From Hydrogenispora sp. (lineage in GTDB: Bacteria > Bacillota > UBA4882 > UBA10575), in assembly GCA_012837705.1 (NCBI GenBank), contig DUQQ01000065.1, positions 1-59,791 on the forward strand: DNA of 59,791 bases, read 5' to 3'. The position numbers were made by a program, and so were the translations under genes. Shown piece by piece: positions 1 through 59,791 of the stretch. How positions within the stretch are numbered: position 1 is the stretch's first letter; the number at the start of each line of letters is the position of its first letter. The notes beneath the pieces are model-generated. The model was not told the DNA's origin. It worked only from the letters and a program-made list of their open reading frames with translations, and did no database searches.

Positions 1-1
1 A

Positions 2-93
2 GCGGAGTCGGATAAACCCGCTTATGTCATAGGCCCCCGCCGACTTGGGGTTCTAATGGCCGTTGCACATAAGCCTAGTTTATCGGATTCCGC
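2..93. repeat. Imperfect long inverted repeat
   Basis: The outer arms are 2-17 and about 78-93; they pair with two mismatches (gcggagtcggataaac against the complement of gtttatcggattccgc). After a short unmatched stretch the inner arms share cttatgt. The loop is about 40 bases and GC-rich. A related string (cgcttatcagatac) follows near 167-180. No convincing gene is seen in 1-287. It could be a recombination site or the end of a mobile element, because transposase and RHS remnants follow, but I cannot match it to a named element. Confidence 0.5.
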
Positions 94-287
94 GGAGATT
101 TTCACCTCCAAGAAACGGCGTAGGCCAATCCCAGCCGGCGGACGGCGTGTCCCGGCTTGGATTCGGCGCTTATCAGATACGCGGTCCGGAGATGATAACG
201 TATAATATTTTTCGCACAATTGAAAAGGGAGACCTCAAGTGGTAAAGTAAAGAAGCCAATACTTACCAAAACAAAGGAGGTCCCCCT

Positions 288-413
288 ATGAGTAATATTA
301 TATAGTTTAATGAAGACGTAATAAAGAATAAATTGAATGAATTAGTGCGTGGTAGTGTCGAAGGGGCAAAGTGTATCAATGATTTAAGTTGGTATGATAA
401 CGGACAGGGATAA
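288..413 (+). pseudogene. IS256-family transposase N-terminal remnant
   Basis: A strong ribosome-binding site (aaaggaggt) precedes ATG at 288, but the sixth codon is TAG (303-305). Read through that stop, the frame continues FNEDVIKNKLNELVRGSVE, which resembles the start of IS256-family (mutator-type) transposases, where a conserved LVR-SVEE-LNALL stretch opens the protein. The likeness is lost after about 30 codons and the frame stops at 411-413. No catalytic DDE region is present nearby. I read this as a dead 5' stub left by deletion. The assignment rests on remembered family resemblance over about 25 residues. Confidence 0.5.
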
Positions 414-450
414 CCTTTCAGCTTTATATTGACTTTTAAACCAGACTGCT

Positions 451-963
451 CTATTGATCCGGCGTGGAATAGTCTATTTGAAAATATTCACCTGTTTTCT
501 GGTTTGAAAATAGAAGTGGTTTTATCTTCCCCCATGTAGTGAAAAGTTTCGATTCATGTTTTTGGAGAGTAAATAAGACGTCTCCCTCTTCATATGGTTC
601 ATATATATTATCCGGTAAATACTGTAGAAACTTTATTTCTATGGTATTTTCATCTCCAAAGACCGTAGCCAATAGTCGGTCCATTGTTTGAAACCCATCA
701 ATGCTTAATTCTCCAAAGAAGTTATTACCTTCACGATAGATGGTAAGCGAGTAAAACATATTTTGATCAGGGGGCGCATATTCGGAGAAAGAATACTCGC
801 CCAACCATGTTGATAAGGGTGAAGCGTCTTCTAGGGATATGTTTGCCTCATCATTTGCTTTATTGTCAGTGTACGTAATTCTGGACTCTTTAAGGAAGGC
901 AAAAATAATAAGGAGAATACAGAATATTACTGTTATAAAAACTAAAAGTCTCTTCACAGTCAA
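451..963 (-). CDS. Small membrane-anchored protein of unknown function
   Basis: The protein has 170 residues if it starts at TTG 963, which sits just behind aaggcaggtg. The open frame extends upstream to an ATG at 1119, adding 52 residues with no obvious ribosome site. From TTG 963 the N-terminus is a single hydrophobic segment (about residues 5-23, RLLVFITVIFCILLIIFAF), followed by an extracytoplasmic part rich in acidic and aromatic residues. This arrangement fits a signal anchor with an exported domain. I recognise no family. It is AT-rich compared with the housekeeping genes to the right and sits between a transposase stub and an RHS remnant, so it may be acquired. Confidence 0.6.
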   Translation of the reverse strand: MTVKRLLVFITVIFCILLIIFAFLKESRITYTDNKANDEANISLEDASPLSTWLGEYSFSEYAPPDQNMFYSLTIYREGNNFFGELSIDGFQTMDRLLATVFGDENTIEIKFLQYLPDNIYEPYEEGDVLFTLQKHESKLFTTWGKIKPLLFSNQKTGEYFQIDYSTPDQ

Positions 964-1199
964 CACCTGCCTTATTATTATATTAGTTAACTTATATCGC
1001 TCTCTTGTGTTTATTACACGTTGTTCCGCTTTGCCTTTTGTTATTATCCCGTCTTTATCTATATCCAGACTACTGTTTTGGCTGTAAACTTTACCACGAG
1101 TATAGTTTATAGATAACATAATACTATATTTTTAGCCCTTTGGCGTATCGATTTTGTATTGATTTTGTACCACAATTGAAGATACAGCTGGATAGCCAA

Positions 1200-1679
1200 A
1201 AGGAAGATACTAAGCGAAGCTGATGAATTGCAGGAAGTTATAATTCAAGAAGAGATATACGCTATTATGGTTCATCTTGACGATATTGAGAATATTGGAC
1301 TAAATGGTTGGAAGAATGGAATCCACATAGCAGAGGGGAAGTCGAATATTCCCGTAACACCATTGCGTTTAACCGGGAAGAAGGAGAGTTTTGAGAGTAC
1401 CGTTATGACCTTCTGAACCGCCTGACAGAAATGAAAAAGAACGGGTCAACGTGGCCAGGTACAGTCATGACGAAACCGGCCTAGGGTAAAGAAGGAAAGC
1501 GATAACGGTCCGAACTACTATGTCTTCAATCAGGAAGGGCAATGCTCTACACAGGAGAGCCGGGGGTATACAGAGTATAACTATTCCTGGGAAGACACTT
1601 CGCCCGGGAGGATGGGATTTATAAGCAACTTGCCAGTATGGAGTCCGGGGGGCTCCTTCTTTTAGTGTAGCATCAAGAA
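1200..1679 (+). pseudogene. Degraded RHS-repeat protein remnant
   Basis: Read across frames, this stretch gives typical RHS/YD-repeat strings. Around 1305-1437 one frame reads WNPHSRGEVEYSRNTIAFNR and then, past an in-frame TGA at 1392, EYRYDLLNRLTEMKKNGS. From 1460 a second frame gives YSHDETGL. From 1486 a third frame gives VKKESDNGPNYYVFNQEGQ. After about 1570 another shift gives LGRHFAREDGIYKQLASMES. This order (YD-LNRLTE, RY-YDE-GLR, YYV-NQEG, YNYL-GRHFAR-DG) matches the core of RHS toxin or wall-associated proteins. At least four frame changes and stops make it nonfunctional. It has no toxin C-terminus and no intact start. Confidence 0.7.
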
Positions 1680-1934
1680 AACCAAAGCGGAAAGTCCTAA
1701 AAGAAAGTCGACACTACCAGCCCTCGCCTTTGTGTTGACAATAACTGAGCGAAAAAGTAAGATATTACTTAGGTAGTCGCCCAGGCTAGCTACCGGCAGC
1801 GCAAGAAGGGATAAAATTCAAAACCAGGTGGGTGAGAGGCCCCGAAAGCGGACTTGGGCAGGTCTTATCAGCGGCGGTTCTAGCGCCGGGAGAATGATCG
1901 ATATTTTCTACTTAGCCTTAAATAGTATTAGGAG
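1680..1934. other. Non-coding stretch after the RHS remnant
   Basis: I see no supportable gene. A TTGACA-like box (ttgacaataactg, about 1735) lies here, but no clear -10 stands at the right distance. The stretch is probably decayed DNA from the same accessory patch. Confidence 0.4.
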
Positions 1935-1946
1935 TTGCAGCAAATC

Positions 1947-2717
1947 ATGGTAAAAATTTATGGAGCAAGATTGGTGTGGAGAGTGGCAGCGGTTATTGGG
2001 GTCGTGCAGATGTATATCAAAGACCGGACCAGTTTGGCGATCTCTTCCGGTCTTTCGTTACGGGATGGGTTTAAGCCATTGCATCTGATCTGGCTGCTGT
2101 ATGCGGGCGAGATGCTTCTAAAGGTGATCCCCCAGAAAATAACCAGTATTGGATCGCGGAAAGTGTTTAAAGCTTTATTTGAGCCAGCCGCCGACAGGTT
2201 GTCGGCGGTCCAAATTATGGCGGAAAAGCAGAAACGGAATGAAACAGTGAAAAAGGTCTTTATTGTCTGGTTTGGCAGTAATGCGCTGCTCGCTGCGGGG
2301 TATTTTGCCCGTATTCTAAGCGAGAAGGCTTTGCTCTTAATTTCTTTATTTTATTATGTAGGAGATTTAATTTGTGTTATTTTTTACTGTCCGTTTCAAA
2401 CGATGATCATGAAAAACCGTTGCTGCGTAACCTGTCCGATTTTTAACTGGGATTCGTTGATGTATTGTACGCCGCTTATTTTTATCCGGAGCTTTTATTC
2501 CTGGAGTTTGGTATTGATGGCATTATCCCTGTTTATCTGGTGGGAAGTGGCCTTTCGCAAACATCCGCAACGTTTTTTGGCAGCTTGTAATGAAAAGTTA
2601 AAATGTGCCAACTGCGCGGAACAGATCTGTAAGGTGAAGCGCCGCCTCCAACCAGTTTGGCGCGAGTTGGCCGTGGGTGACCACAGCCAAACCGAAACGG
2701 TAGAGCGCCGTCTATGA
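1947..2717 (+). CDS. Membrane protein of unknown function with Cys-rich motifs
   Basis: The protein has 256 residues from ATG 1947; TTG 1935 in the same frame is an alternative start. The ribosome site is weak (ggag at 1931-1934). Hydrophobic stretches lie around residues 105-125, 127-150 and 180-205, and suggest several membrane segments. Two short cysteine clusters stand out. RCCVTCPIFNWD follows the second hydrophobic stretch and CANCAEQICKVKRR comes near the C-terminus, so metal binding or disulfide formation is possible. I do not recognise a named family. The gene has no partner: it sits between an RHS remnant and a tRNA. The C-terminal tail is basic and probably cytoplasmic. Confidence 0.65.
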   Translation: MVKIYGARLVWRVAAVIGVVQMYIKDRTSLAISSGLSLRDGFKPLHLIWLLYAGEMLLKVIPQKITSIGSRKVFKALFEPAADRLSAVQIMAEKQKRNETVKKVFIVWFGSNALLAAGYFARILSEKALLLISLFYYVGDLICVIFYCPFQTMIMKNRCCVTCPIFNWDSLMYCTPLIFIRSFYSWSLVLMALSLFIWWEVAFRKHPQRFLAACNEKLKCANCAEQICKVKRRLQPVWRELAVGDHSQTETVERRL

Positions 2718-2848
2718 ACGGGGAACCGGGAGTTAACAGGGATGATGAAAGCCGGGCAAACAACGAGGGCCAATGCCGAAGCGGAGTGGGTGACGAGAAC
2801 ATAAGGACGTGTCAAATTTTAAGCGGCCTTTGAACAGCAAAGAACCTT

Positions 2849-2881
2849 CAAAAAACAAAAACCCGGTTCCGAAGAACCGGG
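2849..2881 (-). terminator. Terminator downstream of tRNA-Arg
   Basis: An inverted repeat (cccggttc at 2862 with gaaccggg ending 2881) with a tight loop is followed, reading leftward, by a T-rich tract. It lies about 17 bases after the tRNA 3' end. Confidence 0.8.
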
Positions 2882-2897
2882 AGACTTTGCTCATTAA

Positions 2898-2974
<77 letters not shown>

Positions 2975-2983
2975 AGACCAATT

Positions 2984-2989
2984 ATTATA
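2984..2989 (-). promoter_or_regulatory. Possible -10 box for the tRNA gene
   Basis: A perfect TATAAT reads on the minus strand, ten bases upstream of the tRNA 5' end. The -35 region (TTGCTT or TTGTAC) is off the ideal spacing, so only the -10 is supported. Confidence 0.35.
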
Positions 2990-3105
2990 ATACCATATTC
3001 GTAAGCAAAGTACAATCCTTAATATATTGATCAGTTATTTTCCTGGGGTGCTTTTTGGAAAGGATAAGAGCATAGTGATAATTTACGGAAAAAAGGAGGA
3101 TGGTC

Positions 3106-4758
3106 ATGGGAACAGTCCAAGTACAGCTGAACGGAGAAACGAAGGTCGTGGCGAAAGGATCAACCGTGCAGGAGATTCTGGGTGCTTGGCCCGGTCAAAG
3201 TCATCCCCAGATTATGGCGGCAATCGTCGGTAAGGATCTCCGGGAGCTCTCCTACCGGATCAATGAGGATACAGTGGTGCGGCCGATCGATCTTACCCAT
3301 GTGGATGGGGTACGGATCTACAGTCGTAGCCTCATCATGGTGATGATTCGGGCGGCGAAGGAAGTTTTCCCTGGGTGTCAGGTCCGGATCATGTATTCTT
3401 TGAGTAAGGGACTATACGGCGAGCTCTATATTGGACGGCCGGTGATGGAGAAAGATCTCCGCCAGGTGGAAGAACGGATGCGGGCGATTATTGATGCCGA
3501 TGAGAAAATCGAGAAACAGAAGATGCCTTTGAAAGAAGCCATCCAACTCTTTGAAAAAGAGGGTTTGACCGACAAAGCCCAGTTATTGTCCTACAAGCAA
3601 ACAAGTGAAGTCTCCATCTACCGCTGTGGCGACTATTATGATTATTATTACGGTTATATGTTACCAAGCACGGGTTTTTTAAAGGAGTTTGAGTTGCTGT
3701 TTCATCTTCCCGGCTTCCTTTTACGCTACCCGTCCCAGTCCTCGCCGGAGAAGGTACCGCCTTATGTGGAACAACGCAAACTGTCCCAGATCTTCTATGA
3801 GTATGAAAAATGGGGAGAAGTTTTAGAAGTCAATGACATCGGGACCTTGAATCAGATGATCGAGGCGGGGAAGGGGCAAGAACTGATCCGGTTGGCCGAG
3901 GCGCTTCAGGAGAAGAAGATTGCCCAGATCGCCGACGAAATTACCCGTGACCGGGAAAGGGTACGGCTGGTGATGATTGCCGGACCTTCTTCTTCGGGGA
4001 AAACCACCTTTACCCAGCGCTTGGCGATCCAACTTCGGGTCAACGGGGTCCGGCCGGTCTCGATTTCGCTGGATGATTATTTTGTCAGCCGGGACCGGAC
4101 GCCCCGCAATGAAAAGGGTGAACCCGATTTTGAGGCTTTGGAAGCGATCGATCTAGATCTATTCAATGAACAACTGGCCGATTTGATTATGGGGAAGAGG
4201 ATTGAGATTCCGCGGTTCAATTTTATGACGGGAGAACGGGAATACCGGGGTGAAGTTCTTCAGATCAAACCGGACCAGCCAATTCTGATCGAGGGGATCC
4301 ACGGACTGAACGAAAAACTAACCCAGTCGGTGCCAAAGGACCGCAAGTTTAAGGTTTATATCAGCGCTTTAACCCAGTTGAACATGGATAGCCATAACCG
4401 GATCCCAACTACCGACAATCGTTTGATCCGCCGCATCGTCCGGGATAGTAAGTTCCGCAGCCACGATGCCCTGACGACGTTACGCCTCTGGTCGGCGGTA
4501 CGCCGCGGTGAAGAGAAGAATATCTTCCCCTTCCAAGAAGAAGCCGATATCATGTTTAACTCGGCCCTCATTTATGAACTGGCCATTTTGAAAAAGCATG
4601 TCGAGCCATTATTAGAGGCGATCCCACCGGAGGTGTCGGAGTTTGCCGAGGCCAAGCGGCTCTTGAAGTTTACCGCCTATTTCTTACCGCTGGACGAGGT
4701 AGAGGTGCCGGCCAACTCGATTCTGCGTGAGTTTATCGGTGGCAGTTGCTTTGTCTAA
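3106..4758 (+). CDS. Nucleoside (uridine) kinase-like protein with TGS and ThrRS-like domains
   Basis: The protein has 550 residues. ATG 3106 is preferred because AAGGAGG (3093-3099) is 7 bases upstream; ATG 3100 abuts it. Residues 1-62 are a TGS domain (ubiquitin-like fold also seen in ThrRS and RelA). The next part resembles the second additional domain of ThrRS. A phosphoribulokinase/uridine kinase domain starts with a P-loop (GPSSSGKTTF, about 293-302) and continues with SLDDYF and IEGIHGLNEKL. Many Firmicutes carry this three-part protein. It is annotated as a nucleoside kinase, but its true substrate and the role of the ThrRS-like half are not settled. It is a single-gene unit. Confidence 0.9.
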   Translation: MGTVQVQLNGETKVVAKGSTVQEILGAWPGQSHPQIMAAIVGKDLRELSYRINEDTVVRPIDLTHVDGVRIYSRSLIMVMIRAAKEVFPGCQVRIMYSLSKGLYGELYIGRPVMEKDLRQVEERMRAIIDADEKIEKQKMPLKEAIQLFEKEGLTDKAQLLSYKQTSEVSIYRCGDYYDYYYGYMLPSTGFLKEFELLFHLPGFLLRYPSQSSPEKVPPYVEQRKLSQIFYEYEKWGEVLEVNDIGTLNQMIEAGKGQELIRLAEALQEKKIAQIADEITRDRERVRLVMIAGPSSSGKTTFTQRLAIQLRVNGVRPVSISLDDYFVSRDRTPRNEKGEPDFEALEAIDLDLFNEQLADLIMGKRIEIPRFNFMTGEREYRGEVLQIKPDQPILIEGIHGLNEKLTQSVPKDRKFKVYISALTQLNMDSHNRIPTTDNRLIRRIVRDSKFRSHDALTTLRLWSAVRRGEEKNIFPFQEEADIMFNSALIYELAILKKHVEPLLEAIPPEVSEFAEAKRLLKFTAYFLPLDEVEVPANSILREFIGGSCFV

Positions 4759-4786
4759 TCGAACCAGCCTTTTAAGGTTAGGTTTC

Positions 4787-4816
4787 TTGACTTTTAACGC
4801 CCGGTAGTGCTACAAT
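4787..4816 (+). promoter_or_regulatory. Probable sigma-A promoter for lysA
   Basis: TTGACT (4787-4792) and TACAAT (4811-4816) are separated by 18 bases, about 110 bases upstream of the lysA start. No L-box-like lysine riboswitch fits in the leader. Confidence 0.65.
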
Positions 4817-4923
4817 GAATAGAATTTAAAGAAGAGGAATTTTCCTTTTAACCTTTATTCTTACAATCTTCGATTGTGTTTTTAAGTAGCTTTGGACATG
4901 AAGCGTTTATGAGGAGGAATAAG

Positions 4924-6279
4924 ATGCTCGCCAGCGAAGTTTTTGAACGGGATTTTACCATAAACTCCTCAGGGCATCTGGAGATCGGCGGATGTGATGT
5001 GGTTGAACTTGCCCGCGTCTTTGGGACACCCCTTTACATTTTAGACGAGGAAAAGATCCGCGGGAACTGCCGGACCTACCGGGAGGCTTTAAAGGGCGTT
5101 TACCCAAACTTCGAGGTGGTTTACGCGGGGAAGGCCTTTTTAACCCAGGCCGTGTGCGGTTTGGTCTACCAAGAAGGGCTTGGTCTGGATGTGGTCTCCG
5201 GCGGGGAACTCTATACCGCTTTGCAGGCTGGTTTTCCAGCGGAGCGCATTAACTTTCATGGCAATAACAAATCCCGTGCGGAGTTAATGATGGCCTTGAA
5301 AAACGGAGTAGGCCGGATTATGGTTGACAGCCTGATGGAACTGGAAACCTTAATCCAGCTGGCGATGGAGACGAGGACCCAACCGCAGATTATGCTGCGG
5401 CTGAAACCGGGGGTTGTCGCGCATACCCACACCTATGCCCAGACCGGGCAGGAAGATTCGAAGTTTGGGATGGGGATCAACGATGGCGTTGCCATGAAAG
5501 CGGTAAAGATCGCGCTCGCTTCGCCCCACCTCAAACTGTTGGGTTTTCATTCCCATATCGGATCACAGATTTTTGAGGTTGCTCCCTTTAAGGCGACAGT
5601 TGATGTATTGACGGCCTTTATGGCGGAAATCCGGACCCAAACTGGTTTTGTGGCCCAGGTGCTTGATCTTGGCGGCGGGTTTGGGATCGGCCATAATAAG
5701 CAGGAAAAACCCCGTGCTCTGCGGGAGATCGTAGCGGAAATCGGCCGTTATGCCCGGGAGCGTTTAACCGCCTTACAATATCCCCTTCCCCAGCTGGTTT
5801 TGGAGCCCGGACGCTCGATTATCGGGCCGGCGGGAACAACCATTTACACGGTGGGGAATATAAAAAGGATTCCCGGGATCCGGACTTACCTGGCAGTTGA
5901 CGGCGGAATGACGGACAATCCGCGGGTCGCTTTATACCAGGCGGTTTATGAAGGGGCCCTTGCCAATAAGATGAACGCGCCGCTGACCGAGGTTGTAACC
6001 GTCACCGGGAAATGTTGTGAATCGGGCGATATGTTGATCTGGGATCTACCGCTTGCGGTGCCGGAACCCGGTGACCTGCTGGCGGTCTTTGATACCGGGG
6101 CTTACAATTATTCGATGGCCAGTAACTATAACCGTCTACCGCGGCCGGCGGTAGTCCTTGTTCGCGCCGGGGAAGCCGAACTGATCGTGCGGCGGGAGAC
6201 CTATGAGCAATTGGTCCAGAATGATCTGATGCCCGAGCGTTTAAGAGTGAAACCGGAAGCGGAACCTATTGCCAAATAA
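4924..6279 (+). CDS. lysA: Diaminopimelate decarboxylase
   Basis: The protein has 451 residues, normal for the family. It removes CO2 from meso-diaminopimelate to make L-lysine, with PLP as cofactor. The N-terminal alanine-racemase-like barrel contains the PLP lysine in YAGKAF (K70) and the cofactor-contacting HSHIGSQ (His209 onward). The C-terminal beta domain has CESGD (Cys365 onward), which completes the active site across the dimer. ATG 4924 is chosen over an upstream frame opening at 4876 because GAGGAGG lies just before it. It has its own promoter and terminator and so is probably monocistronic. Confidence 0.95.
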   Translation: MLASEVFERDFTINSSGHLEIGGCDVVELARVFGTPLYILDEEKIRGNCRTYREALKGVYPNFEVVYAGKAFLTQAVCGLVYQEGLGLDVVSGGELYTALQAGFPAERINFHGNNKSRAELMMALKNGVGRIMVDSLMELETLIQLAMETRTQPQIMLRLKPGVVAHTHTYAQTGQEDSKFGMGINDGVAMKAVKIALASPHLKLLGFHSHIGSQIFEVAPFKATVDVLTAFMAEIRTQTGFVAQVLDLGGGFGIGHNKQEKPRALREIVAEIGRYARERLTALQYPLPQLVLEPGRSIIGPAGTTIYTVGNIKRIPGIRTYLAVDGGMTDNPRVALYQAVYEGALANKMNAPLTEVVTVTGKCCESGDMLIWDLPLAVPEPGDLLAVFDTGAYNYSMASNYNRLPRPAVVLVRAGEAELIVRRETYEQLVQNDLMPERLRVKPEAEPIAK

Positions 6280-6294
6280 TTTAACCTTTTGCTA

Positions 6295-6326
6295 ACAGAC
6301 GGAACGGTAATTTCCGTCTGTTTTGC
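6295..6326 (+). terminator. Terminator after lysA
   Basis: A 10-bp perfect stem (acagacggaa / ttccgtctgt) has a 7-base loop and is followed by tttt. Confidence 0.85.
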
Positions 6327-6358
6327 GGTTCCGGCACCGGTAAAGCGCTTTGGGAGAC

Positions 6359-6388
6359 TTGGTGCCGAGGGGCAAGATGTGTTATAAT
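6359..6388 (+). promoter_or_regulatory. Possible promoter for the M50 protease operon
   Basis: TTGGTG (6359-6364) and a perfect TATAAT (6383-6388) are 18 bases apart, about 38 bases before the start codon. Confidence 0.55.
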
Positions 6389-6425
6389 ATTCTATGGTGC
6401 TTTTTGCTAGTTTGGGGGGAAATGA

Positions 6426-7076
6426 ATGCCCGAACTTTACATATTGATTTTGACCGTCCCGATTATTCTACTTTCCCTGGTGATCCACGAATTTGCCCAC
6501 GGCATGGTTTCTTATAAATTGGGAGATCCGACGCCGAAATTAATGGGCCGTTTAACCCTGAATCCTTTCGCGCATTTGGATCCCTTTGGCACCGTAATGA
6601 TTATTGTGACGCTGCTACGCGGTTTTGGTTTCGGCTGGGCGAAACCGGTGCCGATCGATCCCCGTTATTATCGGAATCCAGCCAAAGGCGTTGTGTTGGT
6701 GGCCCTGGCCGGTCCCGTGGCCAATCTGACCCTTGCTTGCCTTTTTGGTTTGCCGCTTCGTCTCCTCAATATGGGTTACTGGCCGTCGGCGCTCGGGTGG
6801 GAGTTGGGATTTTTATTGATCCAATTTTTTTATACCGGAATGCTGTTAAATCTCGGATTAGCCTTTTTTAATTTGCTGCCTATCCCACCGTTGGATGGGT
6901 CGAGACTGGTCCGTTACTTCCTCCGGGGAAGCGCTTTTCACTTTTACACACAGCTTGAACGGTATGGTTTCATTATCCTGTTTGCCCTTTTATTCTTTTT
7001 TAACCGGCCATTTAGTCGTTTTTTCACAATATTATTGAACTTTGGGGCCTTCCTGATCACAGGGTTTGGGATCTAA
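6426..7076 (+). CDS. Site-2 protease family membrane metalloprotease (M50)
   Basis: The protein has 216 residues and is almost entirely hydrophobic, with five or so membrane segments. The zinc-binding motif HEFAHG begins at His21 in the first membrane helix. The third metal ligand is the Asp of [11 protein letters not shown] (about 149-159). Both are hallmarks of small rhomboid-sized M50 proteases with no PDZ domain. These cut membrane-embedded substrates, but the target of this subfamily is unknown. In many Firmicutes it sits just upstream of scpAB, as here. ATG 6426 follows a G-rich ribosome site. Confidence 0.9.
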
Positions 7077-7115
7077 CCTCTAATCTGGTGTAGGGAACGC
7101 ACGAAGGAAGGGGGG

Positions 7116-7634
7116 GTGTTTTTGGCTGCTTGGCAAAGGGTGATCGGTCTTTTTCGGCGCAGACTAAACAAGACTGACCGTCAATTAGCAGAAAGTTACC
7201 TGGATGAAGCGGGCCTTTTTCTCTTTAATCAGATGAGTTATGCTGACCAAAAACATGCCGTTACGGTGGCGAGATATCTTTTATCGGAAAAGGTTGACAC
7301 CAGTGGCGCCAATATGTCCCTTTTAATTCAGGGGGCCTTACTTCATGATGTGGGAAAAGTGAAGGGTGAAATCTCCTGGTGGAACCGGATTCGGGTTGGA
7401 CTAATCCGCCGTTATTTACCGCGCTTGCGTGATAAAAGAGCAAAAAGAGGGGAAAAGGGTTTAGGTCATGCGCTTTATGTTGATCTACACCATCCGGACC
7501 GGGGGGCTTATATGGCACAAAGCTTGGGGGTTGATCCGTCCGTCGTTTTTTTGATTAGACACCACCATGATGATGCAAAGGAACCGGCCACCATTGAACT
7601 GGCCTTGCTCCAAAGCGCCGATGCGAAAAATTAA
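7116..7634 (+). CDS. HD-domain phosphohydrolase
   Basis: The protein has 172 residues and starts at GTG 7116 within a run of G (aaggaagggggg). The metal-binding HD pair is in LLHDVGK (His77-Asp78), and an HHHDD stretch follows near residues 149-153. This matches metal-dependent phosphohydrolases of the HDIG type. The substrate cannot be told from sequence. Its last 14 bases overlap the start of scpA, so translation of the two is probably coupled. Confidence 0.85.
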   Translation: MFLAAWQRVIGLFRRRLNKTDRQLAESYLDEAGLFLFNQMSYADQKHAVTVARYLLSEKVDTSGANMSLLIQGALLHDVGKVKGEISWWNRIRVGLIRRYLPRLRDKRAKRGEKGLGHALYVDLHHPDRGAYMAQSLGVDPSVVFLIRHHHDDAKEPATIELALLQSADAKN

Positions 7635-8385
7635 ACGACGAACGGACAAGCAAGCAAGCTATCAGGTAAAACTAGCGGCTTTTACTGGTCCTTTGGATCT
7701 TTTACTCCACCTAATCGAGCGGGCGGAGATTGACATCTATAACATCCCGATTGTGGAGATTACCGACCAGTTTTTAGCTTACCTGCAAACCATGGAGCTT
7801 TTTGACCTGCATATTGCGGCGGACTTTCTGTTGATGGCAGCCACTTTAATGCAGATTAAAGCCCGGATGCTGTTGCCCCGGCCGTTGGTGGAAACGGAAG
7901 AGGAAGCGGCGGAAGAAGAGGATCCCCGCCTCGAACTGGTCGAAAGACTGTTGGAGTATAAAAAGGCGAAGGAAGTTGCTACTCGGCTTCAGGAACGGGA
8001 AGCGGAAGCCCGCCGGTTCTTCCCACGGACGGGTGGTTATTTCCCCGATCTGGAAGTTGCCGCCACTGCTGAACCGGTTGGGCAGGTTACCCTGTGGGAT
8101 TTAGTGCAGGCTTTTAGTGCTTTGTTAGAAAGTTTATTACCCCGCCTCGAGTTGGAGGGGATGCCGGAAGAAGAATATTCAATCCAAGAGATGATGGATC
8201 AGATTATGGCGGGGCTGGACCGGGTACCCCGGATCCATTTCAGTGCCCTTTTTTCCGGCTTGACTTCGCGCAAAGCAGTGGTAGCTTCCTTCTTAGCCCT
8301 GCTTGAGCTGATCCGGATGCATAAAGTCCTTGTTCAGCAGGATATGACCTTTGGGGAAATTGTGGTTGCCCGGTGGGAGGGGTGA
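7621..8385 (+). CDS. scpA: Segregation and condensation protein A
   Basis: The protein has 254 residues. ScpA is the kleisin that bridges the SMC heads and, with ScpB, forms the bacterial condensin complex needed for chromosome segregation. The N-terminus carries the conserved FTGPLDLLLHLIE stretch and ADFLLMAATLMQIKARMLLP. The middle is acidic (EEAAEEEDPRLELVERLLEY) and the C-terminal winged helix ends with the conserved LFTG/FGEIVV type segment. I start at ATG 7621, inside the HD gene; an upstream in-frame start at 7567 would add residues unlike the family. It is followed directly by scpB. Confidence 0.93.
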   Translation: MRKIKRRTDKQASYQVKLAAFTGPLDLLLHLIERAEIDIYNIPIVEITDQFLAYLQTMELFDLHIAADFLLMAATLMQIKARMLLPRPLVETEEEAAEEEDPRLELVERLLEYKKAKEVATRLQEREAEARRFFPRTGGYFPDLEVAATAEPVGQVTLWDLVQAFSALLESLLPRLELEGMPEEEYSIQEMMDQIMAGLDRVPRIHFSALFSGLTSRKAVVASFLALLELIRMHKVLVQQDMTFGEIVVARWEG

Positions 8386-8387
8386 AC

Positions 8388-8939
8388 GTGAATTGGACGA
8401 AGGCCAAAGCAGTGCTGGAAGCGATAATCTTTGCTTCTTCGGAACCGGTCACCGTAAAGGAATTGAGTATGATTCTCGAATTGAACTACGAGACGGTTGA
8501 GCAGCTTTTGGCGGAATTAAACAAGGATTACGATGACCAGCAGCGGGGGTTTCATATAAAAGAAGTGGCCGAAGGTTTTCAGTTTGTGACTAAACCAGAG
8601 TACGCCGACTATCTAGAAAAATTAAAAAAGGTGCCCCGGCAGTCCCCCCTTTCGCAGGCCGCTCTTGAGACGTTAGCGATCATTGCCTATAAACAACCGA
8701 TCACCCGGGCGGAGATTGAAACCATCCGTGGGGTACGGGTGGACAGCTCCCTGTCCACGTTGCTAGAGAGGGGCTTAATCGAAGAAGCGGGGCGCAAGGA
8801 TGGTCCTGGTCGCCCGATTCTTTATCGTACCACCAAGGATTTTCTTAAGTATTTTGGCCTTAAAAACCTGGATGAACTGCCCATTGTCGATGATTGGATC
8901 CTCAATCAGCAATTACAGATCGATTTAACCGCTGATTGA
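8388..8939 (+). CDS. scpB: Segregation and condensation protein B
   Basis: The protein has 183 residues. ScpB dimers bind ScpA within the SMC condensin complex. Typical features are LEAIIFASSEPVTVKEL near the N-terminus and the second winged-helix segment QAALETLAIIAYKQPITRAEIE, followed by IRGV and GRPILYRTT. GTG 8388 is chosen because gggagggg lies just upstream; GTG 8373 and 8382 are also in frame. The start lies 2 bases after the scpA stop codon, so coupling is likely. Confidence 0.93.
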   Translation: MNWTKAKAVLEAIIFASSEPVTVKELSMILELNYETVEQLLAELNKDYDDQQRGFHIKEVAEGFQFVTKPEYADYLEKLKKVPRQSPLSQAALETLAIIAYKQPITRAEIETIRGVRVDSSLSTLLERGLIEEAGRKDGPGRPILYRTTKDFLKYFGLKNLDELPIVDDWILNQQLQIDLTAD

Positions 8940-8962
8940 GGGGGAAGGGGAGGAAAAGGAGC

Positions 8963-9388
8963 ATGAAATTCCACTTGAAGCTCGAACGGGACGGTAATTA
9001 TTATTTCGGCTTAATCCTACTGGTTGTGGCTTCGGCCTCAATAATTTGGGCTTTTTTCTTTGATGGCTTTGAACCGAAGGATTTTTTGGCTTATTTTCTG
9101 GTTTACGCGTGGGGGTTTACCTTACTCCTGAAAAGCGACAGTGAATACCGCCTCAAGCGGCTGGAGGAAACGGTGACCGTCCTCCAGGACCGTCTGGATA
9201 GACTTGAAGCTGGTTTTGCCCCAGAAACGGTAGCACCAAATAGCGAAGGACAGGAAGCAGAAGGGACAGCAAGAGAAAGCGACGTAGAAAGAGCAATCAC
9301 GGAACAAGATACGGCCGATCAACCAGCGGAACAGATTGAGGAAGAAGATAAAAGGTGGGTGGTAGATTCGGCAAAAGAAGAGGAATGA
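8963..9388 (+). CDS. Small membrane protein with coiled coil, unknown function
   Basis: The protein has 141 residues from ATG 8963, behind gaggaaaagga. Two hydrophobic segments (about 15-33 and 42-58) form a hairpin with a short FDGFEPKDF loop. A coiled-coil region (EYRLKRLEETVTVLQDRLDRLE) follows, then a Glu/Gln-rich acidic tail. It is probably a membrane-anchored cytoplasmic coiled coil. Its position right after scpB suggests co-transcription with the condensin genes, but I recognise no named family and infer no role. Confidence 0.75.
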   Translation: MKFHLKLERDGNYYFGLILLVVASASIIWAFFFDGFEPKDFLAYFLVYAWGFTLLLKSDSEYRLKRLEETVTVLQDRLDRLEAGFAPETVAPNSEGQEAEGTARESDVERAITEQDTADQPAEQIEEEDKRWVVDSAKEEE

Positions 9389-9461
9389 TAATTAAAACAG
9401 AAGCGTTCACGTCTTGGTGGACGGTGAAAAACTAAAATATTGGAGAAGAGGAGAGAGAACG

Positions 9462-10469
9462 ATGATTGTTACTTTAAACGCGATCCTTGAAACAAGTCTG
9501 CAGGCTTATAAAGAAGGGAAGCCCTTTGCCGTTGGTGCTTTTAACGTTAATAACATGGAGCAGATGCAGGGCATCATGATGGCGGCGCAGGAGACTAAAT
9601 CCCCCGTTATTGTGCAGGTCAGCAGAGGGGCTTTGAAATATGCCCAGGATCTGTACCTGGTCAATATTATTAAAGCCGGTGCTGAACTCAACCCCGAGGT
9701 TCCGTTGGCCATCCATCTGGACCATGGCAACAGTTTCGAGACCGTAAAGCGGGCGATTGATCTCGGTTTCACCTCTGTCATGATCGACGGTTCGTTGATG
9801 GAAGACGGAAAAACCCCTTCTACCTTTGAGTATAACGTGAAGGTTACCGCAGAAGTGGTGAAGTATGCCCACGACCACGGTGTGTCGGTCGAAGGCGAAC
9901 TGGGGACCCTTGGCGGGATCGAAGACGGTGTCGGTTCTGGGAAAACAGTCTTGACCGATCCGGACCAAGCTGTTGAGTTTGTGGAACGGACTGGGGTGGA
10001 TGCCCTCGCGATTTCGATCGGGACCTCCCACGGCGCCTATAAATTCAAGAGCGAACCGAAATTAGCCTTCGATATTATTGAACAGGTTCGGAAAAACCTC
10101 CCCAATACCTATCTGGTCTCCCATGGATCTTCCAGCGTGCCGCAGGATCTCCTGGACATCGTCAACAAGTACGGCGGACAGATGGAGACGGCCAAAGGGG
10201 TACCCATCCCGGCTCTGCAGAAAGCGATCGCTTGCGGTATGAACAAGATCAACGTCGACACCGATAGCCGCTTGGCTGCTACCGGCGCGATCCGGAAATT
10301 CTTTGTGGAGCATCCCTCCGCTTTTGACCCGCGGGAATACAACACAAAGGCCCGGGAAGCGATTGCCGCTGAAGTCCAGAGAAAGATCGAAGCCTTCGGT
10401 TCGGCTGGGCGCGCCGCCGATGTTCCCAACTGGGGTCTGGAAGAGATGAAAAAGCGCTATAACTCTTGA
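9462..10469 (+). CDS. fba: Class II fructose-bisphosphate aldolase
   Basis: The protein has 335 residues. It cleaves fructose 1,6-bisphosphate to dihydroxyacetone phosphate and glyceraldehyde 3-phosphate in glycolysis, and catalyses the reverse in gluconeogenesis. Zinc ligands are visible in HLDHG (85-89; the catalytic Asp is also here) and SHGAYKF (His190). HGSSSVP carries another ligand, and NVDTDSR binds substrate phosphate. ATG 9462 follows aggagagagaac; an earlier in-frame GTG at 9414 has no ribosome site. It is separated from the membrane-protein gene by about 70 bases. Confidence 0.95.
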   Translation: MIVTLNAILETSLQAYKEGKPFAVGAFNVNNMEQMQGIMMAAQETKSPVIVQVSRGALKYAQDLYLVNIIKAGAELNPEVPLAIHLDHGNSFETVKRAIDLGFTSVMIDGSLMEDGKTPSTFEYNVKVTAEVVKYAHDHGVSVEGELGTLGGIEDGVGSGKTVLTDPDQAVEFVERTGVDALAISIGTSHGAYKFKSEPKLAFDIIEQVRKNLPNTYLVSHGSSSVPQDLLDIVNKYGGQMETAKGVPIPALQKAIACGMNKINVDTDSRLAATGAIRKFFVEHPSAFDPREYNTKAREAIAAEVQRKIEAFGSAGRAADVPNWGLEEMKKRYNS

Positions 10470-10495
10470 CAAGCATAAAAGAAAACAGGTATTAT
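10466..10495 (+). promoter_or_regulatory. Promoter for the valS T-box transcript
   Basis: TTGACA (10466-10471) overlaps the fba stop codon, and TATTAT (10490-10495) follows after 18 bases. Transcription would start just before the T-box leader. Confidence 0.65.
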
Positions 10496-10511
10496 AGGGA
10501 AAAGGTATTAA

Positions 10512-10768
10512 GTTGAAACGATGAACGGAAGGAGTAACTAGGGAAAGCCGACAGAGAAGGGGTTCGGAGGCTGGAAGACCCCGCGGAAATTTCTCTGGTG
10601 AAGGTCGTCCGTGAGTTCTGCGGTTGAAAAGGAGCTCTTTAAGTAAATCGCAGCGGTGAGCCCGTTATCGCCTTTCGAGTGCCCCGATCATTTTGTGGTA
10701 GGGGAAATAAGGTGGTACCACGAAAAGAAACCTTTCGTCCTTAAGGATGAAAGGTTTTTCTTTTAAAA
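10512..10768 (+). promoter_or_regulatory. T-box leader controlling valS
   Basis: The leader contains the T-box core AAGGTGGTACCACG (10709-10722), which pairs with the acceptor end of uncharged tRNA. It is followed by a strong terminator: aaacctttcgtcc (10728-10740), loop ttaa, ggatgaaaggttt (10745-10757), then a T-rich run. Stem I upstream carries an AGTA-type motif and GGTCGTCC, in which GTC could be the valine specifier codon. When tRNA-Val is uncharged, an antiterminator should form and allow valS transcription. Confidence 0.92.
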
Positions 10769-10829
10769 TTCGGGCATTGCCTTGGGCTGGCCCCTAAACC
10801 AGGTTAAATAGTTAAAGGAGAGGAATTGC

Positions 10830-13481
10830 ATGAGTCGTCTGTTACCAAAGGCCTATGAACCGAAGACGGTTGAAGAGAAATGGTACCGTTTTTGGCTTGA
10901 GCACGACTGTTTCCATGCGGAGGTGGACCCGGGACGGCACCCTTACGCTGTCGTAATTCCGCCCCCGAATGTCACGGGAAAACTGCATCTGGGCCACGCG
11001 TTAAACAACACGCTCCAGGATATACTGGTTCGTTACCACCGTATGAAAGGGGATAACACCATGTGGATCCCCGGGACCGATCATGCCGGAATTGCGACCC
11101 AAGTTAAAGTGGAAGAAGAGTTGGCGAAAGAAGGGACGAACCGGCACGAACTCGGGCGGGAGAAGTTTCTGGAGCGGGTTTGGCAGTGGAAAGAGGAATA
11201 CGGCGGGACAATTATCCGCCAGTTGAAAAAGTTGGGCTCCTCCTGTGATTGGCAGCGGGAGTGTTTCACCATGGATGAAAACTGTTCCCGTGCGGTGCGA
11301 GAGGTCTTTATCCGTCTTTACGAAAAAGGCTTGATCTATCGGGGGAGCTACTTGGTGAACTGGTGTCCACAGTGTGCGACCACCCTCTCCGATATCGAAG
11401 TGGAACATGAGGAGCAAACTGGACGCCTTTGGCATCTCCGTTATCCGCTGACCACAGGCGACGGGTATATTCAAGTTGCCACCACCCGCCCCGAGACCAT
11501 GCTAGGGGATACGGCGGTAGCCGTCCATCCAGAGGATGAACGTTACCGGCATTTGGTCGGCAAGACGGTGATCCTACCCATCGTCAACCGGGAGATTCCG
11601 ATTGTTGCCGATGAAATGGTTGATCCAGAGTTTGGCACCGGCGCGGTGAAAGTCACTCCGGCCCACGATATCAACGACTTTGAGGTCGGTTTAAGGCATA
11701 ATTTAGAACAGATTACCGTGATCGGTTTTGACGCCCGGATGACCGACGCGGCTGGGAAGTATGCCGGGATGGACCGGGATGAATGCCGAAAAGCACTCCT
11801 TGCGGAACTGAAGGCTGGGGGCTATCTGGTCGGAGAAGAGCCCTTGACCCATGCGGTCGGGACCTGCTACCGCTGCGACACCGTGATTGAACCGCTCATC
11901 TCCAAGCAGTGGTTTGTGAAGATGAAGCCGCTGGCCGCCCCGGCGATTAAAGCGGTACAAGACGGGGAGATCCGTTTTGTCCCCGAGCGCTTTACCAAGG
12001 TCTATTTGAATTGGATGGAGAATATCCGCGACTGGTGTATCTCCCGGCAGCTCTGGTGGGGACACCGCATTCCCATCTGGTATTGCCAGGATTGCGGCGC
12101 GGAGATCGCAGCCCGGGAAGAACCTAAAACCTGTACCAAATGCGGCCATTCCCAACTGGAACAGGACCCGGATGTTCTTGACACCTGGTTTTCCTCGGCC
12201 TTATGGCCCTTCTCGACGATGGGCTGGCCGGAGGAGACGGCGGAATTAAAGCATTTTTATCCGACTGCCGTGTTGGTAACAGCCCGGGACATCATCTTCT
12301 TCTGGGTCGCCCGGATGATCTTCATGGGCTTAGAGTTTATGGGGGAAAAACCCTTTCATGAAGTGTTAATCCACGGGTTGGTCCTTGATAAGGATGGGAA
12401 AAAGATGAGTAAATCCCGGCCCGAGACGAACATTGATCCGCTTGATGTGATCGAAAAATACGGTGCTGATACTTTACGCTTTACCCTGGCGACCGGGACG
12501 ACCCTCGGACAAGACCAGCGGTTCCAGATGGAGAAGATCGATGGGATTCGCAATTTCTCCAATAAGATTTGGAATGCGGCCCGTTTTGTCCTAATGAACC
12601 TGGAGGATTATCCAGCAGAGGAGGAAACACTGGATCTTTCCGCCCTCTCCCTGGCGGACCGCTATATCTTATCCCGTCTCCAGCGGGTGATTGTGGCTGC
12701 GGAAACCATGTTTAAGCGGTATGACTTGGGTGGCTTTGCCAACTTGCTCTATGATTTTATCTGGAACGAATTCTGCGATTGGTATATTGAGATGGCCAAG
12801 CCGATGCTCCGGCTGGAGGGGGAGGCCAAACGTACCACCCAGACCGTACTGGTTACCGTGCTGCGCCAGACGATGGCTTTACTCCATCCCTATATGCCCT
12901 TTATCACCGAGGAGATCTGGCAAGCCCTGCCCCACCAGGGAACAATGCTTATCCTGGCCCCCTGGCCGACGGTGGACGAGAAACTCCTTGACGAACAGGC
13001 GGAAGCAGAGATGGGCTTGATTATGAATCTGACCCGCGCGATCCGGAATATTCGCGCCGAGGCTAGCGTCGATCCGGGTCGGAAGGTGGAAGCGATCTTC
13101 TTAACACCCGCACCAAAACAGGCTATTTTGACCACGAACCGTTTGTATCTTGAGACCTTAGCGGGACTCAGTAAGATGGAAGTACAAGATAGTGACAGCG
13201 TAAAGCCAGCCAAAGCGATGACCGCGGTGGTGGAAGGGGTAGAGCTCTTTTTACCCCTGGCCGGGATGGTCGATCTCGATTTGGAGCTTAAACGGTTACA
13301 GAAAGAATTGGCAATCTTAGAAGAGGAGAGAAAACGGCTCACTGGGAAACTGGCGAATGAACAGTTTGTTACCAAAGCACCGCCGGCAGTGGTTGAAAAA
13401 GAACGGAAGAAACTGGCCGCCCTTGAAGTCGACTACCAAAAAGTCCAAAACCGTCTGGCTGAGCTCTCCACTGCGGACTAA
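10830..13481 (+). CDS. valS: Valine--tRNA ligase
   Basis: The protein has 883 residues, full length for bacterial ValRS. The class I signature appears as HLGH (53-56) in PPPNVTGKLHLGHALNN and as KMSKS (525-529). The CP1 editing domain between them is present (TTRPETMLGDTAV). Zinc-type cysteine pairs occur around CYRCD and CQDCG/CTKCG. The C-terminal coiled-coil arm (LELKRLQKELAILEEERKRL onward), typical of ValRS, binds the tRNA core. It sits behind a T-box leader and a clear ribosome site (aaaggagagg). Confidence 0.97.
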   Translation: MSRLLPKAYEPKTVEEKWYRFWLEHDCFHAEVDPGRHPYAVVIPPPNVTGKLHLGHALNNTLQDILVRYHRMKGDNTMWIPGTDHAGIATQVKVEEELAKEGTNRHELGREKFLERVWQWKEEYGGTIIRQLKKLGSSCDWQRECFTMDENCSRAVREVFIRLYEKGLIYRGSYLVNWCPQCATTLSDIEVEHEEQTGRLWHLRYPLTTGDGYIQVATTRPETMLGDTAVAVHPEDERYRHLVGKTVILPIVNREIPIVADEMVDPEFGTGAVKVTPAHDINDFEVGLRHNLEQITVIGFDARMTDAAGKYAGMDRDECRKALLAELKAGGYLVGEEPLTHAVGTCYRCDTVIEPLISKQWFVKMKPLAAPAIKAVQDGEIRFVPERFTKVYLNWMENIRDWCISRQLWWGHRIPIWYCQDCGAEIAAREEPKTCTKCGHSQLEQDPDVLDTWFSSALWPFSTMGWPEETAELKHFYPTAVLVTARDIIFFWVARMIFMGLEFMGEKPFHEVLIHGLVLDKDGKKMSKSRPETNIDPLDVIEKYGADTLRFTLATGTTLGQDQRFQMEKIDGIRNFSNKIWNAARFVLMNLEDYPAEEETLDLSALSLADRYILSRLQRVIVAAETMFKRYDLGGFANLLYDFIWNEFCDWYIEMAKPMLRLEGEAKRTTQTVLVTVLRQTMALLHPYMPFITEEIWQALPHQGTMLILAPWPTVDEKLLDEQAEAEMGLIMNLTRAIRNIRAEASVDPGRKVEAIFLTPAPKQAILTTNRLYLETLAGLSKMEVQDSDSVKPAKAMTAVVEGVELFLPLAGMVDLDLELKRLQKELAILEEERKRLTGKLANEQFVTKAPPAVVEKERKKLAALEVDYQKVQNRLAELSTAD

Positions 13482-13666
13482 ACCGCTGATCCGAAAAGGC
13501 TAGTCCGCCGCAAGGGGGTCACCATAGCTTGGCCGCCAGCGGCGGATTTCCTGTATTCATCTCTCATGATCAAAGCAAAGGGAACTTTACCCAATTTAAC
13601 GCGTTCACACTAGAGTTGGGGCAAGTATTGGGGTTTAGAATGACAGTTGTTGAGGAGGTTAGTCCA

Positions 13667-14239
13667 GTGGAGTTTAAAAAATCAGAGCTCAGGGAATGGA
13701 TCGAATCAATCGCCGGTTCGGTGCTGACGGCCCTCTTTATCATGGTTTTCTTGTTTCAAACATACAAGGTCGAAGGGAAGTCCATGGAGCCCAATCTGCA
13801 CGAAGGGCAAAGGTTGATCGTGGATAAGCTGACCTATCGTTTTCGTCCTCCGAAACCCGGAGAAGTCGTGGTGATTAGGCCGAAAGATCCAACCAAAAAG
13901 TTTGTCAAACGGGTGATTGCCACCGAGGGGCAGAACCTCCAGATTACCAACGGCAACTTAAGGATAAATGGTCTGACCGTTTATGAACCCTATATCTTAG
14001 AAAAGATGGATGATGATTACGAGTGGACGGTTATTCCGCAGGGGACTGTTTTCGTGATGGGAGATAACCGGAACCGGAGTATGGACAGTCGGGACCAGCG
14101 CAATGTCGGATTTGTTCCTTTAGAAGATGTGGTGGGGAAAGCAGTTCTTATCTATTGGCCATTTAATCAGGCACAAGTTATTAAAACCCCCGAGCTCAAG
14201 GGGGAATGGGACTTGTATAATCTTGAGTTTAATCGGTGA
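13667..14239 (+). CDS. lepB: Signal peptidase I
   Basis: The protein has 190 residues. It removes signal peptides from exported proteins at the outer face of the cytoplasmic membrane. One N-terminal membrane segment (about 14-32) leads to the catalytic Ser39 in GKSMEP. The general base is Lys81 in KKFVKRVIA. The conserved MGDNRNRSMDSRD box follows. The single membrane span and Ser/Lys pair are those of Gram-positive type enzymes. GTG 13667 follows GAGGAGG; an open frame reaching 13529 upstream has no support. Confidence 0.93.
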   Translation: MEFKKSELREWIESIAGSVLTALFIMVFLFQTYKVEGKSMEPNLHEGQRLIVDKLTYRFRPPKPGEVVVIRPKDPTKKFVKRVIATEGQNLQITNGNLRINGLTVYEPYILEKMDDDYEWTVIPQGTVFVMGDNRNRSMDSRDQRNVGFVPLEDVVGKAVLIYWPFNQAQVIKTPELKGEWDLYNLEFNR

Positions 14240-14241
14240 GG

Positions 14242-14276
14242 GCGAGCCGGAGGAAGAAACTCCGGCTCGCTTTTTG
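14242..14276 (+). terminator. Terminator after lepB
   Basis: A perfect 11-bp stem (gcgagccggag / ctccggctcgc) with a 7-base loop is followed by ttttt. Confidence 0.88.
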
Positions 14277-14314
14277 CGCGTTGTCGGGCAGTGCTCCTCG
14301 GGACTGGAGACCGC

Positions 14315-14761
14315 TTAGGACAGTTCTTTGAAGAAGGTTTCCATCCGCTTGACCGGTTCCCGGCGGGGTTTTCCGTCTTTTGTAATACAAATCTGTTTCG
14401 TTTCCCCGTTGACCAGCAGCAAACCATCGGGTTCGCGGGTGATTTTATAAGCAAACTCAATATAAGGTGGGCGGATCGTTTTGATCCAAGTTTCCACCGT
14501 AACCAAATCATCGTATTTGGCTGGAGCGTGGTAATGGCAGGTAGCAGTAAGCAGGGGGAAAAAGTAACCTTCTTCCTCACATTGCCGGTAGGAAAAGCCG
14601 TATTGCCGCAAGAATTCGGTCCGCCCCAGCTCCATCCAGGGCAAATAGCGTGAATGGTGAACAACCCCCATGGCGTCGGTTTCGGCATAACGGACGCGGA
14701 AACTGACCCGGTTGTGCGCCCCGGAGAACTTGGTCGGGGTGGGTGTTGGTTCTTTCTTCAT
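14315..14761 (-). CDS. YbgC/4HBT-type acyl-CoA thioesterase
   Basis: The protein has 148 residues with a hotdog fold. The signature RVRYAETDAMGVVHHSRYLPWMELGR has the catalytic Asp (in ETDAMG) and the conserved H-x-YL-W-E-R pattern. Relatives hydrolyse short or medium acyl-CoA or acyl-ACP; the substrate cannot be told here. The first 15 residues are a Thr/Pro-rich extension. ATG 14761 follows aaggaggaagc. It runs opposite to lepB, and the two converge on the lepB terminator. Confidence 0.88.
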   Translation of the reverse strand: MKKEPTPTPTKFSGAHNRVSFRVRYAETDAMGVVHHSRYLPWMELGRTEFLRQYGFSYRQCEEEGYFFPLLTATCHYHAPAKYDDLVTVETWIKTIRPPYIEFAYKITREPDGLLLVNGETKQICITKDGKPRREPVKRMETFFKELS

Positions 14762-14851
14762 CTTGCTTCCTCCTTACAACATAACGGGATGGCGAGTATT
14801 AATAGTTTTTATTATAGTACAGATCGAAAAAGGAAACAACTGTAATACCGT

Positions 14852-14884
14852 AAACACCTTTCGCCGTGGCGGGGAAAGGTGTTT
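14852..14884 (-). terminator. Hairpin between GH20 and thioesterase genes
   Basis: A perfect 11-bp stem (aaacacctttc / gaaaggtgttt) with an 11-base loop has T runs on both sides. It may act as a second terminator for the leftward amino-sugar operon. Confidence 0.6.
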
Positions 14885-14901
14885 CCAGCTCTTCTTCCGA
14901 A

Positions 14902-14943
14902 AAAAAGAAGCCCCGCCCCTAGATTTTGGGCGTGGGCTTTTTG
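14902..14943 (-). terminator. Terminator of the leftward amino-sugar operon
   Basis: The stem aagcccc-gccc pairs with gggcg-tgggctt with small mismatches. Reading leftward it is followed by a run of T (the aaaaaaa at 14900-14907 on the plus strand). It lies about 30 bases past the GH20 stop codon. Confidence 0.75.
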
Positions 14944-14969
14944 TCTGGCTTCGTGGTCGTGCGCTACGG

Positions 14970-17054
14970 TCAGATGGCTTCTTCTTCGGTTGTAGCGTTG
15001 CTGGGGGGCGGGGACTGGTCGCCCATCATCATTTGCCATAAGGCTTCCACCAGTTCGGCGATGGCACCCGTTACCACCAATTCCACTTGGCCGCGGGGTT
15101 TTGCGGCGGCGGCGAAGGCGGTCTTTTGCTTCTGGTAAAAGGCCGAATCCAGGTTTAAAGGTTCATTGTTTTGCCATTTATCCCAGAAAGTGAGCAGATC
15201 GAGGCCAAGACCGGCGATCCGGGCGAGATCCGCGGACAGGCTTTGGATCTCCGTAAGGAGAGGCGCGCTTTGAATGACCGGTTCTAAAGCCGCATGGTTC
15301 TGCTGCCACAAGGAAAGTTGTGCTTTGATCGCCCGGTGTAGGTTTTCATATTTATCACTCATAGCAGAGGCCTTCGGATCCGGTTCTAGGGTGGACAAGA
15401 ACGCACGGACCAGTTTGTGGAATTTACGGGCGGTTTGCGCTTCGGCGGGCGCCGCATCCACCACCCGCGTGAGCGGGGAGTAGATAGTGGCTTCAGGACA
15501 CTGGATGGTCCGTTCATAATTTTTGACTGGTTCGCAGAGATCAACCAAGGTTTTCAGGGCGTCGATCTCCATACTCCCACATAAACGACGGAGCATCATC
15601 GGGTAATTCTTTATATGGGTCAGCCCTAATTCCTCTAGGCGTAAGCTAACCATGGCTAAACGGTCATCGAGCCCCTCCAAGGTACAATGGGCAGCCGGTG
15701 ACCACAGCCGTTCGGCAATGGCGGCGGCTCGTGGCCAGATGCGGGCGTCGATGGTTTCGGGTGAGATAAACTCGGTCCACATCGCGGCCTCACCGCCCAA
15801 GATGAGCTGTTGCTCTTCGGCCGTTAGCTGATCGGCCTCTGCCAAAGGGTCATTTTGGTAATGTAAGGCCGTGGGCTGCATTAGATCAAGGTAATAGCCG
15901 TGGGAGAGAATCCCTTTGTAGCCCATTTTGGCGGCTTGCCACAGACTTTCCTTATTCCGCCAGGCTTGAATGACAATGGTGGAGGCGGGTAAATCCGGGT
16001 CGAGGATTTCATCCCAGCCCACCATCTTTTTATTGAGTTTGGTCAGAATGGCATGTAATCTGCGGTTAAAATAGGCTTGTAAGGAATGGGGATCCGAAAG
16101 ATTGTTGGCCCGCATAAACCCTTGGATCTCGGGATTAGCCAGCCATTGTTTGCCATTGTTTTCGTCGCCACCGATATGGATATACGTATCGGGAAAAAGG
16201 GCGGCCATTTCCTGGAAAAAGGCTTCCAGAAATGCATAGGTTTCTTCCCGCGCCGGATTGACGACGGTATCTTTAACGCCGAACCCGGTTTCTGGGTGGT
16301 AGGGACCGGGCGCGCTCGCCAGTTCCGGGTAGCCCAAGACCCAGCTGCTGGTGTGGCCGGGGAGGTCGAATTCGGGAACAACCCTGATCCCCCGTAGATC
16401 GGCGTAAGCAATAATCTCCCGGATTTGTTCTTGCGTATAATATTCACCGTCCGTGCCATCCTGATGGAGGCGGGGGAAGACCTTGCTTTCCACCCGGAAG
16501 GCCTGATCATCGGTTAGATGCCAGTGCAAGACGTTTAATTTGACAGCAGCCATGCCGTCCAGATTGCGTTTTATGACCTCTAGCGGCTGGAAGTGTCGGG
16601 CACAGTCCATCAATAAGCCCCGCCAGGGAAAGCGGGGTTCATCGGTAATGTCGACCGCGGGAAAAAAGGGTCCGTTTTCATCCGCGGTCAGGAGTTGGAG
16701 GATCGTCTCGAAACCTCTTAATACGCCCAGGTCGGTTTCGGCATGGAGAAAGGCTTGGTTAGACCCGATCTCGATCTGGTAGGATTCATCTTCATTTAAA
16801 GCCAAGTTTCCAGGGCGTTGGTATCTGACCACCAATGAGCAGTCATTGGGTAGCGGTGCCACTAGTGGTTTCGGGTTCGCCAAAAAGATTCCGGTGCGTC
16901 CTGCCAAACGGGCGAGGAAGCGGGAAGCACCGGTAAGGGTCCGTTTTCCCGGGTCACCTTTCAGGCCAAGCGTAAAGGTGGGGGTGATCCGGAGTACTCC
17001 GGATCTAGGTGTAACCGTTACCGGTTTGGGGAGTAAATGGTCGAGAACTTTCAT
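14970..17054 (-). CDS. Cytoplasmic beta-N-acetylhexosaminidase (GH20)
   Basis: The protein has 694 residues. Order: a GH20b-like N-terminal domain (about 1-125), then the catalytic barrel beginning at RGLLMDCARHF. The barrel includes HLTDDQAFR and the Asp297-Glu298 pair in HIGGDEN, the retaining-mechanism dyad that uses the substrate acetamido group. A C-terminal helical extension of roughly 190 residues follows. No signal peptide is visible, so it should act inside the cell on imported GlcNAc-containing oligosaccharides. It is last in the ROK-mutase-ChbP-GH20 operon, 15 bases after chbP, with its own ribosome site (taaggagg). Confidence 0.92.
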   Translation of the reverse strand: MKVLDHLLPKPVTVTPRSGVLRITPTFTLGLKGDPGKRTLTGASRFLARLAGRTGIFLANPKPLVAPLPNDCSLVVRYQRPGNLALNEDESYQIEIGSNQAFLHAETDLGVLRGFETILQLLTADENGPFFPAVDITDEPRFPWRGLLMDCARHFQPLEVIKRNLDGMAAVKLNVLHWHLTDDQAFRVESKVFPRLHQDGTDGEYYTQEQIREIIAYADLRGIRVVPEFDLPGHTSSWVLGYPELASAPGPYHPETGFGVKDTVVNPAREETYAFLEAFFQEMAALFPDTYIHIGGDENNGKQWLANPEIQGFMRANNLSDPHSLQAYFNRRLHAILTKLNKKMVGWDEILDPDLPASTIVIQAWRNKESLWQAAKMGYKGILSHGYYLDLMQPTALHYQNDPLAEADQLTAEEQQLILGGEAAMWTEFISPETIDARIWPRAAAIAERLWSPAAHCTLEGLDDRLAMVSLRLEELGLTHIKNYPMMLRRLCGSMEIDALKTLVDLCEPVKNYERTIQCPEATIYSPLTRVVDAAPAEAQTARKFHKLVRAFLSTLEPDPKASAMSDKYENLHRAIKAQLSLWQQNHAALEPVIQSAPLLTEIQSLSADLARIAGLGLDLLTFWDKWQNNEPLNLDSAFYQKQKTAFAAAAKPRGQVELVVTGAIAELVEALWQMMMGDQSPPPSNATTEEEAI

Positions 17055-17069
17055 TCTGAACGTTCCTCC

Positions 17070-19466
17070 TTAACCCATGGTTACCACCACATCGTGGGTG
17101 GTACCGGCCGCTTGTGGGGGGATTGCTCCTTGGAGCGGCGTGCCATTCAAAACGATGCTTTTGACCCCTTTTTGGACCCGATCCGGGTTCTTTACGGTAA
17201 TATGGAAGGTGGCGCCGCGCCACTGGCGGGTGACTTGGAATTCTTCCCAGTCCTCCGGGATACATGGATCGATGATTAGGCCGTCAAAAGTGAGCCGGAG
17301 ACCTAAAATCCACTGGGTGGCTGCGGTGTACATCCAGCCGGAGCTACCGGTTAGCCACGGATGGCGGGCCCGGCCAAAGGCCGTGTGGTCCCGACCAACG
17401 ATGAATTGACAATAGGAGTAAGGCTCGGCTTCCCGGATGTCAATTTTATCGTTTTGATTATAAGGTAAGAGCGCATCATAGAATTTCATCGCGCGGTTTC
17501 CCCGGCCTAACCGGCATTCGGCCACGATGGCCCAGGGGTTGGCGTGGCTGAAGATGGCGCCGTTTTCTTTAAGACCTGGGTAGACCCGGGTTACAAACCC
17601 AATTTCATCATCGGGCTTGGTGTAACAGGGCCAGACCAGATGGATCCCCCAATCGGAGTAGAGGTATTGGTCGACCGCATCCATACAAAGGCGACCCCGT
17701 TCGGGAGAGGCTGCACCAGAGAGCACCGCCAGACTGTTTGATTCCAGGTGAACTTTGCCTTCCTCATTGTCTTGGGTGCCAATCTTCGCGCCGTTGGCGG
17801 TAATTCCCCGGATGTACCAGCGGCCATCCCAGAGGGTTGTCTCGCAAGCTTCACGCACTTGTTCAGCGATGGCGCTGTATTTTTCCACGTCTTCCTGGCG
17901 CCCTAAGAAAGCGGCGGCTTCAATAAAGGCTTGCATGGCCCAGTAGTGCAGGAAAGAGACCATGGCGCTCTCTCCGCCACCGAGATTAAGGCAATCGTTC
18001 CAATCGGCCCGCAGCCCTTTGCAGATTCCATTGGGCCCCACTTGTTCCGTGGAGAAATCCAAGGCACGTTTTAGATGCTCGTAGACGGAAGCTGCGCCAC
18101 CATCGGCAAAAGGAATCATTTCATCGAAAAAGGCGAGATCACCAGTTTCTTTCACATACTGACAGACCGACGGAACTAACCAAAGGTGGTCATCGGAACA
18201 AGTGTCCTCCAGGCCGTGGATCAGCGAGCCTGGTTCTGGTTCCGGGACGACGGTTGGTGACTTGAATTTCGGTGCCGGAGGACGGTCCGGGTCAAAGTGT
18301 TCCGGTTCGAAAAGATGTAAACCATATCCGCTACTTACTTGGGCCCGTAAAAGCTCGATGATGCGTTGGCGGACTTTTTCCGGGTTAGTATGGGGAACAC
18401 TCATCACATCCTGGGCGGTGTCACGGTACCCCAGTCCGGTGCGGCCGCCAACTTCGATGAAGGAGGCAAACCGGGACCAGACAACGCAAGTCTCCGCCTG
18501 GTAAAGGTTCCAGGTGTTGATCATGGTATTAAACCCTTCATGGGGCGTTTGGCACTGTAGTTTGGCTAACTTTCGTTTCCAGTAGTCCTTCAGCCCTTGG
18601 AAGGCGTTGTCTACATTTTCAAGGTTTCCATATTTCGCCCGCATGCGCTGGCCGACTTCCCGGTTCCCGACGCCTAACATAAAGACAAGGCGTTTTTCTT
18701 CGCCCGGGGCTAGGGTAATTCTTTTATGCAGGGCACCGCAATGGTTACCCCCGAGTTCGCTCGTGTTGGAACACTGGCCGCGTTCGAGGGCAAGCGGATT
18801 GCTCTCCGTGCGGTAGGAGCCAAGGAAGCGGTCACGGAGACTATCGTAGCTGTCCGGCTCAAAATTCGCGGTAAAATAGTGGAAAGTCCAGGGTTCGTAG
18901 AAGAAATCATATTCGATTACACCATCTTGGTAGCTGGAACCACTGGCGTAGAGACTCATTTGGAAGTTTTGGTTGTCGATGTCAATGTGGTGGAAGGAAA
19001 ATTCAAGATAGGAGAAGACACTTAGCTGGCGTGGTTTGGCGGAAGAATTTTTAATCCGCACATCCCAGAGCTCCACATCATCATCGATGGGGATAAAAAG
19101 GAGTTGTTCTGCTTCAATCCCTTGGTATGTACAGAAAAATTTCGAATAAGAAAGGCCGTGGCGGCATTGGTAGGTGGCTTTATTTAAATCTTTGCCCACC
19201 GGTTGCCAAGAAACTGACCAATAATCGCCCGTCTCGTCGTCCCGCAGATAAACGTAATGCCCAGGCCGGTCCATGGGGACGCCATTGGGTCGAAAACGGG
19301 TGATCCGGTGATGTTGTGCCTGGCGGTAGAAGGAGTAACCGCCGGCATTATTGGAGATCACAGTGCAGAGGTCTTTGACACCTAAATAATTGGTCCAGGA
19401 GACCGGGGTGTCCGGGCGCTCGATTACGTATTCACGATTTTCGTTATCGAAGTATCCATAACGCAT
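17070..19466 (-). CDS. chbP: N,N'-diacetylchitobiose phosphorylase (GH94)
   Basis: The protein has 798 residues, close to the 801 of Vibrio ChbP, which it resembles along its whole length (MRYGYFDNENREYVI; TNYLG; VVWSRFASFIEVGGRTGLGY). It splits chitobiose with phosphate to GlcNAc-1-phosphate and GlcNAc, saving one ATP. The catalytic Asp lies in GLRADWNDCLNLGGGES (Asp491, equivalent to Asp492 of the Vibrio proteolyticus enzyme). The HLESN and GxxENGAIFSH stretches of the phosphate and sugar sites are present. It follows the mutase by 25 bases, behind aaaggag. Cellobiose phosphorylase is a paralogous alternative, but the neighbours and this sequence favour chitobiose. Confidence 0.9.
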   Translation of the reverse strand: MRYGYFDNENREYVIERPDTPVSWTNYLGVKDLCTVISNNAGGYSFYRQAQHHRITRFRPNGVPMDRPGHYVYLRDDETGDYWSVSWQPVGKDLNKATYQCRHGLSYSKFFCTYQGIEAEQLLFIPIDDDVELWDVRIKNSSAKPRQLSVFSYLEFSFHHIDIDNQNFQMSLYASGSSYQDGVIEYDFFYEPWTFHYFTANFEPDSYDSLRDRFLGSYRTESNPLALERGQCSNTSELGGNHCGALHKRITLAPGEEKRLVFMLGVGNREVGQRMRAKYGNLENVDNAFQGLKDYWKRKLAKLQCQTPHEGFNTMINTWNLYQAETCVVWSRFASFIEVGGRTGLGYRDTAQDVMSVPHTNPEKVRQRIIELLRAQVSSGYGLHLFEPEHFDPDRPPAPKFKSPTVVPEPEPGSLIHGLEDTCSDDHLWLVPSVCQYVKETGDLAFFDEMIPFADGGAASVYEHLKRALDFSTEQVGPNGICKGLRADWNDCLNLGGGESAMVSFLHYWAMQAFIEAAAFLGRQEDVEKYSAIAEQVREACETTLWDGRWYIRGITANGAKIGTQDNEEGKVHLESNSLAVLSGAASPERGRLCMDAVDQYLYSDWGIHLVWPCYTKPDDEIGFVTRVYPGLKENGAIFSHANPWAIVAECRLGRGNRAMKFYDALLPYNQNDKIDIREAEPYSYCQFIVGRDHTAFGRARHPWLTGSSGWMYTAATQWILGLRLTFDGLIIDPCIPEDWEEFQVTRQWRGATFHITVKNPDRVQKGVKSIVLNGTPLQGAIPPQAAGTTHDVVVTMG

Positions 19467-19491
19467 TTTATTTCTCCTTTATCCTGGTATA

Positions 19492-20919
19492 TTATTCGAG
19501 TCCTAAATAACCGGTCATGATGTTGCAAAGAGCGGTGGAGCTTTTTTCGCTGTCGGCTTCGGCGTAGATGCGGAGGAGAGGCTCCGTTCCGGAGAACCGG
19601 ATGCTAATCCACTCGCCCGACTCAAAGTAGATCTTTAAACCGTCGAAATCACTGATGCGGGCGATTTTAAGCCCGAAATCCGGTAAATTTTGCTGGTTAA
19701 AAATCTTTGCCATGAGGGCGGATTTTTGGGCGGAGGGGAAGGAGATGTTCTTTTCCGCCATGTGATATGCACCATATTTCGCCTCAATTTCGGCTAATAA
19801 TTCAGAGACGCTTTTTTCGGTGATACTAAGGGCTTCAATGAGGAGACTGGCGGCAAAGATCCCGTCTTTACCCGGGATATGGCCCCGAATAGTTAAACCA
19901 CCGCTGCTTTCCCCGCCGATTAGGGCGTTGGTCTCTTCCATTTTGGCACTGATGTGTTTGAAACCAACTGGAACCTCGTAACATTCTTCCCCGAAATCAC
20001 GGGCGATCGCGTCCAACAGGTGGGTAGTGGAGAGGTTCCGCACTACACCGCCGGTCCAGCCCTTGTAACGTAATAAATAATAATAGAGAAGGGCTAGGAT
20101 CTGATTGGGGGCGATAAAATCACCTTGCTCATTAATAATCCCGATCCGGTCAGCATCGCCGTCGGTCCCAATACCCAGGTCAAATCCGTTTTCAACTACG
20201 GTGTTTCTTAAACGGTGAAGGGTGTGGGTGGTCGGGGAAGGTAAGCGGCCACCAAACAAGGTGTCGTGGCGATCGTGGATCACCATGACTTCACAACGGG
20301 TGGTGACGAGAATAGTTTGTAAAGAGGTTTTCGATACTCCGTACATCGGATCAAGTACGATGCGGAGTTTACGTTTTTTGATCGCTTCCGTGTTGATCAT
20401 GCCTAAGATCGTATCGATGTAGTCGTTGAAAGGATCGATGATTTCAATCCGGTTCTGCGCTTTTGCTTCTTCAAAATCAAGGCGGCGGATCGCCTGAGGA
20501 TCGACCTTGGCGATCAGGCTTTCGAGAAGCGTAGTTACGTCCTCTTTCGCATCCCGCCCTCCGGCGGTAAATAGTTTTACCCCGTTGTAATCGGCCGGGT
20601 TATGGCTGGCCGTAATGGTCGCCCCAAAGGGGGCCTCCATCTTTTTAACGGTGTACATAACCAGGGGGGTGGGGGCAACCTGTTTAATAAAGTATATTTT
20701 TATATCATTTCCGGCTAACACTTCAGCCATCCACTTGGCGGCTTTATCCGATAAAAATCTACGGTCAAAGCCGAGGATAAAATAGGGGTCTGTTTTCTGC
20801 GCCTTGGCAGCGTGTTGTTTGACCAGATCGGCAATCCCCTGTGCCAAAAGGCAAACATTGTCTTTGGTAAAATCTTCGCCAATGATCGCGCGCCAACCGC
20901 CGGTTCCAAACTTAATCAT
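19492..20919 (-). CDS. Phosphohexomutase (phosphoglucomutase/phosphomannomutase family)
   Basis: The protein has 475 residues. The second of two nearby ATGs (20919) is preferred because AAGGAGG directly abuts the first (20925). The active serine is Ser105 in TASHNP, the metal loop is DGDADR, sugar recognition is GGESSG, and the phosphate loop is RFSGTEP; all four family motifs are intact. Its place between the ROK gene and chbP suggests that it converts GlcNAc-1-P from the phosphorylase to GlcNAc-6-P, although sequence alone cannot separate glucose from GlcNAc substrates. Confidence 0.88.
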   Translation of the reverse strand: MIKFGTGGWRAIIGEDFTKDNVCLLAQGIADLVKQHAAKAQKTDPYFILGFDRRFLSDKAAKWMAEVLAGNDIKIYFIKQVAPTPLVMYTVKKMEAPFGATITASHNPADYNGVKLFTAGGRDAKEDVTTLLESLIAKVDPQAIRRLDFEEAKAQNRIEIIDPFNDYIDTILGMINTEAIKKRKLRIVLDPMYGVSKTSLQTILVTTRCEVMVIHDRHDTLFGGRLPSPTTHTLHRLRNTVVENGFDLGIGTDGDADRIGIINEQGDFIAPNQILALLYYYLLRYKGWTGGVVRNLSTTHLLDAIARDFGEECYEVPVGFKHISAKMEETNALIGGESSGGLTIRGHIPGKDGIFAASLLIEALSITEKSVSELLAEIEAKYGAYHMAEKNISFPSAQKSALMAKIFNQQNLPDFGLKIARISDFDGLKIYFESGEWISIRFSGTEPLLRIYAEADSEKSSTALCNIMTGYLGLE

Positions 20920-21015
20920 GCTCATCCTCCTTTTTCTGATCGGGACTAACTGCGGCTATCCACCGGGTAGTTCTTTTTTTCGGTAATCACAGGGGGAGTT
21001 ATCTTTTTTTCATCT

Positions 21016-22194
21016 TTAAATTGGTGGTGTAAACCATTTTTGGGTGAATAAGCCGACCGCCCCTAGGAGATCGGAGTCTTCTCCCAAAGTAGAGCAGAGG
21101 ACGGAGAACTTTTTTTTCAAACCGCTCAGTTCTAATATGGTTTGAAAATTTTGTTCAAGGCGGTTAATCAATAACTCTTTAAAATTGGCCCATACTCCGC
21201 TAATAACTACCATATCCAAATCGAGCAGACCGCCGCTGAGCGAGACGGCAATGGACATCGTTTCAGCCAGCTCTTCAAGGATTTGGCACGCTACCGGGTC
21301 ATGGTTGAGGATCTTCGTATATAGCTCAAACCAATCTTTGATCGCTTCACCGGTTTCACTTTGGTACCGTTTAAGTACGTCTGGAAAGTATAAATAGGTT
21401 TCCAGGCATCCTTTTTGTCCACAACGACACGGGGGCCCGTTCTTTTGCAAAGGAATATGTCCGATCTCTCCGGCCATTCCGCGGGGCCCGGTAAGGAGTT
21501 TTCGGTTATAAATAATTCCCGCCCCAACGCCGGCACTGGTTTTTAATAAAAGGAAATTAGAGACGTTCTTCGCGTTCCCAAACCATAACTCGGCAAGGGC
21601 GGCGGCGTTGGCGTCATTTTCCACCACAACTGGAAAGTCCAATTGTTTTTCGAGCATCTCGGCGATGTGCACATCGCGCCACCCAAGGTTAACCGATTGG
21701 ATTAAGATTCCGCGTTCACTTTCGACGATACCGGAAATGGCCACCCCAACGCCGAGAATATGCTCCTTCTTCACGTTGGCGTTTTGCAAGAGATTTTGGA
21801 ATTCTTGCACCAACTCCCGGATTAAGGTGTCAGGTTCGAGTGAATAGGGGGAGTAACTGGTTTTCCGCATTAACTTTCCTTTGAGGTCGGCTAGCCCCAG
21901 AGCGACTTGGTCCCGGCGAATTTGGATCCCGATAATAAACAGTTTTTCATAGCTTAATTTTAAAAGAATGGGCTTGCGGCCACCGTTGGATTCACCAATG
22001 CCGTGTTCGGCGATGATGCCTTGGGCCAGAAGTTCTCCGACAATCCGGGTGATCGTGGCCGGGCTCATTTTCGTCACTTTTGCTAATCTGGTTCGTGAAC
22101 AAGCTCCTTCACGATAAAGGGTTTGTAAAACCGAAACCACATTATAGGATCTTATTAAGCTCGTACTGCTTAAACCACGTCTTTCTTTTTCCAT
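21016..22194 (-). CDS. ROK-family transcriptional regulator (NagC/XylR type)
   Basis: The protein has 392 residues. The N-terminal winged helix-turn-helix (about 8-70, with ACSRTRLAKVTKMSPATITRIV) is followed by the sugar-kinase-like ROK fold. That fold includes GVGVAISGIV, VVENDANAAALAE, and the zinc motif CRCGQKGCLETY. The HTH makes it a regulator rather than a plain kinase. It heads the leftward operon and is divergent from the ABC genes, so it probably senses GlcNAc or a phosphate of it and represses both. The ATG at 22194 has only a weak ribosome site. Confidence 0.9.
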   Translation of the reverse strand: MEKERRGLSSTSLIRSYNVVSVLQTLYREGACSRTRLAKVTKMSPATITRIVGELLAQGIIAEHGIGESNGGRKPILLKLSYEKLFIIGIQIRRDQVALGLADLKGKLMRKTSYSPYSLEPDTLIRELVQEFQNLLQNANVKKEHILGVGVAISGIVESERGILIQSVNLGWRDVHIAEMLEKQLDFPVVVENDANAAALAELWFGNAKNVSNFLLLKTSAGVGAGIIYNRKLLTGPRGMAGEIGHIPLQKNGPPCRCGQKGCLETYLYFPDVLKRYQSETGEAIKDWFELYTKILNHDPVACQILEELAETMSIAVSLSGGLLDLDMVVISGVWANFKELLINRLEQNFQTILELSGLKKKFSVLCSTLGEDSDLLGAVGLFTQKWFTPPI

Positions 22195-22253
22195 AAACTC
22201 GCCCCAATACTCTTTAATTAACTCTTTATTACAGTATGAAATTATTCATCTTT

Positions 22254-22282
22254 AGCTTACTATGTTCACTATAAATTGTCAA
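22254..22282 (-). promoter_or_regulatory. Promoter for the ROK-mutase-chbP-GH20 operon
   Basis: On the minus strand, TTGACA (22282-22277) and TAAGCT (22259-22254) are 17 bases apart. It lies about 60 bases upstream of the ROK start codon. Confidence 0.6.
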
Positions 22283-22372
22283 GATAGAGAATCAAACTCG
22301 GACTAAACGCCAGATAGAAGCGGAAATATGCCTAAAAATAAACCACTCTAAAGAAAGGATGTTACGATTCTA

Positions 22373-22401
22373 TTGACAGGCAAAATTTAATGTGCTAAGA
22401 T
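22373..22401 (+). promoter_or_regulatory. Promoter for the ABC transporter operon
   Basis: A perfect TTGACA (22373-22378), a 17-base spacer and TAAGAT (22396-22401) predict a leader of about 300 bases before the binding-protein gene. Confidence 0.7.
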
Positions 22402-22487
22402 AAAACTGTAAAAAATAGATTAACAAAGATGCGTTCTACCCCGGGTTTTTGCACCGCGATCCCAGAAAAAGTTCTTTTTTTCGCGAC

Positions 22488-22508
22488 ATATTTTCAATGT
22501 GAAAATAT
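22488..22508. promoter_or_regulatory. Perfect 21-bp palindrome, candidate ROK operator
   Basis: Arms atattttca and tgaaaatat (9 bp each, no mismatch) flank a 3-base centre. NagC/Mlc-type ROK proteins bind AT-rich palindromes of similar look (TTATTTT...AAAATAA). It lies about 80-100 bases downstream of the predicted ABC start point, so binding would block elongation rather than initiation. The rest of the 22195-22708 gap holds the two promoters and no gene. Confidence 0.5.
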
Positions 22509-22708
22509 AGTTCCTGCAGTAGTTTTTCTACATAAGCGGGGGGTATAGCAAAGGAAAGGGAGGTGGTTTACGGTCAAAACTCTACGTTGCCGATTGTACC
22601 ACAGGCGGATCATAATGGTATCATCGGCGGCAACGAGGTTTACCAGTCCTAAAGATGCCAGCAGAATGTAGAGCATGAAAATTCATTTTTTAAGGAGGTT
22701 TTCTGTTA

Positions 22709-24022
22709 ATGAGTCTGCGGAAGTCGACAATGTGGTTGGTTTTACTAGCGCTTCTGGTGTTCGCTTTGGTACCCACTCTTATTGCGGCGGAGCCGGTCAC
22801 CATTCGGGTGCTAAACTACTTGGATGCGAGCAGCCCTGGTGCCGCTCGTGAGATAACTGATGTGTGGCAAAAGTTTGAAGCGGATAACCCGGACATCCTC
22901 GTGATCAGGGAAGATCAGTTTGGTGAACCTTTCCATCACAAAACCGAAGCCTACGCTGCGGCCGGGAAACTCCCGGAAGTGATTTATGTCTGGCCCGGTG
23001 GACGTTCGGCCACCCTTCATCAGAAGAAATTGCTGAAGGATATTACCCCGCTCTTAGGCGATGAGCGCAACGAGTTTATCGATGCTGCGCTAGAACCGCA
23101 AGCAGGTGGGTATCTCGCGATGGTGCCGATTGGGCTCACCGCTTCCCACGCCATGTACGTAAATACGGCATTATTGAAAGAACTCGGGCTTGAAATGCCG
23201 AAAACCTACGCCGATCTGAAAGCAATGGTTGCTCCGTTACGGGCGGCTGGTAAAGATTGTATCATCGTGGGTGCTCAGGATGATTGGGTAATGCAATCGG
23301 TCCTGTACAGTATGATCTTCGGCCGGATTGTCGGCGACCAAAAACTATATGATTTCCTCGATGGTAAAGCCAAGTTTACCGATAAGGTCTTTGTTGATTC
23401 GCTTAAGTTCTACGAACAACTCTTCAAAGACGGTGTAATTAACCGGAACGCAATGCAAACGCCCTATGGCGAAGCACCAGCCTTATTTGCCGCTGGCCGC
23501 GCACCGTTTATGATCGATGGTGACTGGAGAGCAGGTGCTTTCTTAACCGACGAGTCAACCGGGGAAGCTCTCATCCCACCGGAAAAACAGAAGGATATTG
23601 TGATGACGGTGTTCCCGGCGATCCCGGGTGAAATCAACCATGGAACCTCTTCGATTGTGCCCGCTGTTGGTTATGCCATGAGTGCACAGGTAAAACCGGG
23701 TTCTCCGGAAGAAAAAGCCGCCTGGCGTCTGATCTCCTGGTTGAATTCGGCGGAAGTGCAAAAAGTACGGTTAGAAACTGGTGCTGCTTTCCCCACACGG
23801 AAAGGCGTAACCAGCGATAAACTTGAGCCCTTGGCACAGGAAAGAGCGGAATTCTACGGCCGTATTGGCGGAACCCATGTTTTGGACGACAAGATTCCCC
23901 CCGAAATCTGCATTCCGCTCAACATTGGTTTGCAGGAAATCGGTCTCGGTTTAGCTACTCCGGTTGAGGTTGCCCGGAGTGTCCAAGCCGCCTATAATGA
24001 CTGGGCGAGGAGCAACAAGTAA
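22709..24022 (+). CDS. Sugar ABC transporter substrate-binding protein
   Basis: The protein has 437 residues. The N-terminus is a Sec signal peptide (basic SLRKS, then a hydrophobic core ending near VPTLIAAEP). There is no lipobox cysteine, which is odd for a monoderm binding protein, since these are usually lipoproteins. The mature part is a type 1 extracellular solute-binding fold (family 1) with the usual WPGGRSATL and Y-binding stretches. Context (two permeases, nagB, chbP operon) suggests a GlcNAc-containing disaccharide. The ribosome site is taaggagg. Confidence 0.9.
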   Translation: MSLRKSTMWLVLLALLVFALVPTLIAAEPVTIRVLNYLDASSPGAAREITDVWQKFEADNPDILVIREDQFGEPFHHKTEAYAAAGKLPEVIYVWPGGRSATLHQKKLLKDITPLLGDERNEFIDAALEPQAGGYLAMVPIGLTASHAMYVNTALLKELGLEMPKTYADLKAMVAPLRAAGKDCIIVGAQDDWVMQSVLYSMIFGRIVGDQKLYDFLDGKAKFTDKVFVDSLKFYEQLFKDGVINRNAMQTPYGEAPALFAAGRAPFMIDGDWRAGAFLTDESTGEALIPPEKQKDIVMTVFPAIPGEINHGTSSIVPAVGYAMSAQVKPGSPEEKAAWRLISWLNSAEVQKVRLETGAAFPTRKGVTSDKLEPLAQERAEFYGRIGGTHVLDDKIPPEICIPLNIGLQEIGLGLATPVEVARSVQAAYNDWARSNK

Positions 24023-24047
24023 ACCATAAAAGAAACAAGACAGGTTA

Positions 24048-24083
24048 CCTTGCGGGCACGTTTCCACGTGCCCCGCAAGGTTT
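24048..24083 (+). terminator. Strong hairpin between binding protein and permease genes
   Basis: The arms ccttgcgggcacgt / acgtgccccgcaagg pair with one bulged G and are followed only by tttctct. It is probably a partial terminator or 3' stabiliser that raises binding-protein levels over permeases. Confidence 0.65.
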
Positions 24084-24187
24084 CTCTCCGTATCGACCCA
24101 ACAAGTCCCCATGTGGATCGGCCGGTATCGCGATCAAAGATGTGCTGTAAGTACCCCAGGCCACTTTATTATGGGAGGTAGTAAAAG

Positions 24188-25099
24188 ATGAAAACACACC
24201 GTACCAAAGCAGAAGAACGCCATGCCTACCTTCTGATGGTTTTACCCGCAGTCCTTATTTACTTTGCCGTGGTTGCCTTTCCGATGATCTTTTCTCTTTG
24301 GATCAGTGTGAGTGACTATTCCGGCGGTCAGATTTTTGGCGGTTCGACACCGGTTCGTTTTGCCGGTTTTTCGAACTACGTCCGGATGTGGAATGACCGT
24401 TATTTTTGGATTTCTTTAAAGAATAACGTATATATTGTCTTGCTCTCCGTTTTTGGCCAGATTCCGCTGGGCTTTATTCTGGCCTATGCCTTGTACCGCA
24501 ATATGATTCGGGCGAAAGGCTTTTTTCAAACCGTAATTTATTTGCCCTGTGTCATCTCTTCTGTAATTGTCGGTATTCTCTGGCAAACCATTTTCTCGCC
24601 TTACGGGCCGGTTACCGAAATTATGCAGTACTTTATACCGGGATGGCAAAACACCATGCTGTCAAATCCGCGTACAGCAATCGTTCCTGTGCTTTTGGTA
24701 ATGCTTTGGTATTACACCGGAACCTACTTTATTATTTTCCTGGCGAACCTGCAGAAAATTGATAAAGAAGTGATCGAAGCGGCCAAGATTGACGGAGCCA
24801 CAGAATGGCAAAGCCTACGCCATGTAATACTTCCGGCCTTATCCGGAGTAATTGTCACCTCCTCAATTCTGGCGATCTCCGGATCACTCAAGAGTTTTGA
24901 TTTAATCTTTGCCATGACCGGTGGAAATCCGGCACGGCGAACATCGGTTTTAGCGCTTTATATGTATGATACCGCGTTTCGGGGAGCGCCCAATTATCCG
25001 CGGGCGAACGCTGTCTCCACTTTTATGATGGCTTTTAGTTTCCTTTTAATTATCATCACTAAACTTGTGGAGAAGAAATTTGGGGGGAGAGAAGAATGA
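24188..25099 (+). CDS. Sugar ABC transporter permease (MalF/UgpA type)
   Basis: The protein has 303 residues and six predicted membrane segments, beginning with AYLLMVLPAVLIYFAVVAF. The EAA loop that contacts the ATPase is seen in EAAKIDGATEWQSLRHVILP (about 197-216). It pairs with the next gene to form the channel. The stop codon overlaps the next start by four bases (ATGA). No ATP-binding subunit is encoded here, so a shared MsmX-like ATPase elsewhere is probable. ATG 24188 follows gggaggtag. Confidence 0.9.
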   Translation: MKTHRTKAEERHAYLLMVLPAVLIYFAVVAFPMIFSLWISVSDYSGGQIFGGSTPVRFAGFSNYVRMWNDRYFWISLKNNVYIVLLSVFGQIPLGFILAYALYRNMIRAKGFFQTVIYLPCVISSVIVGILWQTIFSPYGPVTEIMQYFIPGWQNTMLSNPRTAIVPVLLVMLWYYTGTYFIIFLANLQKIDKEVIEAAKIDGATEWQSLRHVILPALSGVIVTSSILAISGSLKSFDLIFAMTGGNPARRTSVLALYMYDTAFRGAPNYPRANAVSTFMMAFSFLLIIITKLVEKKFGGREE

Positions 25100-25998
25100 G
25101 GACAATTCCGCTGACGATTGAGGACCCATTAAAGAGGAAAAAAGAGCGTCACCAGCCCAGAACACTACATGATGAAGCCGGTTTCATCTCCCGGATTTTC
25201 TTTGGGTTGATCCTTACTCTTTTTGCGGTATTATCGATTGCGCCTTTGATTTGGCTTGCCTTAAGCTCCTTCAAGACGACGCAGGAGTTTCAGTTGAACC
25301 GGTTGGGACTGCCGGCCACCTGGTTTTTCAAAAACTATCCACAGGCTTGGCAGATTGGTAACATGGGTGTGTTAATCAAAAACAGTGTGTTTTACACTAC
25401 GGTCTCGACCCTTGCGGTTATTGTCCTTTCCATGGCCGCCGCCTTTGCCTTTGCCAAGATTAAATCGAAAGCAACGCCCATTCTTTATGGTAGTTTCGTT
25501 ATTGGGATTTTACTTACGATTCAATCGATTATGGTGCCGCTGTTTTTAATGGCGAATGCCGTGAATCTGCTTGACACCCGTTTAGGCGTGTTAATTCCCT
25601 ATACCGGTCTGGGCCTTCCGATCGGCGTTTATTTGTGTACGGAATATGTCAAAGGAATTCATGATTCAATTATTGAATCAGCGCGGATTGATGGGGCGGG
25701 CTATTTTCAGATTCTAGCGAAGATCATTTTTCCTATGGCAAAACCAGTCATTTCAACGTTGGCGATCTTAAATGTCCTCGGCGTTTGGAATGAATTTATG
25801 ATGATCAATATTCTGGTTTCCCGCGAAGCGCTTAAATCATTACCGGTGGGGATTATGAAGTTTTCCAGTGCTTTATCGTCGGATTACGGAAAACAGTTTG
25901 CGGCATTAGTGATCGGTTTGCTTCCCTTACTCCTCTTCTACCTAGCTTTCCGGAATAAGATTACCGAAGGAGTATCTGCGGGTGCGGTAAAAGGTTGA
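25096..25998 (+). CDS. Sugar ABC transporter permease (MalG/UgpE type)
   Basis: The protein has 300 residues. A basic cytoplasmic N-terminus of about 35 residues precedes six membrane segments. The EAA loop is ESARIDGAGYFQILAKIIFP. It ends in the usual FRNKITEGVSAGAVKG tail of MalG-type permeases. Start overlap with the first permease implies coupled synthesis. It lies about 120 bases before nagB. Confidence 0.9.
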   Translation: MRTIPLTIEDPLKRKKERHQPRTLHDEAGFISRIFFGLILTLFAVLSIAPLIWLALSSFKTTQEFQLNRLGLPATWFFKNYPQAWQIGNMGVLIKNSVFYTTVSTLAVIVLSMAAAFAFAKIKSKATPILYGSFVIGILLTIQSIMVPLFLMANAVNLLDTRLGVLIPYTGLGLPIGVYLCTEYVKGIHDSIIESARIDGAGYFQILAKIIFPMAKPVISTLAILNVLGVWNEFMMINILVSREALKSLPVGIMKFSSALSSDYGKQFAALVIGLLPLLLFYLAFRNKITEGVSAGAVKG

Positions 25999-26116
25999 TC
26001 TGATCGAGATTGTTTAGGAAGGTTTGCGAAAAAATCCTGACTGAAAAGCAGGAGTTAGCCATAGACTAGAGAAAATCGATTAATTGGAAATATGGGCGGA
26101 AGGGACGAAGGTAAAA

Positions 26117-26845
26117 ATGCGGATTGTGATTGGTAAAGATTATGATGAAATCAGTAAAAAAGCAGCATTAATCGTCGCTGCACAGGTACTATTGAAACCT
26201 GACTGTGTTTTGGGTTTGGCGACGGGCAGCACACCTTTGGGGCTATACCGTGAACTGATCGCCATGTACGAACGGGGAGAACTTGATTTTTCCAAGGTGA
26301 CCACCTTTAATTTGGATGAGTATTACCCGATAACACCGGATCACCCCCAAAGTTACCACTATTTTATGTATAAGAACTTATTTAACCACATCAATGTTAA
26401 TCCGGGGAAGATCCATCTGCCAAAAGGAACGGCCGATCCGGTGGAAGCCGAATGTAGCAATTATGAACAGATGATTGCGGCGGCGGGGGGGATTGATCTT
26501 CAAGTGTTGGGGATCGGGGTCAATGGACATATCGGGTTCAATGAACCTAACCCCTATTTACAGGCGCGGACGCATTTGGTGGATTTAAAGAAGGAGACCA
26601 TTAAGGTCAACAGTCGTTTCTTCCAGACGGAGGCGGAAGTGCCACGGCAGGCGTTGACAATGGGGATCGGAACGATCTTGAAAGCGCGCCGGATATTATT
26701 GCTGGCCAGCGGGAAGAGTAAGGCAGAAGCAATCAAAAAGACTATGGAGGGCTTGGTGACGACGGAATGTCCTTCGACATTTCTCCAGACCCATCCGGAT
26801 GTTACCTTGCTCCTTGACCAGGAGGCCGCGGCCTTAATAGAATAG
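26117..26845 (+). CDS. nagB: Glucosamine-6-phosphate deaminase
   Basis: The protein has 242 residues. It converts glucosamine-6-phosphate to fructose-6-phosphate and ammonia. Visible motifs are [13 protein letters not shown] (phosphate loop), [10 protein letters not shown] (catalytic Asp), [11 protein letters not shown], and the C-terminal [16 protein letters not shown] 26117 is chosen over an upstream in-frame start at 26084 because it gives the family N-terminus ([13 protein letters not shown]). The enzyme ties the chitobiose operon to glycolysis. No nagA is nearby, so deacetylation must be encoded elsewhere. Confidence 0.95.
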
Positions 26846-26933
26846 GAAGCGACTTGGCGACCCGAACTAGCGATTACACCTTTTAAAATAAGTCAAGTGA
26901 ATAGAGGACGAAGCGAAAAATCACGGAAACCGA

Positions 26934-26961
26934 TTGCGTTTACCGCTGGTTGTTATATAAT
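26934..26961 (+). promoter_or_regulatory. Possible promoter for the glycosyltransferase operon
   Basis: TTGCGT (26934-26939) and a perfect TATAAT (26956-26961) are 16 bases apart, about 160 bases before the start codon. The rest of the 26846-27124 gap shows no gene. Confidence 0.5.
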
Positions 26962-27124
26962 TATGATCAAGAGTAAAGCTTCTTCTCAACACTTGGCTTT
27001 CTTTTTTTTTGGATGGTAGTCGCCCGCGCTGGCAAGCTGAGCCTGGAAGTTGACTTGTATATTCTGCTAAGGATTCTTCCGAATTCTAGCGGGAAAAATA
27101 ATATTCGGTTGTGGGAGGCATTTT

Positions 27125-28330
27125 ATGGAGCGGCGGATGCTGATTGGACAGTTTAATGACTCATATCCTCCGGTGATGGACGGGGTGGCCAATGTGACCA
27201 AGAACTATGCTTACTGGCTCAATAAAAAATACGGTCAGTGTTATGTGGTAACCCCAGCGTTTCCCGGTTATCGCGATCAGGATCCTTTTCCGGTAATGCG
27301 CTACATGTCTTTACCGCTGGTTTTTCGTCCGCCATACCGGTTAGGGTGTCCGCAAATTGATCGAAAAGTGCAACGGCGATTAAAAGCGATCCCTTTTGAT
27401 CTGGTACATACCCATTCTCCGTTCTCTTCGGGACAGTTGGCCCTGAAAATTGCCCGGCAAAAGGGTATTCCCATTGTCGCCACTTTTCATTCCAAGTTTT
27501 ATGATGATTTTAAAGCGGTAGTCAAAGCGGAGAACCTTGCCTGGTTCGGTGTTAAACAGGTAATAAAGTTTTTTTCACAAGTTGATGCCGTCTGGACCGT
27601 AAACCAGGCAACTGCGAACACGCTCCGGGAGTATGGTTACCGGGGGAAAGTGGAGATTGTATACAATGGTACCGAGTTTGAACCACCCACGGATCTGGAG
27701 GCGCGCCGTACATTGATCAACCACCGGTTGGGAATCGGCCCGCGGGAAGCGGTATTTCTCTTCGTTGGTCAGCATATATGGCAAAAGAATGTGCGGATGC
27801 TCATCCAGGCGCTGCAGTTACTGCACCAACGGGGTGCAAGCTTCCGGATGATTTTTGTCGGGACCGGATATGCGGAACAAGAGATGAAAGAGCTGGTTAA
27901 GGAGGTTGGTCTCGCGGAACACGTCATTTTTATGGGTAGTGTCCTCGACCGCGATCTTTTGAAATCCCTATATGCCCGGGCGGATCTGTTTTTGTTCCCT
28001 TCGGTGTACGATAATGCACCGATTGTAATTCGGGAAGCAGCGGCGGCGCAATGCCCGGCAGTGGTTGTGGCCGGCGCGAACAGCGCGGAAGGAATTATTG
28101 ATAATGTGAACGGTTTTCTGACCAAGAATGATCCGGAGAGTCTCGCCCAGCGGATACAGACAATCATAGGCGATCCGCAGCGGTTAGCAGCGGTGGGGGC
28201 GGAGGCGCAGCGTACCATTTACCAGCACTGGGAACAGATCATTGACGAAGTGGCGGTGCGGTACCAGGATTTGATTCAAGAATTTAAAAAGAAAACGGCT
28301 ACCTTTGGTTCCGTTCCTATGGTAAAATAG
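27125..28330 (+). CDS. GT4-family glycosyltransferase
   Basis: The protein has 401 residues in a GT-B fold. The N-terminal half opens with IGQFNDSYPPVMDGVANVT, a pattern seen in diacylglycerol glucosyltransferases and related mannosyltransferases, and has HTHSPF. The C-terminal half contains FVGQHIWQKN and the donor-binding SVYDNAPIVIREAAAAQCP (an E-x7-E type site). It could make a glycolipid or transfer hexose to a lipid carrier, but the acceptor is not known. It is followed 24 bases later by the HIRAN gene. Confidence 0.88.
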   Translation: MERRMLIGQFNDSYPPVMDGVANVTKNYAYWLNKKYGQCYVVTPAFPGYRDQDPFPVMRYMSLPLVFRPPYRLGCPQIDRKVQRRLKAIPFDLVHTHSPFSSGQLALKIARQKGIPIVATFHSKFYDDFKAVVKAENLAWFGVKQVIKFFSQVDAVWTVNQATANTLREYGYRGKVEIVYNGTEFEPPTDLEARRTLINHRLGIGPREAVFLFVGQHIWQKNVRMLIQALQLLHQRGASFRMIFVGTGYAEQEMKELVKEVGLAEHVIFMGSVLDRDLLKSLYARADLFLFPSVYDNAPIVIREAAAAQCPAVVVAGANSAEGIIDNVNGFLTKNDPESLAQRIQTIIGDPQRLAAVGAEAQRTIYQHWEQIIDEVAVRYQDLIQEFKKKTATFGSVPMVK

Positions 28331-28354
28331 AAGCAAGAAAACGGAAAGGCGGTT

Positions 28355-28711
28355 ATGGGGGTGTCAGTGGAAAGATATGTTGCGGTCGTCGGGTTTGGTC
28401 AATTTTACGGTCGGAAGATTTTTAAACCCGATCAAATCGTAAAACTTGTCAAGGAACCCAATAATCCCTTTGATGATGAAGCGATCCGGGTTGAGATAGA
28501 ACCGGTTGGCCAAGTCGGTTATGTGGCAAACAGTACCGCGACGGTCCCCCGGGGCTGCCATAGTGCCGGTCGCATTTATGATACCTTTGAACAGCACTGC
28601 TATGGAATAGTCCGGTTTGTCACAAAGGAGACGGTTATTGTCGAACTATTGGATAAGATTCGCATGCAGATTGTTCTGCTCGAGACTTGCGATCTACACC
28701 AATTAAGCTAA
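28355..28711 (+). CDS. HIRAN-domain protein
   Basis: The protein has 118 residues and is essentially one HIRAN domain: VAVVGFGQFYGRKIFK, LVKEPNNPFDDEAIRVEI, VGYVANS. HIRAN domains bind DNA 3' ends or act near helicases and nucleases in repair proteins, but stand-alone bacterial copies have no clear role. Its pairing with a glycosyltransferase is probably incidental. The start (ATG 28355) follows ggaaaggcgg. Confidence 0.85.
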   Translation: MGVSVERYVAVVGFGQFYGRKIFKPDQIVKLVKEPNNPFDDEAIRVEIEPVGQVGYVANSTATVPRGCHSAGRIYDTFEQHCYGIVRFVTKETVIVELLDKIRMQIVLLETCDLHQLS

Positions 28712-28752
28712 GCGGGGTAAAGCTTGCTCGTTTAATCATTAGGGGGCGAAAA

Positions 28753-28788
28753 GGGGGCTGGTAAACGAACCAGCCCCCCTTGTTTTTA
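28753..28788. terminator. Shared terminator between HIRAN and galM genes
   Basis: A perfect 10-bp stem (gggggctggt / accagccccc) with a 6-base loop has ttgttttt on the right side. It stands between convergent genes, and galM ends inside its T run. Confidence 0.85.
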
Positions 28789-29823
28789 TACGGTTTCGAA
28801 GCGATAAATTGTCGTTTGTCGGTAGACCGCGCCCGGATTGAGAACCGTCGAAGGAAACTCCGGGCGATTCGGGGAATCGGGGAAGTGTTGGGTTTCCAGA
28901 CAGAACCCGCTGTGTTTTCCGTATTTTGCACCACGTTTTCCGGTAAAGGTCCCATCGAGAAAGTTTCCGGTATAAAACTGCATTCCCGGTTCGGTCGTAT
29001 AGACCGTCATGACCCGGCCACTTTGTGGTTCGCGGACGCTTGCGGCTAAGGTCGGTTCGGTGCCTTTACGGTTTAAAACATAATTATGATCATAGCCCCC
29101 GGTTACCTGGTTGATCCGCGCCCCGATCGGTTGCCATGCGGTGAAGTCCAAAGGGGTATTTTCCACTGGTATTAGTTCGCCGGTGGGAATCAACTTTTCA
29201 TCTACGGCCGTATAACGGTCGGCGTTAATCATAATTTCATGTTCCAAGATATCGCCATTGCCTTCGCCTTTTAAATTGAAGTAACTGTGTTGGGTCAGAT
29301 TGATGATGGTTGGTTGATCGGTGGTTGCCAGATAGTTAATGATCAGTTCATTGCGGTCGTTCAATAAGTAGGAGACCGTGGTGGTTAAGTTGCCGGGGTA
29401 ACCTTCCTCACCATCTTTTGCTATGTAACTGAGTTCCACACCAACCCCTTCCGCGTTACGGAACTCTACCGCATCCCATACCACCCGGTTAAAACCGACG
29501 TTTCCGCCATGAATGTGGTTCTCGCCGTCATTAAGGGCGAGACGGTACTCTTTCCCGTTTAGAAGAAAACGGCCTTTGGCGATACGGTTGCCGAAACGTC
29601 CGATGAGCGCGCCGAAGTAGGGGTGATCGGTTAAGTAGTCGGCCAAGTTGTTAAAACCAAGGACCACATCGTCAACTTTTCCGGTTTTATCCGGGACCAG
29701 GAGCGATGTGATAATGCCCCCGAAATTAATGATCTTCACCGTCATGTTGCTCTTGTTTTCGAGGGTAAACTGAAAGACTTCCTTCCCACCAATACTGCCA
29801 AAAGGTATCCTTGTAATGCTCAA
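28786..29823 (-). CDS. galM: Aldose 1-epimerase
   Basis: The protein has 345 residues. It interconverts alpha and beta anomers of galactose or glucose. Family signatures are present: GRFGNRIAKGRF, DGENHIHGG (catalytic His), NLTQHSYFNL, and the C-terminal FCLETQHFPDSPN with the catalytic Glu. The start is TTG 29823 behind aaggagggg. It lies 74 bases downstream of the HAD gene and is probably co-transcribed with it. Confidence 0.93.
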   Translation of the reverse strand: MSITRIPFGSIGGKEVFQFTLENKSNMTVKIINFGGIITSLLVPDKTGKVDDVVLGFNNLADYLTDHPYFGALIGRFGNRIAKGRFLLNGKEYRLALNDGENHIHGGNVGFNRVVWDAVEFRNAEGVGVELSYIAKDGEEGYPGNLTTTVSYLLNDRNELIINYLATTDQPTIINLTQHSYFNLKGEGNGDILEHEIMINADRYTAVDEKLIPTGELIPVENTPLDFTAWQPIGARINQVTGGYDHNYVLNRKGTEPTLAASVREPQSGRVMTVYTTEPGMQFYTGNFLDGTFTGKRGAKYGKHSGFCLETQHFPDSPNRPEFPSTVLNPGAVYRQTTIYRFETV

Positions 29824-29897
29824 AACTTCCCCTCCTTGATTTTTTAAAGATTAACTGTTCCTGTTGATCGTTTGTATATTTTCGATAAAGTCGACAA

Positions 29898-30710
29898 CTA
29901 AACCGACAGTTCTCTGTTGAAACAGAAGCGGTAGATGGCATGGGCAACACCGTTTTCATCGTTGGAGAGCGTTACATAGTCGGCCTGTTGCTTAATGGCG
30001 TCGTCGGCATTGGCCATGGCGATTCCAAGTCCAGCGTATTTAATCATCGGTAGATCATTAAACCCGTCCCCGATTGCGATGATTTCTTCCCGGGAAAAGC
30101 CGTAATAAGCGCTCAGTCGGGCTAAAGCGTTGCCTTTTGATACTTTCTGATCGAAAAATTCAAGGAGGAACGGTTGGGAGGTACAGTAGTTGACCGTTGG
30201 GGGGACGTCCGGGGCAACCGCTTTCTCATAATCACGGATGGCCTCTACTTCGTCGTAAAAAAGGACTTTTGTTACCCCTTGCGCGATGAGTGCTTCTAGA
30301 TCGGTGATGGGTTCAGGTTTTGTTTTTGACAACTCGGAATAAGCCGCTGCTTTCTGGGTCAGTGGATGGATGTAGAGCTTGTTGTTCGCCCATATTACAA
30401 TCGTGGTTTTGAATTTTTCGCCAAGCTTATATACGGTTTTCACGTCTGCACCCTGCATTGTTTGGTCGTAAAGGATCTTCCCCGATTTACCCATCACGAT
30501 CATGGCTCCGTTGTACGTGATAAATGGTAGGTCTAAACCTAGTTTATCGATCAATGGTTTGACCCCTTGGATCGGACGACCGGTACAGATCGTAAGGATT
30601 ACCCCCGCCGCGACGGTTTCTTGGACTGCTTTCATCGTTTCTGGTGTTAGGTTACTCTTGCTATCAAGGAGGGTACCATCGACATCAACTGCTACCAATT
30701 TGTACTTCAT
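29898..30710 (-). CDS. Cof-type HAD-IIB phosphatase
   Basis: The protein has 270 residues. The nucleophile Asp is in AVDVDGTLLDSKSNL (motif I), motif II is LTICTGRP, and motif IV is IGDGFNDLPMIKYA. A C2-type cap lies between. Such enzymes dephosphorylate sugar phosphates or FMN-like compounds with broad specificity. It is upstream of galM in the same direction, which suggests a sugar-phosphate substrate but does not prove it. Confidence 0.92.
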   Translation of the reverse strand: MKYKLVAVDVDGTLLDSKSNLTPETMKAVQETVAAGVILTICTGRPIQGVKPLIDKLGLDLPFITYNGAMIVMGKSGKILYDQTMQGADVKTVYKLGEKFKTTIVIWANNKLYIHPLTQKAAAYSELSKTKPEPITDLEALIAQGVTKVLFYDEVEAIRDYEKAVAPDVPPTVNYCTSQPFLLEFFDQKVSKGNALARLSAYYGFSREEIIAIGDGFNDLPMIKYAGLGIAMANADDAIKQQADYVTLSNDENGVAHAIYRFCFNRELSV

Positions 30711-30868
30711 TCTTCTTCTCCTTTTATTTAGACCATCTATTTCCCATCAGGATTATTACGGAATAGTTCAAGTTGTTCCCCGGATTATCCGCGACTTACT
30801 TATAAATTACTAGGTTTTGACGAAAAAATCAATCCAGTTCCAGTTTTTTGTGGTAACAGCCGGTAACT

Positions 30869-31285
30869 TTATTTGTTTTTAGTTCGGGTCTGTTCGATGA
30901 TGGAGTGGAGCGGCTGGGAGCCGCCTGCCATGAGCGCAGCGGTGAAGAGGCTGTCGATCAAGGGTGTTGCTTCCATCCCCAGTCCACCCGCGAGAAAACG
31001 GAACCGGGGATTAGCCAGTGCCAGTCCTAATCCGAAGGCAAAGGTGAGGCCTAAAGTCACATAAGTACGGAGAGCCACTATTTTCCCGGTGTTTTGGTTC
31101 GGATGTTCCCCTTTTGTCGGCACCGGGGGGAGTAAAGGAATCAGTAAATTTTCAATGATCCGTTCGACAATGAAGGTAATAACGGTGATAAAGACAAGAT
31201 AAGAGAGGAGTTGGTCTAGATTATACAGTTTTGACTCCTCCTTTCCTTTGAAAAAATTATATATGTAATATCTTTTCGACGCCAA
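30869..31285 (-). CDS. Small membrane protein, unknown function
   Basis: The protein has 138 residues from TTG 31285, behind gagg. There are two clear hydrophobic segments (LLSYLVFITVITFIVERII, about 27-45, and VTLGLTFAFGLGLALA, about 76-92). A Pro-rich stretch and a polar linker lie between them. The C-terminal GGSQPLHSIIEQT stretch is reminiscent of small phage-like or holin-like proteins, but I would not call it one. A second ribosome-like site (aaggagg, near 31240) lies inside the frame without a normal start codon after it. It is divergent from the riboswitch-controlled gene. Confidence 0.65.
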   Translation of the reverse strand: MASKRYYIYNFFKGKEESKLYNLDQLLSYLVFITVITFIVERIIENLLIPLLPPVPTKGEHPNQNTGKIVALRTYVTLGLTFAFGLGLALANPRFRFLAGGLGMEATPLIDSLFTAALMAGGSQPLHSIIEQTRTKNK

Positions 31286-31475
31286 ACCAATTTCCTCTTT
31301 TTCACAATTTATATTTTCAAAAGCAAAAAATAATTACCGCAAAAATCTTTATTTTTAAGTAAAAGTAGCAAAAAAGGGCAAAAATCGGCAAAAATATGAT
31401 TTAATGGTTGCTTTACATTTCAGTTCATGCTACTATTTTTATGATAATATGTTTCTTAAGGATTGATATTTGCGG

Positions 31476-31623
31476 AAACAACTTAGTTAGCGAAAGGGCA
31501 AATCCGGCGAAAGCCGGTGACGCAAAGCTACGGGTCTAAAGTTTAATTTCGGTTTACACCTCGAGAATTCAGTTTATACTTCGAGTTAAACCAAGACCGC
31601 CGGGCTGCCGAAGGAAGTTGTTT
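31476..31623 (+). promoter_or_regulatory. c-di-GMP-I (GEMM) riboswitch
   Basis: The conserved core is present: aagggcaaat, then stem ccggc-gaaa-gccgg with its GAAA tetraloop (31504-31517), then gacgcaaagc and gggtctaa, closed by agaccgccgggctgccg. Stem P1 is formed by aaacaactt (31476-31484) with aagttgttt (31615-31623). P3 is longer than usual. The gene it leads encodes a GGDEF/HD-GYP protein, which supports the call. The remaining 31286-31475 stretch is AT-rich, with no clear promoter. Confidence 0.9.
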
Positions 31624-31678
31624 TTATTATGAACTCTTTTAACCGCACCAGATCCAATATGTGTGGAGAGGGATCTTG

Positions 31679-33271
31679 ATGAAAAAAACCATTTTGGTCG
31701 TTATGATCCTCCTTGTCGTTTTCTGCTTTTTAATGGTCTATGATAACAACGAACAGTATAAGTCAGGCGAGCAAAACCGCGGGCTTATTCTGATGCTCTC
31801 TGGCGCGCTGCTTCTGCTGGGCGTGTTTACGCTCTTGTTATTAAAAAACTACCGCTGTTTAAAAAAGAATTATCAGGAGAACACGGTTCTTAATGAAATA
31901 TTGGAAACCTATATCAATACCAACCAGAGCTTTATTTACTTAAAGGACGAAAATCTCCGGTATCTTCTGGTCAATAAAGCTCTGGCTGATTTTTATGGGA
32001 GAAAAGTGAGCGAGGTTATTGGAAAGGATGTCTTCGCTTTTGCCGACCGGGAGTTTGCCGACTTCAGTAAAAAGACCGATCTTCAGGTTTTGGCCGACAA
32101 GATGGTGGTTGAAAAAGAATTAATCTGGCGTGACCGGGTTTTTGCGGCCACAAAGTTCCCGGTTAAACTGGCCAACGGCCGTTACGGAGTGGGTGCTTAT
32201 GTCCGGGATGTGACCGAAGAATATAACAATAAACGGGACCTGATCTATCTTAGCTATCATGACCCTTTAACCGGCCTATATAATCGGAGATATGTCGAGA
32301 AAGAACACAATAGATTTGCCGCGGAGGCAAATCTCCCGCTTTCGGTGATTATGGGCGATGTGAATGGCCTAAAAGTGACCAACGACATATTCGGGCATAA
32401 TGCGGGTGATCTTCTGTTACAGAAGGCTGCAGGGGTATTTACTAAAGTATGCCAAAAAGAGGGTACGGTGATTGCCCGCTGGGGCGGTGATGAGTTTGTT
32501 GTCTTTTTACCCCGAACCACAGCGGAAGAAGGGGAAAGGCTTCGCAGGGAGGTCAAGAAGCAGTTTGCCCAAGAACGGATCAATGGCCTTGCGGGGAGTA
32601 TCTCCTTGGGTTGCGATACCAGAAACACCGTGACCGAAGATCTTGCCCAAACCATCCGTAATGCGGAAGAACGGATGTACCTGGAAAAAGCGATCGACAG
32701 TGAACGGTTTAATAACGAAGCGATCCAAAGAATCATCAAATCCTATCACGTAAGATTCCCCCGGGAGGCAGAACACGCCGATCGGGTGAGTCAATTATCG
32801 GTAGCGATTGGCAAGGCGATGCAACTGCCCCAGTCCTATTTGGGCCGACTAAAACAAGCGGCTTACCTTCATGACCTGGGGAAAATCGTCCTCCCGGAAA
32901 CCTTATCGCCGGAGGGGCCCCATACAGAGGAGAAACAGCATAAGCTGAAGGAACATCCGGTTGCCGGATACCGGATCGCCAATGCTTCGCCCCAGACAAT
33001 GGAGGTGGCAAGATATGTTCTTAGCCATCATGAAAACTGGGATGGGAGCGGTTATCCCAAAGGCCTGCAGGGGGTGGCGATTCCGCGGACGTCCCGGATT
33101 ATTGCCATCGCCAACTACTATGACCAGTTGCGCCACGGGCTCCGCGGGCAAGAACCGCTTTCTCCGGAGGTGGCCTTGGCTGTAGTTAAACAGGAAGCCG
33201 GAAAGATATTAGATCCGGAGATTGTCCGGGTTTTCGTGGAGATGGTGGAAGATGGTTTTAACTTAGATTGA
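31679..33271 (+). CDS. PAS-GGDEF-HD-GYP c-di-GMP turnover protein
   Basis: The protein has 530 residues. Order: two membrane segments (about 5-22 and 37-56), a PAS domain (about 75-185), a GGDEF domain with an intact GGDEF motif (269-273), and an HD-GYP domain with HD (398-399, YLHDLGK), the KEHP and SHHE histidines, and GSGYPKG. Both the cyclase and the phosphodiesterase motifs are intact. No RxxD inhibition site stands before GGDEF. It can therefore in principle both make and break c-di-GMP. A c-di-GMP riboswitch precedes it, giving a feedback loop. ATG 31679 is preferred over an upstream frame start because of gagaggg. Confidence 0.93.
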   Translation: MKKTILVVMILLVVFCFLMVYDNNEQYKSGEQNRGLILMLSGALLLLGVFTLLLLKNYRCLKKNYQENTVLNEILETYINTNQSFIYLKDENLRYLLVNKALADFYGRKVSEVIGKDVFAFADREFADFSKKTDLQVLADKMVVEKELIWRDRVFAATKFPVKLANGRYGVGAYVRDVTEEYNNKRDLIYLSYHDPLTGLYNRRYVEKEHNRFAAEANLPLSVIMGDVNGLKVTNDIFGHNAGDLLLQKAAGVFTKVCQKEGTVIARWGGDEFVVFLPRTTAEEGERLRREVKKQFAQERINGLAGSISLGCDTRNTVTEDLAQTIRNAEERMYLEKAIDSERFNNEAIQRIIKSYHVRFPREAEHADRVSQLSVAIGKAMQLPQSYLGRLKQAAYLHDLGKIVLPETLSPEGPHTEEKQHKLKEHPVAGYRIANASPQTMEVARYVLSHHENWDGSGYPKGLQGVAIPRTSRIIAIANYYDQLRHGLRGQEPLSPEVALAVVKQEAGKILDPEIVRVFVEMVEDGFNLD

Positions 33272-33300
33272 CAATAGAAACAAAGCAACTGTTGAAGCAG

Positions 33301-33330
33301 CAAGGGGACCTTTTCGGTCCCCTTGTTTTA
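33301..33330 (+). terminator. Terminator after the GGDEF/HD-GYP gene
   Basis: A perfect 10-bp stem (caaggggacc / ggtccccttg) with loop ttttc is followed by tttt. The convergent degV-like gene ends just to its right. Confidence 0.85.
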
Positions 33331-33331
33331 A

Positions 33332-34183
33332 TCAATCCTCTTTTTCAAGGTAGATAATGCCTACGGTTCCGGGGCCGCAGTGGGTAGAGATAACGGCACC
33401 GGCTTCGGTAATGACGACATTGCGTGCTAACCCCATCTCCCGGAGCTGTGAGGCGATGAGATTGGCCGATTCTTCGTCACGACAGTGGGTAACGGAGATC
33501 CAGTTGTCGTCGATCCGGGCTTGGTTGGCGGTGGCCCATTCTAAAAGACGGGCGTTGGCTTTGCTTTTGCTCCCACGGAATTTTTCTGGAACGCACATCT
33601 TGCCGTCGACAACCTCAATGCGCGGGTGAATCTGTAAAACGTTACCGACTAATGCTTGTGTTCGGGTGAGTCTTCCTCCTTTATACAAAAAGTCCAGCGA
33701 ATTGACGATAAAGGAGGTTCTTACCCGCGCCGTCATGGCGGTGATGCGGTCGGTAATCTCCTCAAGAGACAGACCTTGCTCGGCCATCTCGGCGGCATGC
33801 AAGGCCAGAATACCGATGCCCATCGAAAGATTGCGGGAATCAACGGTGGCAATGGAGGCGTCGGCCAATTCTTGTGCTGCCAGACAGGAGGAGGCGTATG
33901 TACCGGACAGTTCCGCCGAGATTCCCACATAGAAGATCTCGTTTCCTTCCGCGCCGAGGCGGCGGAAAAGTTCTAAAAAGGCGGCGGGTGTCGCCTGGCC
34001 TGTCTTGGGGAAATCGGGTGATGTATTGACTTTATCTAAAAACTCATCCTGAGTGAGGTCGACACCATCATAGTAAACCTCCTCACCAAAGTGGACCGTA
34101 AGGGGAACCACCTCAATACCATAGCGTTTTTTTAATTCTGGTGAGAGGTCAGCCGTGGAATCGGTGACGATTTTGATCGACAT
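33332..34183 (-). CDS. DegV-family fatty-acid-binding protein
   Basis: The protein has 283 residues. DegV/FakB proteins carry fatty acids for phosphorylation by the kinase FakA. The N-terminal IVTDSTADLSPEL, PLTVHFG, and TSPDFPKTGQATPAAF are family signatures, with TGQ and the later SMGIG loop lining the lipid pocket. No fakA is nearby. ATG 34183 follows gggaggag. It converges with the GGDEF/HD-GYP gene. Confidence 0.92.
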   Translation of the reverse strand: MSIKIVTDSTADLSPELKKRYGIEVVPLTVHFGEEVYYDGVDLTQDEFLDKVNTSPDFPKTGQATPAAFLELFRRLGAEGNEIFYVGISAELSGTYASSCLAAQELADASIATVDSRNLSMGIGILALHAAEMAEQGLSLEEITDRITAMTARVRTSFIVNSLDFLYKGGRLTRTQALVGNVLQIHPRIEVVDGKMCVPEKFRGSKSKANARLLEWATANQARIDDNWISVTHCRDEESANLIASQLREMGLARNVVITEAGAVISTHCGPGTVGIIYLEKED

Positions 34184-34541
34184 TATAAAACTCCTCCCAA
34201 AGGAATATTTTTTTCATAATCCTGTAGCAAGTTATCAAGTCATGGGTAGAACATAAATAAAAAGATAATACCAGCCTAGGTTGTTCTGATGCTGCTTTCC
34301 GCTCACCTCCTTACTCAAGATAATAAAGACCAATCATTAAACATTTCGCTAATTTAAGATTAAATCCTCCCCGCTAGCAGTAGGGAATAGGCAAAACAGG
34401 TGAAAAAAAGCGCATTACCAAGTTGCAGGAGGATTTTATCGTTTTGTAACTAATATTAATGCTACCGGGAATTTTTTTACCAAAATAGTCGTTAAAAATA
34501 TGTAGAGGGCCAAGTACATTTACGAGAAAGGTGTGGTTTCG
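34184..34541. other. AT-rich gap between degV-like and phoU genes
   Basis: This 358-base gap lies between divergent genes. I see no coding frame, structured RNA or clear promoter pair; short A/T runs dominate. Confidence 0.4.
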
Positions 34542-35180
34542 TTGAACCAGCTTGAACAGTTGATGTCGGAGATCGAAAAGATGGGGGAAGCAGTGAAAAA
34601 AAGGGTTGAACGGGCGATCAATGCTTTAGTGGAAAAAGATCCGGAAGTAGCACTGGAAATTATCCGGGAGGATGACCTGTTTGATAACGAACTGATCGTC
34701 TTTGAAGACAAGATTACCCGGTTTCTTGCGGAAAAGACCCCCCACGGGAAGGAACTCCGTAGTAGTCTTTCCGTGTTTAAAATGGCTAAAGATCTGGAAC
34801 GGATCGCCGATTATGCGACCAATATTGCGGAGATCGTTCTGGAGTTAAAAAATGAAGAATATATAAAACCGTTGATTCATATCCCACAATTGGCTTCTTT
34901 AGCCCTTAATATGCTTGAAGTGGCATTAAGGGCTTTTCTTGATGGTAATCCGGACTTAGCCGAGGCAGTCTGTCGTAAAGACGAAGAAGCCGACAATCTT
35001 TGTGACACTATTTATAAAGAGTTGACCAGTGGCGAGTGGAGAGAAGGAGAACCCCGTTCAATTCGGCAAACGGTTCGGTTTAATATGATCGCCCGCTTTT
35101 TGGAACGGATTGCCGACCACGCTACCAACATTGGGGAAGAAACGATCCTGCTCCATACCGGAAAAAGGGTAAAATACTAG
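34542..35180 (+). CDS. phoU: PhoU-family phosphate uptake regulator
   Basis: The protein has 212 residues. TTG 34542 lies 9 bases after gaaaggtg; GTG 34533 is an alternative. PhoU is a six-helix protein made of two three-helix repeats. Each repeat carries the metal-contacting pattern, seen here as KMAKDLERIADYATNIAE (about 79-96) and IARFLERIADHATNIGEE (near the C-terminus). It normally damps Pst phosphate uptake and PhoR signalling. No pst or pho genes are adjacent, so it is an orphan copy that may serve another transporter or sensor. Confidence 0.9.
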   Translation: MNQLEQLMSEIEKMGEAVKKRVERAINALVEKDPEVALEIIREDDLFDNELIVFEDKITRFLAEKTPHGKELRSSLSVFKMAKDLERIADYATNIAEIVLELKNEEYIKPLIHIPQLASLALNMLEVALRAFLDGNPDLAEAVCRKDEEADNLCDTIYKELTSGEWREGEPRSIRQTVRFNMIARFLERIADHATNIGEETILLHTGKRVKY

Positions 35181-35368
35181 CTTTTAACGGTTGCCCAAAT
35201 GGCCCGCCGGTTGGCGGGTTATTCTTTCTGTCGAGACGTTAATTATTCCCGGCAGGAGATTGTTATAGCAAGTTGAATATCTCTGTGTTAGCACCGGACC
35301 AAAGGATAAGAAGGTGCGTAAAGTTTTATCTTTCGATCATTAATACTTCCGAGGAGGAGCAGTTTAAG

Positions 35369-35968
35369 ATGGAAAAACGACCTATCCTCTTGTTGACATT
35401 AACCTTTGGCCTACTCTTTCTGGTCTTCGCTTGTACTTGGCCCCACGGGACGGTAGAAGCGAAGACTAAAATCCCCGAACCGAAAATTGGTCTGATCGAT
35501 CTACCCAGGATCAAAAAGGTAGTCCCCCATTTTATCGCGTTGGAGCAGCGGGCAAAAAATAACCGCCTGCTTTTGGAGGAGTTTACGGCTCAGGTTTTGA
35601 CCGAACACCAACAGCAGATACGGGCGTTAAGCCCGGAGGATTACGACCGCAGTCGGGAGCTGGCGGTTGCGACCCAGGCCCGGATCGACCAGAAAAAGCA
35701 GGAATTAGAGGAAAGCTTCCGACGGGAAGAAGAGGCCGTCCTGGAGGAGTTGGAAGCAGTGGTGGCCCATGTTGCGAAGAAGAAGAAGTTCGATTGTATT
35801 CTCCTGAAAGGCGGTTTACAGGTTGGCGGGGAAGATGTAACCGATCAAGTCATCAAAACCTGGGACAAGTGGGGGTTGACCTTTTGGCAGCGGGTTAAGA
35901 TCTTTTTCGGTGGGAAGGATCCCCGGCCGGATCCGCTGGCGGAAGGATCCGTCGGCCAAAAGCAATAG
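35369..35968 (+). CDS. OmpH/Skp-like exported protein
   Basis: The protein has 199 residues from ATG 35369 (gaggagg upstream). The N-terminus is a signal peptide; LLFLVFAC could be a lipobox, but Phe at -2 is unusual, so it may be a lipoprotein or simply secreted. PKIGLIDLPRI and the long helical part (about 55-140, with RARIDQKKQELEESFRREEE-type heptads) followed by FDCILLKGG match the OmpH/Skp family. Skp chaperones outer-membrane proteins in diderms, yet similar proteins also occur in monoderm clostridia. It is 17 bases upstream of the SDR gene. Confidence 0.75.
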   Translation: MEKRPILLLTLTFGLLFLVFACTWPHGTVEAKTKIPEPKIGLIDLPRIKKVVPHFIALEQRAKNNRLLLEEFTAQVLTEHQQQIRALSPEDYDRSRELAVATQARIDQKKQELEESFRREEEAVLEELEAVVAHVAKKKKFDCILLKGGLQVGGEDVTDQVIKTWDKWGLTFWQRVKIFFGGKDPRPDPLAEGSVGQKQ

Positions 35969-35985
35969 TAAAGGAGCGTTTTTTG

Positions 35986-36828
35986 ATGGCAACAAGTTTG
36001 TCAGGGAAAAAAGTGCTTATTACCGGAGCTTCTTCCGGGATTGGTGCGGCAATTGCACAAACATTGGCGGAGCAGGGATGTCTGGTCTGGGGAACGACAC
36101 GCGATTTAGCTAAGGTGGCGACTTTCCCCGAACCCTTGCGCCAGAAGGTGAAATTCTTGGCGATGGATGTGAATGACGATCATTCGGTGCGCACCGGGGT
36201 AGACCGTTTTATGGCAGAAGCCGGGGGCATTGACATTTTGATTAACAACGCAGGGTTTGGGGTCTTTGGGCCCTTGGAAGAGTTCCCTCTGGCGAAGGTG
36301 AAAGAGATCTTTGAAACTAACTACTTCGGAGCCTTGCGATTAATCCAGGCGGTTGCGCCGGTCATGCGGGAACAGGGTGCTGGTTTAATCATCAATATTA
36401 CTTCTTTAGCCGCCCGGTTTGTCATTCCCTTTCAGGTCCATTATTCGGCAACCAAATCGGCCTTATCGGCCTTGACCGAAGGGCTCCGCCAGGAACTCCG
36501 GCCTTTTGGGGTGAAGGTGGTTGCGGTTGAACCAGGGGATATCAAAACGAACTTTAATAACGTCACGCAATTCGGGTTAAAGGAAGCGTCACCCTACAAA
36601 AAATGGACAGAACCCAGTTGGCGGGTGATCGATGTTAACATGGAAAAATCCCCTTCCCCACAGGTGGTTGCCGACCAAGTTCTCAAGATCGCTGGGCAGA
36701 AGAACCCCCGTCCGTATTATGTGGCGGGCGATTTCCTATCGACGAAATTTCCCTTTATCGCCCGGTTTGTTTCTCAACGTTTCAAGGAAAAGTTAACCCG
36801 GATTTTTTATGGGATTGATTTTAAGTAA
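35986..36828 (+). CDS. Short-chain dehydrogenase/reductase
   Basis: The protein has 280 residues in a classical SDR Rossmann fold. Nucleotide binding is GASSGIG (about 15-21), NNAGFG follows, and the catalytic Ser-Tyr-Lys set is in NITSLAARF...YSATKSAL (Tyr and Lys three apart). The C-terminal tail (FIARFVSQRFKEKL) is basic and may touch membrane. The substrate is unknown. It lies next to, but convergent with, the SPT-like gene, which raises the idea of 3-ketosphinganine reduction; that is only an inference. ATG 35986 follows aaaggag. Confidence 0.88.
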   Translation: MATSLSGKKVLITGASSGIGAAIAQTLAEQGCLVWGTTRDLAKVATFPEPLRQKVKFLAMDVNDDHSVRTGVDRFMAEAGGIDILINNAGFGVFGPLEEFPLAKVKEIFETNYFGALRLIQAVAPVMREQGAGLIINITSLAARFVIPFQVHYSATKSALSALTEGLRQELRPFGVKVVAVEPGDIKTNFNNVTQFGLKEASPYKKWTEPSWRVIDVNMEKSPSPQVVADQVLKIAGQKNPRPYYVAGDFLSTKFPFIARFVSQRFKEKLTRIFYGIDFK

Positions 36829-36851
36829 CAACAGCAGGCATACATAATAAG

Positions 36852-36892
36852 AAAGAAAGCCTCCTCTCCGCAACGGACAGGAGGCTTTCTGC
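36852..36892 (-). terminator. Terminator of the SPT-like gene
   Basis: A perfect 12-bp stem (agaaagcctcct / aggaggctttct) has T-rich sequence on its left side, reading leftward. It stands between convergent genes. Confidence 0.75.
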
Positions 36893-36904
36893 TGCCGGTT
36901 GTCG

Positions 36905-38095
36905 TTAGGCGGGAATGATCGCCATTTCTTTGCCGATCTTGACTAAGGTCTGTACGGCGCGGTCGATCTGTTCCCGCGTATGGGTAGCGGTGAGGCTGGT
37001 GCGGATCAACGTGGCATCAGCCGGGACGGCAGGCGCAACTACCGGGTTGACATAGACGCCATGCTCAAAAAGGACCTTACAGACAAGGAACGTTTTGTTC
37101 ATATCCCCAACCAAGATGGGAATGATTGGCGTTACGCCATCCCTTACGGTAAAACCAGCTTCTTTTAGACTGATCCGGAACTCTTCGGCGATGGCCAGCA
37201 GGTGCTGGCGGCGTTCGGGTTCGGTTTCGATGATTTCCAGGGCCTTCAGGGCGGCACCGGTTGAAGCCGGGGTCATACTGGCCGTGAAGATGAGCGGCCG
37301 GGAGACATGCTGAACATAATGGCAGACCGGTTCCGAAGCGACGAGAAAACCACCTAAAGAAGCAAAAGATTTACTGAAGGTCCCCATAATCATGTCCACT
37401 TCGTCTTCCAGGCCAAAATACTCGGCTGTACCCCGCCCGTTGGCACCGAGGACGCCGATCCCGTGGGCGTCGTCCAGCAAAATACGGGCGTTGTATTTCC
37501 GGGCTAAGCGGACGATCTCCGGCAAGTTGGCCAGATCGCCTTCCATACTGAAGACGCCGTCGGTGACAATTAGTTTTGGCGCATCTTTTCCCAGTTTTTG
37601 CAGGAGATTTTCCAGCTCGTCCATGTTGTTATGTTCGTATTTGTACATTTTCGCAAAGGATAAGCGGCACCCGTCATAGATACTGGCGTGGTTTGCCCGG
37701 TCACAGAGGATATAGTCGCCCCGTCCGGCAATGGCTGAGATAATCCCGAGATTCGCTAAAAAACCGGCCGAAAAAAGGAGGGCTTTTTCTTTCCGCATAA
37801 ACTGGGCTAAGCGTTCCTCCAGGGTAACATGGAGATCAAGGGTTCCGTTGAGGAACCGCGAACCCGAACAGCCGGAGCCGTATTTGGTGGTCGCCTCGAT
37901 GGCGGCTTGGATGACCCGTGGGTCGCTGGTTAGTCCCAGGTAATTGTTGGAGCCGATCATGAGAACGTTTTCTTGGTTGCTCATTGTTACTTCCGTATCC
38001 TGGCCCGATTGGAGGGCGTGGAAGTAAGGATACAACCCGGCGGCCATCGCCTCTTTTGCCATGGTATAATCATAACATTTTTTAAATAAGTCCAT
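36905..38095 (-). CDS. Alpha-oxoamine synthase, serine palmitoyltransferase-like
   Basis: The protein has 396 residues and is PLP-dependent. The enzyme condenses an amino acid with an acyl-CoA or acyl-ACP. The PLP lysine is in GTFSKSFASLGGF, and DDAHGIGVLG and DGVFSMEGD are class signatures. The N-terminus (YPYFHALQSG) and GSNNYLGLTSDPRV...GSGCSGSRFLNGTLDLH closely recall bacterial serine palmitoyltransferase rather than BioF. It could also be glycine C-acetyltransferase (Kbl) or BioF, but no tdh or biotin genes are near. ATG 38095 follows gaggtg. Confidence 0.85.
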   Translation of the reverse strand: MDLFKKCYDYTMAKEAMAAGLYPYFHALQSGQDTEVTMSNQENVLMIGSNNYLGLTSDPRVIQAAIEATTKYGSGCSGSRFLNGTLDLHVTLEERLAQFMRKEKALLFSAGFLANLGIISAIAGRGDYILCDRANHASIYDGCRLSFAKMYKYEHNNMDELENLLQKLGKDAPKLIVTDGVFSMEGDLANLPEIVRLARKYNARILLDDAHGIGVLGANGRGTAEYFGLEDEVDMIMGTFSKSFASLGGFLVASEPVCHYVQHVSRPLIFTASMTPASTGAALKALEIIETEPERRQHLLAIAEEFRISLKEAGFTVRDGVTPIIPILVGDMNKTFLVCKVLFEHGVYVNPVVAPAVPADATLIRTSLTATHTREQIDRAVQTLVKIGKEMAIIPA

Positions 38096-38213
38096 CTGCT
38101 TTGCACCTCATTCTGTACATAAATTAATATCCAGCATTTTATTCGTGGATCATCTTCATTTTCCTGCTTGATCTTTCTTTATTTGGAAGAAGTGAAGCGG
38201 GTGTAAAGCAGGA

Positions 38214-39305
38214 TTAAGTCTGGAGTAAGCGGTGTAAAAGGCCGTTCCGGAGTTGGGTTAATTGGTCGAAATCCATACTGTCGATGTAAAGTTTTTCGAG
38301 GTCACTATGGAGTACTCTTGCTTTACCCAGCCAACTAATGGATCTTTCCCAAAGGTCTAAAAAAACAAGACGGGCTTCTTTCAGGGTATCGCTGTACAAC
38401 TTCCGTTCGGGTTTGAGGAAAGCATCCGTTGCGATGTGCCGAAACCAGTGATGGGCATTAGGAGGGTAATTATGGGGCCAAGTCGAGGTGAGGACGGCGG
38501 TTTTTAAATCCGGGATCCAGAGGTGCTCATATTTGGCTGGATCAAGTGCACAATGGAAAACTTCAACATCAAGGCCGTAGTCAACGGCGGTGGTGACCAG
38601 ACGCTTTATAATTTCCGCCCGGCCTGTTCCCGGCGGTCCATCCAAAATATATAAGCGGTTAGCCGTACTGTCAAGGGACTCTAAGAAATGGACGGGACCA
38701 TCGGCGGTAATCGCGCTGGCAAAAAGGTGGCGCAGCCGTCCTTTTTGCCCCGTCGGTTGACAGTTAGTGAAGAGGTCCGCCTTTATTTCATGCAGAACAG
38801 CTAACCACGCCTGCTGGTCTAAACAGGAATAATTGGTTTTCCGCCAATTCCGGTAAACACCGAGGGCGGCATTTAAATAGACATAAGCCCGTTCGAAGCA
38901 GGCTTTCTTTTTTTGCCCGGTTTCTATGATCTGTCTTTGCTTCGCTTTTAAACCTTTAAGGTTCAAAAAGGCACCCAGATTGATGATCTCATCGATCACC
39001 CCAGGGTAGATCGGATCGATGGTATGGGGCGCGGTACCATCAATAAAGGCGGTTTTTAAAGCAGGAATCAAGAGCCCGTCAAGGGAATTAGGATCCGAAG
39101 AACAATGGAGGTATTCGAGGTCAAAACCACGCGCGAAGAGTTCTTCGCCGATCTGCCTCATGAAGGTCGACTTTCCTGTTCCCGGACCGCCTTTTAGAAT
39201 ATAAAGGTGGTTTGGATCGGGACCAACCACCTGATCATAAAAGGAATAGAAACCAACACCGGTGTTTCCACCGGCGAAAAAATGGCGGATACGACCTGTT
39301 TTCAA
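38214..39305 (-). CDS. PRK06851-type tandem P-loop ATPase-like protein
   Basis: The protein has 363 residues from TTG 39305, which follows gggaggag; an open frame reaching 39575 has no support. Two homologous halves each have a P-loop region. The first is intact (GGPGTGKSTF, Lys45). The second reads GPPGTGRAE, with Arg229 in place of the Lys and Ala-Glu in place of Ser/Thr, so that site probably does not hydrolyse ATP. Shared strings follow in each half (DLEYLHCSSDPNSLDGLLIP and DVEVFHCALDPAKYEHLWIP). The family is common in spore-forming Firmicutes and has no known function. Confidence 0.85.
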   Translation of the reverse strand: MKTGRIRHFFAGGNTGVGFYSFYDQVVGPDPNHLYILKGGPGTGKSTFMRQIGEELFARGFDLEYLHCSSDPNSLDGLLIPALKTAFIDGTAPHTIDPIYPGVIDEIINLGAFLNLKGLKAKQRQIIETGQKKKACFERAYVYLNAALGVYRNWRKTNYSCLDQQAWLAVLHEIKADLFTNCQPTGQKGRLRHLFASAITADGPVHFLESLDSTANRLYILDGPPGTGRAEIIKRLVTTAVDYGLDVEVFHCALDPAKYEHLWIPDLKTAVLTSTWPHNYPPNAHHWFRHIATDAFLKPERKLYSDTLKEARLVFLDLWERSISWLGKARVLHSDLEKLYIDSMDFDQLTQLRNGLLHRLLQT

Positions 39306-39438
39306 TCTTATCTCCTCCCGGATTATAGATATGATTTCGGCCTGGGCAGAGTGCTTGGCAAGGAAAGATTGACAAAGGATGAGAATTGTTTTATAGTATA
39401 CCCAGTACCGTATATTTATATTTGGGAGGTAGGCGCTG

Positions 39439-39981
39439 ATGGGGAAAAGGAAAAAATGGCTCTTGATTTCTGGTTTAATGTTGGTAACTCTGCTCATCGT
39501 GGGCTTTGGTTTTGGTTTAGGCAGTAAAAAAGAACAAGAAGGGGAAGCGGCACGGGTCGGTGCGCAAGCCCCCAATTTTCAGCTGGAAGATCTTTCTGGA
39601 GAAGTGGTGGAATTAAAGGATGTTTACCGAAAAAACCAACTAACCATGGTTAATTTCTGGGCGACTTGGTGTCCGCCCTGCCGACGCGAGATACCGGAAT
39701 TTGTCCGGATCTACCGGGAATACCGGGAGCAAGGTCTGGAAATATTGGGCGTGAACGTGTGGGAAGACAGTAGTCTGAAACAACTACAAGCTTTCGTGGC
39801 TGCGGCGGAAATGGAGTTTCCGATTCTCCGCGACGTAAAGGCCGAAACCGCTACTATATACCAGGTCCGGGCAGTGCCGACCACAGTCTTCATTGACCAA
39901 AAGGGGCGTATTCTTGAGATCTTTGTTGGGGCGCTTACTTACAACCAGTTGCAGACCCGGCTTGACCGCTATCTGCCGTAG
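39439..39981 (+). CDS. TlpA/ResA-like membrane-anchored thioredoxin
   Basis: The protein has 180 residues. An N-terminal anchor (about 7-28) leads to an extracytoplasmic thioredoxin fold with APNFQLEDLSGE, FWATWCPPC (Cys78, Cys81) and the cis-Pro in VRAVPTTVFID. It should pass reducing power to cytochrome c apoproteins or spore-coat and cortex proteins, as ResA and StoA do. CcdA, the usual electron donor across the membrane, follows about 180 bases downstream. ATG 39439 follows gggaggtag. Confidence 0.92.
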   Translation: MGKRKKWLLISGLMLVTLLIVGFGFGLGSKKEQEGEAARVGAQAPNFQLEDLSGEVVELKDVYRKNQLTMVNFWATWCPPCRREIPEFVRIYREYREQGLEILGVNVWEDSSLKQLQAFVAAAEMEFPILRDVKAETATIYQVRAVPTTVFIDQKGRILEIFVGALTYNQLQTRLDRYLP

Positions 39982-40164
39982 TGGGGGTAGGTATTCATTC
40001 TGACTACCGCCCGTACTTTAGAAGCCGCCAACAAATTCACCACAAAGAGGAGATATCATTTGCCCCCAGCGGAAAAATACGGACAATCGCCATCATGCAC
40101 ACGAGCGATGAGTTGTATTATCGTTGTACTATTACGGAGGATGGATTGAAAGGAGGACCAGCCG

Positions 40165-40896
40165 ATGGAGACTCCCGGTGTTTTCCTCTCTTTTTTAGCG
40201 GGATTACTCTCCTTCTTTTCCCCATGTGTTCTGGCCATGGCCCCCGGTTACCTCGCCGTGTTAACCGGGTCCCTTCCGACTGATGGGGAGTATGATCAGC
40301 GGTTAATGGTGAAAGCAGCTGTCGTCTTTATTCTCGGATTTTCCCTGGTTTTTGTATTGTTGGGTGCGGCCTTTTCGGCTTTGGGGCAGTACCTTACCGG
40401 GTTACGGGTGGTGTTTCTTAAAGTGGGGGGCGGGCTCCTTGTGCTCTTGGGTTTATCGCAATGGGGAATTTTTCGTTTCTTCCCATTGCAGCAGGAGTTT
40501 CGTTTTCAGCTGAAGAAGCCGCTGGTTGGGGTCGCCGGTTGGTTTCTGGCCGGGATCACTTTTGCCTTTGGATGGACCCCCTGTGTCGGGCCGATTCTGG
40601 GGATGATTTTAGCGTTGGCCGGGAGTTCGGGGCAGATCGCTACCGGTGTCTTGCTCCTTCTTGTTTACTCGCTGGGTTTGGCGACGCCATTTTTCTTAAT
40701 GGCCTTGGCTTATCGCCGATTTTATCTTTGGTCCAAAAAGATTAGTCGTTATACTAAGGTCATTACCTTCCTCTCCGGCTTCCTCCTGATCGGGGTTGGG
40801 GTACTGCTTTTTACCGATCGTTTTACCCTACTGTCGATGTATTTAAATAGGGTTTTGGGCGGCCGCTCGTTGGAAGACCTTCTGTTACTGGACTAA
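40165..40896 (+). CDS. ccdA: CcdA-family thiol-disulfide transporter
   Basis: The protein has 243 residues and six membrane segments. It moves electrons from cytoplasmic thioredoxin to extracytoplasmic thioredoxin-like proteins. Conserved cysteines sit in FFSPCVLAMAPGYLAVL (helix 1) and GWTPCVGPILG (helix 4). Pairing with the TlpA-like gene upstream fits a ResA/StoA-CcdA system. ATG 40165 follows gaaaggaggacc. The region 39982-40164 between the two holds no gene I can support. Confidence 0.92.
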   Translation: METPGVFLSFLAGLLSFFSPCVLAMAPGYLAVLTGSLPTDGEYDQRLMVKAAVVFILGFSLVFVLLGAAFSALGQYLTGLRVVFLKVGGGLLVLLGLSQWGIFRFFPLQQEFRFQLKKPLVGVAGWFLAGITFAFGWTPCVGPILGMILALAGSSGQIATGVLLLLVYSLGLATPFFLMALAYRRFYLWSKKISRYTKVITFLSGFLLIGVGVLLFTDRFTLLSMYLNRVLGGRSLEDLLLLD

Positions 40897-41150
40897 ATAA
40901 AATCTAAGTTGGAAAGCGTGACCCAGAACGGATCTTTCTTTGGGTGGTTTTGATCGCTGAAAAAGGTTTTTACCCAAAACTCATCCAGCTCATTCAGTTT
41001 AACCCTGGTGCTGAGATGGGAAATGGTGGTAGGGACTAGATCCAGCGCGTATTGAAAATGACGGTGTTTTTGACGGGAACGGGACACTTCGATCACCTCT
41101 AATCCGGAGTTTTTGCTGTTGTCCTTTGCTTGTGAACAGGAGCATAACAT
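40893..41150 (-). CDS. Possible small protein of unknown function
   Basis: The frame has 85 codons from ATG 41150. Codon choice looks natural and the product (LDLVPTTISHLSTRVKLNELDEF in its middle part) is soluble with mixed helix and strand character, but no clear ribosome site precedes the start. It overlaps the ccdA stop codon by four bases. I recognise no family. It may be a real orphan gene or chance. Confidence 0.4.
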   Translation of the reverse strand: MLCSCSQAKDNSKNSGLEVIEVSRSRQKHRHFQYALDLVPTTISHLSTRVKLNELDEFWVKTFFSDQNHPKKDPFWVTLSNLDFI

Positions 41151-41279
41151 GCCAAAGCTTTAGGACAACGCCACAAACCTGTATTCTATCGGTAAATCAC
41201 TGATTGTACATTAAAGCTGGAATTCCTTCCCATAAATTTCCCTTAATCTTGCGATAAAACTGTTTAATTTAAGGTTAGC

Positions 41280-41314
41280 AAAAGCCTTTGTCTGTAGCGG
41301 ACAAAGGCTTTTCT
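41280..41314. terminator. Hairpin terminator upstream of cotJ
   Basis: A perfect 13-bp stem (aaaagcctttgtc / gacaaaggctttt) lies between ccdA and cotJA with T on both sides. It could insulate the cotJ operon in either direction. Confidence 0.65.
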
Positions 41315-41454
41315 GTATTCTTCGGGACTACTGGTAGGACAGAAGCATTTTCCTGGTACAAGGGGTGCCGTTGGTTGGGGTCTGGAATAGGATATAGTAA
41401 TCCAAAACAACAGTTGGCGTTTGTTCTGGAGTACACAAAGGAGGGATTGATCCG

Positions 41455-41601
41455 ATGTTCACACCCAACGACCAAATGCGTTTGGCCAGGGCATATGTTC
41501 CATTTCAAATCTTCTCCAAACGACTGGAACCCATGGAAGGTTTGCTGAAGGGAACAATCTTCCCCGAACTCTACTTTCCATACCAGAGACATAAAAAGTG
41601 A
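41455..41601 (+). CDS. cotJA: Spore coat-associated protein CotJA
   Basis: The protein has 48 residues from ATG 41455, with aaaggaggg nine bases upstream. The core LARAYVPFQIFSKRLEPMEGLLKGTIFPELYFPY matches the CotJA pattern (LA-AYVP-Q, M-GL-GT-FPEL--PY), seen as two overlapping stretches here. In Bacillus subtilis cotJABC is made in the mother cell under sigma-E and the products join the inner coat. The stop codon (41599-41601) overlaps the cotJB ribosome site. The gene is easy to miss because of its size. Confidence 0.9.
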   Translation: MFTPNDQMRLARAYVPFQIFSKRLEPMEGLLKGTIFPELYFPYQRHKK

Positions 41602-41615
41602 AAGGAGCTTATGAG

Positions 41616-41870
41616 ATGGATCGGGAACAGCTTTGTATGCTCAAAGAGTTAATGGCCCTCGAATTCACGGTCTTAGAATTCCATCTTTATTTAGATACGC
41701 ATCCCACCGACCAACGAGCATTGATGGAATACAACTCCTTCGTTCAGCAACTATCCGTTCTGAAAAGACAATATCAGGACCGTTACGGCCCTTTGACCTG
41801 GCAGGAACCTAGCGCTTATCCCTGGCAATGGATTAATGAGCCCTGGCCCTGGGAAATCTGTTACGAATAG
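41616..41870 (+). CDS. cotJB: Spore coat protein CotJB
   Basis: The protein has 84 residues. ATG 41616 follows AAAGGAG; the in-frame GTG 41598 lies within the cotJA stop region. The helical N-terminus (LKELMALEFTVLEFHLYLDTHP) and the C-terminal WQEPSAYPWQWINEPWPWE, rich in Trp and Pro, are the CotJB signature. It probably links CotJC to the coat. It is the middle gene of cotJABC. Confidence 0.93.
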   Translation: MDREQLCMLKELMALEFTVLEFHLYLDTHPTDQRALMEYNSFVQQLSVLKRQYQDRYGPLTWQEPSAYPWQWINEPWPWEICYE

Positions 41871-41883
41871 GGGGTTATCATGA

Positions 41884-42456
41884 ATGTGGATTTATGAAAA
41901 AAAGCTACAGTATCCGGCTAAGGTTGGGCGGGCCAATGTGCAAATGGCAAAATATCTAATAACCCAGTATGGTGGGCCTGATGGGGAATTAGCTGCTTCC
42001 ATGCGTTATCTGACCCAGCGCTACCATATGCCCACCCCCCAAGCCAAAGGGATATTAACCGATATCGGCACAGAAGAACTGGCCCATCTAGAAATAATCG
42101 CCACTCTTGTGTATAAACTGATGGATCGGGCCTCCCTTGAGGAGATTAAAGCGGCCGGTTTAGGTGCTTACTATGCCGATCATGACCGTGGACTCTATTA
42201 CGTTAATGGTGAGGGGGTACCATGGACGGCGGCTTACATCCAATCGAAAGGCGATCCCGTCGCTGACCTCCATGAAGACATGGCAGCGGAGGAAAAAGCC
42301 CGGGCGACCTATGAATGGTTAATCGATCTCTCCGATGATCCGGATTTAAATGATACGCTTAGGTTTTTACGGGAAAGGGAGATCGTCCATTTCCAGCGAT
42401 TTGGTGAAGCCCTCCAGATCGTCCATGAGTACTTGGATTCAAAGAAATACTTTTAA
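41884..42456 (+). CDS. cotJC: Spore coat protein CotJC, manganese-catalase fold
   Basis: The protein has 190 residues. It belongs to the Mn catalase/ferritin-like group. Likely metal ligands are in GELAASMRYLTQRYHMP, DIGTEELAHLEIIATLVYKL (E-x2-H), EDMAAEEKARATYEWL and FLREREIVHFQRF (E-x2-H). It is shorter than full Mn catalases, as CotJC is. It may detoxify peroxide in the coat. The start at 41884 follows agggggt. Confidence 0.94.
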   Translation: MWIYEKKLQYPAKVGRANVQMAKYLITQYGGPDGELAASMRYLTQRYHMPTPQAKGILTDIGTEELAHLEIIATLVYKLMDRASLEEIKAAGLGAYYADHDRGLYYVNGEGVPWTAAYIQSKGDPVADLHEDMAAEEKARATYEWLIDLSDDPDLNDTLRFLREREIVHFQRFGEALQIVHEYLDSKKYF

Positions 42457-42479
42457 ACCGGCACTGCCGGTTTTTTTTG
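42457..42479 (+). terminator. Terminator after cotJABC
   Basis: A perfect 8-bp stem (aaccggca / tgccggtt) with a very small loop is followed by tttttt. Confidence 0.8.
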
Positions 42480-42577
42480 ACGTCATAATACAACGGAATG
42501 ATTTTTTACGGCGGGTTTGGATAAGCTATGAGCGAAGAAATTCCCGGACTTGCCCGGAAAAACGTGGAGGTGGCAAG

Positions 42578-42796
42578 GTGGCCAAGAGAAAACGGCCCGC
42601 CAACAAAAGAAAAAGCGAGTTGGAGAACTTAAAATGGGAAGTGGCGGATCTCTTCGATTTAGATGACGATCTGGCGCAAGGCGGTGATGAGCTAACGGTC
42701 CGCGAAGCGGGGAAAATCGGTGGTAATATGGTGAAAAAGCTCGTCGAGAAAGGGAAGGAAGCCCTAAGACAAGAACAAAAGGATCCTGAACAATAA
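42578..42796 (+). CDS. Alpha/beta-type small acid-soluble spore protein
   Basis: The protein has 72 residues from GTG 42578 behind ggaggtgg; an open frame reaching 42350 is a shadow of cotJC. After a very basic start (AKRKRPANKRK), it reads LKWEVADLFDL and then LTVREAGKIGGNMVKKLVEKG. The last part is the hallmark DNA-binding helix of alpha/beta SASP (LTxREAG-xGG-MVK). These coat spore DNA and protect it from UV and heat. The acidic insert DLDDDLAQGGDE in the middle resembles the minor SspF-like group. Confidence 0.88.
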   Translation: MAKRKRPANKRKSELENLKWEVADLFDLDDDLAQGGDELTVREAGKIGGNMVKKLVEKGKEALRQEQKDPEQ

Positions 42797-42805
42797 GTTA
42801 AAGTA

Positions 42806-42828
42806 AGGCCGGAAACGGCCTTTTTTTG
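42806..42828 (+). terminator. Terminator after the SASP gene
   Basis: A stem aggccg / cggcct closed by a gaaa tetraloop is followed by a run of T. Confidence 0.82.
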
Positions 42829-42907
42829 TATGGGCCAGTTCCAAAGATAATTGCTAAAACTTTCTTTTTGCGTTATCCTATAATAAGGGTAATTATGAAG
42901 GGTGATT

Positions 42908-44269
42908 ATGTTGGAAAACTGCCAGAAACAGCGATACCATTTGGAAATATTTGGATGTCAAATGAACGTTCATGATGCGGAAAAAACCGCCGGAATTCTG
43001 GAGAAAATGGGCTATACGAAGGCCGCCACGGCGGAAGAGGCCGATGTGATTCTTTTGATTACTTGTTGTGTCCGGGAAAATGCCGAGAACCGTTTATACG
43101 GGCATCTGGGTAATTTAAAACCCCTGAAACAAAATAATCCGGACCTCATTATCGGGGTGGGCGGTTGTATGGCGCAGCTTCCTTCGGTGCGGGAGAAGAT
43201 CGAGGCGGATTACCCCCATATTGATCTGCTTTTTGGCGCCTTCAATCTCCATCAGCTTCCGGAGCTAATCATGAAAATCGGGGAAACCGGCAGCCGGATC
43301 CTGGAGGTTCCGGGTGAAGGCGAGATCAAAGAGGACCTCCCGGTGACGAGGGAGAGCTCCTTTCGTGCTTGGGTAACGGTGATTTACGGGTGTAATAATT
43401 TTTGCACTTATTGTATAGTTCCTTATGTCCGCGGTCGTGAAAAAAGCCGCCGTCCGGAGAAGATCCTGGCGGAAGTCCGTGGTTTAGCGGCCGAGGGGAT
43501 AAAAGAGGTTACCCTTCTCGGACAAAATGTCAATAGCTATGGATTGGATTTCCCGGCGGCAGAGCGGACAGATTTTGCCGATCTTTTAGGCTTGCTCAAC
43601 CAGGTCGACGGGATTACGCGCATCCGGTTTCAGACTTCCCATCCCAAGGACCTTTCGGATAAATTAATCCGGCAGATGGCGGAGGCGGATAAGGTTTGCG
43701 AACATCTCCATCTGCCGCTCCAAGCCGGGAGCGATAAAATTTTGCGGATGATGAACCGGAAATATACCCGGGATGATTACCTAAGACTGGTGGACAAGCT
43801 GCGTTCCCACATTCCCGACCTGGCCCTAACCACCGACCTGATTGTTGGTTTTCCCGGTGAGGAAGAGGCGGATTTCCAGGACACCCTCGATTTGGTGGAA
43901 AGGGTTGGTTTCGACGCCGCTTTTACCTTTGCCTATTCACCACGGGTTGGTACCCAGGCTGCCAAGATGGATAACCAGGTGCCGGAGGAGGAAAAGATGG
44001 ACCGGTTGTACCGGTTGATCGAGGTGGTGAATAAACAGGCCAAAGCGGCGAACCAGCGTCTGGAGGGGAAGATTGAGTCGGTTTTGGTGGAAGGGCCTAG
44101 CCCGAAGAAGAAGGAGATCTTCACCGGTCGGACCCGCAGTAATAAACTGGTGCTTTTTGCGCCGCCTTCCTCCGGTCCGGAACTGATCGGAACGGAGATT
44201 AAGGTTAAAATTAAGAAAGGTTTAACCTACACCTTACAAGGGGAAGTAATCGAGCGGGAGGTGTTCTGA
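42908..44269 (+). CDS. miaB: tRNA-2-methylthio-N6-dimethylallyladenosine synthase
   Basis: The protein has 453 residues. This radical-SAM enzyme adds a methylthio group to i6A37 of tRNA. The N-terminal domain has three cluster cysteines (FGCQMN, TCCVREN, GGCMAQ), the radical SAM motif is CNNFCTYC, and a TRAM domain ends the protein. ATG 42908 lies 3 bases past gaagggtg; GTG 42902 is another option. A TATAAT at 42879-42884 may be its promoter. The stop codon is one base before mutS. Confidence 0.95.
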   Translation: MLENCQKQRYHLEIFGCQMNVHDAEKTAGILEKMGYTKAATAEEADVILLITCCVRENAENRLYGHLGNLKPLKQNNPDLIIGVGGCMAQLPSVREKIEADYPHIDLLFGAFNLHQLPELIMKIGETGSRILEVPGEGEIKEDLPVTRESSFRAWVTVIYGCNNFCTYCIVPYVRGREKSRRPEKILAEVRGLAAEGIKEVTLLGQNVNSYGLDFPAAERTDFADLLGLLNQVDGITRIRFQTSHPKDLSDKLIRQMAEADKVCEHLHLPLQAGSDKILRMMNRKYTRDDYLRLVDKLRSHIPDLALTTDLIVGFPGEEEADFQDTLDLVERVGFDAAFTFAYSPRVGTQAAKMDNQVPEEEKMDRLYRLIEVVNKQAKAANQRLEGKIESVLVEGPSPKKKEIFTGRTRSNKLVLFAPPSSGPELIGTEIKVKIKKGLTYTLQGEVIEREVF

Positions 44270-44270
44270 T

Positions 44271-46874
44271 TTGAGTCAGGATACTCCCATGTTAAGGCAG
44301 TATAAACAGATTAAACAGGAATACGCCGATGCCATCCTCCTTTTTCGTCTCGGCGATTTCTACGAGATGTTTCTGGAGGATGCCGAAAAGGCCGCCGAAG
44401 TATTGGAGATTGTGCTGACTTCCCGTGAGGCCGGGAAGGGCAAGCGGATTCCGATGTGCGGAATCCCTTACCATGCCGCCACCAGCTATATCGCCCGCTT
44501 GATTGCGAAAGGGTTTAAGGTCGCCATCTGTGAACAGGTGGAAGATCCGAAAAAAGCGAAGGGCTTGGTTAAACGGGAAGTGGTCCGTGTGATCACTCCT
44601 GGAACCTTGATTGACGAACAATATCTGGAAGAAAAGGCCAACAACTATTTGATGGCTTTGGTGAAGAGGGAAGCCGAATACGGTTTGGCCGTGGCCGATC
44701 TTTCCACCGGTGATTTTATGGTGACCCAGTTTGCGGCCGATGACGCCCTGCTCTTTGACGAGCTTTCCCACTGGCAACCAAAGGAGATTTTGGTCGCGGA
44801 GGACCAAATTGCGTTCTGGTCTACGCTTAAACAGCGGACCGGCGTTTTACTCACCTCCCGGCCGTCCCCGGATTTCCACCGGGCCCGGGCGGAGGAACGG
44901 CTGCTTTCCCATTTTCAAGTTGTTTCGTTGGAAGGCTATGGTTGTCAGGAACTGAAGGCGGCCGTTGGTGCTGCCGGTGCTGTTTTGGCCTATTTCTATG
45001 AAACCCAAAAGAGCCAGCTCGAACATATTCTCTCCCTCCGCACTTATCATTTGGGCGATTTCATGCATCTGGACCAGTATACCCGGCGTAATTTGGAGTT
45101 GGTCTCGACCCTCCGGGACCATAAAACCCAGGGTTCTTTGCTCTGGGTTCTGGACCAGACGGTGACGGCGGCGGGCGGAAGAATGCTCAAAAAATGGCTG
45201 GAGCAACCTTTACGCCGCCGGACGGAGATTGAAGATCGGTTGGCCAAAGTAGAACGCTTCTTCCTTCAGCACGGAATTCGGCAGACGACCCGGAGTTTAC
45301 TACGACGGACCTGTGACCTGCAACGCCTTTTAGCCAAACTAGCCTGTCAAACAGTGAATCCCCGGGACTTGTTGGCGCTCGGTACGACGCTGGCTTTATT
45401 ACCCGAGATCCGCCAAGTGCTTCAGCAGGAAGAACTCGGGCCCGTGGCCGAACTGGCTGGGGAGATTAACCTCTTACCGGACTTAACGGCGTTATTGGCT
45501 AAAGCTTTGCGGGAAGATCCGCCGGTCAGTGTGACGGAAGGGAATATCTTCCGGGAAGGCTATAACCAGGAATTGGATACCCTTCTTCGCGCGACCCGCG
45601 AAGGAAAACAGTGGATTGCCGGTCTTGAACAACAAGAGCGGGAGCGGACGGGGATCAAATCATTGAAGGTCGGCTATAACCAGGTCTTTGGTTATTACTT
45701 AGAAGTCACGAAGGCGAATTTAGCTTCGGTCCCGGAAGATTATATCCGTAAACAGACCCTGGCCAATGCCGAGCGCTATATCACCCCGGAATTAAAGAAG
45801 TATGAAGAGTTGATCCTGGGGGCGGAGGAAAAAAGGGCGGCTTTAGAGTACAAGCTCTTTTTAGACCTGCGGCATCAGGTCTTAGCGCAGTTGCCGGAGT
45901 TGAAACGGTTGGCGGAGATCCTGGCCATGCTGGATGTCTATGCCGCGTTGGCCGAGACGGCAGTGCAAAACCATTATGTCCGTCCAGAGATCGACGACGG
46001 AAAAAAGATCATGATCCGGGAGGGCCGCCATCCGGTGGTGGAACGGGTCTTACCCCCGGGCCAGTTTGTACCGAACGATACCTTACTTGACGACAGTACT
46101 CACCGCTTACAGATCATTACCGGGCCGAATATGGCCGGAAAATCCACCTATATGCGGCAGGTCGCTCTGATCGTCTTAATGGCGCAGATCGGTTCCTTTG
46201 TGCCCGCCGGCTATGCCCGGATTGGTTTAGTGGACCGGATCTTTACGCGGGTCGGTGCTGCGGATAATCTGGCCGGAGGCCAGAGCACCTTTATGGTGGA
46301 GATGAGCGAACTGGCGAATATTCTCCACCATGCGACGGCGGATAGCCTCTTGATCTTGGATGAAATTGGCCGGGGGACCAGTACTTTTGACGGGTTAAGT
46401 ATTGCCTGGGGGGTACTGGAATATCTATGGAATCCACAGCAAATCGGGGCGCGGACCCTTTTCGCCACCCATTATCATGAATTAACCACTTTAGCCGACC
46501 GGTTGGACGGGGTAGAGAACTTGAATGTGGCGGTGGCGAAGGAGGGCGACGGCATTATCTTTCTCCATAAGATCTTGCCTGGAGCCAGTGACCGGAGCTA
46601 TGGGATTGAAGTGGCGCGTCTCGCTGGCATCCCCGAAGCAGTCTTAGAACGGGCGGCGACGATCTTAACCCAACTGGAAGCAAAAGGTTTAAAGGAACGG
46701 TCGCAAACGGTGGCGGTGCCGACGAAGCCGGTGCAATTGTCGCTTTTTACCGCCGAAGAAGCCTATTTATATAATGAGTTGCGTCAGCTTGATTTAAACA
46801 AGCTTTCGCCACTGGAGGCGCTAAATCTGCTCTTTGAGTGGCAGCAGCAGCTGAAAAAGAAGAAAGAAGCGTGA
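44271..46874 (+). CDS. mutS: DNA mismatch repair protein MutS
   Basis: The protein has 867 residues. TTG 44271 follows gggaggtg; ATG 44289 would lose six residues. The mismatch-contacting FxE is in GDFYEMF. The ATPase has Walker A GPNMAGKSTYM, Walker B LLILDEIGRGTSTFDG and FATHYHELT. The C-terminus carries the usual YLYNELRQLDLNKLSPLEAL, which binds other Mut proteins. It sits between miaB and mutL in a classic cluster. Confidence 0.97.
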   Translation: MSQDTPMLRQYKQIKQEYADAILLFRLGDFYEMFLEDAEKAAEVLEIVLTSREAGKGKRIPMCGIPYHAATSYIARLIAKGFKVAICEQVEDPKKAKGLVKREVVRVITPGTLIDEQYLEEKANNYLMALVKREAEYGLAVADLSTGDFMVTQFAADDALLFDELSHWQPKEILVAEDQIAFWSTLKQRTGVLLTSRPSPDFHRARAEERLLSHFQVVSLEGYGCQELKAAVGAAGAVLAYFYETQKSQLEHILSLRTYHLGDFMHLDQYTRRNLELVSTLRDHKTQGSLLWVLDQTVTAAGGRMLKKWLEQPLRRRTEIEDRLAKVERFFLQHGIRQTTRSLLRRTCDLQRLLAKLACQTVNPRDLLALGTTLALLPEIRQVLQQEELGPVAELAGEINLLPDLTALLAKALREDPPVSVTEGNIFREGYNQELDTLLRATREGKQWIAGLEQQERERTGIKSLKVGYNQVFGYYLEVTKANLASVPEDYIRKQTLANAERYITPELKKYEELILGAEEKRAALEYKLFLDLRHQVLAQLPELKRLAEILAMLDVYAALAETAVQNHYVRPEIDDGKKIMIREGRHPVVERVLPPGQFVPNDTLLDDSTHRLQIITGPNMAGKSTYMRQVALIVLMAQIGSFVPAGYARIGLVDRIFTRVGAADNLAGGQSTFMVEMSELANILHHATADSLLILDEIGRGTSTFDGLSIAWGVLEYLWNPQQIGARTLFATHYHELTTLADRLDGVENLNVAVAKEGDGIIFLHKILPGASDRSYGIEVARLAGIPEAVLERAATILTQLEAKGLKERSQTVAVPTKPVQLSLFTAEEAYLYNELRQLDLNKLSPLEALNLLFEWQQQLKKKKEA

Positions 46875-46892
46875 GGCAGAAGAGGGAGTAAG

Positions 46893-48710
46893 ATGGGGAA
46901 GATTATTCACCTTGATGAAGTAACGATCAACCAAATTGCCGCCGGTGAAGTCGTGGAAAGACCCTCCTCAGTCGTTAAAGAACTGGTGGAGAATGCGATC
47001 GATGCCGGAGCAAAAAAGATTGAGATTTATCTAACCAACGGTGGTCGGCAGAAGATCCAAGTGGTGGATGACGGTTCGGGGATGGACCGCGAAGATGCTT
47101 TGCTGGCGGTGGAGCGCCATGCGACCAGTAAAATCAGGGAATTCCAAGATTTGCAGAAAAGCAGCACCCTAGGGTTTCGTGGGGAAGCGCTGGCCAGTAT
47201 CGCTGCGGTCTCCCGGATGACGCTGCAGACAGCGGTTGATCCAGCGGTTCCGGGAACGAAGATTCGGGTGGAAGGCGGTATAATCCAAGCGGTGGAAGCA
47301 GTTGGCGCCCCGCGGGGCACCAATATTAGTGTGGAGAATCTTTTCTTTAATACTCCCGCCCGGTTGAAGTTTATGCGTAGTATCCCCTCGGAAGTGGCGC
47401 ATGTTAAAGAGATCGTCACCAGTATGGCCCTGGGTTATCCGGAAATCTCCTTTCGCCTGCTGCACCAGGAGATGAAGCTGGTTCATACTTTAGGGACGGG
47501 TGATTATGAACAAACCTTGGAACAGATCTTTAGCCCCGCCATTTGCCAAGAGTTATTCCCTGTAGCGGGCGAGTATGGCCCTATACGGCTCACCGGTTTC
47601 CTGGGTCGTCCCAATATTGCCCGGGGGAACCGGGGTCAACAATATTTCTTTTTAAACCGCCGGTTTTTCCGTTCCCGTATGGTGGCAGCCGCCGCCGAAC
47701 GGGCTTATGACACCTTATTACCGGTCGCCCGTTTTCCCTTTTTATTAATTAATTTAGAGCTCCCGCCGGAACTGGTCGACATTAACGTCCACCCCACGAA
47801 GATGGAGGTTAAATTCCGGGACGAAAAAGAAGTCTTTCGTGGGATCATCCATATTATTCGTGAAGCTTTGGAAGCGAATGTGACCACAACCCCGTGGCGA
47901 CCGTCGTACAAACCCCCTGCCGGATCTGGGGGATCCGACCAGAAACAGCCTTTTAAGGCCCCGGGTTTGTTCCCGGCAAAGGTGGAGGAAGCACCGGCGG
48001 AGATGGAAACAGCGGCGGGGATGGAAACAGCTGAAATTACGCCTGCTCCGGCCAATGTTAAGGAGAGTACCGTGCCCTTTTCCGCGGAGCCTCCTCCCGA
48101 GCCTCCTCCCGTGGAAGAACCAGCGACGATCACCGCAGTGCAGGAAGGGGATGGGGCCCGGATCTTTACCCTTTTTGATACTTATCTCTTGTGGGAAGAT
48201 GCGGAGGCCCTGGTGATGGTGGATCAGCATGCAGCCCATGAACGCATTCTTTATGACCGCTTCCGTTCCGGTACCCCCACGAATATGCAGTACTTTTTAG
48301 CACCGCTGACCGTCGAATTGACCCAAGCACAATTACAGACGATTCAGGAAGAAGGGGAGCTGCTCCGCGCGCTTGGTTGGGATTTTGAAGCCTTCGGTGG
48401 AGAAGCGATTATTCTCCGCTCCGGGCCCCAGGATTTTCCGGCGGCTGAAGTTGAGGATTTGTTTCTGAGCCTCCTGAATGAACTGGGTGCCACCGGCGAA
48501 GCGCGACAGGTTGACCCGAAGGAGCGTTTGGTAAGGCTGATGGCTTGTCGGCAAGCGGTCAAAGCCGGTGATCGGCTTTCGCCGCAGGAGGCAGCGGCTT
48601 TGATCCGGGATCTACGCCAGACCAAAGTGCCGCAGACCTGCCCCCACGGGCGACCAACGATGGTTGCGATCACCAAAACAGAGCTTGAGAAGATGTTTAA
48701 ACGGAGGTAG
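46893..48710 (+). CDS. mutL: DNA mismatch repair protein MutL
   Basis: The protein has 605 residues. The GHKL ATPase shows ELVENAIDAGA, DDGSGM, TSKI and GFRGEALASI. A Pro/Glu-rich linker (about 340-420) joins the dimerisation/endonuclease domain, with DQHAAHE followed by Asp where the usual last residue of the DQHA(x)2E(x)4E motif is Glu. CPHGRP and the ACR pattern (MACRQAVKAGD) are intact, so endonuclease activity is still likely. It is 18 bases after mutS. Confidence 0.95.
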   Translation: MGKIIHLDEVTINQIAAGEVVERPSSVVKELVENAIDAGAKKIEIYLTNGGRQKIQVVDDGSGMDREDALLAVERHATSKIREFQDLQKSSTLGFRGEALASIAAVSRMTLQTAVDPAVPGTKIRVEGGIIQAVEAVGAPRGTNISVENLFFNTPARLKFMRSIPSEVAHVKEIVTSMALGYPEISFRLLHQEMKLVHTLGTGDYEQTLEQIFSPAICQELFPVAGEYGPIRLTGFLGRPNIARGNRGQQYFFLNRRFFRSRMVAAAAERAYDTLLPVARFPFLLINLELPPELVDINVHPTKMEVKFRDEKEVFRGIIHIIREALEANVTTTPWRPSYKPPAGSGGSDQKQPFKAPGLFPAKVEEAPAEMETAAGMETAEITPAPANVKESTVPFSAEPPPEPPPVEEPATITAVQEGDGARIFTLFDTYLLWEDAEALVMVDQHAAHERILYDRFRSGTPTNMQYFLAPLTVELTQAQLQTIQEEGELLRALGWDFEAFGGEAIILRSGPQDFPAAEVEDLFLSLLNELGATGEARQVDPKERLVRLMACRQAVKAGDRLSPQEAAALIRDLRQTKVPQTCPHGRPTMVAITKTELEKMFKRR

Positions 48711-48714
48711 AAAA

Positions 48715-49665
48715 ATGGGGCCGTTGATCGTTTTGGTCGGTCCGACCGCCGTTGGAAAAACGGAACTCGCCGTTAATCTGGCTTTGCACTTTGGCGCCCA
48801 GATCATCTCCGCTGATTCAATGCAAATCTATCAGGGTATGGATATTGGGACCGCGAAACCTACGGTCGACGAGCGGAAGGGGGTTCCCCACCATTTAATT
48901 GATCTGGTCCCGCCGGACCAGCCTTTTACCGTCGTTGATTACCAGGGACATTATAAGCGGGTGAAGAACCGTTTGGCCGCAGAAGGGATCCTACCGCTGC
49001 TCACCGGTGGAACTGGACTTTACATCCGCGCGGTGACTCAAGGCTTTATATTTCCGGTCACTCCCCCTAATCCGGAGCTAAGAGCCACTCTAAAACAGGA
49101 AGCGGAAACCCATGGACGTGAAGTGGTTTACCGGCGGCTGCAAGAACTGGATCCGGTGGCGGCACAAAAGATCCATCCCCGCGATCTAAAACGCACCCTA
49201 CGCGCCTTGGAAGTAACGCTCTCCACCGGACGCCCCTTTTCGGCGCAGCAACAGGCGGCGCGGCGAACCCTCCCACCTGACATTATCTACCTTGGCCTGC
49301 ATCGCGAACGGGCCGAGTTGTATGACCGGATAAATCGGCGTGTCGACCAGATGATTACCGCCGGTTTGGTGGAGGAAGTGACCATGCTCTTGGCAAAGGG
49401 TTATAGCCCCGATTTGCAGGCGATGCAAGGTTTGGGCTATAAAGAACTGATCCCGGTGGTGCACGGGCAGGCTTCCTTAGCCGAGGCGGTAGATCTGCTC
49501 AAGAAAAGAACACGCCATTATGCCAAGCGTCAAGAAACCTGGTTTCGCCGGGAACCGGTGGAGAAATGGTTTCTTCTACGTGCGGGTGAAGAGGAGAAAA
49601 CTTACGAAAAGATCTTGGCTTTTTTAGAAGGGAGAATTAACCGCGTGTCGAATAGATTAGAGTAG
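48715..49665 (+). CDS. miaA: tRNA dimethylallyltransferase
   Basis: The protein has 316 residues. It transfers a dimethylallyl group to A37 of tRNA, giving the substrate of MiaB. Motifs: P-loop GPTAVGKTELA, DSMQIYQGMDIGTAKP, TGGTGLYI and GLGYKELIPV. ATG 48715 follows acggaggtag, just after the mutL stop codon; an upstream opening at 48664 lies inside mutL. Together with miaB in the same cluster the pathway is complete. Confidence 0.96.
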   Translation: MGPLIVLVGPTAVGKTELAVNLALHFGAQIISADSMQIYQGMDIGTAKPTVDERKGVPHHLIDLVPPDQPFTVVDYQGHYKRVKNRLAAEGILPLLTGGTGLYIRAVTQGFIFPVTPPNPELRATLKQEAETHGREVVYRRLQELDPVAAQKIHPRDLKRTLRALEVTLSTGRPFSAQQQAARRTLPPDIIYLGLHRERAELYDRINRRVDQMITAGLVEEVTMLLAKGYSPDLQAMQGLGYKELIPVVHGQASLAEAVDLLKKRTRHYAKRQETWFRREPVEKWFLLRAGEEEKTYEKILAFLEGRINRVSNRLE

Positions 49666-49718
49666 TATACTTTTTTTCAAGAAAAGGGTTTGTTGTTATA
49701 TTATGGAGGTGAAATGTT

Positions 49719-49961
49719 ATGAGTAAGCCCGTTATCAATCTACAGGATGGTTTTTTAAACCAGGTGCGGAAAGAGAGTGTCCCGGTGACCGTTTACTTGG
49801 TGAATGGTTTTCAAGTCAGGGGTTTGATCAAGGGATTTGACAATTTCACTCTGATCATGGATAGTGAAGGGAAACCGGAACTCATCTATAAACACGCGAT
49901 TTCCACGATTATTCCGTCCCGGCCGTTACGGGAGTTTAGTGGCGACCCGAAGGAAGATTAG
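49719..49961 (+). CDS. hfq: RNA chaperone Hfq
   Basis: The protein has 80 residues. It is an Sm-like hexamer that binds small RNAs and mRNA tails. Sm1 is [21 protein letters not shown] and Sm2 is [13 protein letters not shown] (the proximal-face KH pair is present). [13 protein letters not shown] is the usual N-terminal helix. A good ribosome site (atggaggtg) precedes ATG. It ends the miaB-mutSL-miaA-hfq cluster, as in many Firmicutes. Confidence 0.96.
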
Positions 49962-49996
49962 ACGGTAATAATCGATTTTTGAGGAATTAAAAAAAA

Positions 49997-50022
49997 GGGG
50001 GGCACAGCCTGCCCTTTTTTTA
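49997..50022 (+). terminator. Terminator after hfq
   Basis: A stem gggca / tgccc, with longer A/T pairing outside it, is followed by ttttttt. Confidence 0.75.
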
Positions 50023-50058
50023 TATGTTGTGTGGAATGTGAAAAGGAGGAACGAATTT

Positions 50059-51306
50059 TTGTCGACGATTAAAACATCAGGATTAGCACTCATTGAACAA
50101 GCAGAACAAAGTTTAGCTCCAGTCTTTACGAGTTTTGAAGAGATTGGCCTCTTCAACCAAGAAAAGGTGCTGACGGCTTTTAAGGAAGAGAAGGTCGGGA
50201 CTCATCATTTTAACACCTCCACTGGCTACGGCTATGGTGATCTGGGCCGAGAAACGCTGGAAAGGGTCTTTGCCCGCGCTTTTGGTGCGGAAGCGGCTCT
50301 GGTCCGCCAGCAGATCGTCTCCGGAACCCACGCCATCAACCTCGGCCTTTCCGGACTACTGCGCCCCGGCGATGAGTTGATCTTCGCCACCGGTCTGCCC
50401 TATGACACCCTCCGCACCGTCTGTGGTATCGACGGAAACGTTCCGGGAAATCTTCAGGATTACGGGGTCAAGGTCAAAGCCATCCCCCTCTTGCCGGAGG
50501 GACAGATCGACCAGGAACGCTTATTAGAATCCATATCGAACCGGACCCGGATGGTTGCTTTCCAGCGTTCCTGCGGTTATGAGGACCGGCGTTCTTTTAC
50601 CATCAAACAACTAGCGCCGGTCTTTGCGGCGCTCCGCCAGTTACCGAAGCCGCCCATTATTTTTGTGGACAATTGTTACGGGGAGTTTGTGGAGAAAGTC
50701 GAGCCTTTGGCGGTGGGGGCCGATCTGATCGCCGGATCATTGATCAAAAATCCCGGCGGCGGCTGGGTTCCTTCCGGCGGTTATCTTGCGGGAAAAGAAG
50801 AATTCATTAGCCAGGTTGCTTCACGGCTTTACGCCCCCGGATTGGGTGGGGAGGTTGGCCCATCGTTAATGAATTTACGGCTGTTCTTCCAAGGCCTTTT
50901 TGATGCCCCCCACCGCGTATACGAAATGTTGAAAGCCGCGGCCCTTTTTGCCTGGGTCTTTGCTGAACTGGGGTATACGGTAGCACCGGCGGCGACCGAA
51001 CCACGTACCGATGTGATTCAACGGATCGACCTACGCTCGCCCGAACGGCTCCTGGCGGTCTGCCGGAGTATACAAGCGATCTCGCCGGTGGATAGTTATT
51101 TAACCCCGGAGCCTGCCGAGATGCCCGGATATCAGGAGCGTGTTGTGATGGCGGCCGGGACCTTTATCAATGGGTCAACCAGTGAGTTAACGGCTGATGC
51201 TCCCTTTAAACCCCCGTATAGTCTTTATTTTCAAGGGAGCCTTTCCTACCTCCACGCCAAGATCGGTTTAAAATCCATCTTGCAGCAGTTAAAAATCGAT
51301 TCTTGA
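50059..51306 (+). CDS. YnbB-like PLP enzyme (methionine gamma-lyase family)
   Basis: The protein has 415 residues. The start is TTG 50059 with aaaggagg ten bases upstream; the open frame to 50029 reads through that ribosome site. It is a fold-type I PLP protein of the group called aluminium-resistance or methionine gamma-lyase family (YnbB in B. subtilis). Landmarks: FNTSTGYGYGDLGRETLE, QIVSGTHAINLGL, FVDNCYGEFVE and the PLP lysine in GSLIKNPGGGW. Its reaction is not established. It follows hfq here as in many relatives. Confidence 0.9.
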   Translation: MSTIKTSGLALIEQAEQSLAPVFTSFEEIGLFNQEKVLTAFKEEKVGTHHFNTSTGYGYGDLGRETLERVFARAFGAEAALVRQQIVSGTHAINLGLSGLLRPGDELIFATGLPYDTLRTVCGIDGNVPGNLQDYGVKVKAIPLLPEGQIDQERLLESISNRTRMVAFQRSCGYEDRRSFTIKQLAPVFAALRQLPKPPIIFVDNCYGEFVEKVEPLAVGADLIAGSLIKNPGGGWVPSGGYLAGKEEFISQVASRLYAPGLGGEVGPSLMNLRLFFQGLFDAPHRVYEMLKAAALFAWVFAELGYTVAPAATEPRTDVIQRIDLRSPERLLAVCRSIQAISPVDSYLTPEPAEMPGYQERVVMAAGTFINGSTSELTADAPFKPPYSLYFQGSLSYLHAKIGLKSILQQLKIDS

Positions 51307-51366
51307 GGCAGGAAACGGTAGATTAAACGGGAATATATAAAACACTTAACTAAAGGGAGTGATTCT

Positions 51367-51744
51367 GTGGAGTCTGCAATTGTGCTGTTTATTATAAAAC
51401 TGGTTATTGCCGGTGGGGTAATGTTTTTTCTTTATACGGATGCACGCGCGCGGGATCATACCTGGTTTATGTGGACTTTTGCCCCCATACTGGCGATTTT
51501 TACCCCTGATTTTGCCGGTTCTGTTTTGGCCTTGACTTTTATTTTTGTCCTTTATATGTTCACTAGGCCCAAAGGGGAACTGGTGAAGTGTCCCCACTGC
51601 GGTAAGAAGATCCATGATGTTTTGGCTTTTTGCCCCCGCTGCCGTCAGTCGGTTAAACGGGAGTGTTTGCGTTGCCATGATACGGTGGACTGGTATGCGG
51701 AACGTTGTCCCCATTGTGGGTCAATGAATTTAACCAAATTCTAA
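51367..51744 (+). CDS. Membrane protein with double zinc ribbon
   Basis: The protein has 125 residues from GTG 51367. Two hydrophobic segments (about 5-20 and 36-62) precede a cytoplasmic tail with four CxxC pairs (CPHC, CPRC, CLRC, CPHC), the pattern of a double zinc ribbon. The function is unknown; such modules often mediate protein contacts. A terminator follows directly. Confidence 0.8.
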   Translation: MESAIVLFIIKLVIAGGVMFFLYTDARARDHTWFMWTFAPILAIFTPDFAGSVLALTFIFVLYMFTRPKGELVKCPHCGKKIHDVLAFCPRCRQSVKRECLRCHDTVDWYAERCPHCGSMNLTKF

Positions 51745-51754
51745 CAACACTATG

Positions 51755-51784
51755 AACAGCCGCCGTCGGGCGGCTGTTTGTGTT
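51755..51784 (+). terminator. Terminator after the zinc-ribbon gene
   Basis: A stem aacagccgcc / ggcggctgtt with a short loop is followed by tgtgttt. Confidence 0.75.
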
Positions 51785-51857
51785 TGATCTTTATCTAAAT
51801 AGTTCTGCAGCCCCAGGGTCATTTCGTATAGATTAAGAGTGAAAAGGAGGGGTCATA

Positions 51858-52502
51858 ATGAATACGGAAATTTTCGTTCGTCTAGCGGTAGCAACGATCC
51901 TTGGTGCGGTGATCGGTTTTGAGCGGGAGAAACATGGTCGTCCGGCTGGCTTACGAACCCACATCTTAGTCGCCCTTGGCTCCTGTTTGATTATGCTTAT
52001 TTCAATTTATGGTTTTCCGGGGGTGACGGCGCGGGATCCAGCCCGGTTGGCTGCCCAGGTGGTTAGTGGGATTGGCTTTCTGGGAGCCGGTACAATTTTG
52101 CGGGACGGAACCAGTATCCGTGGGTTAACGACGGCCGCCAGCCTTTGGGTGGTCGCTGGTATCGGCTTGGCCAGCGGAACCGGTTTTTATTTGGGGGCAG
52201 TGGTGACAACCGTTATTGCCTTCTTGGTTTTGGTTTTCTTGGACGATCTGGAGCGCAAATTAATTGCTTTTAGCACCGCCCGTATTCGGGCTGAAGTATC
52301 GGATCAACCAGGGACGTTGACCGCTTTTACGCAAATCTTTACCGACCACGGGATCAGTATTAAAAGAATCAGTATGGAGCTTGATGGGGAAAACAAAAAA
52401 GCCCATATTTATCTTCAAATTAGGGGACATAATATAAATAGGGAAAAAATAATGGAAGAAATAAGTTTATTACCAGGGATCTTCAGCGTAAAATGGAATT
52501 AA
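51858..52502 (+). CDS. MgtC/SapB-family membrane protein
   Basis: The protein has 214 residues. The N-terminal part has four or so membrane segments with the MgtC patterns GAVIGFEREKHGRPAGLRTH and GIGFLGAGTILRDG, ending near TTAASLW. A soluble ACT-like domain (about 140-214, RAEVSDQPGTLTAFTQIF) follows. MgtC proteins affect magnesium homeostasis and F-ATPase activity. No M-box riboswitch fits in the short leader. ATG 51858 follows aaaaggagg. Confidence 0.9.
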   Translation: MNTEIFVRLAVATILGAVIGFEREKHGRPAGLRTHILVALGSCLIMLISIYGFPGVTARDPARLAAQVVSGIGFLGAGTILRDGTSIRGLTTAASLWVVAGIGLASGTGFYLGAVVTTVIAFLVLVFLDDLERKLIAFSTARIRAEVSDQPGTLTAFTQIFTDHGISIKRISMELDGENKKAHIYLQIRGHNINREKIMEEISLLPGIFSVKWN

Positions 52503-52548
52503 CTCGTGGTTAAATGAAGGGTTTTTATCAAAGGAGAGGAAAACAATA

Positions 52549-52764
52549 ATGGGAGAGATTATCCCGTTTCCCGTGAAAAAGACCGATGATATCTTTGAAC
52601 AAAAGGAATTAACCGACTACGTAATTCGGGAGAAGATTCTGGCTGGGGAGGCCGAGCTGATCGGTGTTTTTAAGCAGAACGGCTTCCCTTGTTCCTGCTA
52701 CCGGATGGAGTTTGATAACCAAGCCTATTACGTTTTCGATCTGACTACGCCAAGGGGCGAATAA
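52549..52764 (+). CDS. Small protein of unknown function
   Basis: The protein has 71 residues, with a good ribosome site (aaaggagagg). It is soluble and slightly acidic, starts GEIIPFPVKKTDD, and contains two cysteines in FPCSCYRMEF. I do not recognise a family. It is 46 bases after the mgtC-like gene. Confidence 0.7.
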   Translation: MGEIIPFPVKKTDDIFEQKELTDYVIREKILAGEAELIGVFKQNGFPCSCYRMEFDNQAYYVFDLTTPRGE

Positions 52765-52824
52765 AGGGGAAAGGAGGCAAGAAAACAAGCCGGTGAAAGA
52801 TTAAAGTAAGGGGGAGATAAGGCC

Positions 52825-53223
52825 ATGTGTCAAGTGCAAGGAGAAGATCTGATCCGGGCTTTAAAGCGCTTTAAAAGTCTAGCCAAGCAAGATCTTCTCG
52901 CCAGTGAACGGACGAACGACCCGTGTTTTTGGAGAACGCACGCTGAAGCGCGCCGGAAGGAATACACCAGACTGATCCATCTGGTCGAAAATTCCGGCGT
53001 TGAAAAGGCGTGCGTTTATGCGTTACAGAGTTATAAGAAAATTCGTTTAAACAATGCGGAGGAACGAAACCCGGAACAGGACGGCTCGCGGCAGGCGCTA
53101 GAGCTGTTCTTTGAAATCATCGGTAGTTCGCCAGGGCGTCTGGGGAAATGGCTCCAGGAAAGACAGATTGAAATGGAGCCCCCCCACGACGCCTTTTTTG
53201 CGCAAGAAACTCAGCTTGTGTAG
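52825..53223 (+). CDS. Protein of unknown function
   Basis: The protein has 132 residues from ATG 52825, behind gggggagataagg. It is rich in helix and charge (LIRALKRFKSLAKQDLL; YTRLIHLVENSGVEKA), with no membrane segment and no motif that I recognise. It precedes the SPOCS gene cluster, so a sporulation role is possible but not shown. The next 270 bases hold no gene I can support. Confidence 0.65.
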   Translation: MCQVQGEDLIRALKRFKSLAKQDLLASERTNDPCFWRTHAEARRKEYTRLIHLVENSGVEKACVYALQSYKKIRLNNAEERNPEQDGSRQALELFFEIIGSSPGRLGKWLQERQIEMEPPHDAFFAQETQLV

Positions 53224-53496
53224 GAACAAGTTCGGAACAGGAAAACACGGGTGAAAAAGGCGCTGACCGCCATGGTGAGCTGCGCCCATTTTTATTTCCT
53301 TCTCGACGAAGGGGGTAGTTGGGGGCGTTCATCAAGGGCGGTTTTTTTCTTCCTGGCTTGTTTTCTTTTTTTTCGTGGCGATAAGCACCTTGCTGCGGAC
53401 CAGCATATACTGTACTAGTCCTAAATTTAGTTTGGGAATGGTGCGGTTTTCCCCGTGGGCGGGGAGTTGGTCGGAGAAAGGAGGCCGAAAAGAATA

Positions 53497-56061
53497 ATGG
53501 ATTATGATGTTAACCAGGAAGAAGAAAAACAGGCGCTTGAGCATAAAGCGGAAGAACAGCAGTTACCAGGAGACGAGTCAATGGCAAAAGGGAATAAGAC
53601 AAAAAAGGCCACGCCTAACAGCGAAACTATTTCAGAAGAGATAGAGGCGGAACCGAAGGAAGAAAAGGATGGAGTGGCCAAAGGGAATCAGGAAATAGAG
53701 ATGGTTGGAATTGGAGAGAGAACTGGTAACGAGGGCGCGAGTAGAACAAAAACCGATCACCTGGAGGGTGGTGAAGGCGCGTCCAGTGGCGAAGACACCC
53801 CCGCAGTGACGACGGATGCTGTGAATGAACCGGAGACTTTTTCCAAAGAGGCCGTCGAAGAGGGGCTGGCCGGTTCCTTTCCATTTGAACCGGAAACGGG
53901 ACCGACTTTGGTGATGCCCGATCGGGTGCAGTTGAAAGTCCCAACGGAACCGACGGTACCAGCCTGGGTGGAAGAATTCAACCCACAGGTGACCCGGATT
54001 CGGCTAAACGATGAGCAAGTACTGAGGACGGAAGTCCCCAGGGATCAAGGGGTCGTTCAACAGCTCGAAGGCGCGGAGGTGACCGTTGGCGAGCGGGTTG
54101 CCCGGGTGCAACCGGTGGTCCGTCCCACTCAGTTGCCGAGCCCGGCGCTTAAAATCCGTAATATCACTGGTGAAGTGCGCAGGGTCACGGCTGAAGTGAT
54201 TAAAGACAAGGTTATTGTCCAGGGCATCGTCCATAAACAGATCTTCTTTGTGGGCATTGACAATATTGTTCGCCACTTCTCCGAAGATGTACCTTTCAGT
54301 ACTTTTATTGAAATTCCCGGTGCGGAACCGGGGATGAATGTTCAGGTGCTACCCCGGATCGAAAAGATCTTATTTCACCTTACGGATAATGGTTTCTTTG
54401 TCCATCAAAAGATCATTCTTGAGATCTTCGTGAAAGTCACCCAGTTTGTTCAGGTTGGCCTCGCGCTGGGAACCGGTCCTTTACTGCTTTTACCGCGGGT
54501 AGTCGGTGAGGGGGTCAAACAGGAGCTTGTTGAAAATCTGCTTACTTTAACCGTGCCTGCTCTAAAAGTGGATGAAATCCGCGGTGAAATTCGGGATCTG
54601 GAAACCGAGGTCATCCCCGACAAGGTGATCATCCAAGGAGTAATCCATAAACAGATCTTCTTTGTGGATCTGGAGAATAATGCTCGCCACCAAGCGGAGG
54701 ATGTGCCTTTCAGTTTATTCCTCGATCTACCCGGGGTGGTTCCGGGGGTTGACCTCCAGGTTCACCCCAGGATTGAAGGGATCTTCTTTGAGCTATTATC
54801 AACTACTGAGTTAAGGCAGAAAGTAGTAGTTGAGGTTTTTGTCAAAGCAACCGAAGCAATCCAAGAGCGGGTTGCCATCGGGACTGGTCCCTTGTTCAAA
54901 GTCGAGCAGGTGATCGGGGAAGGACAAAAGCAGATTTTAAACGAAGCGGTCTTAACTTTAGAGCGTGCCGCCATTAAAGTACGGGAGATTGTCGGTGAAG
55001 TACGGAGTTTAGTCGCGGAAGTGATTCCGGATAAAGTGATTATCCAAGGTGTGATCCATAAGCAAATCTTTTACATCGGTACCGATAATATCGAATACCA
55101 TCAAGCGGAGGATCTGCGCTTCAGTCTCTTCATCGATCTGCCTGGTGCGTTGCCTGGGTTGAACGTTACGATCCAGCCCCGGATCGAGACGATTCTCTTT
55201 AACCTAGAAACCGAAACTACCGTCCGGCAAAAAGTAATTGTGCTGTTTAATGCGATTGTTACGGAGACCATCCAAGTTCCTCTGGTGACCGGCGATTTTT
55301 CCCTCTTCAAATTAGAGCAGGTGATCGGGGAGGGGCTCCGGCAAATCCTGGTCGAGCGACGGGAGCGAATTCCGGTCCCGGTTGTCCGCAATGTGGTGGT
55401 GGAAGTGGTGGTTCCACCCGCGGGAATTGTTACCGGCCGTCAACAGATTATCGTGGAGAACGTTGTTGAACTGCCGCAACCGGCGGTAAAAATAAAGGAA
55501 GTACAAGGGGTGATCACCGATCTACGGGCGCGGGTGGTCTTCAATGATGCAGTGTTAGTCGACGGGATCATTAATAAACAGGTTTTCTTCGTCGGTGAAG
55601 ATGGTGTGGTACGTTCGGTGACGGAGCAGATTCCCTTCTCCATACTGGTGAATGTCCCTGGAATTACTCCAGATACACCATTTACCGTTGCTGTTGAGAT
55701 TGAAAACATCTCCTTTACCCTGTCACCCGATGGCCGTTTCCTCCGTCAGATCATTGTTTTGAATGCCGAAGTGACCGGGGAAACCCCAGCTCCCGAACCC
55801 TTCCAGGTTGTGACCGCCGTTACCGGGCCGGGAATTGTCACGGAGACGGTTCTGGTCCGGGCCCCGATCCAAACTCCAACTGGAGTTGAAGTTCGGGAGT
55901 TTCCGGTCGTAACCGAGGTATCTGGTCCGGGTATCGAGCGGGTAGAGAAGGCCGTTGTCCTCCTGGATGTGGTCAATGATGGGAATCCGAACCCGGTACC
56001 GATTGAAGTGGTAACCAATGTGATCTTTGCTGTTGTTCCGCTCTTGCCTGTGAGGGCTTAA
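53497..56061 (+). CDS. Large protein with four tandem SPOCS (DUF3794) domains
   Basis: The protein has 854 residues from ATG 53497, with gaaaggagg 13 bases upstream. There is no signal or membrane segment. Residues 1 to about 150 are a Glu/Lys-rich, low-complexity tail. Four SPOCS domains begin near residues 218, 356, 493 and 664; each reads roughly E-VI-DKVI-QG--HKQIFF, then EDVPFS-F-D-PG, then a C-terminal RQKVVVE-FVK-TE. A connector VIGEG-KQ-L-E-TL--PA-K precedes most of them. The fourth is the most divergent and sits behind a longer Val/Pro-rich linker. The C-terminus has two VVT-V-GPGI strings. SPOCS occurs in the spore protein SipL, which binds SpoIVA; a spore scaffold role is inferred. 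Confidence 0.9.
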   Translation: MDYDVNQEEEKQALEHKAEEQQLPGDESMAKGNKTKKATPNSETISEEIEAEPKEEKDGVAKGNQEIEMVGIGERTGNEGASRTKTDHLEGGEGASSGEDTPAVTTDAVNEPETFSKEAVEEGLAGSFPFEPETGPTLVMPDRVQLKVPTEPTVPAWVEEFNPQVTRIRLNDEQVLRTEVPRDQGVVQQLEGAEVTVGERVARVQPVVRPTQLPSPALKIRNITGEVRRVTAEVIKDKVIVQGIVHKQIFFVGIDNIVRHFSEDVPFSTFIEIPGAEPGMNVQVLPRIEKILFHLTDNGFFVHQKIILEIFVKVTQFVQVGLALGTGPLLLLPRVVGEGVKQELVENLLTLTVPALKVDEIRGEIRDLETEVIPDKVIIQGVIHKQIFFVDLENNARHQAEDVPFSLFLDLPGVVPGVDLQVHPRIEGIFFELLSTTELRQKVVVEVFVKATEAIQERVAIGTGPLFKVEQVIGEGQKQILNEAVLTLERAAIKVREIVGEVRSLVAEVIPDKVIIQGVIHKQIFYIGTDNIEYHQAEDLRFSLFIDLPGALPGLNVTIQPRIETILFNLETETTVRQKVIVLFNAIVTETIQVPLVTGDFSLFKLEQVIGEGLRQILVERRERIPVPVVRNVVVEVVVPPAGIVTGRQQIIVENVVELPQPAVKIKEVQGVITDLRARVVFNDAVLVDGIINKQVFFVGEDGVVRSVTEQIPFSILVNVPGITPDTPFTVAVEIENISFTLSPDGRFLRQIIVLNAEVTGETPAPEPFQVVTAVTGPGIVTETVLVRAPIQTPTGVEVREFPVVTEVSGPGIERVEKAVVLLDVVNDGNPNPVPIEVVTNVIFAVVPLLPVRA
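54148..55790 (+). repeat. Four SPOCS repeat units in the first protein
   Basis: Units start at 54148, 54562, 54973 and 55486. The first three are spaced 414 and 411 bases, the fourth 513 because of an extra linker. The conserved protein cores are VIPDKVIIQGVIHKQIFF and HQAEDVPFS. DNA similarity is patchy, which suggests old duplications. Confidence 0.88.
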
Positions 56062-56080
56062 CCGGTTGGCAAAATAGTTT

Positions 56081-56116
56081 GGAAAAATGGGCTTGTAAGG
56101 CCCATTTTTCCTTTTT
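56081..56116 (+). terminator. Terminator between the two SPOCS genes
   Basis: A perfect 12-bp stem (ggaaaaatgggc / gcccatttttcc) is followed by ttttt. The two genes are therefore probably separate transcripts. Confidence 0.88.
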
Positions 56117-56193
56117 AAGAAATGAGCACAATTCAGGAGTGTTTCATATATTATAATAGCCAACCGAGGGGAGAGGTTAAAGGGGGCAGGAGC

Positions 56194-58179
56194 ATGGAGT
56201 TAGCACTTGTCATTGGCGCTTTTGTTACGATTGTCGCCTTGATTGCCCTCTGCACATTCTGGTTTTTCCACCTTCACCGTCGCTATCTGGCCGTGGCTGA
56301 TCACTACGTCGTCTCAACGACAACAGAAGATGAACAATATTCTCCGGCGTGTCTCACCAGTACACCTAGCATTTCCGGAGAAAACCGGGGGAAGAAGCTT
56401 CTTTTAACTACTGATACATTGGACGATGAAGCGAGTCAACCACAAAACGCGGTCCCCAATGGACAAAAGCAACCGGAAAAAGAGAGCGGAATAAAGGAAC
56501 GAACAGGAGTTGAAGATGAAGAACAAGTTCTGAACGAAAGATTTGTATGTTTGATTGTCCAGAAGGGGGCAGCAGAACGGCCAAAAATGGAGGAACAGCC
56601 AAAGACGGAAGAACAGCTACGTACGGAAAAGCAGTTAAGGACGGAGCAACAACTAACGACCACGGAACAGCAAAAGAGAGAAGACCAACGAGAAGAGAGC
56701 GCCCAGTACAGGGAGGAAGGTGGGGGCGGAACTGAACAGTGGGTGGTATCGCCCGACTGTTCGCAGGCAAACAAGGAAGAAGAAGAGGATGAAGATGAGG
56801 AGAGCGTCGTCGTTCGAAAAAAAAAAGATGGCGCGGTGGAAAAACTGGAAGCGATGTGCACACAACCTAGTCCCGTGGAAGCGGCTCCTGCAGAAAGATT
56901 GGAAGGAGGAGATAGGTTAATGGATCCATTGGTGCGGGCAGAGGTGGTCATCGGAGAAGGTACCAAGCAACTGCTGCTTGAGACGAATGTTACTTTAGAC
57001 CGACCGGCGATTAAGATTCGGAATATTACGGCAGAGATCCGGAATTTGACCACTGAATTGATCCAAGATAAAGTGATCATCCAAGGAGTGCTCCACAAAC
57101 AGATTTTCTTCGTGGGTGAGGATAATATCGTCCATCACCAGTCGGAAGACGTCCCGTTCAGTACCTTTATCGATATTTTCGGGACCGAGCCGGGAATGAA
57201 TATACAGGTTCATCCGGTTATTGAGACAATTCTATTCTCCTTAATCAGGCCGTCCTTACTCCATCAGAAGGTTGTTGTCGAATTTTTTGTCAAGGTTACC
57301 GAGTCCAACCAGCTTAATCTGGTTGAAGGTGCTGGTCCGCTGGTCCGTTTGGACCAAGTGATCGGTGAAGGGACCAAACAGGAACTGCTCGAAAATACTG
57401 TTACACTTAACGTCCCGGCCTTGAAGATCGACGATATTACCGCCGAAATTCGTGACTTAACCATTGAAGTGATCGATGATAAGGTTATTATTCAAGGGAT
57501 TATCCATAAGCAGATTTTCTTCATCGGTTTAGATAATATCGAATACCACCAAGCCGAAGATCTGGAGTTCAGTACCTTCTTGGATATCCCTGGGGCGACG
57601 ACGGGGATGGATGTGGTGGTCGAACCAACGATCGAATTTATTCATTTTGAATTACTCGATGAAGAGACGCTACTTCAGAAGATTGTTGTTGAGTTTTTCG
57701 TTAAAGTAACGGAAAGTATTCAAATCAACGTGGTTCTTGGTCCTGGTGCGCTCCTGAAATTGGATACGGTTGTTGGTGAAGATACCAAGCAATTACTGGT
57801 CGAGAATACAATCACCCTTTCCCAACCGGCAATTAAGATCCGGGAGATCGTAGCCAAGATTGAGCGGTTAATGGCGGAAGTAATCGAAGATAAAGTGATT
57901 ATCCAAGGGGTGGTACATAAACAGATCTTCTTTATTAACGAAGATAATCTCGAGATCCACCAGAGCGAAGATGTCCCCTTCAGTACCTTTGTGGATATTC
58001 CCGGAGCGGTGCCGGGGATGGATGTACGGATTAAGCCGATTATCGAGACGGTGCTCTTCGAATTGTTGGATAGCACCACCCTCAGGCAGAAGGTGGTCGT
58101 GGAGCTGTTTATCAAAGTAACCGAGTCCCAACAATTACAGGTGCAAGTAGCTGCTCCCTATGGCCCATATTACTTCTAG
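56194..58179 (+). CDS. Membrane-anchored protein with three tandem SPOCS (DUF3794) domains
   Basis: The protein has 661 residues from ATG 56194 (agggggcaggag upstream); an earlier opening at 56122 lacks a ribosome site and would add a tail to the anchor. Residues 4-26 (LALVIGAFVTIVALIALCTF) form one membrane segment. A charged linker of about 240 residues follows, with Glu/Gln/Thr repeats and an acidic patch. SPOCS domains begin at residues 273, 410 and 547, exactly 137 apart, each with the connector VIGEGTKQ-L-E--TL--PA-KI. It ends with a short aromatic PYGPYYF. It may place the same scaffold at a membrane. A terminator follows. Confidence 0.9.
   Translation: MELALVIGAFVTIVALIALCTFWFFHLHRRYLAVADHYVVSTTTEDEQYSPACLTSTPSISGENRGKKLLLTTDTLDDEASQPQNAVPNGQKQPEKESGIKERTGVEDEEQVLNERFVCLIVQKGAAERPKMEEQPKTEEQLRTEKQLRTEQQLTTTEQQKREDQREESAQYREEGGGGTEQWVVSPDCSQANKEEEEDEDEESVVVRKKKDGAVEKLEAMCTQPSPVEAAPAERLEGGDRLMDPLVRAEVVIGEGTKQLLLETNVTLDRPAIKIRNITAEIRNLTTELIQDKVIIQGVLHKQIFFVGEDNIVHHQSEDVPFSTFIDIFGTEPGMNIQVHPVIETILFSLIRPSLLHQKVVVEFFVKVTESNQLNLVEGAGPLVRLDQVIGEGTKQELLENTVTLNVPALKIDDITAEIRDLTIEVIDDKVIIQGIIHKQIFFIGLDNIEYHQAEDLEFSTFLDIPGATTGMDVVVEPTIEFIHFELLDEETLLQKIVVEFFVKVTESIQINVVLGPGALLKLDTVVGEDTKQLLVENTITLSQPAIKIREIVAKIERLMAEVIEDKVIIQGVVHKQIFFINEDNLEIHQSEDVPFSTFVDIPGAVPGMDVRIKPIIETVLFELLDSTTLRQKVVVELFIKVTESQQLQVQVAAPYGPYYF
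56581..56700 (+). repeat. Glu/Gln/Thr low-complexity repeats in the linker
   Basis: Degenerate units of 5-7 codons of the form (K/R)TE(E/K/Q)QL are repeated: EEQPKTEEQLRTEKQLRTEQ and so on. The segment sits between the membrane anchor and the first SPOCS domain. It is likely a flexible or coiled spacer and prone to slippage. Confidence 0.7.
57010..58144 (+). repeat. Three SPOCS repeat units in the second protein
   Basis: Units start at 57010, 57421 and 57832, a strict 411-base period. The units are more alike than those of the first gene, mainly around VIxDKVIIQGVxHKQIFF and EDVPFSTFxDI. Confidence 0.9.
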
Positions 58180-58195
58180 ACAACTTTCCCCCGGA

Positions 58196-58231
58196 ATACA
58201 GGCCTCGAATTTTCCAGGCCTGTATTTTTTT
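58196..58231 (+). terminator. Terminator after the second SPOCS gene
   Basis: A perfect 10-bp stem (atacaggcct / aggcctgtat) with a 10-base loop is followed by tttttt. Confidence 0.88.
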
Positions 58232-58288
58232 TGTCCTGCCCTTACATATACATTATAAAGTGAAAGCTTACCGGGAGGGGCAAAATTA

Positions 58289-59791
58289 ATGGTCAAGCGG
58301 TGGCACGGCTCCGGCAGAGTAATCGTTAAAATTCCTTGGCCGTTCGGAACGAAGGTCCACCGCATTGATCTATCCATCACCGACCTGGTGGCAAGGTGGG
58401 AAAAGTCTACTGTGCAGCTTACGGTAGAAATGAAGCGGACGATCCAGTACATAACAGCAGCGGGTACGGTAATGACCTGGACGGACCGGGTGGTTTACCA
58501 AAAGGATCTTGTCTGTTCACCCGCGTTAATCCGCGGTCAACCATTACAGGCGATGGCAACCACCCTTTATTTTTTGGTCCACGACCAAACGGAGACGGCC
58601 GTTTTGGAACACGGTATCGGGTTGAGTTTCTCGGGTTGGGAACGTCAACTGTTGGTTCCGCAGTTACCGCCAACGGAAAACAGTTTACTGATCCGTGGAC
58701 AACAACTGGTCGCCACCGATTGTTATTTGCATACGGAAACAATCTATTGGTCGCCCTTAGCGCCGGAAGACGAACCGGTGGAGGTGGTTCTGACCGGTGA
58801 GCGGTTCATCCTTACCCCCGCAGGGATTCATTTCCAGGGGGAACTAGAACTCGCGACTGTAAAAGGCGGACGCAAAAAAGAACCCCTTTCGGTGCTGTTA
58901 CCGCAGCAAGTCCCTGCCGGTAGCGTACTGGTGGGTGAGGCAAAGCTTCAGGCCTGGAAAGTGGTGGAACCTGGTAAAGCCCTCCTGGCGGTCAAACTTA
59001 GCTGGCGCTTGCTCCAAGAGAAAACATTCCCGGTATTATTGGCCCCGGTGGGGCAGGGGGAGAGTTTTTTTCTCTGGCGTCTTTTGCACCAGGAAACCCG
59101 GATTTGGAGCGGCCAAACCCGGGTTAAGTTACCCGAAAAGGCAAAAATTATTGGGGAACTGACGGTTACGGCCGTCCAGAGTCGGGCGGTTAAGGCCAGA
59201 AATGAACTCTTTTGTATGGGCCAAATTACCCTTGATCTTTACTATGTGAACAACGCTGGCCAAGAAAAGTGTTATCGGGTACGAATTCCCTGGAAGGAAT
59301 GGGTGGCGACGGAAGAGGGTAGGGAAGCGCGCTCGGCGGAGAAGAGGAAGTACAAAATCAGGTATGCGAGGGTAAAAGGGAAACAGGTCCAATTTTTGAA
59401 CGGGGAAGATTTAACCCTTATCGTTCAGTTGGAGTACCTTTTAACGGTCGAGAAAAGAGAAAAAGCGGTTTTATCGGTGCCGACGAACATGGTGCCAACG
59501 GCAACGATTTTGGCGGAAAAAATCATTACGGAAGATGATTATGAGTATTATGTAGAGATTCCAGTCCACAAACCCGCAGATTTTCGGGAAAGCCACCGGT
59601 TATGGTGGGAAGCGGGAGATGTGGAGGGGGAAGCAGAAAATGGTGGAGTTTTTCTGAAAGCGCAACCAACCATTGTCTGGCAGTACCGGAGTACGGAGCA
59701 CAAGCTAAAAGTGGTTGAGTTCAGTCCTGTTTTGGCTTGGTTTCATCATGCCCCACCGACGCACCAGAGGGACCGGGTTTATGTGCATCTG
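58289..59791 (+). CDS. Partial gene: large beta-rich protein, possible divergent SPOCS relative
   Basis: An open frame of 501 codons runs from ATG 58289 (gggagggg nine bases upstream) to the window edge without a stop, so the 3' end is missing. There is no signal or membrane segment in the N-terminus (MVKRWHGSGRVIVKIPWPF). The product is rich in beta strands. At least two stretches look like stripped-down SPOCS units: a strand pair such as NELFCMGQITLDLYYV, then YRVRIPWKEWV where HQAEDVPFSTF would stand, then LTLIVQLEYLLTVE where RQKVVVEFFVKVTE would. Another is near residues 30-105. The resemblance is my reading and weak in identity. Position right after two SPOCS genes supports it. Confidence 0.75.
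   Translation, partial: MVKRWHGSGRVIVKIPWPFGTKVHRIDLSITDLVARWEKSTVQLTVEMKRTIQYITAAGTVMTWTDRVVYQKDLVCSPALIRGQPLQAMATTLYFLVHDQTETAVLEHGIGLSFSGWERQLLVPQLPPTENSLLIRGQQLVATDCYLHTETIYWSPLAPEDEPVEVVLTGERFILTPAGIHFQGELELATVKGGRKKEPLSVLLPQQVPAGSVLVGEAKLQAWKVVEPGKALLAVKLSWRLLQEKTFPVLLAPVGQGESFFLWRLLHQETRIWSGQTRVKLPEKAKIIGELTVTAVQSRAVKARNELFCMGQITLDLYYVNNAGQEKCYRVRIPWKEWVATEEGREARSAEKRKYKIRYARVKGKQVQFLNGEDLTLIVQLEYLLTVEKREKAVLSVPTNMVPTATILAEKIITEDDYEYYVEIPVHKPADFRESHRLWWEAGDVEGEAENGGVFLKAQPTIVWQYRSTEHKLKVVEFSPVLAWFHHAPPTHQRDRVYVHL

Follow-up and report, generated by a model that had tools for sequence, protein, structure and literature searches.

Beyond Bacillus and a handful of clostridia, the coat and exosporium proteins of bacterial spores show little conservation. 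Moorella, for example, yielded none of the known exosporium morphogenetic proteins (PMC8745062). One domain recurring in spore morphogenesis is SPOCS (DUF3794, Pfam PF12673), which is named after SpoVID, CotE, and SipL, with CotE belonging to the domain superfamily (PMC10867305). CotE trimerizes and builds a 10-nm meshwork (PMC11980541), whereas SipL of Clostridioides difficile contains three SPOCS domains and a C-terminal LysM domain that binds SpoIVA (PMC6436350). A sequence-only reading of the DNA considered here had taken SPOCS to be the C-terminal, SpoIVA-binding domain of SipL, which is wrong. Because SipL already has three of these domains, a tandem arrangement of SPOCS is not in itself new. 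However, we found no account in the literature on the SPOCS domain/DUF3794 of multi-SPOCS clusters such as the one described below.

The window, i.e. the whole 59,791-nt stretch of Hydrogenispora sp. DNA that was analyzed, ends with three consecutive genes, hereafter genes 1 to 3 or S4, S3, and S5, respectively (Table 1). When searched with the PF12673 profile (gathering cut-off 23.6 bits), gene 1 gave four matches (E 2.8e-53, 178.5 bits) and gene 2 three (E 7.2e-43, 145.1 bits), which confirms the initial observation that two adjacent genes encode four and three tandem SPOCS domains. The regular unit of about 137 residues was also borne out, successive units being 138, 138, and 170 residues apart in gene 1 versus 137 and 137 in gene 2, as was the distinction between one form lacking an anchor and another with a membrane segment and a long spacer. 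Indeed, gene 1 has an acidic N-terminal region and no obvious membrane anchor, whereas in gene 2 a hydrophobic segment at the N terminus is accompanied by a charged spacer of roughly 206 residues. The AlphaFold2 model of the gene 2 array has a mean pLDDT of 92.4. Two additional matches were set aside: PF10842 (DUF2642), which scored 24.5 bits in gene 1 and just passed its cut-off, overlaps a SPOCS unit and was taken to reflect either the same fold or chance, and a PtuA match reported by PADLOC was put down to chance.

Table 1. Features of the multi-SPOCS cluster (positions in the window)
Feature	Position	Strand	Basis
Promoter-like motif GCAC-N15-CATATACT, 5' of gene 1; AC -35-like, CATA -10-like, sigma-K type	53385..53411	+	genome scan
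Imperfect inverted repeat GGACCAG...CTAGTCC that overlaps the -10-like element and may be an operator	53397..53421	+	conservation
Gene 1 (S4), soluble four-SPOCS protein, 854 aa	53497..56061	+	PF12673, four stretches; unit HMM
Gene 1 SPOCS units (about)	54052-54486, 54472-54900, 54883-55311, 55393-55818		
Promoter-like motif GCAC-N15-CATATATT, 5' of gene 2	56126..56152	+	genome scan; shared with other families in the class
Gene 2 (S3), three-SPOCS protein, 661 aa	56194..58179	+	PF12673
N-terminal part of gene 2, with a single transmembrane segment (MELALVIGAFVTIVALIALCTFWFFHLHRR) and an acidic variable linker	56194..56919	+	sequence
A10 tract in gene 2 linker, candidate slippage site	56817..56826	+	tract counts, relatives
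Internal Shine-Dalgarno (GGAAGGAGGAGATA) and ATG at SPOCS array start; +1-frame stop TAA overlaps ATG (TAATG)	56902..56922	+	conservation
Gene 2 three-SPOCS array	56920..58179	+	PF12673; AlphaFold2
Gene 2 SPOCS units (about)	56917-57348, 57328-57759, 57745-58170		
Terminator-like hairpin and T-run between genes 2 and 3, then conserved ACATATA(C/A)ATT	58195..58232	+	sequence; conservation in relatives
Gene 3 (S5), predicted cryptic multi-SPOCS protein, truncated	58289..59791	+	model, profiles, positional orthologues

Gene 3 is truncated, since the contig ends at exactly 59,791 bases. Unlike genes 1 and 2, it matched no Pfam profile itself. Nevertheless, the suggestion that this partial gene is a diverged relative is supported by several lines of evidence. 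Its positional orthologues match PF12673 (L079, E 7.7e-13, 48.9 bits; L118, E 3.8e-20, 72.3 bits), profile comparisons place it with SPOCS, and the model of a full-length relative (677 aa) consists of five units of six strands each, the loop pattern of which resembles that of gene 2 (mean loop lengths r = 0.99, in predicted models). As judged from profiles and modeling, gene 3 is thus a diverged five-unit SPOCS array. Comparison of an S3 alignment with PDB sequences gave no match, and Foldseek searches of both models against the PDB returned nothing significant (best E about 0.01, TM about 0.1). A single S3 match among viral models (E 2.3e-4) is meaningless, with a TM of 0.11 and an rmsd of 34 A. 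Because no SPOCS fold was recognized among solved structures, the array would be of interest for structure determination as well.

The S4 and S3 pair is found not only in the family and class of the window but also in distant orders of Bacillota. The five-unit protein frequently accompanies it, and all three occur together in Thermovorax, a Thermoanaerobacterales MAG, Tepidanaerobacter, and Fervidicola. Most carriers are uncultured MAGs; a cultured carrier, Fuchsiella alkaliacetigena, is reported to form spores (PMC9387241). Unit positions group separately in a tree, and the arrays are therefore old and position-specific. The N-terminal transmembrane segment is retained in S3 proteins of distant lineages, most of which have basic residues after it, so that, by the positive-inside rule, the array is predicted to face the cytoplasm. 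In another family, the anchor part of gene 2 is a separate small ORF.

A promoter-like motif, GCAC-N15-CATATAYT, has exactly two matches in the 2.41-Mb genome, one ahead of gene 1 and one ahead of gene 2. It recurs in 16 genomes of the family, with few other places, and the copy upstream of gene 1 is kept in most family genomes. Within the class but outside this family, the motif stands ahead of 10 of 18 multi-SPOCS genes versus one of 219 other genes. AC and CATATAYT resemble the sigma-K elements of C. difficile, AC and CATATAAT, although the AC-to-CATA spacing is 15 nt here versus the usual 16-18 nt (PMC3789822). Sigma-K is present in the genome, above profile cut-off and away from this cluster. 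The occurrence of the exact motif only twice nevertheless counts against an ordinary sigma-K promoter, which would be expected before many spore genes. The inverted repeat at gene 1 is identical in most genus members; no further copies were found in the genome, where the 25-mer is unique at up to three mismatches, and there is no sign of a wider regulon.

Several observations link the cluster to sporulation. Each of the 16 carrier genomes tested, all of them distant or named, has SpoIVA, and so do 42 of 44 relatives with SPOCS, the two exceptions (G018 and G023) being fragmented assemblies with no SpoIVA match, whereas five relatives lack both SpoIVA and SPOCS (Fisher p 0.015). This co-occurrence, together with the sigma-K-like motif, makes it very unlikely that these are vegetative cell-envelope proteins with no role in the spore, as the transmembrane anchor and the nearby genes might suggest. 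Sugar-pathway and glycosyltransferase genes are indeed common neighbors; around multi-SPOCS loci, GT4 glycosyltransferases and YkwD-type CAP proteins were each counted in 34/80 cases (raw counts). The spore genes originally noted to the left, cotJABC and SASP, were recovered at about 41.6-42.8 kb as CotJB, a CotJC-type Mn catalase, and an alpha/beta SASP, but CotJA had no Pfam match in the ORF tested. The SpoIVA and LysM partners that had been noted as missing from the window are present elsewhere in the genome, a LysM-SPOCS SipL candidate on contig C46 and SpoIVA on contig C90. As genes 1 to 3 contain no LysM recognized by Pfam, the genome has this separate SipL candidate, and it is LysM that binds SpoIVA in C. 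difficile, genes 1 and 2 are very unlikely to be divergent SipL/SpoVID-type organizers of the basement layer that recruit SpoIVA directly, despite sharing a domain family with these proteins and tandem organization with SipL.

The linker of gene 2 contains an A10 tract. In 11 of 12 genomes of the clade, an A9-A10 tract separates the membrane anchor from the SPOCS array, and in four of these 11 the anchor and the array are in different frames. The tract and the out-of-frame relatives suggest programmed slippage yielding anchored and free S3. We advance tentatively, as an idea still somewhat short of probable, that RNA polymerase slips at this site so that one gene would always give anchored and free scaffold, thereby setting how many nucleation sites there are per building block in a poly-SPOCS shell of the spore. 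Alternatively, the tract may be a DNA-level phase-variation switch, or the frame differences may be assembly errors, with no programmed slippage at the RNA level. This also deserves serious, if guarded, consideration, because homopolymers mutate easily, phase variation is known to arise from poly-A (PMC3711429), the frame varies between species, and the source genomes are draft MAGs. However, tract length is steady at 9-10 while both flanks and the linker length (512-923 nt) vary, the four out-of-frame cases span three genera, and the tract in gene 2 is one of only four with at least 10 A in 2.41 Mb. Moreover, the internal Shine-Dalgarno and ATG are retained in all 11 genomes listed, and the TAATG stop wherever that frame is open. 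In a close relative (G005), the A-run is lost and anchor and array are in frame, and slippage is therefore not essential everywhere. The slippage reading makes a specific prediction, namely anchored and free forms from one gene; if true, programmed slippage would have been put to use in spore-coat morphogenesis.

Taken together, these findings argue that S4, S3, and S5 probably form a conserved, late mother-cell scaffold of the spore envelope (coat or exosporium), made almost wholly of tandem SPOCS domains, in which A10 slippage and an internal start would give anchored and free S3. The earlier notion of a repeat-based structural system of the spore envelope is thus the best reading, backed by co-occurrence with SpoIVA, sigma-K-like promoters, and deep conservation; its location and function are inferred. 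In such a scaffold, the three proteins would be produced late in the mother cell, most likely under sigma-K. The S3 anchor would insert into the membrane around the forespore, with the array toward the mother-cell cytoplasm, the site of coat and exosporium assembly, and free S3 would be made alongside. S4 and S5 could then join S3, or SipL, via SPOCS-SPOCS contacts like those that make CotE a meshwork, self-assembly being proposed by analogy with CotE. A narrower assignment, not to a coat/basement scaffold but to an exosporium basal layer comparable to that involving the Csx proteins of Clostridium sporogenes, seems unlikely. A single-SPOCS gene in the same genome as the cluster adjoins a gene for a collagen-like protein, sugar-pathway and glycosyltransferase genes are often nearby, and the NCBIfam CsxC family profile (NF045794) matches genes 1 and 2 (E 2.5e-6 and 1.1e-6), although weakly (27.7 and 28.9 bits, far below the 135-bit cut-off), which may reflect the shared SPOCS domain alone. 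CsxC was detected in purified exosporium, but it is Cys-rich (14 Cys; PMC4942563), whereas Cys is absent from the gene 1 protein and from the gene 2 array, and the transmembrane anchor suggests a membrane site for S3 at least. As a spore-envelope scaffold, the multi-SPOCS set is a concrete candidate to take the place of the poorly conserved coat/exosporium proteins across several Bacillota orders.

Compared with known systems, the cluster is distinct in several respects. The spore-morphogenetic protein SipL has tandem SPOCS units too, but genes 1 to 3 dispense with LysM and have four, three, and five units, and S3 is in addition membrane-anchored, with A10 in its linker. SpoVID of Bacillus, which uses its N-terminal SPOCS to recruit coat proteins, has one such domain, possesses LysM, and lacks a membrane anchor. 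CsxC is short (about 273 aa), and its similarity to genes 1 and 2 extends over one SPOCS unit. CotE, the outer-coat organizer of Bacillus, is a structural precedent for meshwork assembly and is of the same superfamily as genes 1 and 2, although the multi-SPOCS proteins have no Pfam CotE match; it has one domain and trimerizes, whereas genes 1 to 3 link many domains in one chain. Finally, tssM of Citrobacter and dnaX of Thermus have A9-A11 tracts like that of gene 2, which give long and short forms (PMC4256274; PMC3711429), whereas in gene 2, where slippage is predicted from sequence, the tract lies in the linker between a membrane anchor and a repeat array.

As assessed by Pfam searches, genes 1 and 2 encode tandem SPOCS (PF12673, DUF3794) arrays of four and three units (E values of 2.8e-53 and 7.2e-43), bearing out what the sequence-only reading had proposed for this adjacent pair. 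The regular unit of about 137 residues that it described also holds, with a period of 137-138 residues in both proteins, except for one 170-residue step ahead of the fourth unit of gene 1. In the AlphaFold2 model of gene 2 (pLDDT 92.4), the strands fall into three groups of six. Two small conserved proteins, neither with a Pfam match, are encoded 5' of gene 1 in most genus members.

Coordinates of the features discussed in the text
Feature	Location	Coordinates	Strand	Description
Gene 1 (S4)	window	53497-56061		854 aa, soluble
Gene 2 (S3)	window	56194-58179		661 aa, membrane-anchored
Gene 3 (S5)	window	begins 58289		truncated at contig end
Small conserved protein	window	52549-52764		71 aa
Small conserved protein	window	52825-53223		132 aa
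Inverted repeat	window	53397-53421		GGACCAG/CTAGTCC, imperfect
A10 tract	window	56817-56826		93 nt ahead of gene 2 array
A10 tract	L163, contig C78	821		just 5' of a probable start
Collagen-like repeat protein (PF01391)	L014, contig C11	2-709	-	truncated by contig end
Single-SPOCS protein	L014, contig C11	896-1429	-	neighbour of the preceding feature
Neighbour family, example	L129	10395-10823	-	about 142 aa, opposite strand
SPOCS gene cluster	L110, Candidatus Frackibacter sp. WG13	811-13625		at least 7 SPOCS genes in 13.6 kb

Gene 3 is cut by the assembly, because the window takes up the whole of a 59,791-base contig. As full-length stand-in we used its counterpart in a sister species (L046, 677 aa), which shares 70% identity with the truncated copy. 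Gene 3 itself has no match in a Pfam search, so that the profile recognizes SPOCS only in the first two of the three proteins. Its AlphaFold2 model (20 homologues, mean pLDDT 85.6) has 30 long strands forming five groups of six, and mean within-unit loop lengths, which were compared instead of superposing the structures, correlate with those of the gene 2 model (r = 0.99). Profile comparison reveals weak SPOCS matches along the protein: the sister family's profile has five, and L079, which carries a positional ortholog, gives stronger ones. Such orthologs match PF12673 directly (7.7e-13 in L079 and 3.8e-20 in L118 of Thermovorax). Model and profiles thus concordantly predict that gene 3 is a SPOCS array too, as expected of the diverged relative that it had been taken for.

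Every genome of the genus (7/7) and of the rest of the family encodes the S4-S3 pair or, on short contigs, fragments of it; in the class's other families the two genes are often apart or on different contigs. Scanning 84,980 species genomes yielded 71 loci, with carriers including Candidatus Frackibacter, Fuchsiella, Halanaerobiales, Thermovorax, Tepidanaerobacter, and Fervidicola. Four-unit, five-unit, and anchored three-unit genes occur together in the last three and in a Thermoanaerobacterales MAG. The largest array of this analysis, in Candidatus Frackibacter, comprises genes with 2, 1, 5, 3, about 4, 3, and 3 units. In a tree of 120 units, in which many forks are unresolved, units group by position in the array (28 label changes versus 81 in shuffles), suggesting that the arrays are old.

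An invariant motif, GCAC-N15-CATATAYT, in which only the 15 intervening bases vary, precedes genes 1 and 2, and these are its only two occurrences, on the correct strand, in the 2.41-Mb genome. Because the pattern was derived from these sites, its fair test lies in other genomes. It recurs at S4/S3 genes in 16 family genomes, with a handful of other sites. Among genes from the other families of this class, 10/18 of those with three or more SPOCS units have it upstream, versus 1/219 of the rest (Fisher 4e-12, orthologs being non-independent), and outside the class a looser CAC-N15-CATATA precedes 5/62 versus 0/366 (p 6e-5). In Clostridioides difficile, sigma-K promoters have a -35 AC and a -10 such as CATATAAT, and sigma-E promoters a -35 ATA (PMC3789822). 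Since our motif fits the sigma-K elements well apart from its spacing (15 versus 16-18), we grade it as sigma-K-like. An inverted repeat overlapping the gene 1 motif, nearly invariant across the genus, is a possible operator. Genes 2 and 3 have a terminator-like hairpin between them and may therefore be separate units.

S3 proteins start with one hydrophobic segment in lineages as distant from one another as Halanaerobiales, Thermosediminibacteraceae, and the window's class; another family of this class encodes the anchor by itself, in a small gene immediately 5' of the array. Basic residues mostly follow this segment, and the positive-inside rule therefore predicts a cytoplasm-facing array, which fits a mother-cell protein on the forespore-surrounding membrane. 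The linker varies in sequence and length (512-923 nt) and contains an A10 tract, one of four A≥10 tracts genome-wide; the other three lie outside a long open frame, just upstream of a probable start, and in a short ORF, respectively. The L163 tract might be part of the leader of an OadB-like membrane protein (identified by eye rather than by profile), whose probable start it closely precedes. Among relatives, nine genomes have A10 and two A9; in G005, a relative that lost the run, anchor and array are in frame. In 4/11 genomes with the tract, from three genera, anchor and array are in different frames, which may also reflect errors in the MAGs or phase variation. In other bacteria, slippage has been proven at A9-A11 tracts (PMC4256274, PMC3711429). 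The shift needed varies by species, a pattern more in keeping with RNA-polymerase slippage than with directional ribosomal frameshifting. The array always opens with an internal Shine-Dalgarno and ATG; in several genomes, a TAATG overlapping this ATG terminates the alternative frame.

SpoIVA and LysM partners are indeed absent from the window, as noted earlier, but not from the genome: a LysM protein with SPOCS, a SipL candidate, is on contig C46, SpoIVA on C90, and sigma-K, above the curated cut-off, on C63. Sporulation partners are therefore present outside the window. Among 61 relatives, SPOCS tracks SpoIVA: 42 have both, 2 SPOCS only, 12 SpoIVA only, and 5 neither (Fisher p 0.015), and SpoIVA is found in 16/16 distant carrier genomes tested, kinship being ignored in both counts. 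Two further single-domain SPOCS proteins are encoded on C37 and C11. Directly downstream of the latter is the collagen-like gene, possibly encoding an exosporium nap protein adjoining a SPOCS linker.

GT4 glycosyltransferases and YkwD-type CAP proteins each occur within six genes of multi-SPOCS genes in 34/80 loci; GT2, GDP-mannose dehydratase, and nucleotidyltransferase genes are found within this range as well. Because some genomes contribute two loci and the counts are raw, with no background rate, this association is only suggestive. At 18 loci, with L129 as the example, multi-SPOCS genes have as neighbour a member of a family of about 142 aa that lacks any Pfam match.

CotE, classed as a SPOCS protein in the literature, forms trimers and a 10-nm three-dimensional mesh (PMC11980541). 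Covalent joining of CotE-like units would give rods or multivalent linkers; we infer that S3 might nucleate a shell at the forespore membrane, from which S4 and S5 would extend it. SPOCS, its spore role, and tandem SPOCS are already known, SipL likewise having three tandem units. New here are a conserved multi-protein set of SPOCS arrays without LysM, its split into anchored and soluble proteins, its cryptic member with five units, a promoter motif dedicated to it, and the A10 tract.
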